Source of the DNA: Bacteroidota bacterium | GTDB taxonomy: Bacteria > Bacteroidota > Bacteroidia > Flavobacteriales_D > Sanyastnellaceae | NCBI GenBank assembly: GCA_027622975.1 | Contig: JAQBVN010000005.1 | Span: 1 to 64,000 of the forward strand | Direction of reading: 5' to 3' | DNA: 64,000 bases | In this document: in pieces, positions 1-64,000 of the stretch | How positions within the stretch are numbered: position 1 is the stretch's first letter | How the letters are laid out: each line of letters begins with the position of its first letter | Made by a program: the position numbers and the translations under genes | The notes under the pieces: generated by a model | What the model saw: only the letters and a program-made list of their open reading frames with translations | What the model was told of the DNA's origin: nothing | The model's database searches: none

Positions 1-223
1 CGGAGATGAACCCCATGATGGGGTCGGTGATGGCGTCAAAAATGCGAGGCAAAAACTGGATGATGCCCCACAGAAGGGCAGCAAATCCAAGGTCTTGCAC
101 CAACACGATGATGAATACGCCCAAGGCAGCGGGGAACATTTGGTTGGCGAGCATGCCGAAGCCAAAGGCGACTTTTTGGCCCATCGAAACGTTTTGGGTT
201 GAGGGCGAGGTTGAATTGTCCAT
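1..223 (-). CDS. GPH/MelB-type MFS sugar symporter, N-terminal part only
   Basis: The frame opens at an ATG at 223 and runs off the left edge, so only 74 codons are visible. The translation has a short polar N-terminus (MDNSTSPSTQNVSMGQ), a hydrophobic first segment at about residues 18-43, and then FDAITDPIMG at 62-71. That last motif matches the conserved D-x-x-T-D-P cation-site region of glycoside-pentoside-hexuronide symporters such as MelB. It lies 14 bases downstream of the GH30 stop and is probably the last or next-to-last gene of the glucan operon. Inferred role: cation-coupled import of glucose or beta-gluco-oligosaccharides across the inner membrane, feeding the cytoplasmic GH30 and phosphorylase. 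The substrate cannot be read from this fragment. Confidence 0.75.
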   Translation of the reverse strand, partial: MDNSTSPSTQNVSMGQKVAFGFGMLANQMFPAALGVFIIVLVQDLGFAALLWGIIQFLPRIFDAITDPIMGFIS

Positions 224-237
224 CGTTCGGTTGATTT

Positions 238-1695
238 TCAGAGTTCGTCAGGTGTGAGTACAATCGTTTGAAGGGCTTGGGCATCGAGGGCGACGCGAAC
301 GTCTTGGCCCAGGCCTCTCACGCACATGGTACGACGTGAGTTCCCGGGATTGAAACATACGAGAACATGGGTTCCATCTGTGGCTTCGCAGGCCACAGCC
401 ATCAATTCAGGGTCCTTGCATTCGCTTGCCAACACAGTGGATCCCGGCCTGAGGAACTTACTGAAGTGGCACATCACGTCATAAAGTGGGGTGAAATACA
501 CATCGTCCTGTTCGGGATCCACAAGGACAGGGGCAACGCACCAGTTCTTGAACCAATTTGGCCCCCCTTGACGATCCAACACCATGTTCCAATCAATCCA
601 CCCATTCACCCAATGATTGAGACATCCGATGATGTCACGAGCATAACGGTGAACCGGCGCAACCTTCGGGTGGAGGTACTTTTTCTCCTCTTCTCGCCAT
701 GTGTAGCCCCAGTCTGTGGCTTCCGCCCGCCAGTACCAATCGTCGTCATGCCACACGGGGATCTGGGCGTCGATGCACGCTTCCGTCTGAATGAGCAACT
801 TGTCAGGGGCCGCTCGGTGCGCCCGCTCCAAAGCCTCCGGGAAATAGTCATACGTGCTGTCGTACCAATGCACGGCCGTTCCCGCAAAATGCTTGGCGCT
901 TTCCGAATCTCGGTACATCACTGAAACCCATTCGTCCAAGCCGTCGCGGTTTTGGTCGTAACCAAGGACTTTCATGTGGCCCAAACCGTGTTTTTCCAAA
1001 TTGGGTCCCAGGTGATCCCTGACGAATGCAGTCATATGCTCCGGAGAGAAAAGCATGCTCTCCCAGTTGTTCCCATTGCCGTGAGGCTCATTTTCCACGG
1101 TGAATCCCCACATGGAAATCCCTTCTTGTTGGTAGGCCTCAGCGTACTTGACAAAAAATTGAGCCCACGTGGGTTGCATGTCTTCGCGCAGATGACCTCC
1201 CACCCATGCATGGTTGTCTTTCATCCAAGGAGGCGCAGTCCATGGCGATGCAATGATGTTAAAACCATCTTTCGACATCTCTTGAGCCTCCCGCATCATA
1301 GGGATGAGGAATTCTCGGTCTGGGTCAATGCTGAAATGTTCCAAGGCCAAATCCCCTTCCACGGGAGCGTAGCTGTAGTGAAAGCGGGAAAAATCACATG
1401 AGTTCATGTGGGTTCGGGCAAGAGAATAGCACGCACCCTCTTCATGAAAGTAGGATTTGATAATCCTGTGGCGCTGGGCAGGACTCACTTGGTGGACCAA
1501 AAAGGCAGAAGCGTCGGTGAAGGACCCGCCGAAACCGACAATGCGTTGTCTGCGTTGATTCACGTGCACTTGGACACTCACCTCCGAGGGGTCGGGTACA
1601 TTCCAAAGGGCAATCACATCCTGCGGGACGGCATGAAATCTCCCCCCGTTCCGAGACGTCTCAAACACCGCGATGTGGACCTTGGCTTCCTTCAT
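238..1695 (-). CDS. GH30 family beta-glucosidase/glucanase, cytoplasmic
   Basis: A 485-residue clan GH-A enzyme of the glucosylceramidase-like GH30 family. Visible landmarks are FGGSFTDASAF (about 55-65), SPWTAPPWMKDN (150-161), the acid/base glutamate in TVENEPHG (E203) and the nucleophile in LIQTEACIDA (E305). There is no signal peptide or lipobox, so the protein should stay in the cytoplasm. GH30 enzymes in bacterial laminarin loci remove beta-1,6-linked glucose branches; that specificity is inferred here from the neighbours (GH17, GH149-like phosphorylase, symporter). It starts 22 bases after the preceding lipoprotein gene, consistent with one transcript. Confidence 0.88.
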   Translation of the reverse strand: MKEAKVHIAVFETSRNGGRFHAVPQDVIALWNVPDPSEVSVQVHVNQRRQRIVGFGGSFTDASAFLVHQVSPAQRHRIIKSYFHEEGACYSLARTHMNSCDFSRFHYSYAPVEGDLALEHFSIDPDREFLIPMMREAQEMSKDGFNIIASPWTAPPWMKDNHAWVGGHLREDMQPTWAQFFVKYAEAYQQEGISMWGFTVENEPHGNGNNWESMLFSPEHMTAFVRDHLGPNLEKHGLGHMKVLGYDQNRDGLDEWVSVMYRDSESAKHFAGTAVHWYDSTYDYFPEALERAHRAAPDKLLIQTEACIDAQIPVWHDDDWYWRAEATDWGYTWREEEKKYLHPKVAPVHRYARDIIGCLNHWVNGWIDWNMVLDRQGGPNWFKNWCVAPVLVDPEQDDVYFTPLYDVMCHFSKFLRPGSTVLASECKDPELMAVACEATDGTHVLVCFNPGNSRRTMCVRGLGQDVRVALDAQALQTIVLTPDEL

Positions 1696-1717
1696 GGCGG
1701 GACTTCCATTCGCAGTT

Positions 1718-2776
1718 TCAGTGGGTTAGTTTGGGATTCTTGTGCGCATGGGGTTCAAACAGCGATTTGACCACCCCATAGGCCTCTTTGGGATTCCGAT
1801 GAACATCCACAAGCCCCCAGTATTCTTCGTTGGCGGTTCCGTCGTAGGGAACGCCACTGCTCCCGGGAGCCCAACCTCCTGCATCTTGCTGGTCTGGTTG
1901 CCCGGCTTTCCACCAGCCGTCGGTGAAGGAGAAAACCACGGCGCCGGCGCACCGAACCGAGTCTGAAAACAGGGGAGCCAACAAGTTCCGGGTGGCATCG
2001 GCTTGTGCGCGTTGGTTGGGGCCTTGTTCGTACCCCAACGACGCAGTGGACATGTAGCTGTCGGCGCCGATTTCTGAGAAGTACATGGGCTTGTCGCTGA
2101 GCTTGGCAAAGTCCAGCGCGGCCGTGTAAGACACATCCCAGCGGTACACATTCAAACCCCAAACGTCGATGTCCGTCATTTCCGTGATCAACGCCTCGTC
2201 CGGCAATTCGCCGTGAGCTGTCGCGACCGGGTGGTTGGGGTCCGCGGCCTGAATGGCGGCTGAGGCCTCGCGCAATGTTTTGTACCAGAGGTCGAGCGAG
2301 CCCCCAAACCACTCAGGGTGGTAGTTGAATTCGTTGCCCAATTCCCAGCAAAGGATGGCGGGATGCGACTTGAACCTCTCCACGTAGTCGAGGTAGGTGC
2401 CCGATTGCAAATCGTAGACTCCACCTTGGTTGTATCCTACGCCCACAATCACTGAGATCCCCGCCTCGTAGATCTCATCGAGTACAGCCTCCGAAGCGAT
2501 GGGTTCGTACACGCGTATGGTGTTGACGCCCATGTCTTGCATCAGCTCGAGGTCTTGCGTCAGCGATTCGAAGCTTCGCTTGTCCTGACCAACGGGCACG
2601 GGATGGTAACACACGCCTTGCACGAAGTGGACACCCTCGGAGGTGTGAATCTGTCCTTTCTCAGTCCACACCTGGCGCTGAGGAAGTACCGTGCAAGAAG
2701 CCAAACACATGCCCAAACCAAGAAGAATAAGGGGCATCGAAAAGAGCCGTTGGGGAGTCATGCTCGGAAAGGTCAT
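1718..2776 (-). CDS. clan GH-A glycoside hydrolase or transglycosylase lipoprotein, family unassigned
   Basis: The ATG at 2776 overlaps the stop of the GH17 gene by 4 bases and gives a lipoprotein signal ending in CLASC (C28), so I prefer it to the longer upstream frame. The 352-residue product has a TIM-barrel pattern: MGVNTIRVYEP (about 82-92), an acid/base glutamate in WELGNEF (E149) and a second catalytic glutamate in YFSEIGADS (E235). N-terminal text such as GVHFVQGVCYHPV recalls GH2 C-terminal barrels and GH72 glucanosyltransferases more than GH5 or GH17, but I cannot assign a family. It is probably periplasmic or outer-membrane anchored and acts on glucan fragments with GH17. It could be an exo-acting enzyme or a transglycosylase. 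Confidence 0.72.
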   Translation of the reverse strand: MTFPSMTPQRLFSMPLILLGLGMCLASCTVLPQRQVWTEKGQIHTSEGVHFVQGVCYHPVPVGQDKRSFESLTQDLELMQDMGVNTIRVYEPIASEAVLDEIYEAGISVIVGVGYNQGGVYDLQSGTYLDYVERFKSHPAILCWELGNEFNYHPEWFGGSLDLWYKTLREASAAIQAADPNHPVATAHGELPDEALITEMTDIDVWGLNVYRWDVSYTAALDFAKLSDKPMYFSEIGADSYMSTASLGYEQGPNQRAQADATRNLLAPLFSDSVRCAGAVVFSFTDGWWKAGQPDQQDAGGWAPGSSGVPYDGTANEEYWGLVDVHRNPKEAYGVVKSLFEPHAHKNPKLTH

Positions 2777-4041
2777 GGAGCTGGATTCAACACATGCCGG
2801 TCGAGCAATTCTCGCTGGCCGGAGTAGGTGGGCTTGATGGCACGGCCGTCGCGGGTCAGGCCGTCGAACACACCCTGTTCTACAAGCGACCAAATCGCGT
2901 ATTTGGCTTCCCCATTCCGTGTGAACAACCCAAAGTGGTTTTCCGAGTCGGTCGGATTGGCCGAGCTCTTCCACGGCTCGTCAAATGCTTCGAAGTAGAA
3001 ACAGCTGATGCCTGAGGATTGGGTCCATTGACGCATGCCTTGGTAAAACAAGGCCTGCTTGTATTCATCCGCAGCTCGGGAGCCTTCGGGACCGTAAAAC
3101 CCATCGGACACACTGGCCCATCCAGTTTCGCCGATGTGCACGGGCTTATCAGGATCGATGCCTTGGACATACTTCACTACGGAATGGTACTGGTTTTGGC
3201 TGTATTCAAGCGCCCTTTCCATGGCAGCATCCACATCTCTGGGATCAAACTCCTCGCCCTGCCAAAACACCGGGTTGTAATGCGTGTCGTGGAAGGGATA
3301 TGTGTGCATCGACACGTAATCCACCGCGCGGATGAGGCTGTCCAAATCGTCGTTGTGGTATTCGGAACCACCCCCACCCCAAGACGCGAAGTTGTCGGAG
3401 CTGGTGATCCACATGTCGCTCGGCAGCGTGCCATCTCGCTTGAGACCTTGCAGGTGCTCGACCCATTGCAAGATGATTTTGGGTGCCACGAAATAGGACG
3501 CGGCCCAATGCACCATGGCTTCGTTGCCGACGGCTATGACCTTGACGATGTCGGGGTGCTGTTGGGCCAAGGCCACAGCACGCTGAATTTCTGCCTGGTT
3601 GGCCTCAACGTCTTCCTCGGCGTGGTTGGGGGCGTCGGTCCAAGCTCCGGCACAATCAATCCAAGCACCGAGCATGACGTACATCTCAAACATGGGATCC
3701 TCGTCCTTCAATTCACGGATCGCCTTGACCACATTGGAGGCATGAGGCAACTGGACATTGTAAGTGCGTAAAAACCGAATCCCCATGGCATGCAAAATCC
3801 GCAAGTCCTCTTTCAATTGAGCAATCGTGGGTTGTTCAGAACGGCTTGTGCCGCGGTAACCTCCAAAAGAAATGGCGGGATAATCGGGATTTCCAATCAG
3901 TTCAGATGCCGGTTGATGGTGCATGGTTGGCTGCGCTTGTTGAGGTCCACACGACGTGAGGACCGCGGGAAGAAGAAGGAAAGCCGCCCAACCCCGATGG
4001 GATCTGGCGATTTCCGTGAATCTAGCCTTGAATGTTGACAT
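2773..4041 (-). CDS. GH17 beta-1,3-glucanase lipoprotein
   Basis: The longest frame begins at a TTG inside the stop of the phosphorylase gene. The ATG at 4041, preceded by GGAG about nine bases upstream, gives MSTFKARFTE and then a lipobox ending VLTSC (C31), so it is used here (422 residues). The GH17 signatures are MGIRFLRTYNVQLP, the acid/base in IAVGNEAMV (E174) and the nucleophile in HIGETGWAS (E304). GH17 members hydrolyse beta-1,3-glucans, in bacteria typically laminarin. Lipidation suggests action at the cell envelope, supplying oligosaccharides for import. Its stop overlaps the next start by 4 bases (ATGA). Confidence 0.88.
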   Translation of the reverse strand: MSTFKARFTEIARSHRGWAAFLLLPAVLTSCGPQQAQPTMHHQPASELIGNPDYPAISFGGYRGTSRSEQPTIAQLKEDLRILHAMGIRFLRTYNVQLPHASNVVKAIRELKDEDPMFEMYVMLGAWIDCAGAWTDAPNHAEEDVEANQAEIQRAVALAQQHPDIVKVIAVGNEAMVHWAASYFVAPKIILQWVEHLQGLKRDGTLPSDMWITSSDNFASWGGGGSEYHNDDLDSLIRAVDYVSMHTYPFHDTHYNPVFWQGEEFDPRDVDAAMERALEYSQNQYHSVVKYVQGIDPDKPVHIGETGWASVSDGFYGPEGSRAADEYKQALFYQGMRQWTQSSGISCFYFEAFDEPWKSSANPTDSENHFGLFTRNGEAKYAIWSLVEQGVFDGLTRDGRAIKPTYSGQRELLDRHVLNPAP

Positions 4042-4060
4042 TTGCCACATCTCCGAGGGG

Positions 4061-7000
4061 TCAGGCAATGACCGTGAGTTGTGTCACTTCATGGGTCCGT
4101 CTGAAAATCTTGGCGCTGACTTCGCGGTCCAAAACCAGCCCCTCCACGTGACGAGTCTCTCCGTTTGTCATGTGCACCACAATCTGTGATTGGTCACCAC
4201 GTTGATGCACCACCGGGACCTGGCATACGGTATACGCCAAACTCCCTGCGGTGAGCTCGAGGGTTTGGCGCTGCTGTTGGACATCGACATAGTCAAACGT
4301 CGCCGGGGCGGTCAAGAACTCTTCGGAGTGCATCAAGGCCCGGTCAAAATGGAGCTGCCCGGCCGACACCCGAACACCTAGTTCTCCAAAGCGGCAAAGC
4401 AAGTCCTCCTTGACTTGTCCTGTCATGCCCGGTTGCTGCGCCCCTTTTCCTCCAGGCGTGTGGGAGTAAGGGTCTGTTGGAAACGCCCCGTACAAGTCAG
4501 GAGATTTGTGTGCACCAATGCCAGCGTTGATTTCGAAATAGTGGTCAAACAAACGCCCGACGATTTCCGGAGCCTCACCTTGCTCCACGGCGGCCTTGGT
4601 GACTTCAAACATGGCCAGTCGGAGTTTGGAGACCATGTGCCAATAAATCGACCCCAAGCCTTCGTACCCGAAGAACGTGCCCGAGCGGCCTGTGAATGCT
4701 TTGTGGTTGAAGATGCCTTCGTACACGTCTTCCACTTGTTTTTGTTCTGCCTTCACCAAGGACTGGTAGCGCTGGGGCAAAGCCCGTAAGGCGGCGCGTA
4801 ACGCATGGACGTTGTGAAGGTTGCCGTTGAAGTGATATCCGCCCAAACAATCTTGGGTGACAATGTCAACATGTTGGTCTGCCACGAGCTGAGCCAAAAG
4901 CTTGGACCCCGACACGGCTTCCGGGTCGATGTTGTTCTTCTGCAAGAAACGGGGCAGGGACTTGTTGGGGTAGAGCACGTAGCTGTACTGGTCATCCCTG
5001 AAAAGGGCACTCGCTTTCAAGGCGTCCATCACCGCAAGGCTGTCTGCAGCATTCAGGAGGCCCGAACTCAGAACGGCCACTTGGCCTTCGAGCATTTCAG
5101 GCAATTCAGTGATGGCAATCCCTCCGTCTGGCTCAACCGTCATCAAGTTGTACGCGTGGTAGAGTCCGTCAGCGCGCTTGTTGGCCCGGATGGTGTGTTC
5201 GAGATGTTCCAAGGCGACCTCCACGAAGGATTTCAAATCAGCCAAGGACAGTGTGGATTGAAGGCCCGAAAAATCCTCGTTGTAAATGGTTTGTCGGAAA
5301 TCGCTCGATGCGGAGCCCAAACCATCGAGAATCATCCGCCGCGTGGCATTGGACACAGGTCCGGATGCCGATGCCAGATGTTCGCGAAGCGTGGCGTCCA
5401 TCCGTTTGAAGCACGCGAGCAATTCATCCGAAATCGACACCTCTCGGTGGCTTGTTTGGGCCAACACTCCTTGAAAAAACACCAAGAATCTGCGCAGGTA
5501 GCAAAGGGTCACCATGGACACACCGTTGCCCACCAAGGCATTGTTTGCATCATTCCATTCTGGGCGCTGCGTGTTCATCCAAATCCCGCCTTCCGGAATG
5601 AAGTTGGCGATTTTGGCGAGCATCGTCGCCATGATTTTCTCAATGAAATTGACCTTGTAGATGAAAACGTGTTTTTCTCGCAGAAGCGCCCCGTCACCAC
5701 CAATTTCATCTTTCTTGAATCCAATTTTCTCCTCGCGTTCGTGATCAAAGTCAATCGTGTTTTTGGGATCCTCCAAAAGGGCATCGTATGACTTGATTCG
5801 ATAAGGGACATTGGCGTAGACAAACGAATTGTTCTGGATGTACTCCTCCAGCTTGTCGGGATCATAGGCCTGCAAGAATTCCAGGAATTTCAGCAAGTAG
5901 ATGATCTGGTGGTCTCCCCAGTATCCAATGTAGGACCAAGGGTTGTCCGGTTCAATGGTCTCCCACTCAAATCCGTCCTTGAACACGCGGTAGGGGTTGT
6001 AACCGTCAAACGTGGTCGCATTGAGGAACTTGAAAATCATGCCCTCAATGAACTGCGGATAGGCGTGAACCAGGGCTTCCCAATTCTGAAAGATGTCGCG
6101 CCAGTTTCCTTGATAGTCTAGGATCTTCGACCCATCGTCTTCGTTGCGAAGGTTGATGGAGAACTTGTTCCACGGTCGGCTGGGGTCGCCGTGTCGGCGG
6201 CTGAACTTCAGCGGCAAATACTCCGCGCACAGCCGTTTGAAATTCAGATCGTCGTCGTGTTTGGCTTGTTCTTGGAGGAAGAACAAATCAAATTTCTCGG
6301 GCCAAGCACTCATTTTCTCGGCCTTCTTGAAAAACACCTTGTGGTTGGCGCGGTCGATGTAGGCCATGAAATCGGCTCGCTCCATCGCATAGTTCTCGTC
6401 GAAAATTCCGCCACGCATGATGTTGAACATGGTGTTGGCGAAGTGGCGGATGTTTCGACGACGGTCGGCAGTGAGTTGCAACCCGTCACTTGCGGCCACC
6501 AAGGCAATGAGGCCATTGGATCCTTGTGCGACATCGTTCAGGACGGATTGCTTCAATGCATCCGGTGATTGAAGATCCCTTTTCAAACGAATGACCCCGC
6601 GAATGGACTGACCCAAATTGGCGACGACCACCCATTCCTTGTTGTGATGGGCGGCCAGCTCAAACGAGGACTGCACGAAATAGGCTCCACGCTCGGCTTT
6701 GATGTCGGTCTCTGTTTCCAGGGATTGACCGCATTTGAAGGCTTCGAGTTGTTGGGAGGAAAGGAGGACTTTTGGGGACTCAAACCCCACGGACCATACG
6801 ACGTTGGCCTTCAACGACTCGCTCGGCTCTGCCTTGTCGGAAATGATGGCACTCAAGGCAAAAATCCCCAAGTTGCCGTCTTCGAGTTCGCACTTTTTGT
6901 AGGCGTCGACCAGGTTGCTGCTGCCGCGCTGAAGGCCTTCAGGCACCCCATAAGGGAGCACGTTTTGAATGCCGTCGAGCACACTGACTTGGATTGGTTG

Positions 7001-7522
7001 GTCAGCGAATGAGGTGAGGCGCGCTTGACGCACAAACCCATACAACTCGCTCGCGGCCCACTGGTAGCGGAACGTCAAGTTGAGGTCGTGGTTGATCTCT
7101 TCAAACACGACTTTGTTGCCGTAGGCGTTTTTGTACAGGTTGCGCTCGATCGAATAGACCCCTCGATGTTGGTTTGAGAAAGGTTGCCACAGCATGCGGC
7201 GGTCTCCGGCTTCCACCAGCAAGATGGTCATGCAGCCGGTGTTATCGGCCGATTCGGTGATTTTGTCGTCCGTGTAGTATGGGAACAAGGCGAAATCGCT
7301 GTTGACCCTTCCTGCGGAGAGTCCGCCATTGCTGGCCAAAAACATCCAGTGGTCCGAATGGCTGACAATGCTCATGAAAAACGGACGCATCCGATCCACG
7401 GCACTGATTTTGTAGTACGTCTCGCCTTCGAGGGTGATTTCCTCCCCGGTGATGGGGGCTAGGGATGGTTGGTAGGGCTGCTGCCCGAGATATATGGAAG
7501 GATGGTTCTCCTTGTCGCTCAT
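4061..7522 (-). CDS. GH149-like beta-1,3-glucan phosphorylase
   Basis: An 1153-residue cytoplasmic protein with no signal peptide, of the size and layout of GH149 beta-1,3-oligoglucan phosphorylases and longer than GH94 cellobiose phosphorylases. It begins with a beta-rich domain (MRPFFMSIVSHSDHW, about 45-59) and carries an (alpha/alpha)6-type catalytic domain. The segment RPEWNDANNALVGNG (about 653-667) corresponds to the DWND region of GH94, with D658 the likely general acid. The C-terminus is beta-rich. These enzymes release glucose-1-phosphate from beta-1,3-gluco-oligosaccharides using phosphate. As first gene of the cluster it sets the theme of phosphorolytic rather than hydrolytic finishing. 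GH161 is the main alternative family. Confidence 0.72.
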   Translation of the reverse strand: MSDKENHPSIYLGQQPYQPSLAPITGEEITLEGETYYKISAVDRMRPFFMSIVSHSDHWMFLASNGGLSAGRVNSDFALFPYYTDDKITESADNTGCMTILLVEAGDRRMLWQPFSNQHRGVYSIERNLYKNAYGNKVVFEEINHDLNLTFRYQWAASELYGFVRQARLTSFADQPIQVSVLDGIQNVLPYGVPEGLQRGSSNLVDAYKKCELEDGNLGIFALSAIISDKAEPSESLKANVVWSVGFESPKVLLSSQQLEAFKCGQSLETETDIKAERGAYFVQSSFELAAHHNKEWVVVANLGQSIRGVIRLKRDLQSPDALKQSVLNDVAQGSNGLIALVAASDGLQLTADRRRNIRHFANTMFNIMRGGIFDENYAMERADFMAYIDRANHKVFFKKAEKMSAWPEKFDLFFLQEQAKHDDDLNFKRLCAEYLPLKFSRRHGDPSRPWNKFSINLRNEDDGSKILDYQGNWRDIFQNWEALVHAYPQFIEGMIFKFLNATTFDGYNPYRVFKDGFEWETIEPDNPWSYIGYWGDHQIIYLLKFLEFLQAYDPDKLEEYIQNNSFVYANVPYRIKSYDALLEDPKNTIDFDHEREEKIGFKKDEIGGDGALLREKHVFIYKVNFIEKIMATMLAKIANFIPEGGIWMNTQRPEWNDANNALVGNGVSMVTLCYLRRFLVFFQGVLAQTSHREVSISDELLACFKRMDATLREHLASASGPVSNATRRMILDGLGSASSDFRQTIYNEDFSGLQSTLSLADLKSFVEVALEHLEHTIRANKRADGLYHAYNLMTVEPDGGIAITELPEMLEGQVAVLSSGLLNAADSLAVMDALKASALFRDDQYSYVLYPNKSLPRFLQKNNIDPEAVSGSKLLAQLVADQHVDIVTQDCLGGYHFNGNLHNVHALRAALRALPQRYQSLVKAEQKQVEDVYEGIFNHKAFTGRSGTFFGYEGLGSIYWHMVSKLRLAMFEVTKAAVEQGEAPEIVGRLFDHYFEINAGIGAHKSPDLYGAFPTDPYSHTPGGKGAQQPGMTGQVKEDLLCRFGELGVRVSAGQLHFDRALMHSEEFLTAPATFDYVDVQQQRQTLELTAGSLAYTVCQVPVVHQRGDQSQIVVHMTNGETRHVEGLVLDREVSAKIFRRTHEVTQLTVIA

Positions 7523-7816
7523 GTCAGAGTGGTAGTCGGTTGTCTTAAGACCGTGAACCCAATCTGTGTCTTACCTACAGAGAACGCGGTCTACTTGCCG
7601 TGCATTAACAGCGGAGCGAATTTAAACCCTGCGGTTGGATTTTGCCTCATCGAACATGACGAGGGCTGTGCGTTGAGGGCCCGGGTTGTGTATGCAGTAC
7701 CCGATTCCTCAGCTCGACGCCTTTTTAGTTCGTTAACAAGGATGGTCTGCAACATTCCATCACGTGTGACGTTCTTGCGGCAATTCAATTTGATGTGTCA
7801 CACAACACCTGGCATC
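7523..7816. other. divergent intergenic region between glucan operon and barrel gene
   Basis: About 290 bases separate the divergently read phosphorylase and barrel genes. I see no credible ORF or RNA gene. The promoter of the glucan operon should lie here, but I found no exact TAnnTTTG box on the minus strand. A near match, TCAATTTG, sits about 26 bases before the barrel gene on the plus strand. Confidence 0.5.
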
Positions 7817-8428
7817 ATGCACAAGCACCTTTTGGCCTTTTTCTTGCCCGTCGTATTCCTAAACGCTGACGTTTGCGCTCAGGAGTCGACCCTCTCCAAA
7901 TGGACGTTTCAACTGTCTCAAGGCATGGGAACGGCAGTCCTTCAAAACGACGTTGTGCCGTCGCGGTTGGAGATGACGAGTGTGGAGGCTTTGGGCGAGT
8001 ATCGGTTCAACGACCAAACGACACTCGCGACAGGCGTGTCGTTGATGGGATTGAACGGAAACAGCTTCAATGAATTGGGGAACTACAACCAAACCCGTGG
8101 AGTGCTTAGCGTTCCTGTGATCCTCCAGAACAGTCGCCCGCTGTCCGACAAGGCTCAACTGGTGACCAGTGCCGGCGTCTTGGCCAACCGTATTCTAGAG
8201 GATTCACGTCAGTACGTGGGTGGCTCTGAGTTGCTGCAAGTGCCCAATTTGTCGATGGGCTTGCGGGCGGGACTCGGGGTGACGTACGACCTCACTTCAC
8301 GAACGGCCCTTGGGCTGGGATACCAGCTTCAGCATGCATTTTCAGACCTCATCCAGAGTCCAGAAATCCTCGATTCCCGCATGAGCGCTCGCTCGTTGAA
8401 CGTGACGTTGAAGTTCAGGTTGAACTGA
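7817..8428 (+). CDS. small secreted outer-membrane beta-barrel-like protein
   Basis: The ORF extends far upstream, but the ATG at 7817 opens a clean signal peptide (MHKHLLAFFLPVVFLNADVCAQ) and the sequence before it is not protein-like. The mature part of about 180 residues is made of alternating polar and hydrophobic stretches with many T/S/G residues (for example ALGLGYQLQHAF), and ends in strand-like LNVTLKFRLN. This pattern resembles small opacity-porin or PorT-type barrels of Bacteroidota. No catalytic motif is visible. It is divergent from the glucan operon and convergent with the next gene, so context says little about its job. Confidence 0.6.
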   Translation: MHKHLLAFFLPVVFLNADVCAQESTLSKWTFQLSQGMGTAVLQNDVVPSRLEMTSVEALGEYRFNDQTTLATGVSLMGLNGNSFNELGNYNQTRGVLSVPVILQNSRPLSDKAQLVTSAGVLANRILEDSRQYVGGSELLQVPNLSMGLRAGLGVTYDLTSRTALGLGYQLQHAFSDLIQSPEILDSRMSARSLNVTLKFRLN

Positions 8429-8444
8429 TGGGTCGACGACGGTT

Positions 8445-9653
8445 TCAGGCCAAACGCCCGGCCAGGAACCCCGTGGTCCACGCCGCCTGAAAGTTGAAGC
8501 CTCCCGTCACGCCGTCCACGTCGAGGACCTCTCCCGCGAAATAAATGCCGGGCACGACGCGGCTTTGCATCGTGGCGAATTCGACCTCGCCAAGGCTTAC
8601 ACCCCCGCACGTCACGAACTCCTCTTTGAACGTCGTCTTGCCGCGCACGTCGTAGACGTCGTTGAGCAGCGTGTTGACGAGCTTGTTCTTCGCCTTTTTG
8701 CCTAGGTCGACCCAAACCGCGTCGGCCTGCACGTCTGCCCTTTCCAGCAGGTAGGCCCAAAACTTCCTCGGCAGTTCAAACGGACACGCGTTCGCCACTT
8801 TCTTCTTCCGCATGTCCTGCATGGTGTCGTCGATCGTGGCGTTTACATCTGCTTCGTTCGCGATGCCAATCCAGTTCACCTGAACTGAAAATTCATAGTT
8901 GCGCTCGGCGAGTTCGCGGGCGCCCCACGCGCTGAGTTTCAGCACGGCCGGACCGCTCATGCCCCAGTGGGTGATCAGGACGGGACCGTCTTGGACGAGT
9001 TTGGTGCCTTGGATTCGAACGCGTGCCTCGGGCACGACGACGCCCATCAGGTCGGTGATGTCGGCACCGGGCATGTTGAACGTGAACAGGGACGGGACGG
9101 GTGGGGCGACGGAGTGGCCGAGCGCTTCGAGCCACGCGAGGCCCTCCCGCTTGGGGCTGCCGCCCGTCGCCACGACCACGCGATCGAAGCGCTCGCCGTT
9201 CAGGGTGAAGCCGTCCGGCGCGAGGGGGGTGAGTTCCTGGACCGGGGATTGGAGGCGGACCTCAATCCCGTGCCGGTCCGCCTCGCGAACGAGGCAGTCG
9301 ATGACGGTTTGGGACGAGTCGGTGACGGGAAACATGCGCCCGTCGCCTTCGGTTTTGAGGGCCACGCCCCGCGACTCAAACCACGCGACCGTGTCGGATG
9401 CCTGGAACGTTCCGAAGGCTTTTTTCAACTCCTTGCCGCCACGGGGGTAGTGCCTGGACAGTACTGAAGGGGAGAAGCAGTGGTGGGTGACGTTGCAGCG
9501 GCCGCCGCCGGAGATTTTGACCTTGGAAAGGAGTTTGGCCGTCTTCTCAAAGAGCACGACATGGGCGGAAGGGTGGTGCTTCGCCGCAGACAACGCCGCG
9601 AAAAACCCCGCCGCGCCGCCGCCAATCACCGCCACCTTCAGAGCGCCTTCCAT
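8445..9653 (-). CDS. YhiN/HI0933-type FAD-dependent oxidoreductase
   Basis: A 402-residue flavoprotein. The N-terminal dinucleotide-binding loop is VAVIGGGAAGFFAAL (about 8-22), followed by ISGGGRCNVTHH, the hallmark of the HI0933/YhiN family. VVVATGGSPKREGLAWLEALG near the middle and a C-terminal GGVSLGEV...GIYFAGEVLDVDGVTGGFNFQ complete the pattern. Members are annotated as NAD(P)/FAD-dependent oxidoreductases; the physiological substrate is not established. It is cytoplasmic. A TAATTTGC box on the minus strand ends four bases before the ATG, suggesting a leaderless message. Confidence 0.85.
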   Translation of the reverse strand: MEGALKVAVIGGGAAGFFAALSAAKHHPSAHVVLFEKTAKLLSKVKISGGGRCNVTHHCFSPSVLSRHYPRGGKELKKAFGTFQASDTVAWFESRGVALKTEGDGRMFPVTDSSQTVIDCLVREADRHGIEVRLQSPVQELTPLAPDGFTLNGERFDRVVVATGGSPKREGLAWLEALGHSVAPPVPSLFTFNMPGADITDLMGVVVPEARVRIQGTKLVQDGPVLITHWGMSGPAVLKLSAWGARELAERNYEFSVQVNWIGIANEADVNATIDDTMQDMRKKKVANACPFELPRKFWAYLLERADVQADAVWVDLGKKAKNKLVNTLLNDVYDVRGKTTFKEEFVTCGGVSLGEVEFATMQSRVVPGIYFAGEVLDVDGVTGGFNFQAAWTTGFLAGRLA

Positions 9654-9657
9654 GCCC

Positions 9658-9665
9658 GCAAATTA
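9658..9665 (-). promoter_or_regulatory. putative -7 box (TAATTTGC) of the flavoprotein gene
   Basis: Read on the minus strand it resembles the Bacteroidota TAnnTTTG element and ends four bases from the ATG at 9653. No TTG is present 19 bases upstream, so the call rests on the box and its recurring position. Confidence 0.45.
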
Positions 9666-9687
9666 GCCCACAAGCGCACGGTGCGCG

Positions 9688-9695
9688 TATCTTTC
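9688..9695 (+). promoter_or_regulatory. putative -7 box (TATCTTTC) of the hydroxylase gene
   Basis: The box lies five bases before the ATG at 9701. The same TATCTT core recurs before yicC, tRNA-Gln, the DoxX gene and others. It is back to back with the minus-strand box at 9658-9665. Confidence 0.45.
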
Positions 9696-9700
9696 CGTAC

Positions 9701-10528
9701 ATGGAAGCGTTCCTCGACTTTTTTGAAGCCATGCCTTCGTGGCAGAAGCTCGTGTGGATTGTGGTGTGCATGTCGTTCAACCTTGCGATCGAGGGAATTC
9801 GGCCGCTGTTCCAAGGTGGGTTCCGATCCTGGAAGCACACGCGCACCAACCTGACCTTCCTCGCCACGACGATGGCGATCAACGCGGCGTTTGGGGCCGC
9901 GACGGTGGGCGTGTTTGCGTGGGCGGCGACCAACGAGGTCGGCCTGCTACACATGATGGAGGCGCCGACCTGGGTGGAGCTTTTGGTCGCCATCGTGGTC
10001 TTCGACCTCCTTGCGCAGTACGGCGTGCACTGGTGCCTGCACAACGTGAAACCCCTGTGGCGTTTGCACATGGTCCACCACAGCGACACGCACGTGGACG
10101 TGACGACGGGAACCCGTCACCACCCCCTGGACTTTGTGGTGCGGGAGTGCTTCGCCTTGGCGGCCGTGCTCGTGACGGGCGCGCCCGTGGCCTTCTACCT
10201 GTTCTATCGAATCCTGACCGTGTTCTTCACGTACCTCACCCACGCGAACATCGAGCTTCCTGAAAAGGTGGATCGGGCGATTAGCTGGGTCTTCGTGTCG
10301 CCCAACATGCACAAATTCCACCACCACTTTGAGGTGCCGTGGACGGACCGCAATTACGGCAACATGCTGAGCGTTTGGGATCGGCTCTTCGGGACCTTCA
10401 CCTACGGCGACATGGCGGACATCAAGTACGGGCTTGACGTGGCGGATGAAAGCCGCGGGGACGACTTGGGTTACCAGATGGGCTTGCCGTTCCGCCGCGA
10501 TGTGAAGTCGTCTGGCCAAAAGCTTTGA
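9701..10528 (+). CDS. sterol desaturase / fatty acid hydroxylase superfamily membrane protein
   Basis: A 275-residue integral membrane di-iron enzyme. Hydrophobic segments occupy about 15-33, 45-75, 85-105 and 150-180. The histidine boxes of the superfamily are present in order: HWCLH (about 111-115), HMVHH (124-128), HANIE (near 182) and HKFHHHFE (about 204-211). Family members hydroxylate or desaturate sterols, carotenoids or fatty acids, with the His clusters facing the cytoplasm. The substrate is unknown here. The start is supported by a -7-like box five bases upstream. Confidence 0.85.
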   Translation: MEAFLDFFEAMPSWQKLVWIVVCMSFNLAIEGIRPLFQGGFRSWKHTRTNLTFLATTMAINAAFGAATVGVFAWAATNEVGLLHMMEAPTWVELLVAIVVFDLLAQYGVHWCLHNVKPLWRLHMVHHSDTHVDVTTGTRHHPLDFVVRECFALAAVLVTGAPVAFYLFYRILTVFFTYLTHANIELPEKVDRAISWVFVSPNMHKFHHHFEVPWTDRNYGNMLSVWDRLFGTFTYGDMADIKYGLDVADESRGDDLGYQMGLPFRRDVKSSGQKL

Positions 10529-10604
10529 AAACCCACATTGCATGCAACTCGGCAATCAGAACTTGGGTCTGAATACCAGAGTGACTTACCCCAAAACCTG
10601 ACCC

Positions 10605-10841
10605 ATGAACTTTTTGAAAACTGCTTTGATGGCCCTCCTCGTTGGCGGAGGTCTCGCTTCATGCTCGGAGTCTTACACGTGCACGTGCCCGGTGAAATGC
10701 GAAATGGAGATGTGCGCAGACTCCTGCGTGTGTGGCATGGCGGATGACGTGGTCGAACACGCCATTACAGCGGCCAACCTGGACGATGCCGAGGCAGAAT
10801 GTGCCACGCACGGCACCGACTGCGTCTTGACTGTCGATTGA
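10605..10841 (+). CDS. small cysteine-rich lipoprotein
   Basis: 78 residues with a lipoprotein signal (MNFLKTALMALLVGGGLASC, lipid on C20). The mature part of about 58 residues has cysteines in a tight run (TCTCPVKCEMEMCADSCVCG) and two more near the acidic C-terminus. The pattern could bind metal or be disulfide-rich, but I recognise no family. It overlaps the longest frame of the downstream thioesterase but not that gene's likely true start. Confidence 0.6.
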   Translation: MNFLKTALMALLVGGGLASCSESYTCTCPVKCEMEMCADSCVCGMADDVVEHAITAANLDDAEAECATHGTDCVLTVD

Positions 10842-10879
10842 TTGTTGCGCAGGTGCAAGGCGTCAGCGACCTTTGCGCC

Positions 10880-11275
10880 ATGCAATTGCTTGGAACCAAA
10901 GTCTGCAAGAAGTACGACCTCGGGGTGCACAACAACTTGTTTGGCGGCACCATGCTCAGCTGGATCGACGAATCGGCGGTCGCCTTTGTGAACGAAGTCT
11001 GCCATTGCCCGACCATGGTGACGCTCAAGATTGAGGAGGTCCTGTTCAAGTCGCCAGTCAAGGAGAACAACCTCATCAAGATCTACGGCCAAATCGACCG
11101 CATCGGAAGCAAGAGCATCACAGTCTCTGTGGAGGCCCGCAAGTTCAACGTCTACAGCCACGAAGAGGCGGTGGTGTGCAGCACTCGCTTGGTCTTCGTG
11201 CGCCTCGACGACGACGGGAAGAGCATCCCCATCGCCAAGCATGTTCGGGAGAAGTATCCCGAGAAGTGCATGTGA
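10880..11275 (+). CDS. hotdog-fold acyl-CoA thioesterase
   Basis: The ATG at 10880 (MQLLGTKVCKKYDLG) is used; the upstream extension overlaps the lipoprotein gene and is not protein-like. The 131-residue product carries the acyl-CoA thioesterase pattern VHNNLFGGTMLSWIDESA, in which the Asp after W-I is the usual catalytic residue, and ends in a basic tail. YciA-type enzymes hydrolyse medium- and long-chain acyl-CoAs in the cytoplasm. It starts about 38 bases after the small lipoprotein gene. Confidence 0.82.
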   Translation: MQLLGTKVCKKYDLGVHNNLFGGTMLSWIDESAVAFVNEVCHCPTMVTLKIEEVLFKSPVKENNLIKIYGQIDRIGSKSITVSVEARKFNVYSHEEAVVCSTRLVFVRLDDDGKSIPIAKHVREKYPEKCM

Positions 11276-11288
11276 GGGTCAACTCCTC

Positions 11289-13625
11289 TTAACAGTCTTC
11301 ACCGAAGACAGCGAGGATTTCTAGGATGTCCCATACGGTGACAGCGAGGTCTCCATCCACATCGGCCGTGCAACTTTGTTCGCACCCGAATTCTCCAAGC
11401 ACTTCCAACACGTCAGCCACGGAGATGAATCCGTCTTGCGTCACATCGGCAGGACAATCGGTGATCTCATCTCCTAAGATTTGGCCGTCGCAGTTGTTGT
11501 CGATTCCCTGTCCAGAGCCTGGGGCCCCCGGATAGGCTGCTGCGTTGCCGTCATCGCAGTCGCCACCGACCAGAACCCATCCATCGGGAAGTGGATCACA
11601 GGCGTCCGCAATCATTTGGTCTCCACCCACACCATCTCCATCACCATCGACAAACACGACGTCGTAAGGATAGGTGCAGCTGCCATCGTTTGTCACAGCG
11701 ATCGGGTCGTAATTGCATGCATCCATGTCTGTGCATCCCAAAGCGCCGAGCTCTAAACAAAATGCCTCCGTGACACTGGATGAGAACGCTCCGCCGGTGA
11801 TGTTCAAACCCGAGGCAGAGGTGAGGGTGTACGATCCTTGGCCGAATTCGCAGCACAATCCATCTCCAAAACTGTCAAACACTTGAAGGTTGTAACACCC
11901 TACGTCAAGACAGGCTTCAGCAACAAATTCAGAACTGACTCCCGCGTAAGGCCCTCCGGACATGACCACGTTGCCTGCTTCATCGGTGACTGTCCATGTG
12001 GTTTCTCCTGGATAGTTGTCCGTCAAGATGGTGACGGTGACAGCCACACAAGGGTACAGGCATGAATCATCGAAAGTCACGGCGTTCGGGTCAAAATTCA
12101 AGGCGCTGGGATCGGTGCATCCGGGCGGCTCGTTGATGCAGTCGAACACGGAGAAGCTCACTTCCGCACTGTTTCCTTGGTTGTCGGTGAGGGTCACGTC
12201 GTACGTTGCGAACGGCCCTTGCGGAAATCCGGACAACACGACCACAGCGCCTGTGGGTGTGGGCTGGATGTCTGCTGAGACACCGGCAGGGAGTCCCAGA
12301 ACCGACAGGTCTCCGACAGCCGACTGGCTGGTCAGGGTCACCTCCACACTTTCGTTGAAACACACCAATTCCGCCAGAGTCGATGCTGTGAAGACCGAGG
12401 GTTTCAACAGAAACAATCCCTGTTCAATGTGGCTCACTGCCACCACCCCTGAAGCGAAGAAAGGATAGTTGGACCATGATCCATTGAATGCGGCGGAATT
12501 GCTGGACGGATACACATCGAAGTAGGCAATTTCAGATGCATTTCCGTTGGCCACATCCGAGACGTCCATCATCCGCAATCCCGCGCGGTAGTTGCTTTGG
12601 TAGGCAATACCGTCTTTGATGTAGAGGTTGTGATCGATGGCCGGGAGCGACGAGGTGTAGGTGAAGGCCAAAAATGGGTTGTCCAAGTCCTCGACGTTCC
12701 AGAAATAAGTGGTGGTGCCATTGACGATTCCGTAGTACTCGTCCAATTCATCTCCCACCACGAAGAACCGATGGTCCTCGGTCAACCACCCTTGGTGGGT
12801 GTAACCGGGGTTGTAATTTCCTTCAGCAAGGGTGTTGGAGAGAACGATGGCATCGGTCGGGTCGGTCACGTCGATGATGGACACCTTCACCTCGTTGCAT
12901 GCAAAGGCAATTTCCTTTCCCTGGTGATCGGGGTCAGGTCCGATGTAGTTCACGACGTGCGCATCATGCGCGTAACCTTCTTCGGACACCAAACCGACAA
13001 TCGTGGGATTCAGAGGGTCGTTGATGTCAACAATGTGCAGGCCGCCATTCGCTGTGCCAGTTCCCACGCCATAGGCATGTCCTGTGGCTTCATTGATGAC
13101 AATGTTGTGTGCATTTCCAAATCCGGAATACACGGCATCTGCCGCGAAGGTTTGGGGTGGATTGCTCACATCGCGCAGCTTGGTGAGGTCAAACACCTGC
13201 ATGCCATGCCCCCCCGCCTCGGACACGATGAAGGCGTGATGTTGATCGAGCTCAGGTCGGCTGAACACTTTCGCATCTCGCCACAAAGAATTGACGGTGT
13301 TTGTCGGCAAGTTGCCGAGGTACAAGGGGTTGATGGGGTCCGAAATGTCGATGAAGGCCGTGCCTGAGGTTCGGCACAAAATGACGTATTCCGTGCCATC
13401 AAGAGGGTCGGTCCACCCCCAAATATCATTCATGTTGCCTCCGCCGACGGCGCCAACACCCATGGTCGAGAGCAGGTCGATGTGGTTGCATGGATACAAT
13501 CCCGCGGCCAAGCCTCCTTCGCAAGGAGATTGCCCTGCAAGGGTCGTGCATATTCCAAGCGTGGCCAGCAACCACGTGAGGGCTTGCCAGGACCGAGTGT
13601 CAGAGGAAAGGAAACTCGAGTTCAT
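11289..13625 (-). CDS. secreted choice-of-anchor-B (LVIVD-type) protein with dockerin-like tail
   Basis: The ATG at 13625 opens a signal peptide that probably ends near CTTLAGQ; it lies 7 bases after the stop of the upstream nuclease gene, so the two are likely co-transcribed. Of 778 residues, the first 400 or so form the choice-of-anchor-B domain with repeated phrases such as AFIDISDPINPLYLG, LHIVDINDPLNPTIVG and SIIDVTDPTDAIVLS, a propeller-like LVIVD pattern. Then come two GCTD...DDSC/DGSC modules, a Ca-binding-type DGDGDGVGGD segment, and a C-terminal pair of dockerin-like motifs (SVADVLEVLGEFGC and TVWDILEILAVFGEDC). The protein is extracellular; its function is unknown. Confidence 0.78.
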   Translation of the reverse strand: MNSSFLSSDTRSWQALTWLLATLGICTTLAGQSPCEGGLAAGLYPCNHIDLLSTMGVGAVGGGNMNDIWGWTDPLDGTEYVILCRTSGTAFIDISDPINPLYLGNLPTNTVNSLWRDAKVFSRPELDQHHAFIVSEAGGHGMQVFDLTKLRDVSNPPQTFAADAVYSGFGNAHNIVINEATGHAYGVGTGTANGGLHIVDINDPLNPTIVGLVSEEGYAHDAHVVNYIGPDPDHQGKEIAFACNEVKVSIIDVTDPTDAIVLSNTLAEGNYNPGYTHQGWLTEDHRFFVVGDELDEYYGIVNGTTTYFWNVEDLDNPFLAFTYTSSLPAIDHNLYIKDGIAYQSNYRAGLRMMDVSDVANGNASEIAYFDVYPSSNSAAFNGSWSNYPFFASGVVAVSHIEQGLFLLKPSVFTASTLAELVCFNESVEVTLTSQSAVGDLSVLGLPAGVSADIQPTPTGAVVVLSGFPQGPFATYDVTLTDNQGNSAEVSFSVFDCINEPPGCTDPSALNFDPNAVTFDDSCLYPCVAVTVTILTDNYPGETTWTVTDEAGNVVMSGGPYAGVSSEFVAEACLDVGCYNLQVFDSFGDGLCCEFGQGSYTLTSASGLNITGGAFSSSVTEAFCLELGALGCTDMDACNYDPIAVTNDGSCTYPYDVVFVDGDGDGVGGDQMIADACDPLPDGWVLVGGDCDDGNAAAYPGAPGSGQGIDNNCDGQILGDEITDCPADVTQDGFISVADVLEVLGEFGCEQSCTADVDGDLAVTVWDILEILAVFGEDC

Positions 13626-13632
13626 GGGGGAA

Positions 13633-15186
13633 TCAGTTGCAGGTTTGGCCAAAAGCGGAGAGTAGCAGCAGCACGTCGGTGACCGTGGTCGATCCGTCGC
13701 CGTCAAAGTCGATGGGACATCCCCCCGTGCATCCAAAGGCTCCAAGCACCTCCAGGATGTCTGCCACCCCCACAATGAGATCGCCATTCAAATCTTCGGG
13801 ACATCCCGTGCCGGGGGCGTTCACATGAATGGTTTGCGTCGCCGTGGTCACATTTCCACAAGCATCGGTGGCAGTGAAGACACGGAGGATGTCGTACGGG
13901 TCGGGACAAGGCCCACCAACCAATTGTGTGGCTACCGTCATCGTCACGGCGGAGCAGTCATCGACAGCTGTGGCCATCAAAGGGTTGAAGGTGTCGTCGT
14001 CGCACGTGATGGTTTCGTCCGCAGGGACAAACTCAAAGAAAGGGGGTGTCACGTCCACCACAACAAGGAGCTGGACGAAGGTGCTTGTGTTTCCGCAACC
14101 ATCGGTGGCCGTGTAGGTTCTTTCGATGCCAGAGGATCCTGTGCACCCTGCCGTTCCCGAAGGGGTGTCGGTCCACGTCAAGGAAGCAATGCCACATGGA
14201 TCAGTGGGGTCGGCCAAAGCGCCCGGCGTGATGCCGCACGACACATTGACGGAGGTGGCTGTTCCGCCGAAATCAGGTCCCTCATTGTCCAAAGGAGTCC
14301 CGTCATACATCCACGCGATGTAGACCAAGTCGGGATGCTCGATGTAAGGGTTGAAGTTGCCTTGGACCTCGTTGATTTTGTCGTTTCGACTCAGTTCCAC
14401 AGCATCAACGGGGTCAGCAACATGCCAATCGTACAGGGTTTGCAACGATCCACAATCCGTGATGATCGTACCAGCATTGGGGTACATGGTGTAGAAGTAA
14501 AACACGGCCCTGGCCACATCGCCTTTTTTGGATTCGCGCGGCTCCCAAACGCCCCCACTTCCTTCGGACCAGTTGTCGCTGTTGGCTGGCTCGTTGCCCG
14601 TGGATGTGTAGGTGTTTCCAACCACCCCGTACCACTGGGCGCTGTTGTCATTCACCTCACCATAAGGGTCGTTGCTACGGGCGCTGTTGGCACTTCCATG
14701 GGCAGGTCGCAGGATGTAGATGTCGCTCTTCATGGGCTCTGAACTCCCAAAAAAACTCTGCGGAACGATGTGCTCTGCGTTGATGGGGTTTGGGTAGGTG
14801 ACAAACCCTCCAGCCTGTTCAAACCCAGTGTAGATGCACTGGATGTCTCCGTCGGCACGGATGTCGGTGTATCCGTACATCTGTCTGCGCCCTTCGTCGT
14901 AGCCCAAACTGCTGTGATAACCCTCAAACCAATTGGCCTTCAACCAAGACCTCATGTCCTCGAGGTACAACCCACTTGGAGGGTCGGGTTGTGCCATGCA
15001 TACATTTCCCAGGAGCATGACAAGCACAAACACCCATCTCCCACCTGATCCCCACCAAGACAGTCGGCCCGAGGCGGGCAGAAATGATGCCCGACCGAGC
15101 GAGGGCGCCGATCCGGGCGCAGGTACCAAGGGCGACGCCTTCGATGTGCGGGTCAAGATCAGGGGAGAGGAACTCAAATGTGGCAT
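13633..15186 (-). CDS. secreted endonuclease I family nuclease with HYR-like repeats and dockerin-like tail
   Basis: I take the ATG at 15186 (517 residues), just downstream of a -7-like box; a TTG at 15192 is also possible. The first 45 or so residues are an unusual Ser/Pro-rich extension before the hydrophobic signal core WVFVLVMLLGNVCMAQ. The nuclease domain (about 70-290) shows NAEHIVPQSFF with the catalytic His (H139), VARAVFYFYTMYP and GNFNPYIEHPDLV, as in pfam Endonuclease_1. Two HYR-like repeats follow (TATDGCGNTSTF, TATDACGNVTTA), then tandem dockerin-like motifs VADILEVLGAFGC and VTDVLLLLSAFGQ. It probably degrades extracellular DNA. It is co-directional with the anchor-B gene 7 bases downstream. 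Confidence 0.82.
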   Translation of the reverse strand: MPHLSSSPLILTRTSKASPLVPAPGSAPSLGRASFLPASGRLSWWGSGGRWVFVLVMLLGNVCMAQPDPPSGLYLEDMRSWLKANWFEGYHSSLGYDEGRRQMYGYTDIRADGDIQCIYTGFEQAGGFVTYPNPINAEHIVPQSFFGSSEPMKSDIYILRPAHGSANSARSNDPYGEVNDNSAQWYGVVGNTYTSTGNEPANSDNWSEGSGGVWEPRESKKGDVARAVFYFYTMYPNAGTIITDCGSLQTLYDWHVADPVDAVELSRNDKINEVQGNFNPYIEHPDLVYIAWMYDGTPLDNEGPDFGGTATSVNVSCGITPGALADPTDPCGIASLTWTDTPSGTAGCTGSSGIERTYTATDGCGNTSTFVQLLVVVDVTPPFFEFVPADETITCDDDTFNPLMATAVDDCSAVTMTVATQLVGGPCPDPYDILRVFTATDACGNVTTATQTIHVNAPGTGCPEDLNGDLIVGVADILEVLGAFGCTGGCPIDFDGDGSTTVTDVLLLLSAFGQTCN

Positions 15187-15195
15187 GGGCAACCT

Positions 15196-15203
15196 TGAAG
15201 ATA
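15196..15203 (-). promoter_or_regulatory. putative -7 box (TATCTTCA) of the nuclease gene
   Basis: The box is on the minus strand nine bases before the ATG at 15186. It is the same sequence as the box before the DoxX gene. No TTG sits 19 bases upstream. Confidence 0.4.
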
Positions 15204-15326
15204 CAAAAATTCACTCCTGAGCGGGCCATGCGCCCACGGGCATGTGCTTCCTGCATGGCCGCTATGTGTACGATTCAACCACCAAGCTCGTTGGAATGTT
15301 GCACGGGTTTGGGCAATGAGTTTGAT

Positions 15327-15749
15327 TCATTCTGAAGCCAAACGCCGGTTGTCGAGCCACCCATCCACGCTCCACGCGCCTCCCCCCAACAGGCCCACAG
15401 CCGAGAAGGCGACCCCATAGAGCAACGCCATTTCTTTGTCTCCCAGAGGGTCTCCGCCATGCACGACAAAGGCGGCAACCCCCATCGTGAACGCAGCGGG
15501 AAGGGCCGCCCAGCGAGTTTTCCATCCCACCACCATCAGTGCCGGCGCCACGAGTTCGGCCAAGACCGTCAACACCAAGGAGACCTCGGGTCCGAGGCCC
15601 AGGAAATTGAAAAATTTCACGCCTTCCTCCGACCCCCATTGGTCGATGAGTCGATTCATTTTGGGCCATCCGTGGGTCATCATCAGCCCGGACGGCACGA
15701 CGCGCAAGAGCAGCAGCCCCACGTCCGGCAAATTCTCTTTCCAATTCAT
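15327..15749 (-). CDS. DoxX family membrane protein
   Basis: 140 residues with four hydrophobic segments at about 8-25, 55-75, 80-98 and 105-125. The N-terminal motif LLLLRVVPSGLMMTHGWPK matches the DoxX family (RxxxGxxxxxHGxxK). DoxX proteins are small inner-membrane proteins, some of them quinone-linked oxidoreductase subunits; the role here is not known. The start is backed by a TATCTTCA box seven bases upstream. Confidence 0.82.
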   Translation of the reverse strand: MNWKENLPDVGLLLLRVVPSGLMMTHGWPKMNRLIDQWGSEEGVKFFNFLGLGPEVSLVLTVLAELVAPALMVVGWKTRWAALPAAFTMGVAAFVVHGGDPLGDKEMALLYGVAFSAVGLLGGGAWSVDGWLDNRRLASE

Positions 15750-15756
15750 TACGTAT

Positions 15757-15764
15757 TGAAGATA
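15757..15764 (-). promoter_or_regulatory. putative -7 box (TATCTTCA) of the DoxX gene
   Basis: The box lies on the minus strand seven bases before the ATG at 15749, a spacing that would give a leaderless or near-leaderless transcript. Confidence 0.42.
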
Positions 15765-15865
15765 ACCCGTTCACGCGGGTATGTTCGCAACGATTTGGTA
15801 AAATGCTGATCGTCAGGTTGATTTGGATTGATCTTGTCAGCCATCAACCAACCAATCCCTACCTC

Positions 15866-16372
15866 ATGAAACAGGTGTTTGTTGCGGCAGTGGCCGCAGT
15901 GATGCTCGCCGGATGTGTGCGTCACGGATGCACTGATTTTGATGCCCTGAACTACAGCACTTCAGCCAACGTGGACGACGGTTCTTGCATTTTTCCGGAA
16001 GATGTGGATGGCATCTTGGCCTCCAACGAAGTGAGCGTTTCGTGGGTTTTCGACAATCCGAGTTACTTGGCAGCCATTGACTGGTCGGCAATCACTTCTT
16101 CCGTGGTGGACAACGGTGCCGTACTTGTTTTCGCCAAATACCAAAACGCATGGACAGCCTTGCCCATGACGGTGCCTTGGCCGGGAGGCTACACCAGTTC
16201 CATCAATTACTTCTATGCGACGGGTGGTGTCGTTGTGGAATGGCTGGACAGCGATTTTGTCCAACCGGACTATCCTTTCTTGACGGAATTCAAAATTGTG
16301 CTCCTCGAAGACCGTGCACTTGAATCGGAGGTCTCGGAGCAGCTCGAGAAGATACACTCTTCTCGGAATTAA
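15866..16372 (+). CDS. lipoprotein with one GCTD...DDGSC module
   Basis: The ATG at 15866 gives a lipoprotein signal ending MLAGC (C17), better than the start 63 bases upstream. Right after the lipidated Cys comes HGCTDFDALNYSTSANVDDG, one copy of the module also found in the anchor-B protein and the giant adhesin. The remaining 120 or so residues (SVSWVFDNPSYLAAIDWSAI onward) are hydrophobic/aromatic beta-like sequence of no family I can name. The protein should sit on the outer or inner membrane. Confidence 0.7.
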   Translation: MKQVFVAAVAAVMLAGCVRHGCTDFDALNYSTSANVDDGSCIFPEDVDGILASNEVSVSWVFDNPSYLAAIDWSAITSSVVDNGAVLVFAKYQNAWTALPMTVPWPGGYTSSINYFYATGGVVVEWLDSDFVQPDYPFLTEFKIVLLEDRALESEVSEQLEKIHSSRN

Positions 16373-16373
16373 G

Positions 16374-16433
16374 CAACAAAAAACCCCGCACCTAAGTGCG
16401 GGGCTTCTCTGGGGTTGTGGGCAAACCTGGACT
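16374..16433. repeat. upstream copy of duplicated tRNA-Val tail plus terminator
   Basis: Bases 16374-16424 are identical to 16555-16605, and the match continues with two mismatches to 16433/16614. Read on the minus strand the repeat holds the last part of tRNA-Val followed by the G/C-rich hairpin and a run of six T. Only the copy at 16555 adjoins a complete tRNA. The hairpin (CCCCGCAC, loop, GTGCGGGG at 16384-16403) may also end transcription of the lipoprotein gene on the plus strand. Confidence 0.85.
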
Positions 16434-16555
16434 ACCTCGCTTCGCTCGGTGGACACGTGGGGGAGGCCTTCACAACCCCTTCGAAGCCTGCGGACTGTCG
16501 TCCGCAAGTTTTCTTTTGGGATCCATGCGATCAAGCAAGCTTGTCTTTGGACCCC

Positions 16556-16584
16556 AACAAAAAACCCCGCACCTAAGTGCGGGG
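16556..16584 (-). terminator. intrinsic terminator of tRNA-Val
   Basis: An eight-base-pair stem, CCCCGCAC/GTGCGGGG with a four-base loop (16565-16584), is followed on the minus strand by six T (16564-16559). It starts about 14 bases after the tRNA 3' end. Confidence 0.85.
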
Positions 16585-16598
16585 CTTCTCTGGGGTTG

Positions 16599-16672
<74 letters not shown>

Positions 16673-16682
16673 AGAGCGGACG

Positions 16683-16712
16683 CAAATGTACAGCGGAGTT
16701 CATGAACTCCAA
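16683..16712 (-). promoter_or_regulatory. promoter of tRNA-Val
   Basis: On the minus strand TTG (16712-16710), 19 bases, then TACATTTG (16690-16683), a perfect match to the Bacteroidota sigma consensus. It ends 10 bases before the mature tRNA. Confidence 0.75.
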
Positions 16713-16722
16713 ACCTACCCGG

Positions 16723-18192
16723 TCAATCTGTTTTTCCGAGCCGCAAGAGAATTGGCAGGGTGGCACCTTCGGCTTGGACGAAGAGGGTTGGGGTGGCGAG
16801 GAAGCGCGACGGGAGGTCGGCGGTGCCGTTGGCAGTGCAGCGCGCTTCGTGAAGCGTGGCGCCGGAAGCGTCAAGGATGCGGTACGTGCTTCCCGGAAGG
16901 GCATCGCGGAGCAGGACCCGGTCAGGACCGAGGCGGGTGAGGTGCGGCTGAAGGGACGAGAACGGTGCGTGTTGCACGGCGGAGGTGCCGTCGAGGGTGC
17001 CGCGGAGGTACTTGACCGTGCCGTCCGCGCTGTTTTGCCAAATCACGTGCACCGTGTTTCCGTGGACCGCCACGTCCGGGTGGCGGTTCGAGCCGGAGAG
17101 GGACTCGCTGAGGGGCACGGCCACGTCGACCAAGCCGCCGGGCAGGGCGTCGTGGGGGGCGACGGAGAGCTGGATTTCCCAGCCCCCGGAGCTTTGTTCC
17201 CACGCGACGACCGTGTGGGTGGGGCCGACGGCGACGTCCGGTTGGTTTTGGTTGATCGAACTGAACTGGGTGTCGGTGAGGGGGAGGGTGAGGCCGGCGT
17301 CGTCGGAGGCGGGGTCGGAGACGTTGAGGTAGACCTGCGAGCTGCCGCCTCCGGCGCTCATGAAGACCGAGGCGAGGCGGCCGTCAGGAAGCCAGGCGGC
17401 GCTGGTGCCCGTCTCCGGGCACGCGTTGATTTGCCAGTCCGTGGGGTCGAGGTCGAGTTGCTGGTCCCACGTGAGGCCGTCCTCCGAGGAGACGAGCCAC
17501 ATGTCGCGGATGTTGTTGTTGTTTCGGCGGTAGATGCTGTAATAGCGGCCGTTGCCGTAGATCGTGCGGCTGGGGCAGCATTCGCAGGCGATGCCGTTTC
17601 CGGCGGCCGCGCTGGCGGGCTCGGCAGGGTTCCAAGTCATGCCCCCGTCGGGGGAGAGGAGGACGCCTTCCTGGGCGTTGTTGCCGCTCCCGAGCTTGAG
17701 GGCGACGAAGGGGTTGCCGTCGTCGTCAAAGGCGGGGATGGGCATGAAGTGATCTTCGGTGGCGTTGGGGGCGATGGGGTACGAGGCCGACCAGGTCAGG
17801 CCGCCGTCGTCGGAGCGCATGAACATGGCGCCGGTGGCCCACTGGCCCGCGATTTGGTAGGCTAGGCCGATCGTGTTGCCCCACGTGGCGACGTCCGGAC
17901 CCTCCGCGTCGCTCAAAAAGATGCCCGCCTCGGTGGGGACGGCTTGGGGCGTGTTGAACGTTCCGTTCTCGCTCGTGGCGACGTAGAGGCCGTCGTTGTT
18001 CTTCCCCATGAACACCACGGGGTCGCCCTCGGCGTCGAGGACCAAGCGCGGGCATTTGTTGCCAAACGCGCTCTCGGCGACGTCGAGGGGTTCGGGGAAG
18101 TCCCAGGTGATTTGGGCTTGGAGGGGAGCTGCGAAAAGGCCCCAAATCAGGGCGAGGACAGCGATATGAACAGGGCGGGCGGAACAAGTCAT
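16723..18192 (-). CDS. secreted sialidase-fold (BNR/Asp-box) protein
   Basis: The ATG at 18192 opens a signal peptide (core AVLALIWGLFAAPLQAQ), so the 88 residues upstream are dropped; the product has 489 residues. It shows Asp-box repeats SDDGGLTWSAS, SPDGGMTWNP and SEDGLTWDQ, plus a Cys cluster ACECCPSRTIYG, within a six-bladed-propeller-like sequence. The C-terminus (SFLATPTLFVQAEGATLPILL region) resembles a short sorting-type beta domain but is not a clear type IX signal. Sialidase-like proteins of this type often lack known activity; I infer an extracellular glycan-binding or hydrolase role only. Confidence 0.72.
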   Translation of the reverse strand: MTCSARPVHIAVLALIWGLFAAPLQAQITWDFPEPLDVAESAFGNKCPRLVLDAEGDPVVFMGKNNDGLYVATSENGTFNTPQAVPTEAGIFLSDAEGPDVATWGNTIGLAYQIAGQWATGAMFMRSDDGGLTWSASYPIAPNATEDHFMPIPAFDDDGNPFVALKLGSGNNAQEGVLLSPDGGMTWNPAEPASAAAGNGIACECCPSRTIYGNGRYYSIYRRNNNNIRDMWLVSSEDGLTWDQQLDLDPTDWQINACPETGTSAAWLPDGRLASVFMSAGGGSSQVYLNVSDPASDDAGLTLPLTDTQFSSINQNQPDVAVGPTHTVVAWEQSSGGWEIQLSVAPHDALPGGLVDVAVPLSESLSGSNRHPDVAVHGNTVHVIWQNSADGTVKYLRGTLDGTSAVQHAPFSSLQPHLTRLGPDRVLLRDALPGSTYRILDASGATLHEARCTANGTADLPSRFLATPTLFVQAEGATLPILLRLGKTD

Positions 18193-18250
18193 GCGGCAAG
18201 ATGGCAGAAATCCCCCAAACAGGGGAGGTCCCATGCGCAAAGTGTGAACG

Positions 18251-18258
18251 TATTTTTG
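18251..18258 (+). promoter_or_regulatory. -7 box (TATTTTTG) of feoA
   Basis: A perfect TAnnTTTG match ending four bases before the ATG at 18263. It supports that start and a leaderless feoA message. Confidence 0.6.
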
Positions 18259-18262
18259 CACC

Positions 18263-18514
18263 ATGCAGATGAAGCGTTTGTCCGATTTGGGTCCTGCCGA
18301 GTGCGGGGTCATCGAGCGCGTCGACACCCCGGAAGAGGTGATGGCGCTCGTCCAAATGGGATGTTGCATCGGGTCGTCGGTTGAGGTGCGCCACGTGGCG
18401 CCCGCCGGAGGCCCCATGGCCATTTGCACCTGCGGCCGCACGCTGTCGGTGCGCAAGGAAGCGGCAGCTCACCTGTGGGTGCGCGTGGCTGCCGATGCCA
18501 CCGAAGTGGCGTAA
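18263..18514 (+). CDS. feoA: FeoA-like ferrous iron transport accessory protein
   Basis: 83 residues forming an SH3-like FeoA domain: KRLSDLGPAECGVIERVD, a central MGCCIGSSVEVRHVAPAGGP and a C-terminal TLSVRKEAAAHLWV. FeoA binds the FeoB transporter and is needed for Fe(II) uptake. Many Bacteroidota fuse FeoA to FeoB or place it upstream; here it is on the opposite strand, with only 6 bases between its stop and that of feoB. An in-frame ATG at 18269 is a minor alternative start. Confidence 0.82.
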   Translation: MQMKRLSDLGPAECGVIERVDTPEEVMALVQMGCCIGSSVEVRHVAPAGGPMAICTCGRTLSVRKEAAAHLWVRVAADATEVA

Positions 18515-18520
18515 CAGGTT

Positions 18521-20560
18521 TTACGACAAGAGGGCGTGGGTGACCCAGGCCAAAACGTAGGCCAGGGCAGTCAGGGCTGTGGCTTGTCCAAGGGCCCAGC
18601 GCCAGCTGTTGAGTTCGGAGCGCACGATGGCGACGGTGCTCAGGCATTGCATCGCGAACATGTAAAAGACGATGAGGGAGGCTGCCGAGGCGGTGGTGAG
18701 CAGGGGGCGTCCGGTTCGCGGGTGGGTCTCTTGGGCCAGACGGGCCTTGAGGTCGCTGACCTTGGGCGTGGAGCCGTCGGCGGAGGGGTAGAGGGTTTGG
18801 ACGGTGCCAACGAAGACTTCGCGGGCCGCGAAGGAGCTCAGGACGGCGATGCCGAGGCGGCCGTCGTAGCCGAGCGGGGTGACGACGGGTTCAATGGCGT
18901 CGCCGATGGCTCCGAGAACGCTCGTTTCGAGGCGTTGGGCGGGCTCCATGGCTTGCCGCTCGGCGAGGGTGCCGGAGCCAAGGAAGCCGAGGCCCCAAAG
19001 GACCACGCTCAGGATCAAGATCACCTGCCCGGCTGAGCGAAGGAAGACGGAGCCTTGGCGGATCATGTTGCCCGCCACGAGGGAGAGCTTGGGGAGCCGG
19101 TAGGGCGGCCACTCTTCGGCCAGCTCTCGGCGCTGTGCGTTCTTGGGGAGATTGCGGTGAAGGAGCCAGGCCATGACGAGGGTGGCCGCCGCGCTGGCGA
19201 GGTACAGCCCGTACAGGAAGAGACCCTGGCGGTTGAAGCCGAGGACCGAGCCGTCCGGAACGACGAAGGCGATGAGGAAGGCGTAGACCGGGAGACGCGC
19301 CGAGCACGTCATCATGGGGGTGACGAGGATGGTCACGAGGCGCTCTCGGCGGTCCGGCAGGGCGCGGGCGGCCATCACGGCTGGGACGGCACAGGCCATC
19401 CCTCCCACGAGGCTGACGGCGCTGCGGCCAGCGAGGCCGAGGCGTCGAAGGAACCGGTCCCCCACGTACCCGAGACGCGCCATCGCGCCGCTGTGTTCGA
19501 GGAGGGCCGTGAAGCCGAAGAGGATCATGATTTGGGGCAAAAACACGAGGATGCCGGCGAGGCCCGCCAAGGCGCCGTCCACGATCAAGCTCCGCCACCA
19601 CGTGTCGGGCAGCGCGCCGTTCACCCAGTCGATGCCGTTCGCCATCCAGCCGTCAAGCAGGTCGGTCGGCACCGTCGCCCAGCTGTAGACGGCTTGGAAC
19701 ATCACAAAGAAGATCAGCCCAAACCCCAACACCCCCCATACCGGATGCGTCAGGACGTTGTCCAGCCAGCGCGTCGTGGAAGGTGCCACGACGGGGTCGG
19801 GGGTCGGAAGGATTTCGCGAATCTGCGCCATGCGTTCGCCCGCTTCCTCGAGTTGCATCGCGGACGGGCTGTCCATCGTGGCGCGGGCTTCCCGCCAGGC
19901 CGCTTGCCCGGCTTCCGAGAGCCACGACGGGACGTCGCGCATGCGCAGCAGGTGGCACAGCCGGCCGGGGGTGCTGGCGGGCAGGTGCGGACGGAGGGCG
20001 CGAACGCCGGCCTCCATGGATTCCGGCACGGCCCGAATCGCGGCGCAGGCTTTCGGTACGTCCAAAATCGGCGCCCAGGACTGCACCCAGCCGTTCGGGT
20101 CGTCGTCGTGGGCGTTGATCACACGCACGGGCATGTCGAGGGCGTCCTCGAGCTCGCGCGCCTGAGTCCGGAGATCGGCACGCGACGGCCCGGTCGTGTG
20201 CATGTGGTTCAACAGAAGCATGCAAGGAACCCCCAACTCACGCACCTGCAAGGCCAGAAAGAGTTGACCTTGGAGCGTCAACGCGTCGGCGACAAGCAAG
20301 ATGAAGTCAGGGCGGTGTGGATGCGTGGGGTCGAGGAGGGTGCGCTCGGTGACGCGACCATCGTCGGTTTGGGCATGCAGGTTGTACAAACCAGGCAGGT
20401 CATGGATCATCCAGCTTCCCCCCCCTTGATGACGACAAGTTCCCACTGCTGTGTCCACTGTGACCCCCGCAAGGTTGCCCACAGAGACAGACTTGCCGGT
20501 CAATCGTTGAAAGAGGGTGGACTTGCCCGTGTTGGGGTTGCCGACGAGTGCGAGATTCAC
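18521..20560 (-). CDS. feoB: FeoB ferrous iron transporter with degenerate G4 motif
   Basis: 679 residues from a GTG start at 20560. The cytoplasmic G domain has G1 GNPNTGKS (7-14) and G3 DLPG (54-57), but the G4 position reads NHMH (118-121) where NxxD is normal. A helical linker follows, then the membrane part with the two gate segments GGMACAVPAVMAARALP and FAAREVFVGTVQTLYP and the core LVTPMMTCSARLPVYAF. FeoB moves Fe(II) across the inner membrane. It lies 63 bases after the EnvC-like gene in the same direction and converges on feoA. Confidence 0.92.
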   Translation of the reverse strand: MNLALVGNPNTGKSTLFQRLTGKSVSVGNLAGVTVDTAVGTCRHQGGGSWMIHDLPGLYNLHAQTDDGRVTERTLLDPTHPHRPDFILLVADALTLQGQLFLALQVRELGVPCMLLLNHMHTTGPSRADLRTQARELEDALDMPVRVINAHDDDPNGWVQSWAPILDVPKACAAIRAVPESMEAGVRALRPHLPASTPGRLCHLLRMRDVPSWLSEAGQAAWREARATMDSPSAMQLEEAGERMAQIREILPTPDPVVAPSTTRWLDNVLTHPVWGVLGFGLIFFVMFQAVYSWATVPTDLLDGWMANGIDWVNGALPDTWWRSLIVDGALAGLAGILVFLPQIMILFGFTALLEHSGAMARLGYVGDRFLRRLGLAGRSAVSLVGGMACAVPAVMAARALPDRRERLVTILVTPMMTCSARLPVYAFLIAFVVPDGSVLGFNRQGLFLYGLYLASAAATLVMAWLLHRNLPKNAQRRELAEEWPPYRLPKLSLVAGNMIRQGSVFLRSAGQVILILSVVLWGLGFLGSGTLAERQAMEPAQRLETSVLGAIGDAIEPVVTPLGYDGRLGIAVLSSFAAREVFVGTVQTLYPSADGSTPKVSDLKARLAQETHPRTGRPLLTTASAASLIVFYMFAMQCLSTVAIVRSELNSWRWALGQATALTALAYVLAWVTHALLS

Positions 20561-20623
20561 GGGCGCAAGTTGGTTTGGAATGACATCAGGTACAATCCCC
20601 TCATTGGGTCATTTGCCATGCCT

Positions 20624-21919
20624 TCATTTGGACTTGAGCCACGTCCTTGGATCCTGTGGAGCGCGCTCGGAACCAATGATTTTCCAAACTTCAAAATGCA
20701 AAATCGCGTTTTCGCCCTTCGTTCCGTGAACCTCTCCGAGAAAGGAACCCACGTCAACCTCGTCGCCTTTTTGGACGGGACAATTCGACAAGTTGGAATA
20801 CACCGTGCGGTAGGCACCGTGGGTGACAATCAGGGTGGTCCCTGCCCCAGGAAGGCTGAAGATGCTGGTGACTTTGCCCCGGAAGATGCTCAGCACGCGG
20901 TTGCCGGCCTCGGTGGTGATGTCGATGCCGTTGTTGTCAATGGTGATTCCGGCCAAGGTGGCGTGTGGCTGACGCCCAAACCCCTGCGTCACAACGCCCC
21001 TCATCACCGGCCAGGGGAGGGAACGCTTGTTATTTTCGAAGTCCTCAGAGACGATTTTGCCGGCGGGCGTCAGGGCAAATTCGCCCGCCGCCGAAGCACG
21101 CTCGGCCTCGATTTCAGCCTCGATGATCCTTTTGATTTCATCGTTGAGCCGCTGGCGTTCGCGTTCTTGTTCTTTTTGGGCTTTCCGCAAGCGGCTCTCT
21201 TCTGCCTTGAGTTGCTCCACCAACCGCGCGCGCTCGACCCGGTCACCTTTCAATTCATCCCGGGCTTCCTTGGCTTCAGCCAACGCCATTTCGACGGCAC
21301 CCCGCTCCTCTGCCAGGGTGATTCGAATGTCCCCCAATTCGGCTTGGGCGGCCTCAATTTGTTCCACCTGCCTTTTTCGGACTTCGGAGTACGACTGGAT
21401 CATTTGGAACCTCAGCACGGCTTGTGAAAAGTCCTCCGCTGCGAACACAAACATCCATGGATTCGACGAAAGCTTCATGCGGTAGGCTTGGCGAATCATG
21501 CGTGCATACTCGTCTTTGAGCGCGGCCACGTGACCTTCCAGGGTTCGGATTTCTGTGTCTGTTCCTCGCATCGACCGCTCCAACGAATGGATGGTGCCCT
21601 CGTGGTGGTTGACCAACTTTTGACGGAGTTGGATTTGCTGATCGAGCAAGGCAACCTGTGCAGAGGCATTGTCGCGGTTGCTCCTCGCTTTGCCCAAAAG
21701 GGCCTCCGTGGTGGCGAGCTGAGCCGTGATGCGGTCCCGTTCTTTTTGAAGGGCCTCCTTGCTTGGGGTTTGGCCCCACGAGATGCCGGGCCACGCAACG
21801 AGGCTCACCCAGAGAGCGAGCCGGACCAGCCGACCCCACTTCGCAGGCTCATGCGCGATGCGTATTTCAAAGGGAGGTGCGTCGTTCAAAATTGTCCGGA
21901 ATTGTGAAAGGGAAGTCAT
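20624..21919 (-). CDS. EnvC-like murein hydrolase activator with degenerate LytM domain
   Basis: About 431 residues from the ATG at 21919; the frame could start at 21949, and the true signal peptide (LVRLALWVSLVAWPGISWGQ) begins some 30 residues in. After it comes a long coiled coil (about 45-260, rich in E/K/R/Q), then a peptidase M23/LytM domain. Of the metal ligands, the first His region reads DNNGIDI (His replaced by Asn) and the HxH motif reads ILHFE (first His lost), so it is probably catalytically dead like EnvC, activating amidases at division. The start overlaps the end of the DUF4292 gene. Confidence 0.8.
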   Translation of the reverse strand: MTSLSQFRTILNDAPPFEIRIAHEPAKWGRLVRLALWVSLVAWPGISWGQTPSKEALQKERDRITAQLATTEALLGKARSNRDNASAQVALLDQQIQLRQKLVNHHEGTIHSLERSMRGTDTEIRTLEGHVAALKDEYARMIRQAYRMKLSSNPWMFVFAAEDFSQAVLRFQMIQSYSEVRKRQVEQIEAAQAELGDIRITLAEERGAVEMALAEAKEARDELKGDRVERARLVEQLKAEESRLRKAQKEQERERQRLNDEIKRIIEAEIEAERASAAGEFALTPAGKIVSEDFENNKRSLPWPVMRGVVTQGFGRQPHATLAGITIDNNGIDITTEAGNRVLSIFRGKVTSIFSLPGAGTTLIVTHGAYRTVYSNLSNCPVQKGDEVDVGSFLGEVHGTKGENAILHFEVWKIIGSERAPQDPRTWLKSK

Positions 21920-22793
21920 AGACCCGCTCCGGCCTGCGCCGCTTGACAATCACCAAGGCATCAAATCGTCCCTCGGGCCCCAGTGCCTTCATGTGGATGC
22001 GGTTGGGAAGACGACCGAGTTCCGTCTCCTCAAAGTCGCCCCGCTCCACCTGCAAAGTCCTCTGCCTCAAGAGGTCGTCAATCACATCCCGGACAGGATC
22101 GTACGTCATGCCATCCACCCAATACCTCTTCACCAGCAGTTCCTCGTCATCCTCCGCTTTTTCGAGGAGTCGCTCGGCTTTTTTGTCTTTCAACACGATG
22201 CTCAAACTGTCATCCGGCACAAAAGTCTTCTCATCCGCCCCCACGAGCTTTCGGACATTGCGATCGTACTTGGTCATCAGCACGTAATGGCCCTCTTGGA
22301 TCTTGCTCACGTAGTCCTCCTGATCGGGTCTCAGGTACAGGGGTTCACCGAGCAGTATGCTTTGCACAAGACCAAAATCGAGCGGCGCCTTCAACGCCGA
22401 CTCGAGCATGGCATAATCGCCTTGAAACACGAAGCGATTTCCAGGTAGTTTGCTCAAGACCAACACGGAATCGGGTGTGAGCAAGACCCTCGCTGCCTCC
22501 ACGCCGTAAGTGATGCTCATCCAAATCACGCTGTCTTTGGCCATCCGTACGTTCATGGTGAAGGATCCCGATTGATTCATGGCTTCAGCACTCGCTTCCA
22601 GCCGCAGCCCCAGCATGTGCCATTCGGGCGACCGGGCTTGGAGGCTGTCGATCAGCGCTTCCGCTTCGTGGTTGGTCAAGGTCTGTTGGGTCCGACGGGT
22701 GGAGGTCAAACACCCCGTCGACGATGTGAACAACAGGATGGCCGCAGCCATCCCCATCATCCAGTGCGCTATGTGGTGCCCCCTAGAGGTCAC
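21867..22793 (-). CDS. DUF4292 lipoprotein
   Basis: 308 residues from a GTG at 22793 that overlaps the previous stop (GTGA). A lipoprotein signal ends SSTGC (C28). The mature protein has the LolA/LolB-like half-barrel pattern of DUF4292: VRMAKDSVIWMSITYGVEAARVL, then DFGLVQSILLGEPL and a C-terminal RPERVYDFPFTIPDNFER. Role inferred: handling of lipids or lipoproteins at the outer membrane. The neighbours (TPR lipoprotein upstream, EnvC-like downstream) are the standard Bacteroidota arrangement. Confidence 0.8.
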   Translation of the reverse strand: MTSRGHHIAHWMMGMAAAILLFTSSTGCLTSTRRTQQTLTNHEAEALIDSLQARSPEWHMLGLRLEASAEAMNQSGSFTMNVRMAKDSVIWMSITYGVEAARVLLTPDSVLVLSKLPGNRFVFQGDYAMLESALKAPLDFGLVQSILLGEPLYLRPDQEDYVSKIQEGHYVLMTKYDRNVRKLVGADEKTFVPDDSLSIVLKDKKAERLLEKAEDDEELLVKRYWVDGMTYDPVRDVIDDLLRQRTLQVERGDFEETELGRLPNRIHMKALGPEGRFDALVIVKRRRPERVYDFPFTIPDNFERRTSL

Positions 22794-24538
22794 TCGCGGC
22801 GGAGTTTGGCATTCAACACATCCAACTTTCCTCCGGCATCGATGGCTCTCTGGAAGGCGTCCAAGGCACCCGCCTCATCGCCCATCGCTCTGCGGATGTC
22901 CCCTTCGTGTTCAAGGGCCACGGGATCTCCGTTCATGCCGTTGGACTGGGCATCCAAGATCCACACCAAGGCTTCGTCGAGTCGCTGCAATTTGTAGAGG
23001 ATGTAGGCCTGGGTGTCCATGAAATTGCCTTCGCCAGACATCAACGCGTTGGCCTTCGTGCTGCATTCGAGGGCCCGGTCCAACGAGGCTTTGCCCGATG
23101 GGAGGTTGTGCCGCCCGGCCAAATAGTAGGCGTGGTTGTTCAGCACGTAGGGGTCTTCGTAGGCGCGCAGGCTCCGTTCAAACGCCTGTTCAGAATCGTC
23201 CAGTTTGCCCAGTTCTCTGAGGGATTGGGCCAAACCCGCGGCCAATGCCCCTGTCATGGCCGGCTCGTCCACAACTACACCCAAACCGCCGCGATAGGCC
23301 TCGACCGCCTCGGAGTGCCGGTCCATTTGACCGAGGGCATGGCCCTTGTCGTAATGCAGCAGTGGTGAGAGGGGGAACCTCGCCAAGGCCTCGTCGCAAA
23401 CCTCCAACATGGCCTCCCATTGACGCGCTTCAGCCTCGAGGGCGGCGAGGCTCACCCATGCGTCCAAGCTGCCCGGGGTCATGGCCACCACTTCCCGGCC
23501 CAAGGACAAGGCATCCACGAGTCGCCCCTCTTCTTGGGCACGGTCCCTCGCCCAGGCCAACACCCGATGGTCGTCTCGATGATGCGTTTCGAGCAGGACT
23601 TGAATGACGTTTGCGGCTTCCGAGAATTCAGGAGACCCTTGGGCCAAGAGGTGATAGGCCAGTGCGACTTGGAGTTTGTCCTCGAGAGGGACATCCGTCG
23701 AGGCAAATGCGCGCTGAAGGTGAATCAAGGCCTGGCTCAATTGATCACGACGGGTGTAGACTTCGGCCAATTCGAATTGAATCAACCCCCAATCGCTGCG
23801 CCCGGCCAGTTCCGAAAGGAGATCCAGGGCCGCGTCAAGATTTCCCGCAGCCATGAACCAACGCGCCAATTGCAGGGCAAAGACCTCGTCTTTGGGAAAG
23901 TCCTCCACGGCCTTGGTCAAGAACATCCCAAGGTCCTTGGGGGAGGCGACGTGCTCCACAATTCTCAACGCTTCCATCCTCACGTCAGGGTCCAAGCCAA
24001 CATGTCGCTCGTAATGCTCGAGGAGGGCGAGGGCAGGAGAGACGTGTCCTTCTGCCACCAGTTTTGCGGTGCATGATCCAACCGCTTCGATGTCCCCAGG
24101 CCGGGCCGTGGTGAATGCCATCCAATCCTTGGCTGCACCCTCCCCGTCGCCTGCCCCCAGCAAGGCTTCCCCGTGGTGAAACGCGACCCATGTGTTGGAA
24201 GGCTCCAATTCAAGGGCGCGGTCGAGGTGCGCAATCGCTGCTTCGTACCGCTTCAGTTGGACATCAATTTTCCCAAGGTTGTAATGAAAGGCATACTCTT
24301 CCGGTTGGGCTTCCGCACAGGTCAAAAAACTCGCGTATGCATCCTCCAAATCTCCCTTGAGAAGATGACCTTGTCCTTCAAACCACGTCCGTTGAACCTC
24401 CTCGGCGTAGGGCATGTCGCCGTCCTTTCCAACCAAGTTGGACACGAGCGTGCACCCGGGCAACATGATCCATGCCGCCATCACCACGACCCATGGGTAG
24501 GGTGATGTCCCTGTGAGATGGAGGCGACGATGGGTCAT
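22790..24538 (-). CDS. TPR-repeat lipoprotein
   Basis: The ATG at 24538 overlaps the preceding stop by 4 bases and gives a lipoprotein signal ending MLPGC (C29), so it is preferred to the longer frame. 582 residues, almost all tetratricopeptide repeats: AYASFLTCAEAQPEEYAFHYN, AIAHLDRALELEPSNTWV, ALIHLQRAF, AVEAYRGGLG, AFERSLRAYEDPYVLNNHAY and others. It is a likely scaffold in the envelope. It belongs to the conserved dut to EnvC gene string. Confidence 0.8.
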   Translation of the reverse strand: MTHRRLHLTGTSPYPWVVVMAAWIMLPGCTLVSNLVGKDGDMPYAEEVQRTWFEGQGHLLKGDLEDAYASFLTCAEAQPEEYAFHYNLGKIDVQLKRYEAAIAHLDRALELEPSNTWVAFHHGEALLGAGDGEGAAKDWMAFTTARPGDIEAVGSCTAKLVAEGHVSPALALLEHYERHVGLDPDVRMEALRIVEHVASPKDLGMFLTKAVEDFPKDEVFALQLARWFMAAGNLDAALDLLSELAGRSDWGLIQFELAEVYTRRDQLSQALIHLQRAFASTDVPLEDKLQVALAYHLLAQGSPEFSEAANVIQVLLETHHRDDHRVLAWARDRAQEEGRLVDALSLGREVVAMTPGSLDAWVSLAALEAEARQWEAMLEVCDEALARFPLSPLLHYDKGHALGQMDRHSEAVEAYRGGLGVVVDEPAMTGALAAGLAQSLRELGKLDDSEQAFERSLRAYEDPYVLNNHAYYLAGRHNLPSGKASLDRALECSTKANALMSGEGNFMDTQAYILYKLQRLDEALVWILDAQSNGMNGDPVALEHEGDIRRAMGDEAGALDAFQRAIDAGGKLDVLNAKLRRE

Positions 24539-25557
24539 GAGCGCGGGTTGCCGAGGGTTGAGTAATCGCCCAAACTCGCATCCTCTGGGGTGCCATGCCA
24601 AGCGGCATGCGCGCCCACCATGGCACCGTCAATCACCACGTGTTGAACCAAACTGTCGCCCGCAACGAGTGCGTTTTGAATTCGGGCATCACGAACGACT
24701 GTGCCAGCCCCCAGGGTCACATGGGGTCCCACCACGGACCGTTCCACCACCACCCCCTTGCCAAGGTGGCAGGGTTGTAAAATCACACTGTCCACGACGC
24801 GTGCCGAGGCGGGGACCGCGTCAAGTCGCCCCTCTTCTTCCAAGATGGAAAGCATCCGTGCGTTGGTTTCCACAGTCACGGCTTTGTTGCCACAATCCAT
24901 CCACTCAGACACTTCGCCTGGGATGAACTTCACACCATCTTGGGTCATGTGCCGGAGTGCGTCCGGCAATTGGTACTCCCCACCTCGTGCGATGTTGTGG
25001 TCAATCAGGTGCTGCAATTCTTTGCGGAGACGTGCGCCGTCTTTGAACGCATACATGCCAATCATGGCCAAGTCACCCACCCATTCTTGGGGCTTTTCCA
25101 CATAGTCTATGATGGTGCCAGTGTCGTCCGTGACAACCACGCCAAAGGCAGACGGGTCTTCAATTTTTTGGCAAAACAACACGCCATCGGCTTCCGGATC
25201 AATGGTGAAGTTGGCCCGAAACAACGTGTCGGCAAAGGCCACGACCACGGGCCCTTCGAGGAAATCTTGACCGCACAATATGGCATGGGCGGTGCCCAAG
25301 GGTTGTTCTTGGTAGCGAATGTGTCCCTTGGCACCGAGTCGTTCAGCCACGGCAATCAAATCGCGCTCCACATCTTCGCCGAATTGCCCTGTGACAAACA
25401 CAATGTTGTCAACCCCTTGGTGAGCGGTCCGCACGATGTCTTCGACAAGACGTTCAACGATGGGTTTGCCCGCCACAGGAACAAGAGGTTTGGGCACAGT
25501 CAGGGTGTGGGGTCGGAGGCGGCTTCCGCGGCCAGCCATGGGGATGATGATGTTCAT
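24535..25557 (-). CDS. sugar nucleotidyltransferase with left-handed beta-helix tail
   Basis: 340 residues. The N-terminal nucleotidyltransferase signature MNIIIPMAGRGSRLRPHT...PKPLVPVAGKP is intact, and YVEKPQEW and DCGNKAV fit RmlA/GlmU-type enzymes. The C-terminal third (VILQPCHLGKGVVVERSVVG onward) is hexapeptide-repeat beta-helix. It makes an NDP-sugar from a sugar-1-phosphate; the sugar is unknown. With the glucan phosphorylase producing glucose-1-phosphate elsewhere in the window a metabolic link is possible but unproven. It starts 23 bases after dut. Confidence 0.82.
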   Translation of the reverse strand: MNIIIPMAGRGSRLRPHTLTVPKPLVPVAGKPIVERLVEDIVRTAHQGVDNIVFVTGQFGEDVERDLIAVAERLGAKGHIRYQEQPLGTAHAILCGQDFLEGPVVVAFADTLFRANFTIDPEADGVLFCQKIEDPSAFGVVVTDDTGTIIDYVEKPQEWVGDLAMIGMYAFKDGARLRKELQHLIDHNIARGGEYQLPDALRHMTQDGVKFIPGEVSEWMDCGNKAVTVETNARMLSILEEEGRLDAVPASARVVDSVILQPCHLGKGVVVERSVVGPHVTLGAGTVVRDARIQNALVAGDSLVQHVVIDGAMVGAHAAWHGTPEDASLGDYSTLGNPRS

Positions 25558-25580
25558 GTCAAGTCAAATTGGGTTCAAGT

Positions 25581-26057
25581 TCAGTGAGTTCCGGTGTGGC
25601 CAAATCCGCCTGTTCCACGCGTCGTCTCAGTCAACCCCTCGACGTCTTCCACAAGGTTCCAGCGGACCCTTTCATACCGGGCTACCACGAGTTGGGCCAC
25701 CCTTTCACCATCCTCAACGGTGAAGGGGACTTGGCCATGATTGATGAGGATTACCCCGACATCACCGCGGTAGTCCGCGTCGATGGTTCCTGGGCTGTTC
25801 AGCACGGTGACACCATGTTTGAAAGCCAAACCGCTTCGTGGTCTGACTTGGGCTTCAAAGCCGGCAGGCAATGCCAAATGAAGCCCCGTGGGAATCAAGG
25901 CGCGTTCCCCAGGTTGAAGGACCTTGGGTGCGTCGAGCTTGGCCCGTAAGTCAAGGCCCGCGCTTTCAGGGGTTGCGTATGTCGGCAACTCGTGATGAGA
26001 CGTGGTCGCGACGGGGACCTCGACGGTCCAGGTTGGGGCATCCTTCAGCTCACTCAT
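25581..26057 (-). CDS. dut: dUTP diphosphatase
   Basis: The ATG at 26057 overlaps the crotonase stop (ATGA). 158 residues with the five trimeric dUTPase motifs: [36 protein letters not shown] and the C-terminal [10 protein letters not shown] (His where Ser is commoner). It hydrolyses dUTP to dUMP and pyrophosphate, keeping uracil out of DNA. Confidence 0.93.
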
Positions 26058-26824
26058 GATCCAGGGAAGTTGGGTTTGCGCTTTTCCAAGAAGGCTGTGG
26101 TGCCTTCCTTGAAGTCGTCCGTTGTGAAACATTGTCCAAACCTCGTCACCTCCACTTCAAAGCCTTCTCGGCCGTACCCCGCCAACACACTGTCGAGGGC
26201 TGCTGCCAAGGCCGTGGGCGCATTTTTGGCCATTTTGGCAGCCAAGGCATGGGCGGTTTCAAGCAACAATTCTTGGTCCACCACCTGGTTGATCAGCCCG
26301 CATGCAAGCGCAGCCTCGGCATCAATCATACCTCCGGTCAAGACCATCTCCATCGCCTTGCCCTTGCCGACAATTTGGGCAAGGCGCTGCGTGCCTCCGT
26401 AGCCCGGAATCACCCCCAAGCTGACCTCGGGAAGGCCCATCCTGGCGTTGTTCGCGGCCACCCGAACATGGGCAGCCATGGCCAATTCGAGCCCGCCACC
26501 CAAGGCAAAGCCATTGATGGCCGCCACCACGGGTTTGGAGCTGCGTTCGACGCGATCAAACAATTCGCGCTGTCCTCTTCGGGCGAGTTCTTCGCCTTGA
26601 GCCTGGTCAAAGTCGGCGAATTCTTTGATGTCGGCACCGGCGACAAACGCCTTGTCACCTGACCCTGTGATGATGATGACGCGAACTTCCCCGTTGTTCT
26701 GGGCAGCTTCGACGGCGGCGCTCAGCGCGTCAATGACTTGACGGTTCAGCGCATTCAGCGCTTCGGGTCGTTGGATGGTCAGGGTGAGGATGCCCTCCTC
26801 GAGGGATTTTTGAATCAGGGCCAT
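26054..26824 (-). CDS. enoyl-CoA hydratase (crotonase family)
   Basis: The ATG at 26824 ([20 protein letters not shown]) gives 256 residues, the family norm. Oxyanion-hole segments [11 protein letters not shown] and [14 protein letters not shown] are present, as is [18 protein letters not shown] with the catalytic Glu. It hydrates 2-enoyl-CoAs in beta-oxidation or related pathways. It overlaps dut by 4 bases and lies 60 bases after the ABC ATPase gene. Confidence 0.88.
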
Positions 26825-26884
26825 GACAAGGTTCGTAGGGCATGCGCGCAGTCCAGGGCGCATCGCCGTGAATTTCACGGCAAA

Positions 26885-28465
26885 TTACGCAACGCCAACC
26901 TCCCGTGGGAGGCCCGGACGGCTCTTCAACAAACGTTGGGTGTAGGGATGTTGTGGACAACTCAAGATTTGGGCTGCAGGTCCTTCTTCCACAATGTCGC
27001 CAGCCTTCATCACAGCAATTCGATCGCACACGGCACCCACCACGTTCAGGTCGTGGCTGATGAACAGGAAGGTCAGCCCTCTCCGGTCACACAACTCTTG
27101 CAGCAAATCCAAAATCTCTGCCTGAATCCGCAAGTCGAGTGCCGCGACGCTTTCGTCAAGCACCAGAAACTCCGGAGACATAGCCAGGGCCCTCGCCAGC
27201 ACGATGCGTTGCCTCTGTCCCCCACTGAAACTGCTGGGAAACCGCGCCGCATCTCCGGCTTCGAGCCCCACTTCTTCGAGCAACTCCCTGACCGACGGGC
27301 CGTCGCTCGCCAAGCGCTGATTCACGGCCTCTTGCAGCGCGGATCCAATCGTCATTCGGGGATTCAGGGCTGAGAACGGATCCTGAAACACGGGCTGTGC
27401 CGACCTCCGGAACGCGCGTCCAGCAGCTACGCCGCCCTTCCACATCACGGAGCCTTCATCGGCCGCTTCAAGCCCGAGCATCACCCGACCCAAGGTTGAC
27501 TTTCCAGACCCACTTTCGCCCACAAGCCCCATACGCTCGCCTGCCGCAATAGCCATGCTCACGCCCTTCAGCGCTTCGAAATGCGCCACCGGCTTGCCCC
27601 AGACGTTGTTCTTCGTCACGTACCGCCTCACCACGCCCCGCACTTCAATCAGCGGCGTGCTCCCCGTCTTGTTCGCGCTCGTGTTGTTTGGGGCGGGCGA
27701 GGGCATCGCGGCCAACAATTCTCTCGTGTAGGCGTGCTTGGGTGCCTCCATGACATCCTTGCACGTTCCCGACTCGACCACCTCGCCGTGTCGCATCACC
27801 ACCACGTGGTCGGCGATGTCTTTCACCACATCGAGGTCGTGGGTCACAAACAACACGCCCAAGCCCCGTGCGTCCCGAAGTTCTTGGAGTAGGTCCAGGA
27901 TGGCGCGCTGCACTGTGACATCGAGGGCCGTCGTCGGTTCGTCGGCCAACAACACCTTCGGGTTGCAGGCCAATGCCATGGCGATCATGACGCGCTGCTT
28001 TTGGCCACCACTCAATTCGTGCGGGTATTTGCGCTCGGACCCCTCGGGCAATCTGACCTCGGCAAACAAGCGCGCGATCTCGGCCTGGGCCGCCTCGCCG
28101 CTCGCGCCCTGATGAAGTTCGAGCGGCTCGGCGACCTGCGCCCCGACCCGCATCGACGGGTTGAGCGACGACATCGGGTCCTGGAACACCATCGCCACGT
28201 CGCGCCCCACAGGAGCGCGATGCTCGCCCGGGACCGCCCAAAGCGCTCCCTCCGGTCCGCGAACCTCGCCGCCCACGAGCTTTCCCGAGCCCGGCAGCAG
28301 GCCCATGACCGCGAGGGACGTCAACGTTTTGCCGGAACCGGATTCGCCGACGATGCACGTCGTGGCGCCCGCCCAAACGTCGCACGACACGCCCTTCACG
28401 ACCGGCTCGCGGCCGTCAAACGCGATCGACACGTCGCGCAACGAAAGGACGGGGGTCTCGCTCAC
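26885..28465 (-). CDS. double ABC ATPase of peptide/nickel-type (DppD-DppF fusion)
   Basis: 526 residues with two complete nucleotide-binding domains. The first has Walker A GESGSGKT (40-47), signature LSGGQKQR and Walker B VLLADEPTTALD; the second has GESGSGKSTLG, FSGGQRQR and LVLDESVAALD. Linkers carry the OppD/OppF-type C-terminal region (HAYTRELLAAMPSP, HPYTQRLLKS). Such fused ATPases (YejF type) power oligopeptide importers, but no permease or binding protein is in the window. It starts 9 bases after hppD. Confidence 0.9.
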   Translation of the reverse strand: MSETPVLSLRDVSIAFDGREPVVKGVSCDVWAGATTCIVGESGSGKTLTSLAVMGLLPGSGKLVGGEVRGPEGALWAVPGEHRAPVGRDVAMVFQDPMSSLNPSMRVGAQVAEPLELHQGASGEAAQAEIARLFAEVRLPEGSERKYPHELSGGQKQRVMIAMALACNPKVLLADEPTTALDVTVQRAILDLLQELRDARGLGVLFVTHDLDVVKDIADHVVVMRHGEVVESGTCKDVMEAPKHAYTRELLAAMPSPAPNNTSANKTGSTPLIEVRGVVRRYVTKNNVWGKPVAHFEALKGVSMAIAAGERMGLVGESGSGKSTLGRVMLGLEAADEGSVMWKGGVAAGRAFRRSAQPVFQDPFSALNPRMTIGSALQEAVNQRLASDGPSVRELLEEVGLEAGDAARFPSSFSGGQRQRIVLARALAMSPEFLVLDESVAALDLRIQAEILDLLQELCDRRGLTFLFISHDLNVVGAVCDRIAVMKAGDIVEEGPAAQILSCPQHPYTQRLLKSRPGLPREVGVA

Positions 28466-28474
28466 AAGCGGAAG

Positions 28475-29629
28475 TTACAGCGTGCCGCGGCTCTCTTGCT
28501 CGCGCTCGATCGCTTCGAAGAGGGCTTTGAAGTTCCCCTTGCCAAAGCTCTTCGCGCCCTTGCGCTGGATGATCTCGAAGAACATCGTCGGGCGGTCGAC
28601 CACGGGCTTGGTGAAGAGCTGCAGCAAGTAGCCTTCGTCGTCGCGGTCGATCAGGATGCCGAGCTTGCGCAGGGGCTCGAGGTCTTCCTCGATTTCGCCC
28701 ACGCGGTCCAGGATGTCGTCGTAGTACGTGTCCGGGACGTACAGGAATTCCACGCCGCGTTCCTTCAGGGCGGTCACCGTGCGGACGATGTCGTCGGTGG
28801 CCACGGCGATGTGCTGCACGCCGGCGCCTTGGTAGAAGTCGATGTACTCCTCGATTTGGCTTTTCTTCTTGCCTTCCGCCGGCTCGTTGATCGGAAACTT
28901 GATGCGCCCGTTGCCGTTGCTCATCACCTTGGACATGAGGGCGGTGTAATCCGTGGAGATGTCCTTGTCGTCAAACGACACGAGCTGCGCGAAGCCCATC
29001 ACCTCGGCGTAGAACTTGCACCAGGTGTTCATCTCGCCCCAGCCCACGTTGCCGACCATGTGGTCGATGTACTTGAGGCCCACCGGCGCGGGTTTGAAGT
29101 CGGGGTTCCAGGCGCGGTATCCGGGGAGGAACACGCCGTTGTAATTCTCGCGCTCCACGAAGACGTGGACGGTGTCGCCGTAGGTCTTGATGGCGCTGAG
29201 CACCACCTCTCCGTCGGCGTCGCTGCGGACTTCGGGGGCGAATTCGGCTTCGGCGCCGCGCTTGGTCGTTTCCTCAAAGCTCTTGCGCGCGTCCGGCACC
29301 CAAAGCGCCACCGACTTCACGCCGTCCCCGTGCTTGTCGAGGTGGGCGTTGAGTTCGCCGCCTTCCTTCAGGGGCGTGGTGAGGACGAGGGTGATCTTGT
29401 CCTGACGAAGCACGTAACTGACGCGGTCCTTGCTTCCGGTTTCCAGGCCCTTGAACGCGAGCGGCTGGAAGCCCCAGGCGGCCATGTAGTAGTAGGCGCT
29501 TTGCTTGGCGTTTCCGACAATCAATTCCACGTGGTCCGTGCCGAGCAGCGGCAGGAAATCGTGGGCTTCGGGAACGACTTTTTCGAGGTTGGTGGTGGGT
29601 TCGGTCAGCATGTCTTCAGGTTCTGTCAT
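28475..29629 (-). CDS. hppD: 4-hydroxyphenylpyruvate dioxygenase
   Basis: The ATG at 29629 (MTEPEDMLTEPT) gives 384 residues; the upstream 30 codons are not conserved-looking. Two vicinal-oxygen-chelate halves are visible. Metal ligands sit in KYIDHMVGNV, GAGVQHIAVATDD and MFFEIIQRKG, and the C-terminal helix GKGNFKALFEAIEREQESRG is diagnostic. It converts 4-hydroxyphenylpyruvate to homogentisate in tyrosine breakdown. It lies 49 bases after hmgA, so the two act in sequence from one transcript. Confidence 0.95.
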   Translation of the reverse strand: MTEPEDMLTEPTTNLEKVVPEAHDFLPLLGTDHVELIVGNAKQSAYYYMAAWGFQPLAFKGLETGSKDRVSYVLRQDKITLVLTTPLKEGGELNAHLDKHGDGVKSVALWVPDARKSFEETTKRGAEAEFAPEVRSDADGEVVLSAIKTYGDTVHVFVERENYNGVFLPGYRAWNPDFKPAPVGLKYIDHMVGNVGWGEMNTWCKFYAEVMGFAQLVSFDDKDISTDYTALMSKVMSNGNGRIKFPINEPAEGKKKSQIEEYIDFYQGAGVQHIAVATDDIVRTVTALKERGVEFLYVPDTYYDDILDRVGEIEEDLEPLRKLGILIDRDDEGYLLQLFTKPVVDRPTMFFEIIQRKGAKSFGKGNFKALFEAIEREQESRGTL

Positions 29630-29678
29630 GGAGAAGGCCAAATCGTCGAAGGCCAAAGTTCTTTCATCTCCACCAAGC

Positions 29679-30839
29679 TCACAACCAGCTTTGGTGGTAG
29701 CCCTCCAACTCGAGGTCAAGGGCTTGTTGGGTCACTTGGAGGGGGCGGAAGGTGTCGACCATCACCGCCAACTCCTCGGTGCGGTCCTTGCCGATGCTTC
29801 CCTCGTACGTTCCGGGGTGCGGACCGTGGGGGATGCCGGCAGGGTGGAGGGTGATTTGGCCTGGGCCCACTCCGGTGCGGCTCATGAAGTCGCCGTCCAC
29901 GTAGTACAGCACTTCGTCCGAGTCGATGTTGCTGTGGTTGTACGGCGCAGGAATCGAGAGGGGGTGGTAGTCGTACAAACGCGGCACGAAGCTGCAGATG
30001 ACGAAGCCGTCCGTCTCGAAGGTTTGGTGCACCGGGGGCGGCTGGTGCACGCGCCCCGTGATGGGCTCGAAGTCGTGGATGCTGAACGCGTACGGGAAAT
30101 GGTACCCGTCCCAGCCGACCACGTCAAACGGGTGGCTGGCGTACATGTAGTCGTGCAGCATGCCTTCCTTCTTGATGCGCACCTTGAACGGCCCGTCGCC
30201 TTCGCCGCTTACGTCGCACAGCGCGCTCGGCGGACGCATGTCGCGCTCGCAGTAGGGGCTGTGTTCGAGCAGCTGACCGAAGTGGTTCCGGTACCGCTTG
30301 GGCGTCACCACTGGCGAGGCACTCTCCACAATCAACGCGCGGTTGTCGTCGGTGGCCCACTTGAACCGGTGCATCACGCCCCGCGGGATCACGAGGTAGT
30401 CGCCCGGTCCATAGGCGATTTGCCCAAACATCGTCTCCAGCACCCCCTCGCCGCGGTGCACAAACACCACTTCGTCCTGGTCTGCATTCTTGTAGATGTC
30501 GTCGCGCTCCACCTTGGGCGGGGCGGCGAGGGCCACGGTGCAGTCGCGGTTGAACAGCGTGGGCACGCGCGATCCCAACCAGTCCTTGCCGGGCTTCACG
30601 GCCCACCCGTCGAGCTTCCTGCTGAGCAAGTTGCGCTCGACGGCCGCCACCGGCCTTACGTCCTCGCTTCCCAGCACCTCGACCACCTGCGTCGGCCGCT
30701 GGCGGTGGTACAGGAGCGAGCTCATTCCGACGAACCCGATGGTCCCAAACAGTTGTTCGTGGTGCAGTTCGCCATTCTCTTGGCGGAACTGGGTGTGGCG
30801 TTTGGGCGGGATGGCGCCCAGTTTTTGGTAGAACGGCAT
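29679..30839 (-). CDS. hmgA: homogentisate 1,2-dioxygenase
   Basis: 386 residues of the cupin-type homogentisate dioxygenase family: PTLFNRDCTVALAAP, QDEVVFVHRGEGVLET, FGQIAYGPGDYLVIPRGVMH, and later GVGPGQITLHPAGIPHGPHP with the iron-binding His region. It opens homogentisate to maleylacetoacetate. It is first of a long co-directional run and has a clean promoter. The next pathway enzyme (fumarylacetoacetase) is not in the window. Confidence 0.93.
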   Translation of the reverse strand: MPFYQKLGAIPPKRHTQFRQENGELHHEQLFGTIGFVGMSSLLYHRQRPTQVVEVLGSEDVRPVAAVERNLLSRKLDGWAVKPGKDWLGSRVPTLFNRDCTVALAAPPKVERDDIYKNADQDEVVFVHRGEGVLETMFGQIAYGPGDYLVIPRGVMHRFKWATDDNRALIVESASPVVTPKRYRNHFGQLLEHSPYCERDMRPPSALCDVSGEGDGPFKVRIKKEGMLHDYMYASHPFDVVGWDGYHFPYAFSIHDFEPITGRVHQPPPVHQTFETDGFVICSFVPRLYDYHPLSIPAPYNHSNIDSDEVLYYVDGDFMSRTGVGPGQITLHPAGIPHGPHPGTYEGSIGKDRTEELAVMVDTFRPLQVTQQALDLELEGYHQSWL

Positions 30840-30846
30840 GGTGCCT

Positions 30847-30876
30847 GCAAGTTAGTCAGCCCGACCCCCACGTCAA
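30847..30876 (-). promoter_or_regulatory. promoter of hmgA-hppD
   Basis: On the minus strand TTG (30876-30874), exactly 19 bases, then TAACTTGC (30854-30847). The box ends seven bases before the hmgA ATG. Spacing equals that of the tRNA-Val and polyprenyl synthase promoters. Confidence 0.62.
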
Positions 30877-30922
30877 GCGACCTTGGTCAGGTCCGCAGTG
30901 CTTGAGCAGAGTTCGTCATCCT

Positions 30923-32071
30923 TCAGCGAGCGCCAAGGGCCCGGGCGTACCAAGGCAGTTTGCCCTCTTTGTTCAAAGGCCATTGCATGCTCAGCTTGGT
31001 ACCGGGTTGGACAGCATCGTTGGGGTCGAGGTGATTTTTTCGTGCCAGAGCTCGGGTCTTGATGCCATGGAGTTGCGCAACATCCCACAGGGTTTGGCCG
31101 CGACGAACGGTGTGCCAACCATTGGCAGCGTGGTTCTTTTTGGGCTGCAGATACACGCGATCTCCTGCCTCAAAGGAGTGATTCTTGCCTACCTCATTGT
31201 ACGCGCGAATCTGCCAGGGCATAAGATTCAATTCTTTGCCCAAAGCTTCTGGAGAATCTCCTGATTCAAAATACACAAATTGGACACCGTGGATGGTGGT
31301 TCGGATGCGATGCGCTTCGCCTATTTCGATGCTACCACCTCCGTTTCGAGCCTTTCGAACATCCCATTCCTTGTCATGGGCCCAGTCTTTGGATTCTTCC
31401 GTTTCATCTGCGGTTTCATCTCCTTTCCGCGCATCATTCTCAGAATCCGAGGCCATCTCTTCGGAGAGTTGGGGGGTGTAATTGGGGTCGTCCAACAGGT
31501 TCAATTCATGTCGCTCAATCAAGGCAATCAGCCTGTCGGCATAGGCTGGATCGGTCGCGTACCCGCAAGCCTTCAACCCTTTGGCCCAGCCTTCGTAATC
31601 CGTAGGTTCCAATTCAAAGAGACGTGCGTAGCGATCGCGCAACAAAAAATGACTGTGGTCTTCGTAGCTGTCCTTGGCGTCGTCGTACACGCGGAAGCAT
31701 TCGCCTTTCTCGTCATCGTCGTGGTAGGTGCGCTTTCCCGTCCACGTGGCATGGCACTTGATGCCGAAGTGGTTGTTTGACCGCTGCGCCAGCTCGCTCA
31801 CTCCGTTCCCGCTCTCCAATATCCCTTGCGCCAACGTGATGCTCGCGGGGATGCCGTACTTCTTCATTTGGCGCACCGCCTCGTCCTGCCACTGCTCGAT
31901 GTAGCCTTCCGCCGTCGCCACCGGCTTGGCCCCTTTCTCATCACCTTTCGGATCGCCGGCCACCCCCACATACCGGGGCGCGGCCAACAAGCAGGCATTC
32001 ATGAACAAAATCATCCCAAGCCCCATCAGGGTTCGAAGAGCTCGGGCTGCGGCTGGTGTATGAGAAGTCAT
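30923..32071 (-). CDS. N-acetylglucosaminidase (GH73) lipoprotein with two LysM domains
   Basis: Two adjacent ATGs (32074, 32071) precede a lipoprotein signal ending FMNAC (C27 from 32071; 382 residues). The GH73 domain (about 55-200) shows ASITLAQGILESGNGVSELA with the catalytic Glu, NNHFGIKC, and KDSYEDHSHFLL. An acidic linker (SENDARKGDETADETEESK) follows, then a LysM-like region (SGDSPEALGKELNLMPWQI) and a clearer LysM (WHTVRRGQTLWDVAQLHGI). It cleaves the peptidoglycan glycan chain in the periplasm. A TAGTTTGC box lies about 18 bases upstream on the minus strand. Confidence 0.88.
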   Translation of the reverse strand: MTSHTPAAARALRTLMGLGMILFMNACLLAAPRYVGVAGDPKGDEKGAKPVATAEGYIEQWQDEAVRQMKKYGIPASITLAQGILESGNGVSELAQRSNNHFGIKCHATWTGKRTYHDDDEKGECFRVYDDAKDSYEDHSHFLLRDRYARLFELEPTDYEGWAKGLKACGYATDPAYADRLIALIERHELNLLDDPNYTPQLSEEMASDSENDARKGDETADETEESKDWAHDKEWDVRKARNGGGSIEIGEAHRIRTTIHGVQFVYFESGDSPEALGKELNLMPWQIRAYNEVGKNHSFEAGDRVYLQPKKNHAANGWHTVRRGQTLWDVAQLHGIKTRALARKNHLDPNDAVQPGTKLSMQWPLNKEGKLPWYARALGAR

Positions 32072-32272
32072 CATGGCGGCTTTTTCCTGAACGCGCAAAC
32101 TACGCGGCCATTGCGCTGCCCTGCGGCGCCCTGTTCGAAGTTGCTCCCTGCGCCGTTGTGGATAAAGCGCCTGGTTTCATGAGGTCGGTTGGTTTGGCCC
32201 AGAACATCGGCCAATCTTGGCCCAGCGCACCAAAACAGCCTTTGGCCGCGTTGCATTGAAAACTGAATCATC

Positions 32273-32893
32273 ATGCATAAGTCCTTGCACATATTGATTG
32301 TGGTGGCCGTGGGGTGGTCGAGCTTGGTCATCTCCTTTGCCCAAGCCGACCAGTGGACACCCCAGCAAATCGCGTCTGCGGACTTGGCCCGCAATCTGGC
32401 TGGATGGTCAGACGTGGAGAAGGATGTGGTGCTCCACACCAACCTTGTCCGAATGTACCCCTCGGTGTATCTGGAAATCGAGGCGAAGCCTTGGGATCAA
32501 CCACCCCGCTATTCCCCACTTGACAAGTCGACCTCCTACTACCAAGGATTGTTGCGTGAGTTGAGGTCTCGTCCGTCCATTGCCCCCTTGCAGCCTTCCG
32601 AGGAGCTGAAGGCTTCAGCATCGTGCTTTGCCGCTGCGCAAGGCCAAACCTCCCAAACTGGCCATGACCGATCCGGCACCGGCTGCCCCGAGTTGAACAC
32701 TGGCGAGAATTGTGACTATGGGATGGACACTGGCAAAGACATTGTCATGCACCTCCTTGTCGATGAGGACGTTCCATCTCGTGGACATCGGAAGAACATC
32801 TTGGACCCGTCATACATATCCCTTGGAGTCGGGCATGCCTCACACCAGCGTTACGGAAAGGTGACCGTCCAGGAATTTTCGCATCGGGAGTGA
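32273..32893 (+). CDS. secreted CAP/SCP-domain protein
   Basis: 206 residues with a signal peptide (core ILIVVAVGWSSLVISFAQA). The CAP (pathogenesis-related 1) domain shows LHTNLVRMYPSVYL, SCFAAAQGQ, TGENCDYG and HRKNILDPSYISLGVG, with the cavity His and Glu of the family. Function in bacteria is not settled. Its stop is 2 bases from the stop of the convergent MORN-type lipoprotein gene. Confidence 0.8.
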   Translation: MHKSLHILIVVAVGWSSLVISFAQADQWTPQQIASADLARNLAGWSDVEKDVVLHTNLVRMYPSVYLEIEAKPWDQPPRYSPLDKSTSYYQGLLRELRSRPSIAPLQPSEELKASASCFAAAQGQTSQTGHDRSGTGCPELNTGENCDYGMDTGKDIVMHLLVDEDVPSRGHRKNILDPSYISLGVGHASHQRYGKVTVQEFSHRE

Positions 32894-32895
32894 TG

Positions 32896-33351
32896 CTATT
32901 TCGCTTCAAAAGCATCTCTCGACGACTTTTCCTCCTGTTGCACAAGCTCCCCATCTTCCCCGAAGAACGACCAGGTGCCGATGCGGGTGCCGTGATCGAA
33001 GGCTCCTTCGATGGCAGGCTCGCCGTTGGGGTGGTAGGTCCGATAGGGACCGTGTTCTTCCCCTCGGTCGTAACTGACCTGAGACCACGGCATGCCGGTG
33101 TCGTAGTAGCTGTTCCAGATGCCGTGGCGTGTGCCGTTCAAGAGTTGGCCGCGTGATTTGAGCTGCCCGGTTTGATGGTATTCAAGGCGCTCATAGACTG
33201 TGTCGGACCGAAGGCCGAGGACGATTTTGGGGCGCCCGTCGGGCCAGGCGGTTTGGACTTCCTGACGCGGGGCCCCGGGATTGGAAGGACCGCAGGCAGT
33301 GCAGAGGACCAGGACCGTGAAGAGGCTTCCGAGGACTGTGCGGGTTTTCAT
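32896..33351 (-). CDS. YwqK/MORN-like repeat lipoprotein
   Basis: 151 residues; lipoprotein signal ending LCTAC (C20). The mature part holds three MORN/YwqK-type repeats (LEYHQTGQLKSRGQLLNGTR, SYYDTGMPWSQVSYDRGEEH, RTYHPNGEPAIEGAFDHGTR). The start overlaps the stop of the polyprenyl synthase gene (ATGA), so it is second in that operon. Role unknown. Confidence 0.75.
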   Translation of the reverse strand: MKTRTVLGSLFTVLVLCTACGPSNPGAPRQEVQTAWPDGRPKIVLGLRSDTVYERLEYHQTGQLKSRGQLLNGTRHGIWNSYYDTGMPWSQVSYDRGEEHGPYRTYHPNGEPAIEGAFDHGTRIGTWSFFGEDGELVQQEEKSSRDAFEAK

Positions 33352-34355
33352 TGCACGCGTCGAATGGTGTATTCGATGAGGTCGCGAAGGGCTTCACGGG
33401 CCTTGCAGGCACCTTCGCTTGTGTCTCCAAGTTCCTCGAGCATCATCAAGGCCTCATTTTTCAGGCGACGCATTTCTGAGCGGGCACGCTCCATGCCCGG
33501 ACCGGTCAAAATGGCGTCCATGACCTCTTGAATGGCCGCGGGGTCTTCGTTCTTGTGCTTGACAAGCCTGATGAGGCGACGTCGTGTTGAAGGGGTGGCC
33601 GTCGCAAGGGTGTGAATGAGTGGGAGGGTCATTTTTCGCTCGCGGATGTCTTGCCCGGTGGGCTTGCCAGTTCGGTCCCCTTCGCCGAGGTCGAGAAGGT
33701 CGTCTTGGATTTGGAATGCAAGCCCCACGCATTCGCCCAGATTCCACATTCGCTGGACCTCCTCGTCATTGGCGCCCGCTGCCGCGGCCCCACAGGCACA
33801 GCAGGCTGCAAGCAGGGAGGCTGTCTTTCGGCGGATGATGTCAAAATAGACCTCTTCTGTGATGTCGAGGCGGCGGGCCTTTTCAATTTGGAGGAGTTCG
33901 CCTTCGCTCATTTCGCGGACAGCGCGTGACGTGATTTTCAACAGGTCAAACGCCTCGTCGTCAACCGCAGCGAGCAGACCGCGGGAGAGCATGTAGTCAC
34001 CCACCAACACAGCCACTTTCTTCTTCCACAGTGCTTGGATGCTGAACACGCCGCGTCTGAGGGGGCTCTCGTCGACCACGTCGTCGTGGACGAGGGTGGC
34101 GGTATGAAGCAGTTCAATGAGAGCCGCTGCGGTATGGGCCCGGTCTGTGACTTGTCCTTTGTCATTGACTCCGGAGTGAAGGCGGGCGCTCAGAAACACA
34201 AACATGGGTCGCATTTGCTTGCCTGTGCGGCGCAGGATGTACCGCATGATGGTGTCGAGCAATGCGACATCGGTGGAAACCGCTGCGCGGAATTTGGGCT
34301 TGAAGGCCACCATGTCCTCTGCAACGAGGGCATTCACGCGTGCGAGTTCCGCCAT
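33348..34355 (-). CDS. trans-polyprenyl diphosphate synthase (octaprenyl type)
   Basis: The ATG at 34355 (MAELARVNALVAEDM) gives 335 residues; the 168 codons upstream are a non-coding extension. Both aspartate-rich motifs are present: LVHDDVVDESPLRRG (first) and FQIQDDLLDLGEGD (second), with GKQMRP and KPTGQDIRERKMTLP. It adds isopentenyl units to make the side chain of menaquinone. A perfect promoter ends five bases before the ATG. Confidence 0.92.
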   Translation of the reverse strand: MAELARVNALVAEDMVAFKPKFRAAVSTDVALLDTIMRYILRRTGKQMRPMFVFLSARLHSGVNDKGQVTDRAHTAAALIELLHTATLVHDDVVDESPLRRGVFSIQALWKKKVAVLVGDYMLSRGLLAAVDDEAFDLLKITSRAVREMSEGELLQIEKARRLDITEEVYFDIIRRKTASLLAACCACGAAAAGANDEEVQRMWNLGECVGLAFQIQDDLLDLGEGDRTGKPTGQDIRERKMTLPLIHTLATATPSTRRRLIRLVKHKNEDPAAIQEVMDAILTGPGMERARSEMRRLKNEALMMLEELGDTSEGACKAREALRDLIEYTIRRVQ

Positions 34356-34360
34356 GAGAA

Positions 34361-34390
34361 CAAAGGTAGCGAGGCACCGTGCCGCCTCAA
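34361..34390 (-). promoter_or_regulatory. promoter of the polyprenyl synthase operon
   Basis: On the minus strand TTG (34390-34388), 19 bases, TACCTTTG (34368-34361): a perfect consensus match. Only five bases separate the box from the ATG, so the transcript should begin at or next to the start codon. Confidence 0.75.
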
Positions 34391-34451
34391 CCTCGATGAG
34401 GGGTGAAGAAGGGGTGTTTGGGCATAAGAAGCGCTCCTCGGTTGCAGAGCG

Positions 34452-34459
34452 TATCTTCG
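34452..34459 (+). promoter_or_regulatory. putative -7 box (TATCTTCG) of the yicC operon
   Basis: It ends four bases before the yicC ATG at 34464. The identical octamer precedes tRNA-Gln. No TTG is found 19 bases upstream. Confidence 0.5.
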
Positions 34460-34463
34460 TGGC

Positions 34464-35336
34464 ATGCTGCGATCCATGACAGGCTATGGCAAGTCCGAAG
34501 GGGCGGTCGGCTCCAGAAAATACACCGTGGAGGTGCGATCCCTCAACGGGAAGAACTTGGACATGACAGTGCGGATGCCTTCCGTGCTCAAGGAAAAGGA
34601 AATGGACCTTCGAACCGAGGTCGGTGCTTTCATTGTGAGAGGCAAGTGCGATGTGGCCGTTCATTTTGAAGCTGATGCGGCTGAAGTGAAGCAGGAGTTG
34701 AACGCTCCTGTGGTCATTTCGCATGTTCAAGCCCTCCGCGACTTGGCCCAAAAGACGGGCCAGCCCACCGACAATCTGCTTTCCATGGCCCTCAGGTTTG
34801 CGGATTCCACGCAAAGCACGCGCGAGACGTTTGATGAGGAAGCGTGGATGGGCATCCACGAATTGCTTGGCGATGCGCTTCAGGCATTTGAGTCCTTTCG
34901 ACAGCAGGAGGGGGCGGTGTTGGAAGGGGATTTTCGCAACCGCTTGGATGAAATTGAACGGCTCGAATCAGGGTTGACACCCTTGTTGGACGCGCGAATC
35001 CAACGCGTTCGCGACCGCATTCGTACCAACCTTGAAGAAGTTGTGGACCGCAAGGTGATTGACGAGGGGAGGTTTGAGCAGGAGGTGTTGTTCTACATCG
35101 AAAAAATGGATGTAAGCGAGGAAAGGACGAGACTCCAAGCCCACATTGCCTACTTCAGAGAAATCATGGCGGAAGGGGAGGCTCAAGGAAAAAAATTGGG
35201 ATTTGTGGCGCAAGAGATGGGGCGAGAGATCAACACGCTCGGAAGCAAGGCCAACGACGCCGACCTCCAACGCATCGTCGTTCAAATGAAGGACGAGCTC
35301 GAAAAAATCAAGGAACAAGTTCTCAACGTCCTCTGA
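34464..35336 (+). CDS. yicC: YicC family endoribonuclease-type protein
   Basis: 290 residues, the family length. The N-terminal LRSMTGYGKSEG and VEVRSLNGKNLDM are diagnostic; the C-terminal half is helical and ends GFVAQEMGREINTLGSKAND. E. coli YicC is reported as an RNA-cleaving enzyme in stress response. It is first of a yicC-gmk-nadD string with 1 and 13 bases between genes. Confidence 0.93.
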   Translation: MLRSMTGYGKSEGAVGSRKYTVEVRSLNGKNLDMTVRMPSVLKEKEMDLRTEVGAFIVRGKCDVAVHFEADAAEVKQELNAPVVISHVQALRDLAQKTGQPTDNLLSMALRFADSTQSTRETFDEEAWMGIHELLGDALQAFESFRQQEGAVLEGDFRNRLDEIERLESGLTPLLDARIQRVRDRIRTNLEEVVDRKVIDEGRFEQEVLFYIEKMDVSEERTRLQAHIAYFREIMAEGEAQGKKLGFVAQEMGREINTLGSKANDADLQRIVVQMKDELEKIKEQVLNVL

Positions 35337-35337
35337 C

Positions 35338-35940
35338 ATGCCAGCCGGAACGAAGCCCCAAGGCGACGGCCTCGCCATCATCTTGTCCGCTCCCTCAGGG
35401 GCTGGGAAGACGACGATCGTGAGGCATCTGATGGAGGTGGATGCACTGGCCTTGGGATTCAGTGTAAGCGCGACGACGCGTGCGCCACGGAAAGGCGAAA
35501 TGGATGGCCTCGATTATCACTTTTTGACCCCACAGGATTTCCAGCGCAAGGTGAAGGATGGCGAATTTGTGGAGTACGAGGAAGTGTACGAGGGGGTGTC
35601 ATACGGAACCCTGTGCAGCGAGGTGGAAGGGTTGTGGCGAGACGGCAGGACACCGCTGTTTGATGTAGACGTTGTGGGAGGTCAAACCTTGAAATCGGTG
35701 TTTGGGGATTCCGCCCTGTCCATCTTTGTGATGCCTCCTTCGTTGCACGTTTTGGAGCAGCGATTGAGGGGAAGGGGCACCGAATCTCAAGAGGATTTGG
35801 CTCGACGCTTGGCCAAATCCGAACAGGAGATGGAAGCTGCCGGAGCCTTCGACATGAGGCTTGTCAATGACGATCTTGAGGATGCTTTGGCAGAAGCGAC
35901 AGACATGGTGGGCGATTTTCTTCGTCGAGGATTTTTGTGA
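35338..35940 (+). CDS. gmk: guanylate kinase
   Basis: 200 residues. P-loop SAPSGAGKTTI (about 17-27), SATTRAPRKGEMDGLDYHFL for GMP binding, and EVYEGVSYGT are all intact. It phosphorylates GMP to GDP. It starts 1 base after the yicC stop. Confidence 0.95.
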   Translation: MPAGTKPQGDGLAIILSAPSGAGKTTIVRHLMEVDALALGFSVSATTRAPRKGEMDGLDYHFLTPQDFQRKVKDGEFVEYEEVYEGVSYGTLCSEVEGLWRDGRTPLFDVDVVGGQTLKSVFGDSALSIFVMPPSLHVLEQRLRGRGTESQEDLARRLAKSEQEMEAAGAFDMRLVNDDLEDALAEATDMVGDFLRRGFL

Positions 35941-35953
35941 TGCACCTTGTGAC

Positions 35954-36625
35954 ATGAAGACAGCCGCCCATCCAACCGTTGCATCACAACAGCCGAAGGT
36001 GGGACTGTACTTCGGGTCGTTCAACCCGGTTCATCTGGGTCATCTGGTCATTGCCAATCACATGCTCCAACATGCAGGATTGGACGAGGTTTGGTTGGTT
36101 GTGACACCGACAAGCCCCCACAAGCAGTCCGTGGACATGCTTCCTGAAGAAGACCGTTTGCAAATGGTGCGATTGGCTCTTGCGGATCACCCTCGTTTGC
36201 TGGCTTCAGATGTGGAATTTGGCCTGCCACGACCCAATTTCACGGTAGATACGATGGCCCATTTGCGGGCGTGTTATCCAACGACGACATTCAGTCTCAT
36301 CATGGGTGAGGACAATGTTCGAGGATTGTCGACGTGGCGTCGGTACGAGGAATTGTTGGAGTTCCACCGCATTTTGGTATACCCCCGACATGGGACAGGT
36401 CACTTGTCATCGGAGGCAACAGGGAACCCAGCGGCAACAGCCCCAGATTCCTCGGATCCGCCTTGGATGAATCACCGCCACATTGAACGTCAGGAGGCGC
36501 CCATGATTGCCATCAGTTCCACGTACATCAGGGATTCAATCACGGCAGGCCATGACGTCCAATTTCTTCTTCCCGATCCCGTGGTGGCCTACATCGGGAA
36601 CAACCACTTTTACGAAGAGGCATAG
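35954..36625 (+). CDS. nadD: nicotinate-nucleotide adenylyltransferase
   Basis: The ATG at 35954 (MKTAAHPTVASQQ) is 13 bases after gmk; 223 residues. YFGSFNPVHLGHLVIANHM carries the HxGH nucleotidyltransferase motif and ISSTYIRDSI the C-terminal signature. A polar stretch (HLSSEATGNPAATAPDSSDP) makes it about 25 residues longer than many NadD proteins. It makes deamido-NAD for NAD synthesis. Confidence 0.92.
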   Translation: MKTAAHPTVASQQPKVGLYFGSFNPVHLGHLVIANHMLQHAGLDEVWLVVTPTSPHKQSVDMLPEEDRLQMVRLALADHPRLLASDVEFGLPRPNFTVDTMAHLRACYPTTTFSLIMGEDNVRGLSTWRRYEELLEFHRILVYPRHGTGHLSSEATGNPAATAPDSSDPPWMNHRHIERQEAPMIAISSTYIRDSITAGHDVQFLLPDPVVAYIGNNHFYEEA

Positions 36626-36684
36626 TTTCCTCCAACGGGAGTCATCTCGACGTCGACGAACAGGTTGGCGTTGCCGCATGGTGC

Positions 36685-36714
36685 GTCCGTCGCACGATTG
36701 TCTCGTCGACGGAC
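36685..36714. other. inverted repeat between convergent nadD and pth
   Basis: GTCCGTCG and CGACGGAC pair across a 14-base loop, touching the pth stop. There is no T run on either strand, so it is at best a weak bidirectional terminator. Confidence 0.4.
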
Positions 36715-37277
36715 TACTTCCCGTTGTGGGTGTTCATGGCACGTGCCAACCCTGCTGTTGTGATGTCCAAAAGGGCATCGACGGATCTGTCCAATCGTTC
36801 GGACATCTGGTCCAGCTCAGGGTCGGACCATGACCCCAACACGTAATCGACCTGATGGCCCTTTCCAAACTCCGCACCAATTCCAAACCTCAGTCGGGCG
36901 TATTGGGTCGTCCCTAGCACCTGTTGGATGTCTTTCAGACCGTTGTGCCCCCCGTCGCTTCCTTTGGCCCTCAGCCTCAATGTCCCAAACGGCAAATTCA
37001 GGTCGTCCGTGATCACCACGACGCGTTCCAAAGGAACCTTCTCAGCGTCCATCCAATACCGCACGGCTTTGCCGCTGAGGTTCATGAACGTGGAGGGCTT
37101 GAGAAGGACGATGTGGCGCCCTTTGAAGCGGACGGTGGACACGTCGCCCAGTCTGCCGGTCTCAAAAGTTCCGGACAGACGGTGGGCGATCGTGTCCACC
37201 ACCTTGAACCCGATGTTGTGTCGGGTCTCCTCATATTCCGCCCCAGGATTCCCGAGGCCTACCATGAGGTACTTCAT
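36714..37277 (-). CDS. pth: peptidyl-tRNA hydrolase
   Basis: 187 residues with LMVGLGNPGAEYEETRHNIGF (catalytic His), KPSTFMNLSGKAV and DDLNLPFG...GSDGGHNGLKDI. It recycles peptidyl-tRNA. It lies 12 bases after rplY, last gene of prs-rplY-pth. Confidence 0.95.
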   Translation of the reverse strand: MKYLMVGLGNPGAEYEETRHNIGFKVVDTIAHRLSGTFETGRLGDVSTVRFKGRHIVLLKPSTFMNLSGKAVRYWMDAEKVPLERVVVITDDLNLPFGTLRLRAKGSDGGHNGLKDIQQVLGTTQYARLRFGIGAEFGKGHQVDYVLGSWSDPELDQMSERLDRSVDALLDITTAGLARAMNTHNGK

Positions 37278-37289
37278 GCAGCGAGTGGC

Positions 37290-37919
37290 TTATTCTTCGC
37301 CTCCTCCTTCTCCGCTCTCTCCGCTTTCACCGCCTTCGCCTTCCTCATCCTCCATTCCAGCAGCAGCTGACATGGCAGCACGGGTACGCTTGACGGCAAC
37401 GAGCAGGGCGCTTTCGTTCAGCAGGATGTCGAGGCCGTCAACCTTCAAATCACGAACGCGGGCGATGCTTCCAATCTTCAACTTGGAAATGTCTACAGTG
37501 ATGCATTCTGGCAATTGGTCTGCCTGTCCACGAACGGGAACTCGGCGGTAGTTCAATTCCAAACGACCTCCGTTCAACACACCGATGGATTGTCCAACCG
37601 TGCGCAATGGCAAGTCCACCTTGATCGGCTTGCCAGGAATGATTTCGAGGCAGTCGATGTGCGTGACGCGGTCAGTCACAGGATGGAATTGAATGTCCTG
37701 GATGATGCAGTTGACTTTGTTGCCGTCGATGTCCAATTCAATGCGAAACACGTCTGGGTTGAAGACGAGTTTGTTGAGTTGAACTTCCTCCACGCTGAAG
37801 TGGGTTTGGGAAGCACCGCCGTACAACACACCGGGAACCCGGTTTGCTGCGCGAAGGGCGTCGGCATCTTTTTTCCCTACGCTCTCACGGAGAGAGCCGC
37901 TCAATGATGCAGTTTTCAT
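37290..37919 (-). CDS. rplY: 50S ribosomal protein L25 (CTC type)
   Basis: 209 residues. The N-terminal 5S-RNA-binding domain (SGSLRESVGKKDADALRAANR, VPGVLYGG) is followed by the CTC extension (RVTHIDCLEI, KVDLPLRTVG) and an acidic Gly/Glu tail. It starts 6 bases after the prs stop, in the usual Bacteroidota order. Confidence 0.93.
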   Translation of the reverse strand: MKTASLSGSLRESVGKKDADALRAANRVPGVLYGGASQTHFSVEEVQLNKLVFNPDVFRIELDIDGNKVNCIIQDIQFHPVTDRVTHIDCLEIIPGKPIKVDLPLRTVGQSIGVLNGGRLELNYRRVPVRGQADQLPECITVDISKLKIGSIARVRDLKVDGLDILLNESALLVAVKRTRAAMSAAAGMEDEEGEGGESGESGEGGGEE

Positions 37920-37925
37920 GATGAA

Positions 37926-38870
37926 TTATTGAAGAGTAAATTGAGTACTGATGGATTCGTTGCGCATGAGGCAGTGAAGCACTTGCGCAAACATGTCGTG
38001 CACTGGGAGCACGGTAATTTTGGACGTGTCCACGCCCTGACGCAGCGGAATTGAATCCGTGACGATGAGTTCTTTCAAGCTGCTGGCCGCGATGCGTTCG
38101 TAAGCGGGACCACTCAACACGGCATGCGTGCAAACGGCCCGAACGCTCAAGGCGCCATGAGCCATCATAAGATCAGCGGCTTTGGTCAGCGTACCTGCTG
38201 TGTCGCACATGTCGTCGACGAGCACGACGTTCTTTCCCTCCACCTCGCCAATCACGGTCATGCTTTCCACTTGGTTGGCCACTTTCCGTTGCTTGTAGCA
38301 GATGGCCATGTCCACACCGAGATGCTTGGCGTACGTGCTGGCCCGCTTGGTTCCACCTGTGTCCGGAGTGGCGATGCACAAATCTTGCTTGCTGATGTGG
38401 GTTTCAATCCAAGGCAAGAAGAGGGTGGAACCAAACAGGTGGTCCACGGGAACCTCAAAGAATCCCTGAATCTGATCGGCGTGCAGGTCCATGGTGATGA
38501 CCCTGTTGACGCCCGCTGCCATGAGCATGTTGGCCACGAGCTTGGCGCCGATCGCCACGCGCGGTTTGTCCTTGCGATCCTGACGAGCATACCCAAAGTA
38601 GGGCATCACAGCCACGATGCGTTTGGCACTGGCTCGCTTGGCCGCATCAATGAGCATCAACAATTCCAGCAAATTGTCCGAAGGTGGGAAGGTCGATTGA
38701 ACGATGATCACTTCCTTGCCTCGCACCGTCTCTTCAATGCTCACTGTGAATTCGCCGTCCGAAAATTTCTGCGTGCGGACTGAGACCAAATTGGTGCCGT
38801 AGGCCGAAGCGACGCGCTCCCCAAATTCTTGGGATGCTGAGCCGGCGAGGATTTTAATCATGTCAGACAT
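37926..38870 (-). CDS. prs: ribose-phosphate pyrophosphokinase
   Basis: The ATG at 38870 (MSDMIKILAGSASQEFG) gives 314 residues. GKEVIIVQSTFPPSDNLLEL, VVAVMPYFGYARQDRK-type text (here IVAVMPYFGYARQDRKDK) and the PRPP loop VLVDDMCDTAGTL are conserved. It makes PRPP from ribose-5-phosphate and ATP. A TATCTTTG box lies about 36 bases upstream. Confidence 0.95.
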   Translation of the reverse strand: MSDMIKILAGSASQEFGERVASAYGTNLVSVRTQKFSDGEFTVSIEETVRGKEVIIVQSTFPPSDNLLELLMLIDAAKRASAKRIVAVMPYFGYARQDRKDKPRVAIGAKLVANMLMAAGVNRVITMDLHADQIQGFFEVPVDHLFGSTLFLPWIETHISKQDLCIATPDTGGTKRASTYAKHLGVDMAICYKQRKVANQVESMTVIGEVEGKNVVLVDDMCDTAGTLTKAADLMMAHGALSVRAVCTHAVLSGPAYERIAASSLKELIVTDSIPLRQGVDTSKITVLPVHDMFAQVLHCLMRNESISTQFTLQ

Positions 38871-38906
38871 GGTGAGCACTCGAGAGCCTTCAGGGCTTTG
38901 AGGCCG

Positions 38907-38914
38907 CAAAGATA
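38907..38914 (-). promoter_or_regulatory. -7 box (TATCTTTG) of prs-rplY-pth
   Basis: A perfect TAnnTTTG match on the minus strand, giving a leader of roughly 30 bases. It sits just beyond the stop of the response-regulator gene; no TTG at the 19-base spacing. Confidence 0.5.
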
Positions 38915-38921
38915 GACATTC

Positions 38922-39620
38922 TCAGTCAGTTGGCGCCACCAATTTGAATCCCTTTCCGTGGACGTTGAGGATTTCGAGGCGGTCATCCCCTTTGAGGTGC
39001 TTTCGAAGCTTCGCAATGTAGACATCCATGCTCCGTCCGTTGAAGTAATTGGCGTCACCCCAGATGTTCCGAAGGGCATGCGTTCGTTCCAACAACCCAT
39101 TTTTGTGCTTACAAAGCATGAAGAGCAATTCATTTTCTTTGGTGGTGAGTCGATGAGATTCCCCTTGCAAATTCAATGATTGGGTGTTGTAATCGTAGAC
39201 ATACAAGCCGATGCTGAAGGTGGTCACTTCCTCGCCCACCTCGGGCAAAGCGGCGGAGCGGCGCAAAATCGCTTGGATGCGCAGCACGAGTTCCTCCATG
39301 CTGAAGGGTTTGGTCATGTAGTCGTCGGCGCCCACTTTGAATCCCTCCAACGTGTCGTCCTTGGTGGAACGTGCTGTCAAAAAAAGGATGGGAATGCTTC
39401 GACTTTCCAGCCGGATTTCTTCGGCGACTTGGAACCCATCCTTTCGCGGCATCATGACGTCGAGCACCACAAAGTCGAAGGTGTCGCGGTGGAAGGCTTT
39501 GAGCCCTTCGACGCCATCTTGAGCCCAAGTCACTTCAAATCCCTTGGCTTTCAGGTAATCGGAGAGCAAGCGACCCAAGCTGGGGTCGTCTTCACAGAGA
39601 AGGATGCGGATGTCTTTCAT
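38922..39620 (-). CDS. OmpR-family response regulator (RprY-like)
   Basis: 232 residues. The receiver has the acidic pair CEDD (9-12), phospho-acceptor D54 in VVLDVMMPRKDG, and the conserved Lys in YMTKPFSMEEL. The C-terminal winged helix ends GRSMDVYIAKLRKHLKGDD...GKGFKLV. Its start overlaps the histidine kinase stop by 4 bases. It resembles RprY of Bacteroides; targets unknown. Confidence 0.9.
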   Translation of the reverse strand: MKDIRILLCEDDPSLGRLLSDYLKAKGFEVTWAQDGVEGLKAFHRDTFDFVVLDVMMPRKDGFQVAEEIRLESRSIPILFLTARSTKDDTLEGFKVGADDYMTKPFSMEELVLRIQAILRRSAALPEVGEEVTTFSIGLYVYDYNTQSLNLQGESHRLTTKENELLFMLCKHKNGLLERTHALRNIWGDANYFNGRSMDVYIAKLRKHLKGDDRLEILNVHGKGFKLVAPTD

Positions 39621-40903
39621 GGTTCGTCAGTCTTGTCAGTTGGTGGTTCAAACGGCAAAAACAGCTTCAATGTTGTGCCCTCACCCAATCGGCTTGCAAT
39701 GTGGACGGTGCCGCCATGGCGTTCAATCACGTTTTTCACGTAGCTCAAACCCAGGCCAAACCCTTTCACGTTGTGCACGTTTCCGGTGGGGACTCTGTAG
39801 AGCCTTTCAAAGACCTTGCCAAGATGCTCACTGGCGATTCCAATGCCATTGTCTGCGACTTCAAGTGTCAGTCCTTCCGGTGTTTGGAAAGTTGTCATGA
39901 CCACCTTGGGGTCTTCCTTCGCATACTTCATCGCGTTGTCAATCAAGTTGAACAACACGTTGGTCAAGTGGATGCGGTCGGCAATGAGGTTGGGGTTGGA
40001 TGCGTCGAGCCGTAGTTCAACCTTCGCTCCTTGCTTGTGGAATTGCATGGCCATGTTTTTGACCACCCCTTTGATCAGGTCGTGAAGGTTCAAAGATTGG
40101 ACGTACAAGCGCATGGCTCCGGATTCAGACAAACTCGCCCTCAACACATTTTCCACCAGGACTCCCAAACGACGATTTTCCTCGCGGATCAGGCCGATGT
40201 AGTGCTTCCGAGATTCGTCGTCAAACGCGGGGTCCGCCAATGCTTCACTGGCCAATCCAATGCTAGAAATTGGCGTTTTCAACTCATGGGTCAGGTTGTT
40301 GACGAGGTCGCGTTGGAGTTTGTCCAAGCGTTTGGTTCTTTGGATGGCCCACAAAGTGTACCCAAACACACCGGCAATCAGCAACATCATGGCCACACTC
40401 AAGGCGAAGGCCCCAACCATCTGACCGAGCAAGTACCTACCCAAATCGGGGAAATGCACGCGAAAGGTCAAGGCAGCCACTGTGACAGAATACCCCCTTG
40501 CCAACATCATGTCCATGTGGTCTTCGGATGCGTCTGGCAAGAACACGGGCTGGCCGTATTGGTCAAACGCACCATAGACGGGCGGCGCCGAAATGCCATG
40601 CTCGCCAAGAGCCAACATCAGCAACGAATCCATGGGCAGGGCCTCCATGCGCCTGACGATATTGCGGTCCATGGGTGAAAGGTTGTCAGTGCGCAGGACA
40701 TTGGGGTCCTGCGATTCGGCAGGGTCGAGATGACCTGCTGACAGCCAAGTGGCCACCAGTTGAAGGCTTTGTTCTACACTTTGGTCAAAGACCTCCTTGC
40801 GAAGTTTGGCAGAGGACTCGAGCCAATTGACTTGCACGGTGACAATCACCAGCATGGCCAGCGTCATGGAACCTACAAGCCAAGGAATGAGTCGACCATT
40901 CAT
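39617..40903 (-). CDS. sensor histidine kinase (RprX-like)
   Basis: The ATG at 40903 (MNGRLIPWLVGSMTLAML) gives 428 residues. A first membrane segment (about 6-25), a periplasmic sensor region of about 140 residues, a second membrane segment (ALSVAMMLLIAGVFGYTLWAI), then H-box NLTHELKTPISS, N-box NLIDNAMKYAKE and G boxes DNGIGI and GFGLGLSYV. It phosphorylates the overlapping regulator. A GACCTTTG sequence five bases before the ATG is one mismatch from the -7 consensus. Confidence 0.9.
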   Translation of the reverse strand: MNGRLIPWLVGSMTLAMLVIVTVQVNWLESSAKLRKEVFDQSVEQSLQLVATWLSAGHLDPAESQDPNVLRTDNLSPMDRNIVRRMEALPMDSLLMLALGEHGISAPPVYGAFDQYGQPVFLPDASEDHMDMMLARGYSVTVAALTFRVHFPDLGRYLLGQMVGAFALSVAMMLLIAGVFGYTLWAIQRTKRLDKLQRDLVNNLTHELKTPISSIGLASEALADPAFDDESRKHYIGLIREENRRLGVLVENVLRASLSESGAMRLYVQSLNLHDLIKGVVKNMAMQFHKQGAKVELRLDASNPNLIADRIHLTNVLFNLIDNAMKYAKEDPKVVMTTFQTPEGLTLEVADNGIGIASEHLGKVFERLYRVPTGNVHNVKGFGLGLSYVKNVIERHGGTVHIASRLGEGTTLKLFLPFEPPTDKTDEP

Positions 40904-41009
40904 GGGGACAAAGGTCGCACATGCGAGAGGTGCTTGAAGCGAGAAAGAGATGGGAGCAACTGTGGATTCAACAAACATTCACAACCCCTTCACATCTCCT
41001 TGACATCGC

Positions 41010-41175
41010 CGGCGTGAAGTTGCCCGAGGTTTGTCCTGGATTCAGTTTCAACGTCGCTTTCGCGGCGAACGGAGCACCAGGTGAAATGTTTCAACGGTGA
41101 ACGCACCGGAGGAAAGCAGGTTTTGGAGAAGGCAATGCCTTCTCGAGGACGGCACTCGGAGGGGTGCCGTTTTTC
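41010..41175 (+). ncRNA. candidate structured RNA with intrinsic terminator
   Basis: In order on the plus strand: hairpin CGTCGC-TTTC-GCGGCG (41052-41067), TGAAA-TG-TTTCA, CGGTG-AACG-CACCG, GAGAAGG-CAATG-CCTTCTC (41126-41144), then terminator ACGGCAC...GTGCCGT with five T (41149-41174). Nothing on this strand upstream needs terminating, since the kinase gene runs the other way. It matches no RNA family I know (SRP, RNase P, cobalamin considered). It could be a small RNA, or an attenuator ahead of dnaG. The 5' end is a guess and no clear promoter was found. Confidence 0.35.
41149..41174 (+). terminator. intrinsic terminator upstream of dnaG
   Basis: Seven-pair stem ACGGCAC/GTGCCGT with an eight-base loop, followed by TTTT on the plus strand. 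There is no T run on the minus strand, so it is directional. Confidence 0.65.
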
Positions 41176-41300
41176 GTGACCCACGTTGTGAATCTCTTGG
41201 GTATCTTCGACCTTTGGTGTCCTCCTAGGGGCTTTGGCGCGGTGGGACTTGTGGGTTCACGCGCTGGGTGACTGGAGTCGCTTTTTGGTCAGATGCAGTC

Positions 41301-43316
41301 ATGATTCCACAGGAAACCGTCGAGCAAATCTTGAACACCGCCTTGATTGAGGAGGTGGTTGGCGATTACGTGGAATTGAAGAAGTCGGGAAGTGCCTTGC
41401 GTGGCCTAAGCCCCTTCACCAACGAGAAAACCCCATCGTTTTATGTGCTTCCAGCCAAGAGCATTTTCAAATGCTTTTCGAGTGGGAAGGGAGGAAGTTT
41501 GGTCACCTTCTTGATGGAACAGGAAAAGGTGAGCTATCCCGAAGCGCTTCGAATGCTGGCGCGGCGCTACAACATCGAGATCCGCGAGGAGGCGCCGACC
41601 CCCGAGGAACTGGCTGCGGCGACGGCCAAAGAGAGCCTTGGCAACGTGGTGTCTTGGGCCCAAAAATGGTTCACCTCCCAACTGAGAACGACAGATCAAG
41701 GCCAGGCCATTGGGCGCAGCTACTTCGTGGAACGCGGGTTTCGAGATGACGTTCTCGACAAGTTCTTGATTGGGTACAGCCCTGAATCTTGGGATGCCTT
41801 GGCCACGGCAGCCCAGGAGGCCGGATATTCTGCGGACCAACTTGTGGAGGCGGGTCTTTGCAAACAGCGTGAGGATGGTTCGCTGTGGGATTTTTTCAAA
41901 GGTCGGGTCATGTTTCCCATTCGGGATGTGACAGGACGGGTGATTGGATTTGGGGGTCGAACGTTGTCTTCGGACAAGAAAGTTGCGAAGTACTTCAATT
42001 CGCCTGAGAGCGTCTTGTACAACAAATCCAAGGTGCTCTATGGCATGCACCTCGCCAAGCCGGCGATCGTGCGAGAAGCGCGTTGCTTTTTGGTCGAAGG
42101 GTACACTGACGTGATGGCGATGCACCAGGCTGGGGTTGAAAACGTGGTGGCATCGAGCGGCACGGCTCTGACGGAGGGTCAAATCCGCCTGATTCGCAGG
42201 TTCACGCCTCATGTGACGGTGATTTTTGACGGCGACGCCGCAGGCATTCGAGCCTCTGAACGTGGCATTGACATGCTGTTGGCCGAAGGAATGGCTGTCA
42301 AGGTTGTGCTGCTTCCCGACGGCGACGACCCTGACACCTATGCCAAAAAGGTGGGAAGCGACGCACTTCGCCAGGCCATTCATGAAGGAGCACGTGATTT
42401 TCTTCAGTTCAAAATAGAGTTGCTTCAAGCCACTTCTGGAGACGACCCGCTTCAGCGCGCTGAGATGATTCGTTCGGTGGTGACCTCCATTGCGGCCATC
42501 CCCGACGGAATTCAACGGTCTGTGTATTTGCAGACCTCAGCATCACAACTCGGCTTGCCGGAAGATGTGTTGGCCACGGAGGTGGCCAAGGCCCTCCACG
42601 CACGAGAGAAGGCAGCGGCCCGCAAATCACAAGATGGACGGGTCGGGATGATTCCGGCCATGCCGTCACTTGAGGCGCCCATGCCATGGGAGGGAGGGTC
42701 GCCACCTCCCTTGGGAGAGGACCAAGAGCCGGGTTCTGCCGCACATTTGCGTACCCCACGGTCCTTGGTGGAGGACAATCTCATTCGGGCCTTGTTGGAA
42801 TACGGGACAGACCCCATCGAGGTGGAGGTCATGGAAGGGGAGACTCAAACGGCAGTCACAGTTCCCTTTGCGGAATTGGTCATCCATCGGCTCGAAGAAG
42901 AACATCTGTCCATGTCGGTTGATGTCAACCAGGTTCTCGTGAACAGATTTTCCCAGGAATTGGATGAGGACAGGGTGTTGACATCGGACATGCTGGCACG
43001 TGAACAGGATGCTGCCATGCAGCAGAAGGTGGCCTCAGCCTTGGTGCAGCGTTATCAATTAAGTCCCAATTGGTCGCAGCGCCACAAGATTTATCCGACG
43101 GTGGAGCGAGACCAATTGGCCGCCCTTCTCGAGGACAGCCTTCGCCGTTTGCACTGTTTCGATTTCAGGTCGGAAGTGGACGAAATTTCTCGTCGACTTG
43201 CTGAGCCGGGTTTGGACTTGGATCAGGAACGTGCTTTGCTCGCACACAAGCTTCAATTGGACAGAAAAATTCAGACAATCATGGTGCATTTTGGAACGGT
43301 AGTTTTTCCGGCCTGA
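41301..43316 (+). CDS. dnaG: DNA primase, zinc-finger ligands degenerate
   Basis: The ATG at 41301 (MIPQETVEQILNTALIEEVV) gives 671 residues. The N-terminal fold keeps GLSPFTNEKTPSF and KCFSSGKGG, but of the four zinc ligands only C58 remains; the others are S37, T40 and S61. The TOPRIM domain is intact (FLVEGYTDVMAMHQAG, SSGTALT, FDGDAAGIRAS). The C-terminal helicase-interaction region is long and acidic. It makes RNA primers for replication. mscS follows 20 bases downstream. Confidence 0.93.
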   Translation: MIPQETVEQILNTALIEEVVGDYVELKKSGSALRGLSPFTNEKTPSFYVLPAKSIFKCFSSGKGGSLVTFLMEQEKVSYPEALRMLARRYNIEIREEAPTPEELAAATAKESLGNVVSWAQKWFTSQLRTTDQGQAIGRSYFVERGFRDDVLDKFLIGYSPESWDALATAAQEAGYSADQLVEAGLCKQREDGSLWDFFKGRVMFPIRDVTGRVIGFGGRTLSSDKKVAKYFNSPESVLYNKSKVLYGMHLAKPAIVREARCFLVEGYTDVMAMHQAGVENVVASSGTALTEGQIRLIRRFTPHVTVIFDGDAAGIRASERGIDMLLAEGMAVKVVLLPDGDDPDTYAKKVGSDALRQAIHEGARDFLQFKIELLQATSGDDPLQRAEMIRSVVTSIAAIPDGIQRSVYLQTSASQLGLPEDVLATEVAKALHAREKAAARKSQDGRVGMIPAMPSLEAPMPWEGGSPPPLGEDQEPGSAAHLRTPRSLVEDNLIRALLEYGTDPIEVEVMEGETQTAVTVPFAELVIHRLEEEHLSMSVDVNQVLVNRFSQELDEDRVLTSDMLAREQDAAMQQKVASALVQRYQLSPNWSQRHKIYPTVERDQLAALLEDSLRRLHCFDFRSEVDEISRRLAEPGLDLDQERALLAHKLQLDRKIQTIMVHFGTVVFPA

Positions 43317-43336
43317 AAGCTCAAACCCCTCCTCAA

Positions 43337-44176
43337 GTGAACGACATTCTGCAACATTCCTTTCACATTGGCCATCACCAATTTGTGATTTCTGAATTTC
43401 TGCAAGCCTTCGTCATCTTGTTGGTGGCGCGAATTGTTCAAGCCGTGGTCCGTCGCGCATTGAGGCGCGCGGAGCGCATGGAGAAACTGGACGAAGGAAA
43501 GAAGTTCATGGTGCGTCGTTTGTTGGCCACCATCATTTGGACGTTGGCGTCGCTTTTGGCCATGTCTTCCCTTGGAATAGACCTCACGGCGTTGTGGGCT
43601 GGTTCAGCCGCTTTGTTGGTGGGCGTTGGAATCGGCTTGCAGGGCTTTTTCAACGATGTTGTCAGTGGATTTGTGCTTCTTTTTGAGGGGGGTGTTCAGG
43701 TTGGCAATGTGCTGGAGGTGGAAGGCAAGCTCGTGCGGGTTGAACGCATTGATTTGCGCTCCACGCGGGTCGTCACGGTTGCGGGTGAGTTGATCGTGCT
43801 GCCCAACTCAAAGGTGGCTGGGGAATCCGTCGTCAATTTGAGTCAAGGAGATCAGGCCATGCGCATTCGGGTCAACGTTGGCGTGGCGTACGGCAGCGAT
43901 GTGGCCTTGGTCGAGCGCCTTCTCGCAGAGGCCATGGCCGAGCAAGAGGCGGTGCGGAAGGAACCAGAACCGGTCGTGTTTTTCCAAGATTTTGGAGAAT
44001 CATCCCTGGATTTCAGTGTGATGGGTTGGCTCGACGATCCCTGGAATCGCATGTTGATCCAAAGCGCTGTTAGACGGTCCATTGATGCCAAATTCAGGGA
44101 GCATGGCGTGACCATTCCTTTTCCACAGCGCGACATTCACGTCATGTCCTCTCCAAAGGCAACGACCCTCGGTTGA
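43337..44176 (+). CDS. MscS-family mechanosensitive channel
   Basis: 279 residues from a GTG at 43337, 20 bases after dnaG. Three membrane helices: LQAFVILLVARIVQAV, LLATIIWTLASLLAMSSLGI, and the pore helix LWAGSAALLVGVGIGLQGFF with its Gly/Ala packing. The beta domain (GNVLEVEGKLVRVERIDLRS, VLPNSKVAGESVVNLS) and a C-terminal alpha/beta domain follow. It releases solutes on hypo-osmotic shock. Confidence 0.9.
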   Translation: MNDILQHSFHIGHHQFVISEFLQAFVILLVARIVQAVVRRALRRAERMEKLDEGKKFMVRRLLATIIWTLASLLAMSSLGIDLTALWAGSAALLVGVGIGLQGFFNDVVSGFVLLFEGGVQVGNVLEVEGKLVRVERIDLRSTRVVTVAGELIVLPNSKVAGESVVNLSQGDQAMRIRVNVGVAYGSDVALVERLLAEAMAEQEAVRKEPEPVVFFQDFGESSLDFSVMGWLDDPWNRMLIQSAVRRSIDAKFREHGVTIPFPQRDIHVMSSPKATTLG

Positions 44177-44237
44177 CGGAACCCCAGCTCCTGCCGATGA
44201 CGACCCGGTTTCTTGCCGATGACGACCTGAGCTTGGG

Positions 44238-45956
44238 TCAGGTTTCGCTGGGTTGAATGGCCCGGATGTGCAAATTGAGTGACGTTTTTCCGCGGAAGGT
44301 GTTTTTGACGACGGTAAACACCATGTCCATGTGATTGAAGCGTCGAACCTCGTCGATGCGCTCACCCATCCCAAACCCGATGGCTTCGAAACGTTGTTGG
44401 GGATTGTCCGCAGATTGGACGATCAACTTGAGATGACGTCCCTTGTGCCCGACTGTTCGCGGAGGCAAGGCCGCGACCAGTTTGCTCGCCATGAAGACGG
44501 GGATGTCATTTCCTGGCCCAAAGGGTGCAAGGCGCTCCAAGTCCTGGAAGGCCTCGGGCGTCATGGCATTGACATCGATTTCAAGGTGATAGCTGATGCT
44601 TGGCGCAGGAATGCGACCATTGACCTGTTTGGCGATGCTTCGCTCAATCGCGGAGGTGAAATCCTTGAGCTGGTCGGCGCGCAAGGTCAAACCCGCGGCC
44701 ATGGGGTGTCCACCAAATTGTTCGAGGTACGATCGACAATCCTCAAGCGCTTCATGGATGTCAACCCCATGAACGCTACGCGCACTTCCCATGAGCAACC
44801 CATTTTCTTCTGACAGGACGATGGTGGGACGATACCGAGCTTCCACAAGGCGGCTGGCCACAATGCCCAACACGCCGCGATGCCACCCTTCGCCACAAAC
44901 CACGGTACAGCAACGTCCCGCTGGTTGTTCGGCCATTTGGGCCAAGGCCTCCTCCGTCATGTCCTCGTCGAGATCGCGCCGGGCTTGGTTCATCGATTCA
45001 AGCTCATAAGCCAATTCGTAGGCAGAGTTGTCGTCTGAAGCCATCAAGAGTTCGACCGCCTTCAAGGCATGTCCCACACGTCCGGCAGCATTGATTCTCG
45101 GTCCCAAAGTGAAGCTAATGTCCCGTACGGTGTTGGGCACGCGTTCAATGTTGGCCACGTGAAGCATGGCTCGGATGCCAGGCCGCATCGTTTTGCGCAG
45201 CTTCCGCATCCCGTGATGGGCCAAAATCCTGTTTTCGCCCACGATGTCCACGAGGTCGGCTCCGATGCTCAGGGCGAGCAAGTCCAAATGGTCATACACC
45301 GATGACATGGTCAATCCGATGTTGTGAACCAATCCCGTCAACAACTTGAAGGCCACGCCGGCGCCTGAAAGTTCTTTGAAAGGATAGGGGCAGTCTTCTC
45401 GTTTGGGATTCAGCAGGGCGTGGGTGACGGGAAGGGTCTCTGCAGGAAGATGGTGATCACACACAATGGTATCAATTCCCGCCTTCGCCGCGGCTTGGAG
45501 GGCATCAAAGTCTTTGGTTCCACAATCCAAGGTGATCAAGACGGTGCATCCGGACACTTTGGCCCTTTCCACTCCTTTGGGCGAAACCCCGTAACCCTCG
45601 CCATAACGCATCGGCACATACGGCACCACAGGAACCTGGAGCCCTTTGAGAAAGGAGGAGACCATCGCCACCGAGGTCGTTCCGTCGACATCGTAATCAC
45701 CGTAGACCATGATGCGCTCGTTTCGTTCCATCGCAGTCATGATTCTCGAGACCGCTTTGTCCATGTCCTTCATCAAGAAGGGATCATGCAGTTTGTCGCG
45801 GTTGGGATCGAGAAAATCATGCACGGACTCAAGCGTGTCTACACCTCGTTGAATCAGCAGGGATGCAACCATTGGACTGAGCCCCGTGTTTTTGCACAGG
45901 TCTTCGATATTGTTGGCATCAGGTGCCGTGGAAGGCTTCCATTCGAGGTTGTCCAT
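44238..45956 (-). CDS. recJ: single-stranded-DNA-specific exonuclease RecJ
   Basis: The ATG at 45956 (MDNLEWKPSTAPDANN) gives 572 residues. DHH-family motifs: GDYDVDG (86-92), VCDHHLP, and the DHHA1 part GGHPMAAGLTL. It degrades single-stranded DNA 5' to 3' in repair. Just past its end, at 44225-44242, ACCTGA/TCAGGT form a weak hairpin shared with the convergent mscS gene. Confidence 0.94.
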   Translation of the reverse strand: MDNLEWKPSTAPDANNIEDLCKNTGLSPMVASLLIQRGVDTLESVHDFLDPNRDKLHDPFLMKDMDKAVSRIMTAMERNERIMVYGDYDVDGTTSVAMVSSFLKGLQVPVVPYVPMRYGEGYGVSPKGVERAKVSGCTVLITLDCGTKDFDALQAAAKAGIDTIVCDHHLPAETLPVTHALLNPKREDCPYPFKELSGAGVAFKLLTGLVHNIGLTMSSVYDHLDLLALSIGADLVDIVGENRILAHHGMRKLRKTMRPGIRAMLHVANIERVPNTVRDISFTLGPRINAAGRVGHALKAVELLMASDDNSAYELAYELESMNQARRDLDEDMTEEALAQMAEQPAGRCCTVVCGEGWHRGVLGIVASRLVEARYRPTIVLSEENGLLMGSARSVHGVDIHEALEDCRSYLEQFGGHPMAAGLTLRADQLKDFTSAIERSIAKQVNGRIPAPSISYHLEIDVNAMTPEAFQDLERLAPFGPGNDIPVFMASKLVAALPPRTVGHKGRHLKLIVQSADNPQQRFEAIGFGMGERIDEVRRFNHMDMVFTVVKNTFRGKTSLNLHIRAIQPSET

Positions 45957-46016
45957 GGATTGGGTTCTACGCGCTCGGGTTCCAGTTGTATCTTGCCGCA
46001 CGTCAAAACTACGGAC

Positions 46017-46988
46017 ATGACATCTCACAGCATGTTTTCTTTCTCTTCAGCCCGCAATCTTCTTGCTATGGGCGCTGCTTTTTTTGCATTGATCACCTTG
46101 TCAGGATGCCTCAATGACGACAACTTAATCGGTGAAAATTGCTACGACGAAATCCTCAACAACCAAGAGGAATTGGTGGATTGCGGAGGCCCCATTTGTG
46201 AGCCATGTGACCCTTGTGAAAATGGGGTTTGGGATCCTCTGTTGGGGGAACAGTGGCTCGACTGCGGTGGCAGTTGTGAACCTTGTGCCACCAACTTCAA
46301 CGGCGTCATTGACGAAGGGGAAACGGGGATTGATTGCGGATGCCAAGGTTGTCCAGCTTGCCCAGAACTCTGTGGCGATGGACTGTTGAATGGCTACGAG
46401 CAAGAGGTTGATTGCGGTGGGGTGGATTGTGATGCGTGCCCGACTTGTGATGATGGAATTTTGAATGGGAATGAGACCGGGATTGATTGTGGAGGCAACA
46501 CGTGCGACCCATGTGAATGTCTTTGTGATTGCACCAATGGAATCCAGGACGGTCTTGAGGACTACATCGATTGTGGGGGCCCCAATTGTGAGCCTTGTGA
46601 AGCCTCCATTTCTTGGTTTTCTTCGGGGGTTCAATTCTTTGGAGATGCCTCGGCTTCAGCAGAGCTCGTGAACGGCAACCTTCAAGTGACGGGCGTGAGT
46701 TTGACAGGAGCTCAAATCGGGTTTGTCATTGCGGAGCCTGCCGATGGATGGTACAATGGCTTGGTGGTTCCTCTCAACCCGGCAGCCATGCCGCAAGCTG
46801 GGGCTTACACCTCTCCGTTGGGTGACAATTACACCACGTTGTTTGGGGGCAACACCACCTTCCAAATCAATTACATTGACCCCGTGTCTGGGGGTTATGT
46901 GGTAGGCACCTTCGTGGGGTCCATGCAGGATGCTTTGGGCAGCACGACAACCATCAGCAACGGACAGTACTCCATGCCAATCAATTGA
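46017..46988 (+). CDS. lipoprotein with Cys-rich DCGG repeats
   Basis: The ATG at 46017 gives a lipoprotein signal ending TLSGC (C31); 323 residues. The middle (about 45-200) has six or so repeats of the kind NGNETGIDCGGNTCDPC, seen also as EELVDCGGPICEPC, EQWLDCGGSCEPC and LEDYIDCGGPNCEPC. The C-terminal 120 residues (SWFSSGVQFFGDASASAELV onward) look like a compact beta domain reminiscent of DUF6252. It is envelope-located; function unknown. A TATCTTGC box lies 20 bases upstream. Confidence 0.72.
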   Translation: MTSHSMFSFSSARNLLAMGAAFFALITLSGCLNDDNLIGENCYDEILNNQEELVDCGGPICEPCDPCENGVWDPLLGEQWLDCGGSCEPCATNFNGVIDEGETGIDCGCQGCPACPELCGDGLLNGYEQEVDCGGVDCDACPTCDDGILNGNETGIDCGGNTCDPCECLCDCTNGIQDGLEDYIDCGGPNCEPCEASISWFSSGVQFFGDASASAELVNGNLQVTGVSLTGAQIGFVIAEPADGWYNGLVVPLNPAAMPQAGAYTSPLGDNYTTLFGGNTTFQINYIDPVSGGYVVGTFVGSMQDALGSTTTISNGQYSMPIN

Positions 46989-47042
46989 TGGATGAACGGG
47001 ACAAGCGAGGCTTGTCGCCACTGACATTGGATTGTGGAAAAG

Positions 47043-47073
47043 GCCTTCGGGGAAGACCCTCGAAGGCTTTTTT
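47043..47073 (+). terminator. intrinsic terminator after the DCGG lipoprotein gene
   Basis: GCCTTCG/CGAAGGC stem with an extended GGG/CCC inner part, followed by six T on the plus strand, about 55 bases after the stop. Confidence 0.75.
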
Positions 47074-47140
47074 CTGGCATGAACTTCGTGGATTGTCAAA
47101 GACTCCCATCGTTGGACTGCTCTCACAACCTTCTTCCTGC

Positions 47141-48151
47141 ATGCTTTTGCCTTTTTCAACTTTGAATGTTCCCCGCCCAAAATCCTTGTTGCGCTTCGCC
47201 CTGGCGGCGATGTGTGGCGCTTTCTTGTTGACGGGCTGTGTCACCACCCAGCAATACGAAGCCCTTCAATCTCAGCTCGATGAAGCAGAGAAGGAAAACA
47301 CGGAATTGCGTTTGGCCCAGCAGGATGCAGAAATTGACAGCCGCGAACTCGAAGGTCAGGTCGCACGACTGACCACGGAAAATGATGCCTTGGCAGAAGA
47401 TGCAAACGCCTTGGCTGTTGAATCCAAGCGTCTTCGGGAGGAAATGGAGCGACTGGCAGAGCTCAACGATGCTTTGACCAGCCAAAGTTCAGGTCGCCTT
47501 TCGAGCATCGCGGATGAAAATCGAAAACTGCTCGAGGACGTCATGGTCATTCGCGAGGAATTGCAGCGTCGCGAAGATGCTTTGAACGCGCTGGAGAGAA
47601 GTCTGAACGAGAAATCGAAGTTGCTTGAATCACGCAGCCAACGTGTGGAGGAACTCGAGTCATTGTTGGCTGCCCGAGAGCGAGCGGCGGAGGCCTTGCG
47701 CGCAAGGTTGGCCGAGGCGTTGTTGGGATTTCAAGGCAAAGGGCTCAATGTCGAGCAACGCAACGGCAAAGTGTATGTTAGCATGGAAGCGCAACTGTTG
47801 TTTCCTTCCGGAAGTGCTGAAGTGGATCCCAAAGGGCGTGAGGCTTTGCAAGGATTGGCCTTGGTCATCGCAGAGCAGAGCGATTTGGAGATTGTGGTGG
47901 AGGGACATACCGATACAGACCAATTGAGGAGCAACTCCATCCCTCGAGACAACTGGGAGTTGAGCGTGCTACGGGCCACGGCGGTTGTGGACATCTTGTT
48001 GGACAATCCAGGGGTGGATCCCTCCATGCTCTCAGCCTCAGGTCGCAGTGAATATCATCCCGTGGATCCTTCGGAGAAGTCCAAAAACCGACGCATCGAG
48101 GTCATCTTGGCTCCCAACCTCGACAGTTTGTTTGAATTGATTTCTGAATGA
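47141..48151 (+). CDS. OmpA-like peptidoglycan-binding lipoprotein with coiled coil
   Basis: The ATG at 47141 gives a lipoprotein signal ending LLTGC (C33); 336 residues. A long coiled coil (about 40-190; EKENTELRLAQQDAEIDSRE and similar) precedes a C-terminal OmpA/MotB domain (LLFPSGSAEVDPKGREALQG, VVEGHTDTDQL, NWELSVLRATAVVDIL, KNRRIEVIL). It should tie the outer membrane to peptidoglycan. The gene stands alone between two terminators. Confidence 0.87.
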   Translation: MLLPFSTLNVPRPKSLLRFALAAMCGAFLLTGCVTTQQYEALQSQLDEAEKENTELRLAQQDAEIDSRELEGQVARLTTENDALAEDANALAVESKRLREEMERLAELNDALTSQSSGRLSSIADENRKLLEDVMVIREELQRREDALNALERSLNEKSKLLESRSQRVEELESLLAARERAAEALRARLAEALLGFQGKGLNVEQRNGKVYVSMEAQLLFPSGSAEVDPKGREALQGLALVIAEQSDLEIVVEGHTDTDQLRSNSIPRDNWELSVLRATAVVDILLDNPGVDPSMLSASGRSEYHPVDPSEKSKNRRIEVILAPNLDSLFELISE

Positions 48152-48229
48152 CGCCCGCACCATCTCGCGTCAGGTCGACCCAACCAATGACGCTGTGATT
48201 CTTTGCGGTTCACGTGCCCCTCATGGCAC

Positions 48230-48259
48230 AAAAAAGCCGCGCTCCTCGAGGCGGCTTTT
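48230..48259. terminator. bidirectional terminator between OmpA-like gene and tRNA-Gln
   Basis: AAAAGCCGC and GCGGCTTTT pair around a ten-base centre that can itself fold (CTC/GAG). It has A/T runs on both sides and can serve the plus-strand gene and the minus-strand tRNA. Confidence 0.8.
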
Positions 48260-48271
48260 CATTCGCTATGG

Positions 48272-48342
48272 TTGCCCCACCAGGACTCGAACCTGGAAAA
48301 ACGGAACCAAAATCCGGTGTGTTACCATTACACCATGGGGCA
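48272..48342 (-). tRNA. tRNA-Gln (TTG anticodon)
   Basis: 71 bases: acceptor TGCCCCA/TGGGGCA, D arm TGGTGTAATGGTAACA, anticodon loop TTTTGGT (anticodon TTG, glutamine), T arm CCAGGTTCGAGTCCTGG. A TATCTTCG box lies 17 bases upstream on the minus strand and a terminator follows. Confidence 0.92.
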
Positions 48343-48359
48343 ATTGCGCAAAGGCGGTG

Positions 48360-48367
48360 CGAAGATA
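48360..48367 (-). promoter_or_regulatory. putative -7 box (TATCTTCG) of tRNA-Gln
   Basis: Located 17 bases before the mature tRNA on the minus strand; the same octamer precedes yicC. Because it drives an RNA gene, it supports reading TATCTTCG as a promoter element rather than a translation signal. Confidence 0.55.
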
Positions 48368-48379
48368 AACAACGCAAGG

Positions 48380-48387
48380 TAACTTCG
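48380..48387 (+). promoter_or_regulatory. putative -7 box (TAACTTCG) of the aldehyde dehydrogenase gene
   Basis: Six bases before the ATG at 48394 and divergent from the tRNA-Gln box 12 bases away. Confidence 0.45.
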
Positions 48388-48393
48388 TCCATC

Positions 48394-49839
48394 ATGGAGG
48401 TACGGAATTTTGTCGATGGCGCGCTCGAAACGACCGCCCAAGTCTTGGAAAATGTGGCCCCAGGCACAGGGGAGGTGTACGGTACAATACCTCGTTCAGG
48501 CAAGGTGGAGGTCGACCGCGCCATGGCTGCAGCCAAGCGAGCTTTTCCAGGTTGGGCTGCAACACCAGCGGCCAAGCGGGCGGCATGTTTGGAGCGTTTG
48601 GCCGATGCCGTCCGAGACCACGCCGACATGCTGGCCCTTGCAGAAGCGCGAGACAACGGCAAGCCCGTGTCGTTGGCTGCACAGGTGGACATTCCACGTG
48701 CGGAAAAGAACCTGAGATTTTACGCCTCAGGGATTCAACACTTTGCAAGTCAAAGCCACGCCATGGAGGGGGTGGCGATCAATTACACCTTGCGAAAACC
48801 GCTGGGTGTGGTCGCCTGCATCAGTCCTTGGAATCTTCCATTGTACTTGTTCACATGGAAGGTGGCGCCGGCGTTGGCAGCTGGAAATTGCGTGGTGGCC
48901 AAACCCTCAGAATTGACCCCGGTCACAGCGTACCTCCTCAGCACTTGGATTTCTGACGCGGGATTTCCACCAGGGGTGTTCAACGTGCTCCATGGGCTCG
49001 GTCCTGAAGTGGGGGAGGCCATGGTGACCCATCCAGACATCGCAGCAGTGTCCTTCACGGGAGGCACTGCCACGGGAGCTCGGATCGCGGGTCACGTGGC
49101 GCCTCAATTCAAGAAGATGAGCCTTGAGCTGGGGGGAAAAAACCCAGCCATTGTCTTTGCCGATGCGGACTTTGAAGATGCGCTCAAGACGACGCTGCGC
49201 AGTTCGTTCGCCAACCAAGGCCAAATCTGTCTATGCGGTTCTCGCATCCTCGTCGAGCGTCCACTGTATGCCAAATTCCGCGATGCTCTGGTGGCCAAAG
49301 CCTCGGCGATGGTGGCCGGAGACCCCCTCGATTCAACCACCAAATTCGGGGCGGTCGTCTCCGAGGCCCACATGAACAAGATTCTCGGACACATTGCCAA
49401 GGCCCGCGAGGAGGGAGGACGGGTTCTTTGCGGAGGTGTTCGATTGCATCCCAAAGGGGTCGAGCAGGGATTTTATGTGGCTCCAACAATCATTGAAGGC
49501 TTGGGACCCCAATGTGCCACCAATCAGGAGGAAATTTTTGGTCCTGTTGTCACGTTGCAACCCTTTGATACGGAAGAGGAAGCCCTGGCCTTGGCCAACG
49601 ACACAACCTATGGTTTGGCCGCCACATTGTGGACCACCAATTTGAAACGCGCCCATCGGGTGGCTGCTGGCATAGATTCTGGCATTGTGTGGGTCAATAC
49701 CTGGCTGCTCCGCGACTTGCGAACACCGTTTGGAGGAGTGAAATCTTCTGGCTTGGGCCGGGAAGGGGGTTTTGAGGCGTTTGAGTTTTTCACCGAGCCT
49801 CAAAACATCTGCATCCAGTTGTCATCGAGCTCGTCTTAG
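48394..49839 (+). CDS. NAD(P)-dependent aldehyde dehydrogenase
   Basis: The ATG at 48394 (MEVRNFVDGALETT) gives 481 residues; the ORF upstream runs through the tRNA and is spurious. SPWNLPLYLFTWKVAPALAAGN, general base E245 in LELGGKNP, nucleophile C279 in NQGQICLCGSR, and FGPVVTLQPFD are intact. The overall text is closest to 2-hydroxymuconic/2-aminomuconic semialdehyde dehydrogenases, but the substrate is a guess. Confidence 0.88.
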   Translation: MEVRNFVDGALETTAQVLENVAPGTGEVYGTIPRSGKVEVDRAMAAAKRAFPGWAATPAAKRAACLERLADAVRDHADMLALAEARDNGKPVSLAAQVDIPRAEKNLRFYASGIQHFASQSHAMEGVAINYTLRKPLGVVACISPWNLPLYLFTWKVAPALAAGNCVVAKPSELTPVTAYLLSTWISDAGFPPGVFNVLHGLGPEVGEAMVTHPDIAAVSFTGGTATGARIAGHVAPQFKKMSLELGGKNPAIVFADADFEDALKTTLRSSFANQGQICLCGSRILVERPLYAKFRDALVAKASAMVAGDPLDSTTKFGAVVSEAHMNKILGHIAKAREEGGRVLCGGVRLHPKGVEQGFYVAPTIIEGLGPQCATNQEEIFGPVVTLQPFDTEEEALALANDTTYGLAATLWTTNLKRAHRVAAGIDSGIVWVNTWLLRDLRTPFGGVKSSGLGREGGFEAFEFFTEPQNICIQLSSSSS

Positions 49840-49889
49840 GTTTGAAGCAGGATCCGTCGATGTCGAACGACTCAGTTTCCCCTGAGCGC

Positions 49890-51077
49890 TCAGTTTCCTC
49901 CAAGCTCGTTGACCTGCAGTTGCAGCGCTCCGAGTTGTGATTGAAGGGTGTCAATTTGCGCCTGCATTGTGCCAATCACCAGCAACACATCCAATCCGCT
50001 CGCAATGATTTTCCCCGAGACAGTCAGGTTTCCGAGGAGGTCCACTTCAACGGCATTGCTCCGGTTTTCAGCATCTTGGCCGTTGCCCACAGCGAACAAC
50101 ACCCCGGTTTGGTTTTCGAGGTTCCATTGCCCTACGGCGGTGCTGTTGTCTTGGTCAGCGATCACGTTGTAGCCCAGGGCTGCAGATGCCGTGCCCGTGG
50201 CAATCGATCCCCGGCCAGAAGCGTGACTGTACAAACCAGAGGCTTCGGTTTGATACCCCTCCGAATGGGCAGCAAATCCGCTTGACAAGGTCTGAAACCC
50301 TTCGCTGTGGGCTGCATCTGCCGTCGCACTTGTGGCCTCACCTTCGGCATGCGCGCACGTGGCTGAGGCCACCGTGTTTCGGTTTTCCGCATGGCTGTAG
50401 AGGCCGTTGGCGGTGCTTTGGTACCCTTCAGCATGTGCAGCGGTGTTGCTGGCCTCCGTGCGGTAACCTTCAGAATGGCTGTAGCTGCTCAAAGCATCGG
50501 TTTGGTATCCCTCTGCGTGGGCAGCGGTGCCACTGGCTAGACTCCCCAGCCCTTGGGCGTGGGCCGCGGTGGAAGTTGCAACACTTCCTTCTCCGATGGC
50601 GCTTGAACAAATGCCGGAGGCTGAGCTGTTTTGGTTGCCGGCAAAGCTGTAGGCACCAGAGGCCGTGGTGTTGCGGCCTTGCGCACTGGCATACGTGCCG
50701 CTCGCATTTGTGCCAAACCCTTGGTTCAAGGCTTGGGTGATGTTCAACGTTCCAGTGATTTGGCCTCTCGGATTCACTTGTCCAGCAGGGGTGACATCGG
50801 TGTAGGTGCTCGTACCCATCACAATTTTGGCACTGTCTACAGAAGACACCCCCGTGCCTCCGCCTTCAACGGGGAGCACGCCGACGGGCAAAAAATTGGC
50901 CCCGAAGACGGTCAAAAAAGACACCAAATCCCCAGAATCGACCACCTCATTTCCATCGGCATCCGGGTTGTAGGGAAACGCACTCGAAGCGGTTTGGGCC
51001 TGAAGATTCCAGAACATACCGCAGCTCAACATCAATGTCCAAGCGGCTTTCACGAAGGTTTGTTCAGTTGCATTCAT
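49890..51077 (-). CDS. secreted YadA-head-like beta-roll protein with 14-residue repeats
   Basis: 395 residues with a signal peptide (core AAWTLMLSCGMFWNLQAQ). Then a dockerin-like segment (NPDADGNEVVDSGDLVSFL), and from about residue 120 fourteen consecutive 14-residue repeats such as ASGTAAHAEGYQTD and ASNTAAHAEGYQST, the trimeric autotransporter head pattern. Nine successive repeats place His at the same position. A C-terminal coiled coil (IGTMQAQIDTLQSQLGALQL) could trimerise it. There is no membrane anchor or clear type IX signal. Probably a surface or matrix fibre; function unknown. Confidence 0.75.
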   Translation of the reverse strand: MNATEQTFVKAAWTLMLSCGMFWNLQAQTASSAFPYNPDADGNEVVDSGDLVSFLTVFGANFLPVGVLPVEGGGTGVSSVDSAKIVMGTSTYTDVTPAGQVNPRGQITGTLNITQALNQGFGTNASGTYASAQGRNTTASGAYSFAGNQNSSASGICSSAIGEGSVATSTAAHAQGLGSLASGTAAHAEGYQTDALSSYSHSEGYRTEASNTAAHAEGYQSTANGLYSHAENRNTVASATCAHAEGEATSATADAAHSEGFQTLSSGFAAHSEGYQTEASGLYSHASGRGSIATGTASAALGYNVIADQDNSTAVGQWNLENQTGVLFAVGNGQDAENRSNAVEVDLLGNLTVSGKIIASGLDVLLVIGTMQAQIDTLQSQLGALQLQVNELGGN

Positions 51078-51100
51078 GAATGAAAGATAAGGACTCAGAA

Positions 51101-51132
51101 GAAAAGAAGGCCGCCCCAGGGGGACGGCCTTC
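51101..51132 (-). terminator. intrinsic terminator of the giant adhesin gene
   Basis: GAAGGCCG and CGGCCTTC enclose a GC-rich centre; on the minus strand a T-rich run (CTTTTCTTC) follows. It lies about 30 bases after the stop at 51163 and separates this gene from the beta-roll gene. Confidence 0.75.
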
Positions 51133-51162
51133 CATTTTCAATGCGCAAGCTCAGTGGGAGGG

Positions 51163-54100
51163 TTACTCGGTCACAAGAAGTTTCTTCGTCGTCACGAATT
51201 GCTTCGAGTGAATCTGAATTTGATACATGCCCGCGTCAAGCGTTTGTGCATCAATGGTCAAGTTTGTTGACCAATCCTCAAAGAGCATTCCTTCATAAAT
51301 CACCGTCACCAGGTTGCCGCTCATGTCAAACAGCGACACTGTGGCAGCAACGTTTTCCTGAGCCTCCAACACCAGAGAGGTTTGACCGCTCGTTGGGTTG
51401 GGGTAGAGGGTTTGAATGGAGATCAAATCTTTCGCCGTCACCAAGAATTCGTCTTCGCCTTCTTGCACCCCACCTTCTTCCAATGGGTTGACAATCATGC
51501 CTGTAGACGAGATTGTGTAGGAGAAGCTGTTTTGGTTGCCAGCGCAATCTGTGACGCAGTATTCGAGCGTGGTGCTCCAATCCTGCAAGAAGTCGAGGTC
51601 ACCAAACAAGTCACCAGAACCCATGACGTTGCTTTGGCTTCCGTTGAGTGACAGGGTACCGCTGTAGTAGTACCATCCGCTGAATCCGAAGTTGCCATTC
51701 TTGTTGTTGGCGCCTTCACCAAACTGGAATCCGAAGTATTCGTTCATTGGCTGGTGCATCAGCGACAATGAAGTTCCGGCCAAAGTCCCTTCACCCGTGA
51801 TGGTTCCGCTGGTCAGAACGGTGTACAACCATGCTTCGTGATCACCCAAGCCACAATCGGACTTGAAGCTCTCATTTCCAGGGGTGTCGAGCCATTCCTG
51901 CCACGTCATCAGAGAAGCAAAATGTGCGTCCACATGCAAGATGGCATCATCGTCTGCGACATTTCGAGCTGTCATAACAACATGCACCCCATCGGAATCC
52001 ACTGTGGCTGTGCCGCTCTCCGTGATGAAGTATTCTCCACCCATGAAATTGAACATCCGAACCCCGTGAGCCACATCGCTGTTGTCGCAGGTTTCGCCGT
52101 CTTCCATCACCGCTGGGTTGGCAATTGCACCTTGAGTGTATGCTCCGGCAGTAATGAAGGGGTTGTTGATTCCAGTGGCATCCACATTCACCAAGTAGTC
52201 GAAGTCGAAGTCCAAACCAAGCGCTGCTGAGAGCTCAGCATTGGCATTGGCCGTGGCTTCTTCATCGCACGAAACGGGATCATCGCAGTTGTCTGAAGCT
52301 GTGACGTCCACCAAAGCGGGCAGGGTCACCGAGCCGAAGTTGTCGTCGTAACCTACGCTGACAACTTCGTTGTTCATCAACTCGCCGGTCGACGTAAAGT
52401 TGGGCGCTGTGGTGTCGACCACCTCGATGGTTTGTGTGTGGCTCGTTTCATTGCCACAGGCATCGGCTACACTCCACACGCGAGTGATGGTGTATTGCTG
52501 AGGGCAAGCCCCTTCTGCAATAGACTCATCAAAACTCACTTCCACATCATCACAGTTGTCGGCAGCAGTCAACACATCCGCAGATGGTACGGCGTTGCAT
52601 TCCACAATGGCATCACCAGGCAAAGCCTCCACAAACGCGGGTGCTGTGGTATCCTGGACGGTGATGGTCTGAGATGCAGAGGTGCTGTTTCCACATTCAT
52701 CAGTGGCTGTGAATGTCCTGGTCACCGTGTAGGTATGAGCACAGGTGAACAATGTGTCGGCGACTTCCTCCAAAGTCACGATGCCGCAGTTGTCCTGAGC
52801 GGAGGCTGCATCAAGTGGATGATCATCGCTGCATTCTGCGGTGTAGTTCGCGGGAATGGTCAGTTGAGGTGCAGTGGTATCCTGAACCTCGATGGTTTGG
52901 ATGTGGCTGCTGCTGTTTCCACAGTCGTCAGACACGGTCCATGTGCGGGTGATCGTGTAAGTCTGTGGGCAAGCACCTCCAAGGATGGATTCCTCAAACT
53001 GAACGGACACTTCCTGGCAGTTGTCGCTGGCCGTGAGGATGTCTGCAGCAGGAACGGCGTCACATTCAACAGTCGCGTCTGCGGGAAGCGATTCGTTGAA
53101 TGAAGGCGCGGTGGTGTCAACGATGGTGATCGTTTGAACCTGCGTGTCGCTGTTTCCACACTCATCTGTGGCCGTGAACGTACGAGTCACTGTGTAGGAC
53201 TGGGCACAGTCACCAGCCAAAGTGTCCACCACCATGACAAGTGACACTTCTCCACAGTTGTCGTATGCTGATGCATCCTCGAGTGGGTGGTCTGCATTGC
53301 ATTCAGCTGTGTAATCTGCAGGAATGGTCAGCATAGGTGCTGTCGTATCCTGAACTGAGATGGTTTGTGTCGCAGTTGACACATTGTCGCAGTTGTCGAT
53401 TGCCGTGAACGTCCGAACAATGGTGTATGCGTGAGGGCAATCACCTGCAAGGGTGTCGCGTTGCTCTGTAACATCCACACCAGAACAGTTGTCTGACGCC
53501 AAGACATCCTCGAAAATGAGGGTTTGGTCGCATTCTGCAGTGTAATCTGCAGGCACGAAGTCAAACACGGGAGCGGTATCATCCACAAGGGTGATGACTT
53601 GTTCAAACGTCGAGACATTTCCACACTCATCGACAGCGGTGTAAAGTCGCATGTAGGTACCAACGGGCATGGTGCAACCTCCGCTGACAGCTGTATCATC
53701 CCATGTGAGGGTGGTGCTTCCACAATTGTCGGTCGCCGTGCCGTAGGAATCGTCAGCACTGTACGTGTCGCACGAAATGCTGATCGCATCCTGTGCGTCA
53801 ATGGCTGGTGCCGTGGTATCCACAATCGTGATGGTCTGGGTTGCGCTTGTGGCGTTACCGCAGTCATCGACGGCCGTGAAGGTGCGGGCGACGTAATATG
53901 CCTGTGGGCAGCTTCCTGCGGTCGTGTCTGTCACGAGTGTGAGGGTCACCTCTCCACAGTTGTCCTGAGCCGAAGCATCTTCGAGCGGATGCTCGTCGCT
54001 GCATTCTGCTGTGTAATCAGCAGGAATGGTCAACACGGGAGCTGTGGTGTCGATGATGGTGATTGTTTGGGTTGCGCTGCTGGCATTTCCACAATCATCC

Positions 54101-57100
54101 TCAGCTGTGAAGGTTCTCACAACGGTGTACGATCCAGCACAGTTGCCTGCAGTGGTATCGGCTGCTACTGTGATGGTAACGTCTCCACAGTTGTCTGATG
54201 CTGAAGCATCATCCAGGGGATGCGCATCACTGCATTCAGCCGTGTAGTCCGCAGGCACACTTGTGAATTCGGGGGCTGTTGTGTCAATGATGGTGATCAC
54301 TTGGGTCGCAGAGGTACTGTTTCCACAAGCGTCTGTTGCTGTGAAGGTGCGCTCCATGATGTAGTCGCCAGTGCAGGCACCGGGCAATGTCACCATGGTT
54401 TCTTCAATCGTAACATCTCCGCAGTTATCCGTGGCAGAGGCAGCATCCATGGGGTGCTCATCGCTGCATTCGGCGGTGTAATCAGCGGGGATTGCCAGTT
54501 CAGGGGCGATGTCGTCACTGATGGTGATTGTCTGCGTGGCAGTGGCTTCGTTGTCACAGTTGTCCGTGGCAACCCACGTCCGGATGATTTGATAGGAGTT
54601 GGCGCAGGTTTGGCCTACGATCTCCACCGTTTCCTCCACGTTCACAGATTCATCAGTCAAGTCCGTGACCACAGGTTCATCGTAGACCACATCTCCGACA
54701 CAAGAGACGGTGTAGTCCGCAGGAACACCCACAAACACTGGCTCGATGTCGTCAATCAACGTGATGATGATTTCAGCCATGGACATGTTGCCACAGTTGT
54801 CCCACACGGTCATGGTGCGGAGATAGGTGGCGGTTTGACCATAGAATTCTGGGTGAGGCTGGTTGGCACATCCGCCTGACAAGGGGAGGTCTTGAATGAT
54901 GCACGTGTCCATGCCGCTGCAGTCGTCGACATACCAGATGGGAACGATGCCAGTGCCGTCGATGATGTCCCATGGGGAGTCTGGCGGATATTGGCCATCC
55001 ACATCGTATTCGTGGGCAGGAATGGAAACCTCCATTGGACCGACGTATTCTGGAGGTGTGGTGTCAATCAGGTTGATGGTTTGGATCAACTCTGACGTAT
55101 TTCCACAAAGGTCCACCAAGGTGTAGGTCCTGCGAATCTGAATGCATCCATCTTCGCTGGGCTGGTTTTCAGTGTCCATCGTCAGCACTTCATCTTCGGT
55201 GTAGTCAAATGAAATTTGAACCTCTCCACCACAATTGTCTGAAGCAATGATTTCTCCAAACGTCTGGTCGGGGTTGCCGTTGTAGTCGCTGCAGGAGACA
55301 TCAGGAGTCGATGCCGTACCGGTAGGCGCTTCGTCATCAGAGACCGAAATGGTTTGGGTGTGGGATGAAGTGTTGCCGCACAAGTCCGTGGCTGTCCAAG
55401 TGCGCACCAAGGTGTACGTGTTGGGGCAGCTTTGTGCTGTGACTTCCTCCTCAAAAATCACCTCGACATCTCCCGCGCATGCGTCGGTTGCTGTGAGAAC
55501 ATCGGCATCAGGTGCCGCACAATCCACAGCCAAATCGGCTGGCAGCGTCTCATTGAAGACAGGTGCTGTCACGTCTGTGAACGTCAATGTTTGGATGTGT
55601 GTGGTGGTGTTTCCACAGTGATCCGTCACAGACCACGTGCGCTCAATCACAAACGATCCGCCCTCACCTCCACAGAGGAAAGTAGGTTGGGAGTTGGTGT
55701 AGGTCACATCCAAGTCCTGATCCAAGCAAAGTTCACAGTTGTCGTACACTGTAGGAACGCCACCCGTGGCCTCGACAGCCAGGTTGAAGCTGCAATCCTC
55801 AGTCAATGGAATTGTCATGTCCGCAGGAACCGAAGTGAATTCGGGGTCCATGCTGTCAAACATGGGAACGTATTGGTCGGCATAGGACGTGTTTCCGCAG
55901 TCGTCAGTGGCACTCCAGCTGCGCAACCAGACACCGATGCAACCACCGCTCATGAGCGTAGCCGTCAACTCAATGTCGAGGTTGGCGTCTCCAGAATCAA
56001 AGACTCCCCCCGTCAAAGGCATGTAATTGGGGTTGCTCATCAATTCCAAGGATGCCTCTTCGCAATCCACAGCGTCGGCTGTTTCGCCGCTGTTGTTCCA
56101 AGTGGGTGCTGTGGTGTCCACCAACACAACCTCTTGCGTGAGGGTACTCGTGTTTCCGCAAGCATCGAGGGCAGAGTAGGTGCGAATGAATACCGTGCCA
56201 CCTTCAAGTTGGAGGCACGTTTCCTCGGTTGTTGCTTCGTCCGTCCAGGTCACCAAGATGTCATTTCCGTAATCGGAAGAGCAATTGTCCGTGACTTGGA
56301 ATTGAGCTTGGTCTCCGCCGAGGAGGAGGCCAGCCATGGCTGGGGTCACCACCAACGATCCGTTTCCTTCGTAGATGTCATGCTCGATGTTGATCACCGC
56401 CGAGGCTTCCAACGTTGGTGCCGTGGTGTCGCTCAAGAAGATGGTTTGTGTTGCGGTTGAGGTGTTTCCGCAGTTGTCGGAGGCGGTCAACGTCCTGGTG
56501 ATGATGTAACAGCTTTCACTGTTGCCATTGTACACAGGGGCGCTGTCAGTCCAGCTCACAACCACAGGCGTATCGAGACCGTCTTCCTCATTGGACCAGT
56601 TGTCGTTGAACGTGGAGGTCCACTCTCCATCTTCTTCAGTCCAAACGCGAAGGTCACAATCTTCTACATCGTGGCCATAGGGTTCATCAGCGCTATAGGC
56701 TTGACAATCCACGGTGGCGTCAGGGGTCAGAATGACGGGTGCCTCATCGTCTGTCACGTTCAGGATTTGAATGAACGTGCTCTCGTTGCCACAGCCATCC
56801 ACTGCATGGTAGGTGCGAGAGATGGAACCAGGATTGGAACAGGTGCCGCTTTGAAGCGTTTGTTCAAACCACACCGAAGTCACGCCAGAACAGTCGTTGG
56901 CCACGTAGTCCATGACGGTGATGTCGTCACATGCATTGATGGATTCGTAGGGCGTTCCCGTGAAATCGGGCCCTTCGGTATCCTCGACCATGATCACCTG
57001 TTGGTGCGTGGACATGTTGCCGCTGCCATCAATGGCTTGCCATAGACGGATGACCGTGAATTCACCAGCACAATCGCCATCGATGACCTGTTCTGAGAAA

Positions 57101-60100
57101 ATCACCTCGCCACAAGCATTTTCAGGCTCATTGCATCCATCGTATTGTGGATTCCAATCGCCGCAATTGTCCGTCGTGGCCAAGCATGGTACATCGATGC
57201 TCCAGCCACATGCATCGTTGTGCAAAGCACTCCATTCGATGGTGTAGCTTGGCGCCAATTCATCGGCATCGACAAATTCAGGAGCCTCGGTGTCCTCAAC
57301 CGTCCACGTTTGAGTCGTGTAGCTCGATTGACCGGTCAAAAGATCGATAGAAGCATATGTGATTTGCGCGAATTCACCACCACAGAACGTTTCTGTGCTC
57401 GTAGGGGCGCTCAAATCGGCAATCACATCGCCCGAGAAGCCCATCACAGACATGCCGTCCACAACGCCATGCCAACCAAACCAACCACCGAATCCATATT
57501 CACAGTTGTGATTGTTGGCACCCTCACCAAGCTGGAACCGCTTGTTGTAGGAAATGGGCATGTGGTTCAAGTAAATCTCACCTTGCAAGCTACCGGTACC
57601 GGTCATGCGTGAGATGGTATTGGTCATGTTGTAGAGCGTGATGTTCGCGGGATCCACGTCGCATGCCCAAGAAGTCAACAAACTGTGTCCGGCGCCTTCG
57701 GCCAACCACTCTTCAGCGGGTTGCTCCGCATTGAAATACATGTCCACATCAAACGTCATGCTCGGGTCGAGATCGTTGTGCACAGAACCCACCAAGCGGG
57801 CCGTACCCGTTTCGGGATAGCGAATCAATTCGAGTGGTGCCAACGGATCTTCGACGAAGTAGTCACTCAAGCACACAGATTGTGCGCTCAAACCGTAAAT
57901 GCGGATGACAGCATCTGCTCCAGGACCTTCAGCCGTGGTGACAAGGTGAGTCAAGTACCCTTCTTCCGCTTGAGAGAAGCTGCAAAGGAAGAGGTTGTCT
58001 GAGCACACATCTTCCCCTTGAATGATTGGGTCGCAATCCGTGGGGAGGTCTTCTGGACACTGGACGGTTTGGTCTGTCAAGCTGGCCAAAAATTCCGTAG
58101 AGCACCATGTGTCGGCAGGATCCGTCACGCTCAAGCAACAATCTTCTGCAGCTGAGACCTGAGCAATCAAACCACCTTCACCCACACCGAGGTCGATGCT
58201 TCCACAATCAAGGTCAAAGAAGGTCAACTCCGTAGCACATGCGCAAGCATTCAATGCCCAAGTACCAACGATGATGTTGCTCGATCCGTTGTGAGCCACG
58301 ATGTTGCCTGAACCGCCCAAAGTGAGCGTGATTTGATCGGCCAACCCGAATGGCAGGTCGTTTGAACTGCAAGACGCACTCAAGAGCAATTCCATTCCGG
58401 CGAAACTCGAAGCATTTAAATCACATGTGGCATCTCCATTGCAGACGCCACAGGCGTCAGAACTGCCAATGCAATCGTCGACGTCATCGCAAATGCCATC
58501 AGCGTCGAGGTCTTGTTCGCACTCGCATTCGTTTTGACCCCCGCAAATGCCGCAATTGTCCAACTGGTTGCCATCACAATCGCAATCACCTTCAGGAATG
58601 TCTGAGCATCCGCAGTCGTAAATGGCGCCAAAGCCGTTGCAAACGCCACACGCATCGAGCACGCCGACGCAGTCATCGATGTCGTCGCAAATGCCATCGG
58701 CATCGGCATCCGCAGCACATCCACCTCCACAAATGCCAAGGGCATCAATTTGGTTGCCATCGCAGTCACAATCACCAGCGGGGATGTCAGCACATCCGCA
58801 TGCGTAAATTTCACCTGGGCCGTTGCAGATGCCGCACGCGTCGAGCGTTCCGACGCAGTCATCTACGTCGTCGCAAATGCCATCGGCATCAGCGTCAGCA
58901 GCACAATCGCCGCCACATACACCGAGGGCGTCCAGCTGGTTTCCATCGCAGTCGCAATCTCCTGCGGGGATGTCAGCACATCCGCATGCGTAGATCTCAC
59001 CTGGGCCGTTGCAGATACCGCAAGCGTCGAGCATTCCGACGCAGTCGTCCACGTCGTCGCAAATGTCATCGGCATCGGCGTCAGCAGCACAATCGCCGCC
59101 ACATACGCCAAGGGCGTCCAACTGGTTGCCATCGCAGTCGCAATCTTCAGCAGGGATGTCAGCACATCCACATGCGTAAATTTCACCTGGGCCGTTGCAG
59201 ATGCCGCATGCGTCGAGCGCACCCACGCAGTCGTCCACATCGTCGCAAATGCCATCGGCATCGGCGTCTGCCGAACAGTCACCGCCGCATACACCGAGGG
59301 CGTCCAACTGGTTGCCATCGCAGTCGCAATCTCCTGCTGGGATGTCAGCACATCCACAGTCCAACACCGCACCGGGGCCGTTGCAAATTCCACATGCATC
59401 AAGGGTTCCGACGCAGTCGTCTACGTCGTCGCAAATGCCATCGGCATCGGCGTCAGCAGCACAATCGCCGCCACATACGCCGAGGGCGTCCAGCTCGTTG
59501 CCATCGCAGTCGCAATCTCCTGCGGGGATGTCAGTGCATCCGCATGCGTAAATTTCACCTGGGCCGTTGCAGATGCCGCACGCGTCGAGCGCACCAACGC
59601 AGTCGTCCACATCGTCACAAATGCCATCGGCATCGTCGTCAGCGGCGCAATCGCCGCCGCACACACCGAGGGCATCTTCGTTGATGCAATTGCCATCGCA
59701 ATCGTAGTTCTCATCAGCGTAGGTGCATGAACCATCATCCACAGTTGCCTCCATGTTGAAGTTGCAAGCCGTTTCATCCATGCAACCTTCCACAACCACA
59801 ACGTACTCGCAGTTTCCGCCATCGTAGACTGCTTCTGGATCGTAGTTCGTGGCTTCGGAATCCATGCATCCGAAACAATCCGCGTAAGTGCAAATGGGAA
59901 GCACATCTCGCCACTCTTGCCCTTGATTTCCATTCATGAAGACTTGGATTTGAATTTGCCCGCTCATGATTCCTGCTGAGGTGAATTGTGCCACCAAAAT
60001 TTTCAGGTCTTCACCGGCAAATGCTGCGTGTGTGCCTGCGGAAGCCAATCCGGGGAAAGGTGTAAACCATGCACCGCCTGTTTGGTCATCCACAGTGATG

Positions 60101-60573
60101 TTGTTTCCACCACCGGGAACAAACTCCGTTGTGGCATCGATGTCACCCCACACGGTAGATGGATGTTGAGCCGCTGGAGTGGTTGAATCCATGGCACCGA
60201 TGGTCAAGAAACTATCGTAAGCGAGGTCGGGGAAAACACCTAAAAACAAAGGGTTGATTCCCATCGCATTCCAACCTGCATTCATGCCGTTGTTATACCA
60301 TGTCCCTGTCGAAGATTCTAGAATCAACGGATTCTCCGAATCGCCCGAGCATGAGGACAAATAGTCCGCGGCATCGAGACAATGAAGGTAAATGCGATAA
60401 GTGGCTTGTCCCGAAAGTTCACCACTTTCATGGTTGGTCAGTAGTTCGAGCTCGAGCCAGTACCCCTCCGGGGCTTCGGTGGTATAATTGACCGAAGACA
60501 AGGGATTGAATTGTGCCCAACTGAAGCTGAGACAACACATCATTGCCAAGGTCAAGGCGACAAGGTTTTTCAT
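51163..60573 (-). CDS. giant secreted adhesin-like protein with T9SS sorting domain
   Basis: 3136 residues. A signal peptide (MKNLVALTLAMMCCLSFSWA) is followed by a beta domain to about residue 230, two GCMD...DxGxC modules, six tandem 62-residue Asp/Cys-rich repeats (about 300-690; DADADGICDDVDDCVG, thrombospondin type 3-like and probably Ca-binding), a beta domain (about 840-1080), some nineteen HYR-like repeats of about 80 residues or more (about 1095-2725; DTTAP...IPADYTAECSDEHPL...DNCGEV...DDCGNATSATQTITI), a second copy of the beta domain (about 2770-3020), and a type A sorting domain from LYPNPTSG to TKKLLVTE. It is secreted by the type IX system and held at the surface or released. 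No enzyme domain is visible; an adhesive or matrix role is inferred. Confidence 0.88.
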   Translation of the reverse strand: MKNLVALTLAMMCCLSFSWAQFNPLSSVNYTTEAPEGYWLELELLTNHESGELSGQATYRIYLHCLDAADYLSSCSGDSENPLILESSTGTWYNNGMNAGWNAMGINPLFLGVFPDLAYDSFLTIGAMDSTTPAAQHPSTVWGDIDATTEFVPGGGNNITVDDQTGGAWFTPFPGLASAGTHAAFAGEDLKILVAQFTSAGIMSGQIQIQVFMNGNQGQEWRDVLPICTYADCFGCMDSEATNYDPEAVYDGGNCEYVVVVEGCMDETACNFNMEATVDDGSCTYADENYDCDGNCINEDALGVCGGDCAADDDADGICDDVDDCVGALDACGICNGPGEIYACGCTDIPAGDCDCDGNELDALGVCGGDCAADADADGICDDVDDCVGTLDACGICNGPGAVLDCGCADIPAGDCDCDGNQLDALGVCGGDCSADADADGICDDVDDCVGALDACGICNGPGEIYACGCADIPAEDCDCDGNQLDALGVCGGDCAADADADDICDDVDDCVGMLDACGICNGPGEIYACGCADIPAGDCDCDGNQLDALGVCGGDCAADADADGICDDVDDCVGTLDACGICNGPGEIYACGCADIPAGDCDCDGNQIDALGICGGGCAADADADGICDDIDDCVGVLDACGVCNGFGAIYDCGCSDIPEGDCDCDGNQLDNCGICGGQNECECEQDLDADGICDDVDDCIGSSDACGVCNGDATCDLNASSFAGMELLLSASCSSNDLPFGLADQITLTLGGSGNIVAHNGSSNIIVGTWALNACACATELTFFDLDCGSIDLGVGEGGLIAQVSAAEDCCLSVTDPADTWCSTEFLASLTDQTVQCPEDLPTDCDPIIQGEDVCSDNLFLCSFSQAEEGYLTHLVTTAEGPGADAVIRIYGLSAQSVCLSDYFVEDPLAPLELIRYPETGTARLVGSVHNDLDPSMTFDVDMYFNAEQPAEEWLAEGAGHSLLTSWACDVDPANITLYNMTNTISRMTGTGSLQGEIYLNHMPISYNKRFQLGEGANNHNCEYGFGGWFGWHGVVDGMSVMGFSGDVIADLSAPTSTETFCGGEFAQITYASIDLLTGQSSYTTQTWTVEDTEAPEFVDADELAPSYTIEWSALHNDACGWSIDVPCLATTDNCGDWNPQYDGCNEPENACGEVIFSEQVIDGDCAGEFTVIRLWQAIDGSGNMSTHQQVIMVEDTEGPDFTGTPYESINACDDITVMDYVANDCSGVTSVWFEQTLQSGTCSNPGSISRTYHAVDGCGNESTFIQILNVTDDEAPVILTPDATVDCQAYSADEPYGHDVEDCDLRVWTEEDGEWTSTFNDNWSNEEDGLDTPVVVSWTDSAPVYNGNSESCYIITRTLTASDNCGNTSTATQTIFLSDTTAPTLEASAVINIEHDIYEGNGSLVVTPAMAGLLLGGDQAQFQVTDNCSSDYGNDILVTWTDEATTEETCLQLEGGTVFIRTYSALDACGNTSTLTQEVVLVDTTAPTWNNSGETADAVDCEEASLELMSNPNYMPLTGGVFDSGDANLDIELTATLMSGGCIGVWLRSWSATDDCGNTSYADQYVPMFDSMDPEFTSVPADMTIPLTEDCSFNLAVEATGGVPTVYDNCELCLDQDLDVTYTNSQPTFLCGGEGGSFVIERTWSVTDHCGNTTTHIQTLTFTDVTAPVFNETLPADLAVDCAAPDADVLTATDACAGDVEVIFEEEVTAQSCPNTYTLVRTWTATDLCGNTSSHTQTISVSDDEAPTGTASTPDVSCSDYNGNPDQTFGEIIASDNCGGEVQISFDYTEDEVLTMDTENQPSEDGCIQIRRTYTLVDLCGNTSELIQTINLIDTTPPEYVGPMEVSIPAHEYDVDGQYPPDSPWDIIDGTGIVPIWYVDDCSGMDTCIIQDLPLSGGCANQPHPEFYGQTATYLRTMTVWDNCGNMSMAEIIITLIDDIEPVFVGVPADYTVSCVGDVVYDEPVVTDLTDESVNVEETVEIVGQTCANSYQIIRTWVATDNCDNEATATQTITISDDIAPELAIPADYTAECSDEHPMDAASATDNCGDVTIEETMVTLPGACTGDYIMERTFTATDACGNSTSATQVITIIDTTAPEFTSVPADYTAECSDAHPLDDASASDNCGDVTITVAADTTAGNCAGSYTVVRTFTAEDDCGNASSATQTITIIDTTAPVLTIPADYTAECSDEHPLEDASAQDNCGEVTLTLVTDTTAGSCPQAYYVARTFTAVDDCGNATSATQTITIVDTTAPAIDAQDAISISCDTYSADDSYGTATDNCGSTTLTWDDTAVSGGCTMPVGTYMRLYTAVDECGNVSTFEQVITLVDDTAPVFDFVPADYTAECDQTLIFEDVLASDNCSGVDVTEQRDTLAGDCPHAYTIVRTFTAIDNCDNVSTATQTISVQDTTAPMLTIPADYTAECNADHPLEDASAYDNCGEVSLVMVVDTLAGDCAQSYTVTRTFTATDECGNSDTQVQTITIVDTTAPSFNESLPADATVECDAVPAADILTASDNCQEVSVQFEESILGGACPQTYTITRTWTVSDDCGNSSSHIQTIEVQDTTAPQLTIPANYTAECSDDHPLDAASAQDNCGIVTLEEVADTLFTCAHTYTVTRTFTATDECGNSTSASQTITVQDTTAPAFVEALPGDAIVECNAVPSADVLTAADNCDDVEVSFDESIAEGACPQQYTITRVWSVADACGNETSHTQTIEVVDTTAPNFTSTGELMNNEVVSVGYDDNFGSVTLPALVDVTASDNCDDPVSCDEEATANANAELSAALGLDFDFDYLVNVDATGINNPFITAGAYTQGAIANPAVMEDGETCDNSDVAHGVRMFNFMGGEYFITESGTATVDSDGVHVVMTARNVADDDAILHVDAHFASLMTWQEWLDTPGNESFKSDCGLGDHEAWLYTVLTSGTITGEGTLAGTSLSLMHQPMNEYFGFQFGEGANNKNGNFGFSGWYYYSGTLSLNGSQSNVMGSGDLFGDLDFLQDWSTTLEYCVTDCAGNQNSFSYTISSTGMIVNPLEEGGVQEGEDEFLVTAKDLISIQTLYPNPTSGQTSLVLEAQENVAATVSLFDMSGNLVTVIYEGMLFEDWSTNLTIDAQTLDAGMYQIQIHSKQFVTTKKLLVTE
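52400..57290 (-). repeat. array of about nineteen HYR-like protein repeats
   Basis: Each unit ends DTTAP or a variant and has a DNCG or DxCGN core. Two subtypes recur: IPADYTAECSDEHPL units and LPADATVECDAVPAADIL units, interleaved near the C-terminal end. The units nearest the C-terminus are most alike, suggesting recent duplication there; units near 55000-57200 are diverged and of irregular length. Confidence 0.8.
58490..59690 (-). repeat. 186-bp tandem coding repeat in the giant gene
   Basis: The anchor CGTCGCAAATG (or one-base variants) recurs at 58681, 58867, 59053, 59239, 59425 and 59611, exactly 186 bases apart, with a shortened unit at the low-coordinate end. Copies are nearly identical at DNA level, so copy number may vary between strains or be misassembled. 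Confidence 0.9.
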
Positions 60574-60943
60574 GGGAAAAATGGATTTGATAGGATGTAG
60601 ATAGATTGATTCAGGCGTTGGGACCTTGAAGCAGATCGAGCGCTGTCCATGGATCTCCCATCGGAAATCTCGGCTGGTTAACTAGACATAATAAATCTCG
60701 CGTCTGCATGTTTCAGGTCTTTGGATGGCACATGATGCCACCGGCTAATATAGAACATAATCATGTGTAAACAACTATTATGTGTTGTTTATCGAAAAAT
60801 TATGTCATTTCATAGAGAAAGATGCGCCCTCCATCGAATGGTCATGAATAGCTGAAAACCAAATATTTGAATGATATTTGGAGCCTCGGATGGCCCGTTG
60901 AAGTGTAAAGATTCTACAGCCGAGGTGAACGCCGTGAAAAACT
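60574..60943. other. AT-rich intergenic region upstream of the giant gene
   Basis: 370 bases between leuS and the giant gene, both on the minus strand. The centre (about 60660-60870) is visibly AT-rich against its surroundings, with imperfect direct repeats (ATGTGTAAACAACT, ATGTGTTGTTTATC). I found no ORF or RNA gene. A one-mismatch -7 box (AATATTTG on the minus strand) lies near 60870, which would give a leader of roughly 290 bases. Confidence 0.55.
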
Positions 60944-63766
60944 TCAGGCAACCACGTTGACGATCCTGCCAGGGACCACGATGACTTTGCGAATGTCTTT
61001 TCCTGCCAATTGTGCTGCTGTTCGCTCGTCCTGTCGCACAGAAGCTTCTACCTCCTGGGCCGAAAGTGAGGCGGACAAAGCGAGTTGGAACCGGACCTTG
61101 CCATTGAAAGAGACAGGGTACGTGATTTGGTCTTCTGTCAAATAGCTCTGAAGAGCTTCAGGCCAAGTGGCATCCAGCACAGAGCCAGGGCCTTTGGAGG
61201 CAGCCCACAACTCTTCGGCGAGGTGAGGTGCATAGGGGCTCAACAACACCGCCAAAGGCTGCAAGGCATCCCGGCCCAAATTGGTGTTGAGTGCACCCAG
61301 GTCATTGACTGCAATCATCAAGGCGCTGACCACCGTGTTGAAGGCGTGACGATCGAGGTCATCCGTGACTTTGGCAATGGCCTTGTGGACAATGCGAAGG
61401 GCTTCTTCGGAGGATTTCTCTGGCAAGTCGGCGTTGTCACCGGTATACAGGCGGTGGATCTTGCGCAAGAAGTTGTGCACGCCACTGATTCCTTGCGTAT
61501 CCCAAGGTTTGTGCTGGGTCAGTGGTCCCAGGAACATTTCGTAGCAGCGAAGGGTATCGGCGCCGTATCGTTCCACGAGGTCATCGGGGGTTTGGACATT
61601 GTACTTCGACTTGGACATCTTCTCGACTTCGTGGCCACAGATGTAGGTGCCGTCATCTTCGAGGATGAAGTCGGCGTCGGCGAATTCAGTCCGCCACGCG
61701 CGGAAGCCTTCCAAGTCGAGTTTGTCGTTCTCCACGAGGTTGATGTCGACGTGGAGCCTTTGGGTATGATGGTCCTTGCGTTGCGAAGCCGTCACGAACG
61801 TGTTTGTGCCTTGGATGCGGTAGACAAAGTTGGATCGCCCAAGAATCATTCCTTGGTTAATCATGGATTTGAAAGGTTCGTCAAATCCGATGTATCCTCT
61901 GTCGCATAAGAATTTGGTCCAAAAACGAGAGTACAACAAGTGACCTGTGGTGTGCTCTGCCCCGCCTACGTATAGATCCACTTGGCCCCAATAATCACTT
62001 TTTTCACGGTCGCAAAACGTCACATTGTTGTGAGGATCCATGTAGCGCAGGAAGTACCAGCTGCTTCCAGCCCATCCGGGCATGGTGTTCGTTTCCATGG
62101 CGTCTCCTCGAAACACGGGCCAGTCCTCCCGAGAGGCTCGTGCCAGGGGAGGCTCTCCGTCTTCGGTGGGGAGGTAGGCGTCCACTTGGGGGAGTGTCAC
62201 GGTGGCGTCTGTAATGCGCTTTGGAATACCACCCTCATACATGATGGGGAAGGGTTCTCCCCAATAACGTTGCCGACTGAAGACCGCATCACGGATGCGG
62301 TAGTTCCTTTTTCTCGCACCACAGCCATGGGTTTCGACCCACTCGATGGCGCGCGACAGAGCATCCACAGCACGCAGCCCATTCCATTCTCCGCTGTTGC
62401 ATAGCGTGGCGTTCTTGTCTGTGCATGCCGCTTCATTCGTGTCCACGCCTTCGAAGATGGCGGGAATGGGGAGGTCGAAATGCTTGGCAAACCGCCAATC
62501 GCGTTCGTCGCCAGCGGGCACTGCCATGATGGCCCCCGTGCCGTAACCAGCGAGAACGTAATCGGCGATCCAAACCGGGACAAGTGCACCCGTCAAGGGA
62601 TGGATGACCTGCCCTCCAGTGAATACACCAGAAATGGACTTGTCCCCTTGGCGGTCGCGCTCAGATTTCATGCCTGCGGCTTCGATGTAGGCATCGACAT
62701 CCGCGCGACAGGCTTCAGTGGTCAGGGACTCGACCAAAGTGTGCTCGGGAGCCAAAACCATGAAGGCCACGCCATGCAGCGTATCGGGACGCGTTGTGAA
62801 GACTTCCACCTCGGCACCAGAAGGGTCCGGCTGACCATCGCGGTTTGCAACGGCAAATCGAACAGAGGCCCCCTCTGACCGACCGATCCAATGGCGTTGG
62901 GCTTCTTTGACGCTGTCAGTCCATTCAAGATGATCCAAGCTGTTCAGGAGTCGGTCAGCATAGGCTGTGATGCGCATCATCCACTGACGCATGGTCTTTT
63001 TCACCACAGGGTGACCTCCGCGTTCGCTGAGACCATCCTTGACCTCATCGTTGGCCAGCACAGTGCCGAGAGCAGGACACCAATTCACCTCGCTGTCGGC
63101 GAGGTATGCGATGCGAAAACACATGAGCAGTTCTTGCCGTTCTGCCATGTTCATGCTGTCCCAGTCGGTGGCCGTGAACGAACCGTCGAAATGGGCTCCA
63201 AAGTGCGGGAATGAAAGACCTTGCCACCATTGCTCATGGCAGGCGGGGTGGACGTTGAAATTGCCATTCTCTGAAAAGGCGGACTCCAGTTCCGATATGG
63301 GACGTGCTCGTTGAGCCTGGGTGTCGTACCAACTCTCAAAGAGCTCCCCAAAAATCCACTGTGTCCAGCGGTAGTAGGAGGGGTCGCTGGTTCTCACCTC
63401 ACGCGACCAATCGTAGCAAAATCCGAGTTGCTCAAGTTGGTCCCGATATCGGTTGATGTTTTCTTCGGTGGTGATGGCCGGATGCTGTCCCGTTTGGATG
63501 GCGTATTGTTCAGCCGGAAGTCCAAAGCTGTCATACCCCATCGGATGAAGTACGTTGTATCCTTTGTGGCGCTTGTACCTGGCAAAAACGTCGGATGCGA
63601 TGTATCCCAAGGGGTGACCCACGTGCAAACCTGCGCCAGAGGGGTAGGGGAACATGTCCAGCACGTAGAATTTGGGTCGCTCGGAATCTTCGGTGACCTT
63701 GTAGGCCTCGGTCTCCTTCCACTTGCGCTGCCACGTGGCTTCAATCGCCCGAAAATCGTAGTCCAT
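60944..63766 (-). CDS. leuS: leucyl-tRNA synthetase
   Basis: 940 residues. The class I HIGH motif appears as HVGH in FPYPSGAGLHVGHPLGYI, and KMSKS in KMSKSKYNVQTPDDL. The CP1 editing insertion (TTRPDTLHGVAFM, GYGTGAIMAVPAGDERD) is intact, with its DERD motif. Size and layout fit the bacterial enzyme. TAACTTTG four bases before the ATG is a perfect -7 box. Confidence 0.96.
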   Translation of the reverse strand: MDYDFRAIEATWQRKWKETEAYKVTEDSERPKFYVLDMFPYPSGAGLHVGHPLGYIASDVFARYKRHKGYNVLHPMGYDSFGLPAEQYAIQTGQHPAITTEENINRYRDQLEQLGFCYDWSREVRTSDPSYYRWTQWIFGELFESWYDTQAQRARPISELESAFSENGNFNVHPACHEQWWQGLSFPHFGAHFDGSFTATDWDSMNMAERQELLMCFRIAYLADSEVNWCPALGTVLANDEVKDGLSERGGHPVVKKTMRQWMMRITAYADRLLNSLDHLEWTDSVKEAQRHWIGRSEGASVRFAVANRDGQPDPSGAEVEVFTTRPDTLHGVAFMVLAPEHTLVESLTTEACRADVDAYIEAAGMKSERDRQGDKSISGVFTGGQVIHPLTGALVPVWIADYVLAGYGTGAIMAVPAGDERDWRFAKHFDLPIPAIFEGVDTNEAACTDKNATLCNSGEWNGLRAVDALSRAIEWVETHGCGARKRNYRIRDAVFSRQRYWGEPFPIMYEGGIPKRITDATVTLPQVDAYLPTEDGEPPLARASREDWPVFRGDAMETNTMPGWAGSSWYFLRYMDPHNNVTFCDREKSDYWGQVDLYVGGAEHTTGHLLYSRFWTKFLCDRGYIGFDEPFKSMINQGMILGRSNFVYRIQGTNTFVTASQRKDHHTQRLHVDINLVENDKLDLEGFRAWRTEFADADFILEDDGTYICGHEVEKMSKSKYNVQTPDDLVERYGADTLRCYEMFLGPLTQHKPWDTQGISGVHNFLRKIHRLYTGDNADLPEKSSEEALRIVHKAIAKVTDDLDRHAFNTVVSALMIAVNDLGALNTNLGRDALQPLAVLLSPYAPHLAEELWAASKGPGSVLDATWPEALQSYLTEDQITYPVSFNGKVRFQLALSASLSAQEVEASVRQDERTAAQLAGKDIRKVIVVPGRIVNVVA

Positions 63767-63770
63767 GAGG

Positions 63771-63778
63771 CAAAGTTA
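63771..63778 (-). promoter_or_regulatory. -7 box (TAACTTTG) of leuS
   Basis: A perfect TAnnTTTG match on the minus strand, ending four bases before the ATG at 63766. No TTG at the 19-base spacing. Confidence 0.58.
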
Positions 63779-63828
63779 ACTTCAGGGGTCGACCTTCGCG
63801 TACGATGCGCGCGTTGAAATCATACGGA

Positions 63829-64000
63829 ATGAATCGAAGGACTTCCAGCATTGTGTGGCCTGCGCACATCCCCCGATGGATTCATCCGACGTTCCAATTG
63901 TTGTGGCCCGGGACTTTGTGGTCTGTGACGGACTCACCTCACGTGCACCTCACCTTTGACGATGGACCTCACCCGGACATCACACCCTGGGTCCTTGATT
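63829..64000 (+). CDS. polysaccharide deacetylase (NodB domain), N-terminal part only
   Basis: The frame opens at the ATG at 63829 and runs off the right edge after 57 codons. The visible text ends VHLTFDDGPHPDITPWVLD, the first NodB motif (TFDDGP) with the catalytic Asp pair. Such enzymes remove acetyl groups from chitin-like or peptidoglycan sugars. It is divergent from leuS; no signal peptide is apparent in the first 35 residues. Confidence 0.8.
   Translation, partial: MNRRTSSIVWPAHIPRWIHPTFQLLWPGTLWSVTDSPHVHLTFDDGPHPDITPWVLD

Follow-up and report, generated by a model that had tools for sequence, protein, structure and literature searches.

The window, the whole 64-kb stretch of DNA analysed here, opens contig C17 of a 2.27-Mb, 39-contig, 92% complete genome. 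Its laminarin pathway very probably runs through two loci, with the five-gene operon at the start of the window as the inner half and a SusC/SusD locus on a different contig (C6) as the outer half. The closest named relatives of the source genome are uncultured Flavobacteriales MAGs. The operon is real, well conserved and of a known kind; the apparent relocation of its GH30 is unusual.

All five packed minus-strand genes that a preliminary description had reported within positions 1–7,522 were found in place (Table 1). The overlaps it had claimed are in fact gaps of about 19, 11, 22 and 14 nt in the order from GH149 to the GPH symporter, and an overlap arises only if alternative TTG or GTG starts are used. 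Contig C17 begins at position 1 of the window, so the operon runs into the contig end. In relatives, it goes on with the remainder of the GPH gene and sometimes with a second GH17, and the order GH149-GH17-(GHx)-(GH30)-GPH-(GH17B) is widespread among 80 named GH149 loci, many of them with SusCD upstream. GH17B was not found in the present assembly, the sole match being the operon's own GH17. The contigs of many related genomes (L045, L046, L047, L048, L049 and L052) also stop inside the operon, in GPH, GHx, GH30 or GH17, which perhaps reflects strain variation or recombination around GHx-GH30. Farther into the window (11289–15192), two large secreted-type proteins carry repeated “GCTD..A.N.DP” segments and dockerin-like ends.

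Table 1. Features of the operon and of the GHx-GH30 junction in related loci
Feature	Position	Strand	Remarks
GH149 beta-1,3-glucan phosphorylase	4061..7522	-	1153 aa, without signal peptide
GH17 lipoprotein, predicted endo-beta-1,3-glucanase	2773..4041	-	6fcg match, PF00332, lipobox LTSC
GHx lipoprotein, orphan clan GH-A barrel, 347 aa	1718..2761	-	alignment, AlphaFold2 model, structural matches
GH30, predicted beta-1,6-glucosidase (debranching), without signal peptide	238..1695	-	PF02055, glucocerebrosidase match
GPH-family sugar:cation symporter, cut off by the contig end after 74 codons	1..223	-	PF13347, TIGR00792
Junction start codon in fused GHx-GH30	L042:10600-10612, L043:9599-9611, L044:12995-13007, others		

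The GH149 protein matches the NCBIfam equivalog NF058639 over residues 23–1151 with 1730.9 bits (cut-off 1150) and the solved enzyme Pro_7066 (6hq6) with 1467 bits. Both motifs named for the Pro_7066 structure (PMC6771811) are kept, the sugar-phosphate motif RD as R475-D476 and the catalytic motif WND as W656-N657-D658. With a score above the equivalog cut-off and both motifs in place, the protein belongs to GH149 and is a predicted phosphorylase, as originally described, and its assignment to a non-phosphorylase family, named beforehand as the outcome that would speak against this reading, did not come about.

The remaining family assignments of the preliminary description held as well. GH17 aligns over nearly its full length with the GH17 structure 6fcg (549 bits), which we take to be the Formosa enzyme FbGH17A, scores above the PF00332 cut-off, and contains a candidate acid/base glutamate in VGNEA and a candidate nucleophile in IGETGW. 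The lipoboxes of both claimed lipoproteins are present (LTSC in GH17, LASC in GHx). The symporter fragment (74 residues) matches both PF13347 and TIGR00792, and the full-length gene is present in relatives. Contig C30 was rejected as the place of the missing symporter half, because the sole other MFS_2 match, found there, is a complete and different MFS protein beside a CBM48 protein.

The second lipoprotein, GHx, has a pair of glutamates that is invariant in 15 aligned orthologues (E144 in WELGNE and E230 in SE.G). Its AlphaFold2 model (pLDDT 79.7) is a bare clan GH-A barrel that matches the barrels of GH2, GH157 and GH158 with similar scores (Z 24–26.5), the matches including GH2 glucuronidases, a GH157 solved with laminari-oligosaccharides and a GH158 soaked with gluco-oligosaccharides. 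Against PF02836, the GH2 barrel, it reaches 24.3 bits (cut-off 21), and its 347 residues hold no sandwich domain. GHx was left unassigned instead of being placed in GH158 or GH2, because the sequence matches are weak and several clan GH-A families are tied in structure. The gene context suggests that GHx may act on beta-glucan, and the “GH0” listed in published laminarin loci is possibly the same protein (PMC10108472).

GH30 matches PF02055 with 258 bits and human glucocerebrosidase with 250 bits, and both catalytic glutamates are kept (VENEP and QTEAC), in line with its initial assignment. Its N-terminus, MKEAKVHIAVFETSR, does not form a signal peptide, and the frame stays open for only 10 codons upstream. 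The cytoplasmic location proposed in the preliminary description is thus probable for the window itself, but it is a derived state: orthologues elsewhere carry a signal peptide or are fused to the GHx lipoprotein. Outside the window's family, 49 of 50 GH30 copies begin with a hydrophobic signal (judged by eye), mostly followed by a lipobox cysteine, and the remaining copy is truncated. Within the family, none of the copies with a readable start has a signal of its own. The window's genome and the genomes G043 and G062, of three different genera, each encode GH30 as a gene of its own, and since at most 10 open codons precede its start there, a hidden signal is not possible. By sequence, the enzyme is apparently cytoplasmic in all three.

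In at least 10 other family genomes from three genera, GHx and GH30 form a single open frame, and at least one member (L050) lacks GH30 at this place. The fusion joint lies exactly at the start codon of GH30, which is ATG in all but one case (TTG there) and might leave room for internal initiation. A one-base assembly error was rejected as the cause of the split in the window, because a distinct 22-nt spacer separates the two genes there and each of two further split genomes has its own spacer. The GH30 tree unites the fused copies in a single clade (100/99) that leaves out the split copies, including that of the window; GHx and GH17 of the window fall together with fused members from the same genus (support 82–87). 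The GH149, GHx and GH17 trees disagree about the window and the GH30 tree gives a single fusion, so that recombination is likely; given the conflict between the GH30 tree and the other three, a simple order of fusion and fission was rejected. Loss of the signal in the family ancestor would fit all trees.

Taken together, these patterns suggest that the debranching enzyme changed compartment. As a tentative and still rather doubtful scenario, we propose that GH30 lost its signal in the family and that laminarin debranching thereby turned from a periplasmic into a cytoplasmic step, in which case the symporter must carry branched oligosaccharides, that a sub-group later fused GH30 to an exported lipoprotein, and that the start codon at the junction may still give rise to a second, cytoplasmic form. 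A limited literature search found no published report of the lost GH30 signal or of the GHx-GH30 fusion. Export by close relatives outside the family, the missing gene in L050 and the grouping of GHx and GH17 with fused members speak for another reading, in which GH30 is a stranded remnant of an exported enzyme or of a GHx-GH30 fusion, cut off from export and in the course of being lost. We consider such decay unlikely: the gene is intact with both catalytic glutamates, its dN of 0.14–0.28 (a comparison that leaves out G043) is far below a saturated or near-saturated dS and thus indicates purifying selection, unfused copies without a signal recur in three genomes of different genera, and the clade of fused copies does not include the window.

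A second question raised by the operon concerns its importer. The preliminary description had noted the lack of SusC/SusD in the visible part, and indeed neither was found in positions 1–20000 of the window, whose operon ends at the contig end, nor in the operon or flanks of any family member examined. In other bacteria, linked SusCD usually lie upstream of GH149; there the window contains unrelated genes on both strands, including an HI0933-like flavoprotein and a fatty acid hydroxylase. The operon thus lacks the SusC/SusD pair that a canonical Bacteroidota PUL has in the same locus, but the absence is not the sign of a SusCD-free system, as a laminarin-type pair is encoded on contig C6. The C6 locus comprises GH3, a CBM48 protein, SusC, SusD, a PKD protein and GH16. 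Among solved structures, laminarinases and beta-1,3-glucanases come nearest to the GH16, and 9sje and 6gcz to the SusD; 6gcz is the laminarin-binding SusD of Gramella (PMC11351036). The genome has one further SusC/SusD pair, on C3, and on C7 a SusC next to a SusD-like protein; where other Bacteroidota have SusC and SusD upstream of GH149, these scored best with the C6 pair in every case. A close orthologue of the C6 SusD (at least 55% identity, counted by hand) is present in 22 of the 25 GH149-bearing family genomes compared with 30 of 89 others (Fisher p 1.6e-6, kinship ignored). All five relatives examined show the C6 gene order; GH16 went undetected in one of them and the PKD protein in another. 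An importer therefore exists that is unlinked to the GH149 operon, and two separate loci appear to serve laminarin use, as they do in Formosa, for which three laminarin loci have been reported (PMC6246565). The pair on C3 (46000–65999, L054) lies with two alpha-amylase-family proteins and a glucose/sorbosone dehydrogenase and likely belongs to an alpha-glucan PUL. On C7 (26000–45999, L055), SusC, its SusD-like_2 partner and a histidine kinase adjoin ATP synthase alpha and gamma genes.

The same flanks free of SusC/SusD, together with a published GH149 “CAZyme cluster” type that lacks susCD (PMC5827456), could point to a scavenger operon that takes up free laminari-oligosaccharides produced by other microbes, without need of SusCD. 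Such a life on foreign products is quite improbable here, given that the genome has a laminarin-type SusCD-GH16-GH3 locus of its own and that most GH149-bearing family genomes share its SusD.

In the two-locus pathway, the surface GH16 of C6 would cut laminarin, SusC/SusD and the PKD protein would capture and import the fragments, and GH3 would trim them. The lipoproteins GH17 and GHx would shorten the fragments further, and the GPH symporter would carry oligosaccharides, some of them still beta-1,6-branched, across the inner membrane. In the cytoplasm, GH30 would take off the beta-1,6 side glucoses and GH149 would phosphorolyse the beta-1,3 chain, presumably saving ATP, to glucose-1-phosphate, which phosphoglucomutase would convert to glucose-6-phosphate; the two loci may be co-regulated. 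The substrate (laminarin-type beta-1,3-glucan), GPH uptake and intracellular phosphorolysis originally suggested are supported, and phosphoglucomutase-family genes are present in the genome. Three points count against the proposal: the symporter gene is truncated by the contig end here, the GH30 of Formosa acts on polymeric laminarin and has been placed in the periplasm (PMC6246565), and the GH3 of C6 could make glucose outside, in competition with phosphorolysis. That GH149 instead runs in the synthetic direction and stores beta-1,3-glucan is hardly credible, for although its reaction is reversible (PMC5827456), the operon encodes secreted glucanases and an uptake symporter, and laminarin induces homologous laminarin loci (PMC6246565).

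Comparison with known systems shows both shared and distinct traits. The laminarin PULs of Formosa sp. Hel1_33_131 (PMC6246565) and the variant A and B PULs of North Sea Flavobacteriia (PMC6298971) likewise combine a set of GH17, GH30 and GPH/MFS with GH149 (variant B type) and a GH16-GH3-SusCD locus (variant A type, to which C6 is close). Here, in contrast, the variant B enzymes occur without SusCD or GH16, GH30 has no signal peptide, and there is an extra orphan GH-A lipoprotein. The GH149-GH0-GH30_1-GH17 laminarin PUL of Cd. Prosiliicoccus has the same four enzyme types by listed content if GH0 is GHx; the portion of the source at hand describes it as variant 1 type and yielded no description of signal peptides or a fusion (PMC10108472). 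The “CAZyme clusters” in Fig. 7C of the founding paper, which describes GH149 clusters both with and without susCD, are similar in joining GH149 with GH17 and/or GH16, GH30_1 or GH3 in the absence of susCD (PMC5827456). The laminarin PUL of Muricauda lutaonensis also has GH149 upstream, followed by GH17A, GH30_1, MFS and GH17B, but differs in containing GH16 and PKD genes (PMC13188888).

Overall, the functional reading of the preliminary description was mostly right, and its remark on SusC/SusD is resolved by the C6 locus. GH149 clusters without SusCD were already known; new are the location of the importer in the genome, the loss of the signal from GH30 and its fusion to GHx. Laminarin is one of the main carbon currencies of the sea. 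A PUL caller that requires SusC/SusD nearby would miss the GH149 enzyme cluster, and in fragmentary MAGs a laminarin capacity divided between two loci is easily counted too low. Thanks to the history of GH30, nature provides the same debranching enzyme in two compartments for comparison, and this history predicts the cargo of the symporter.
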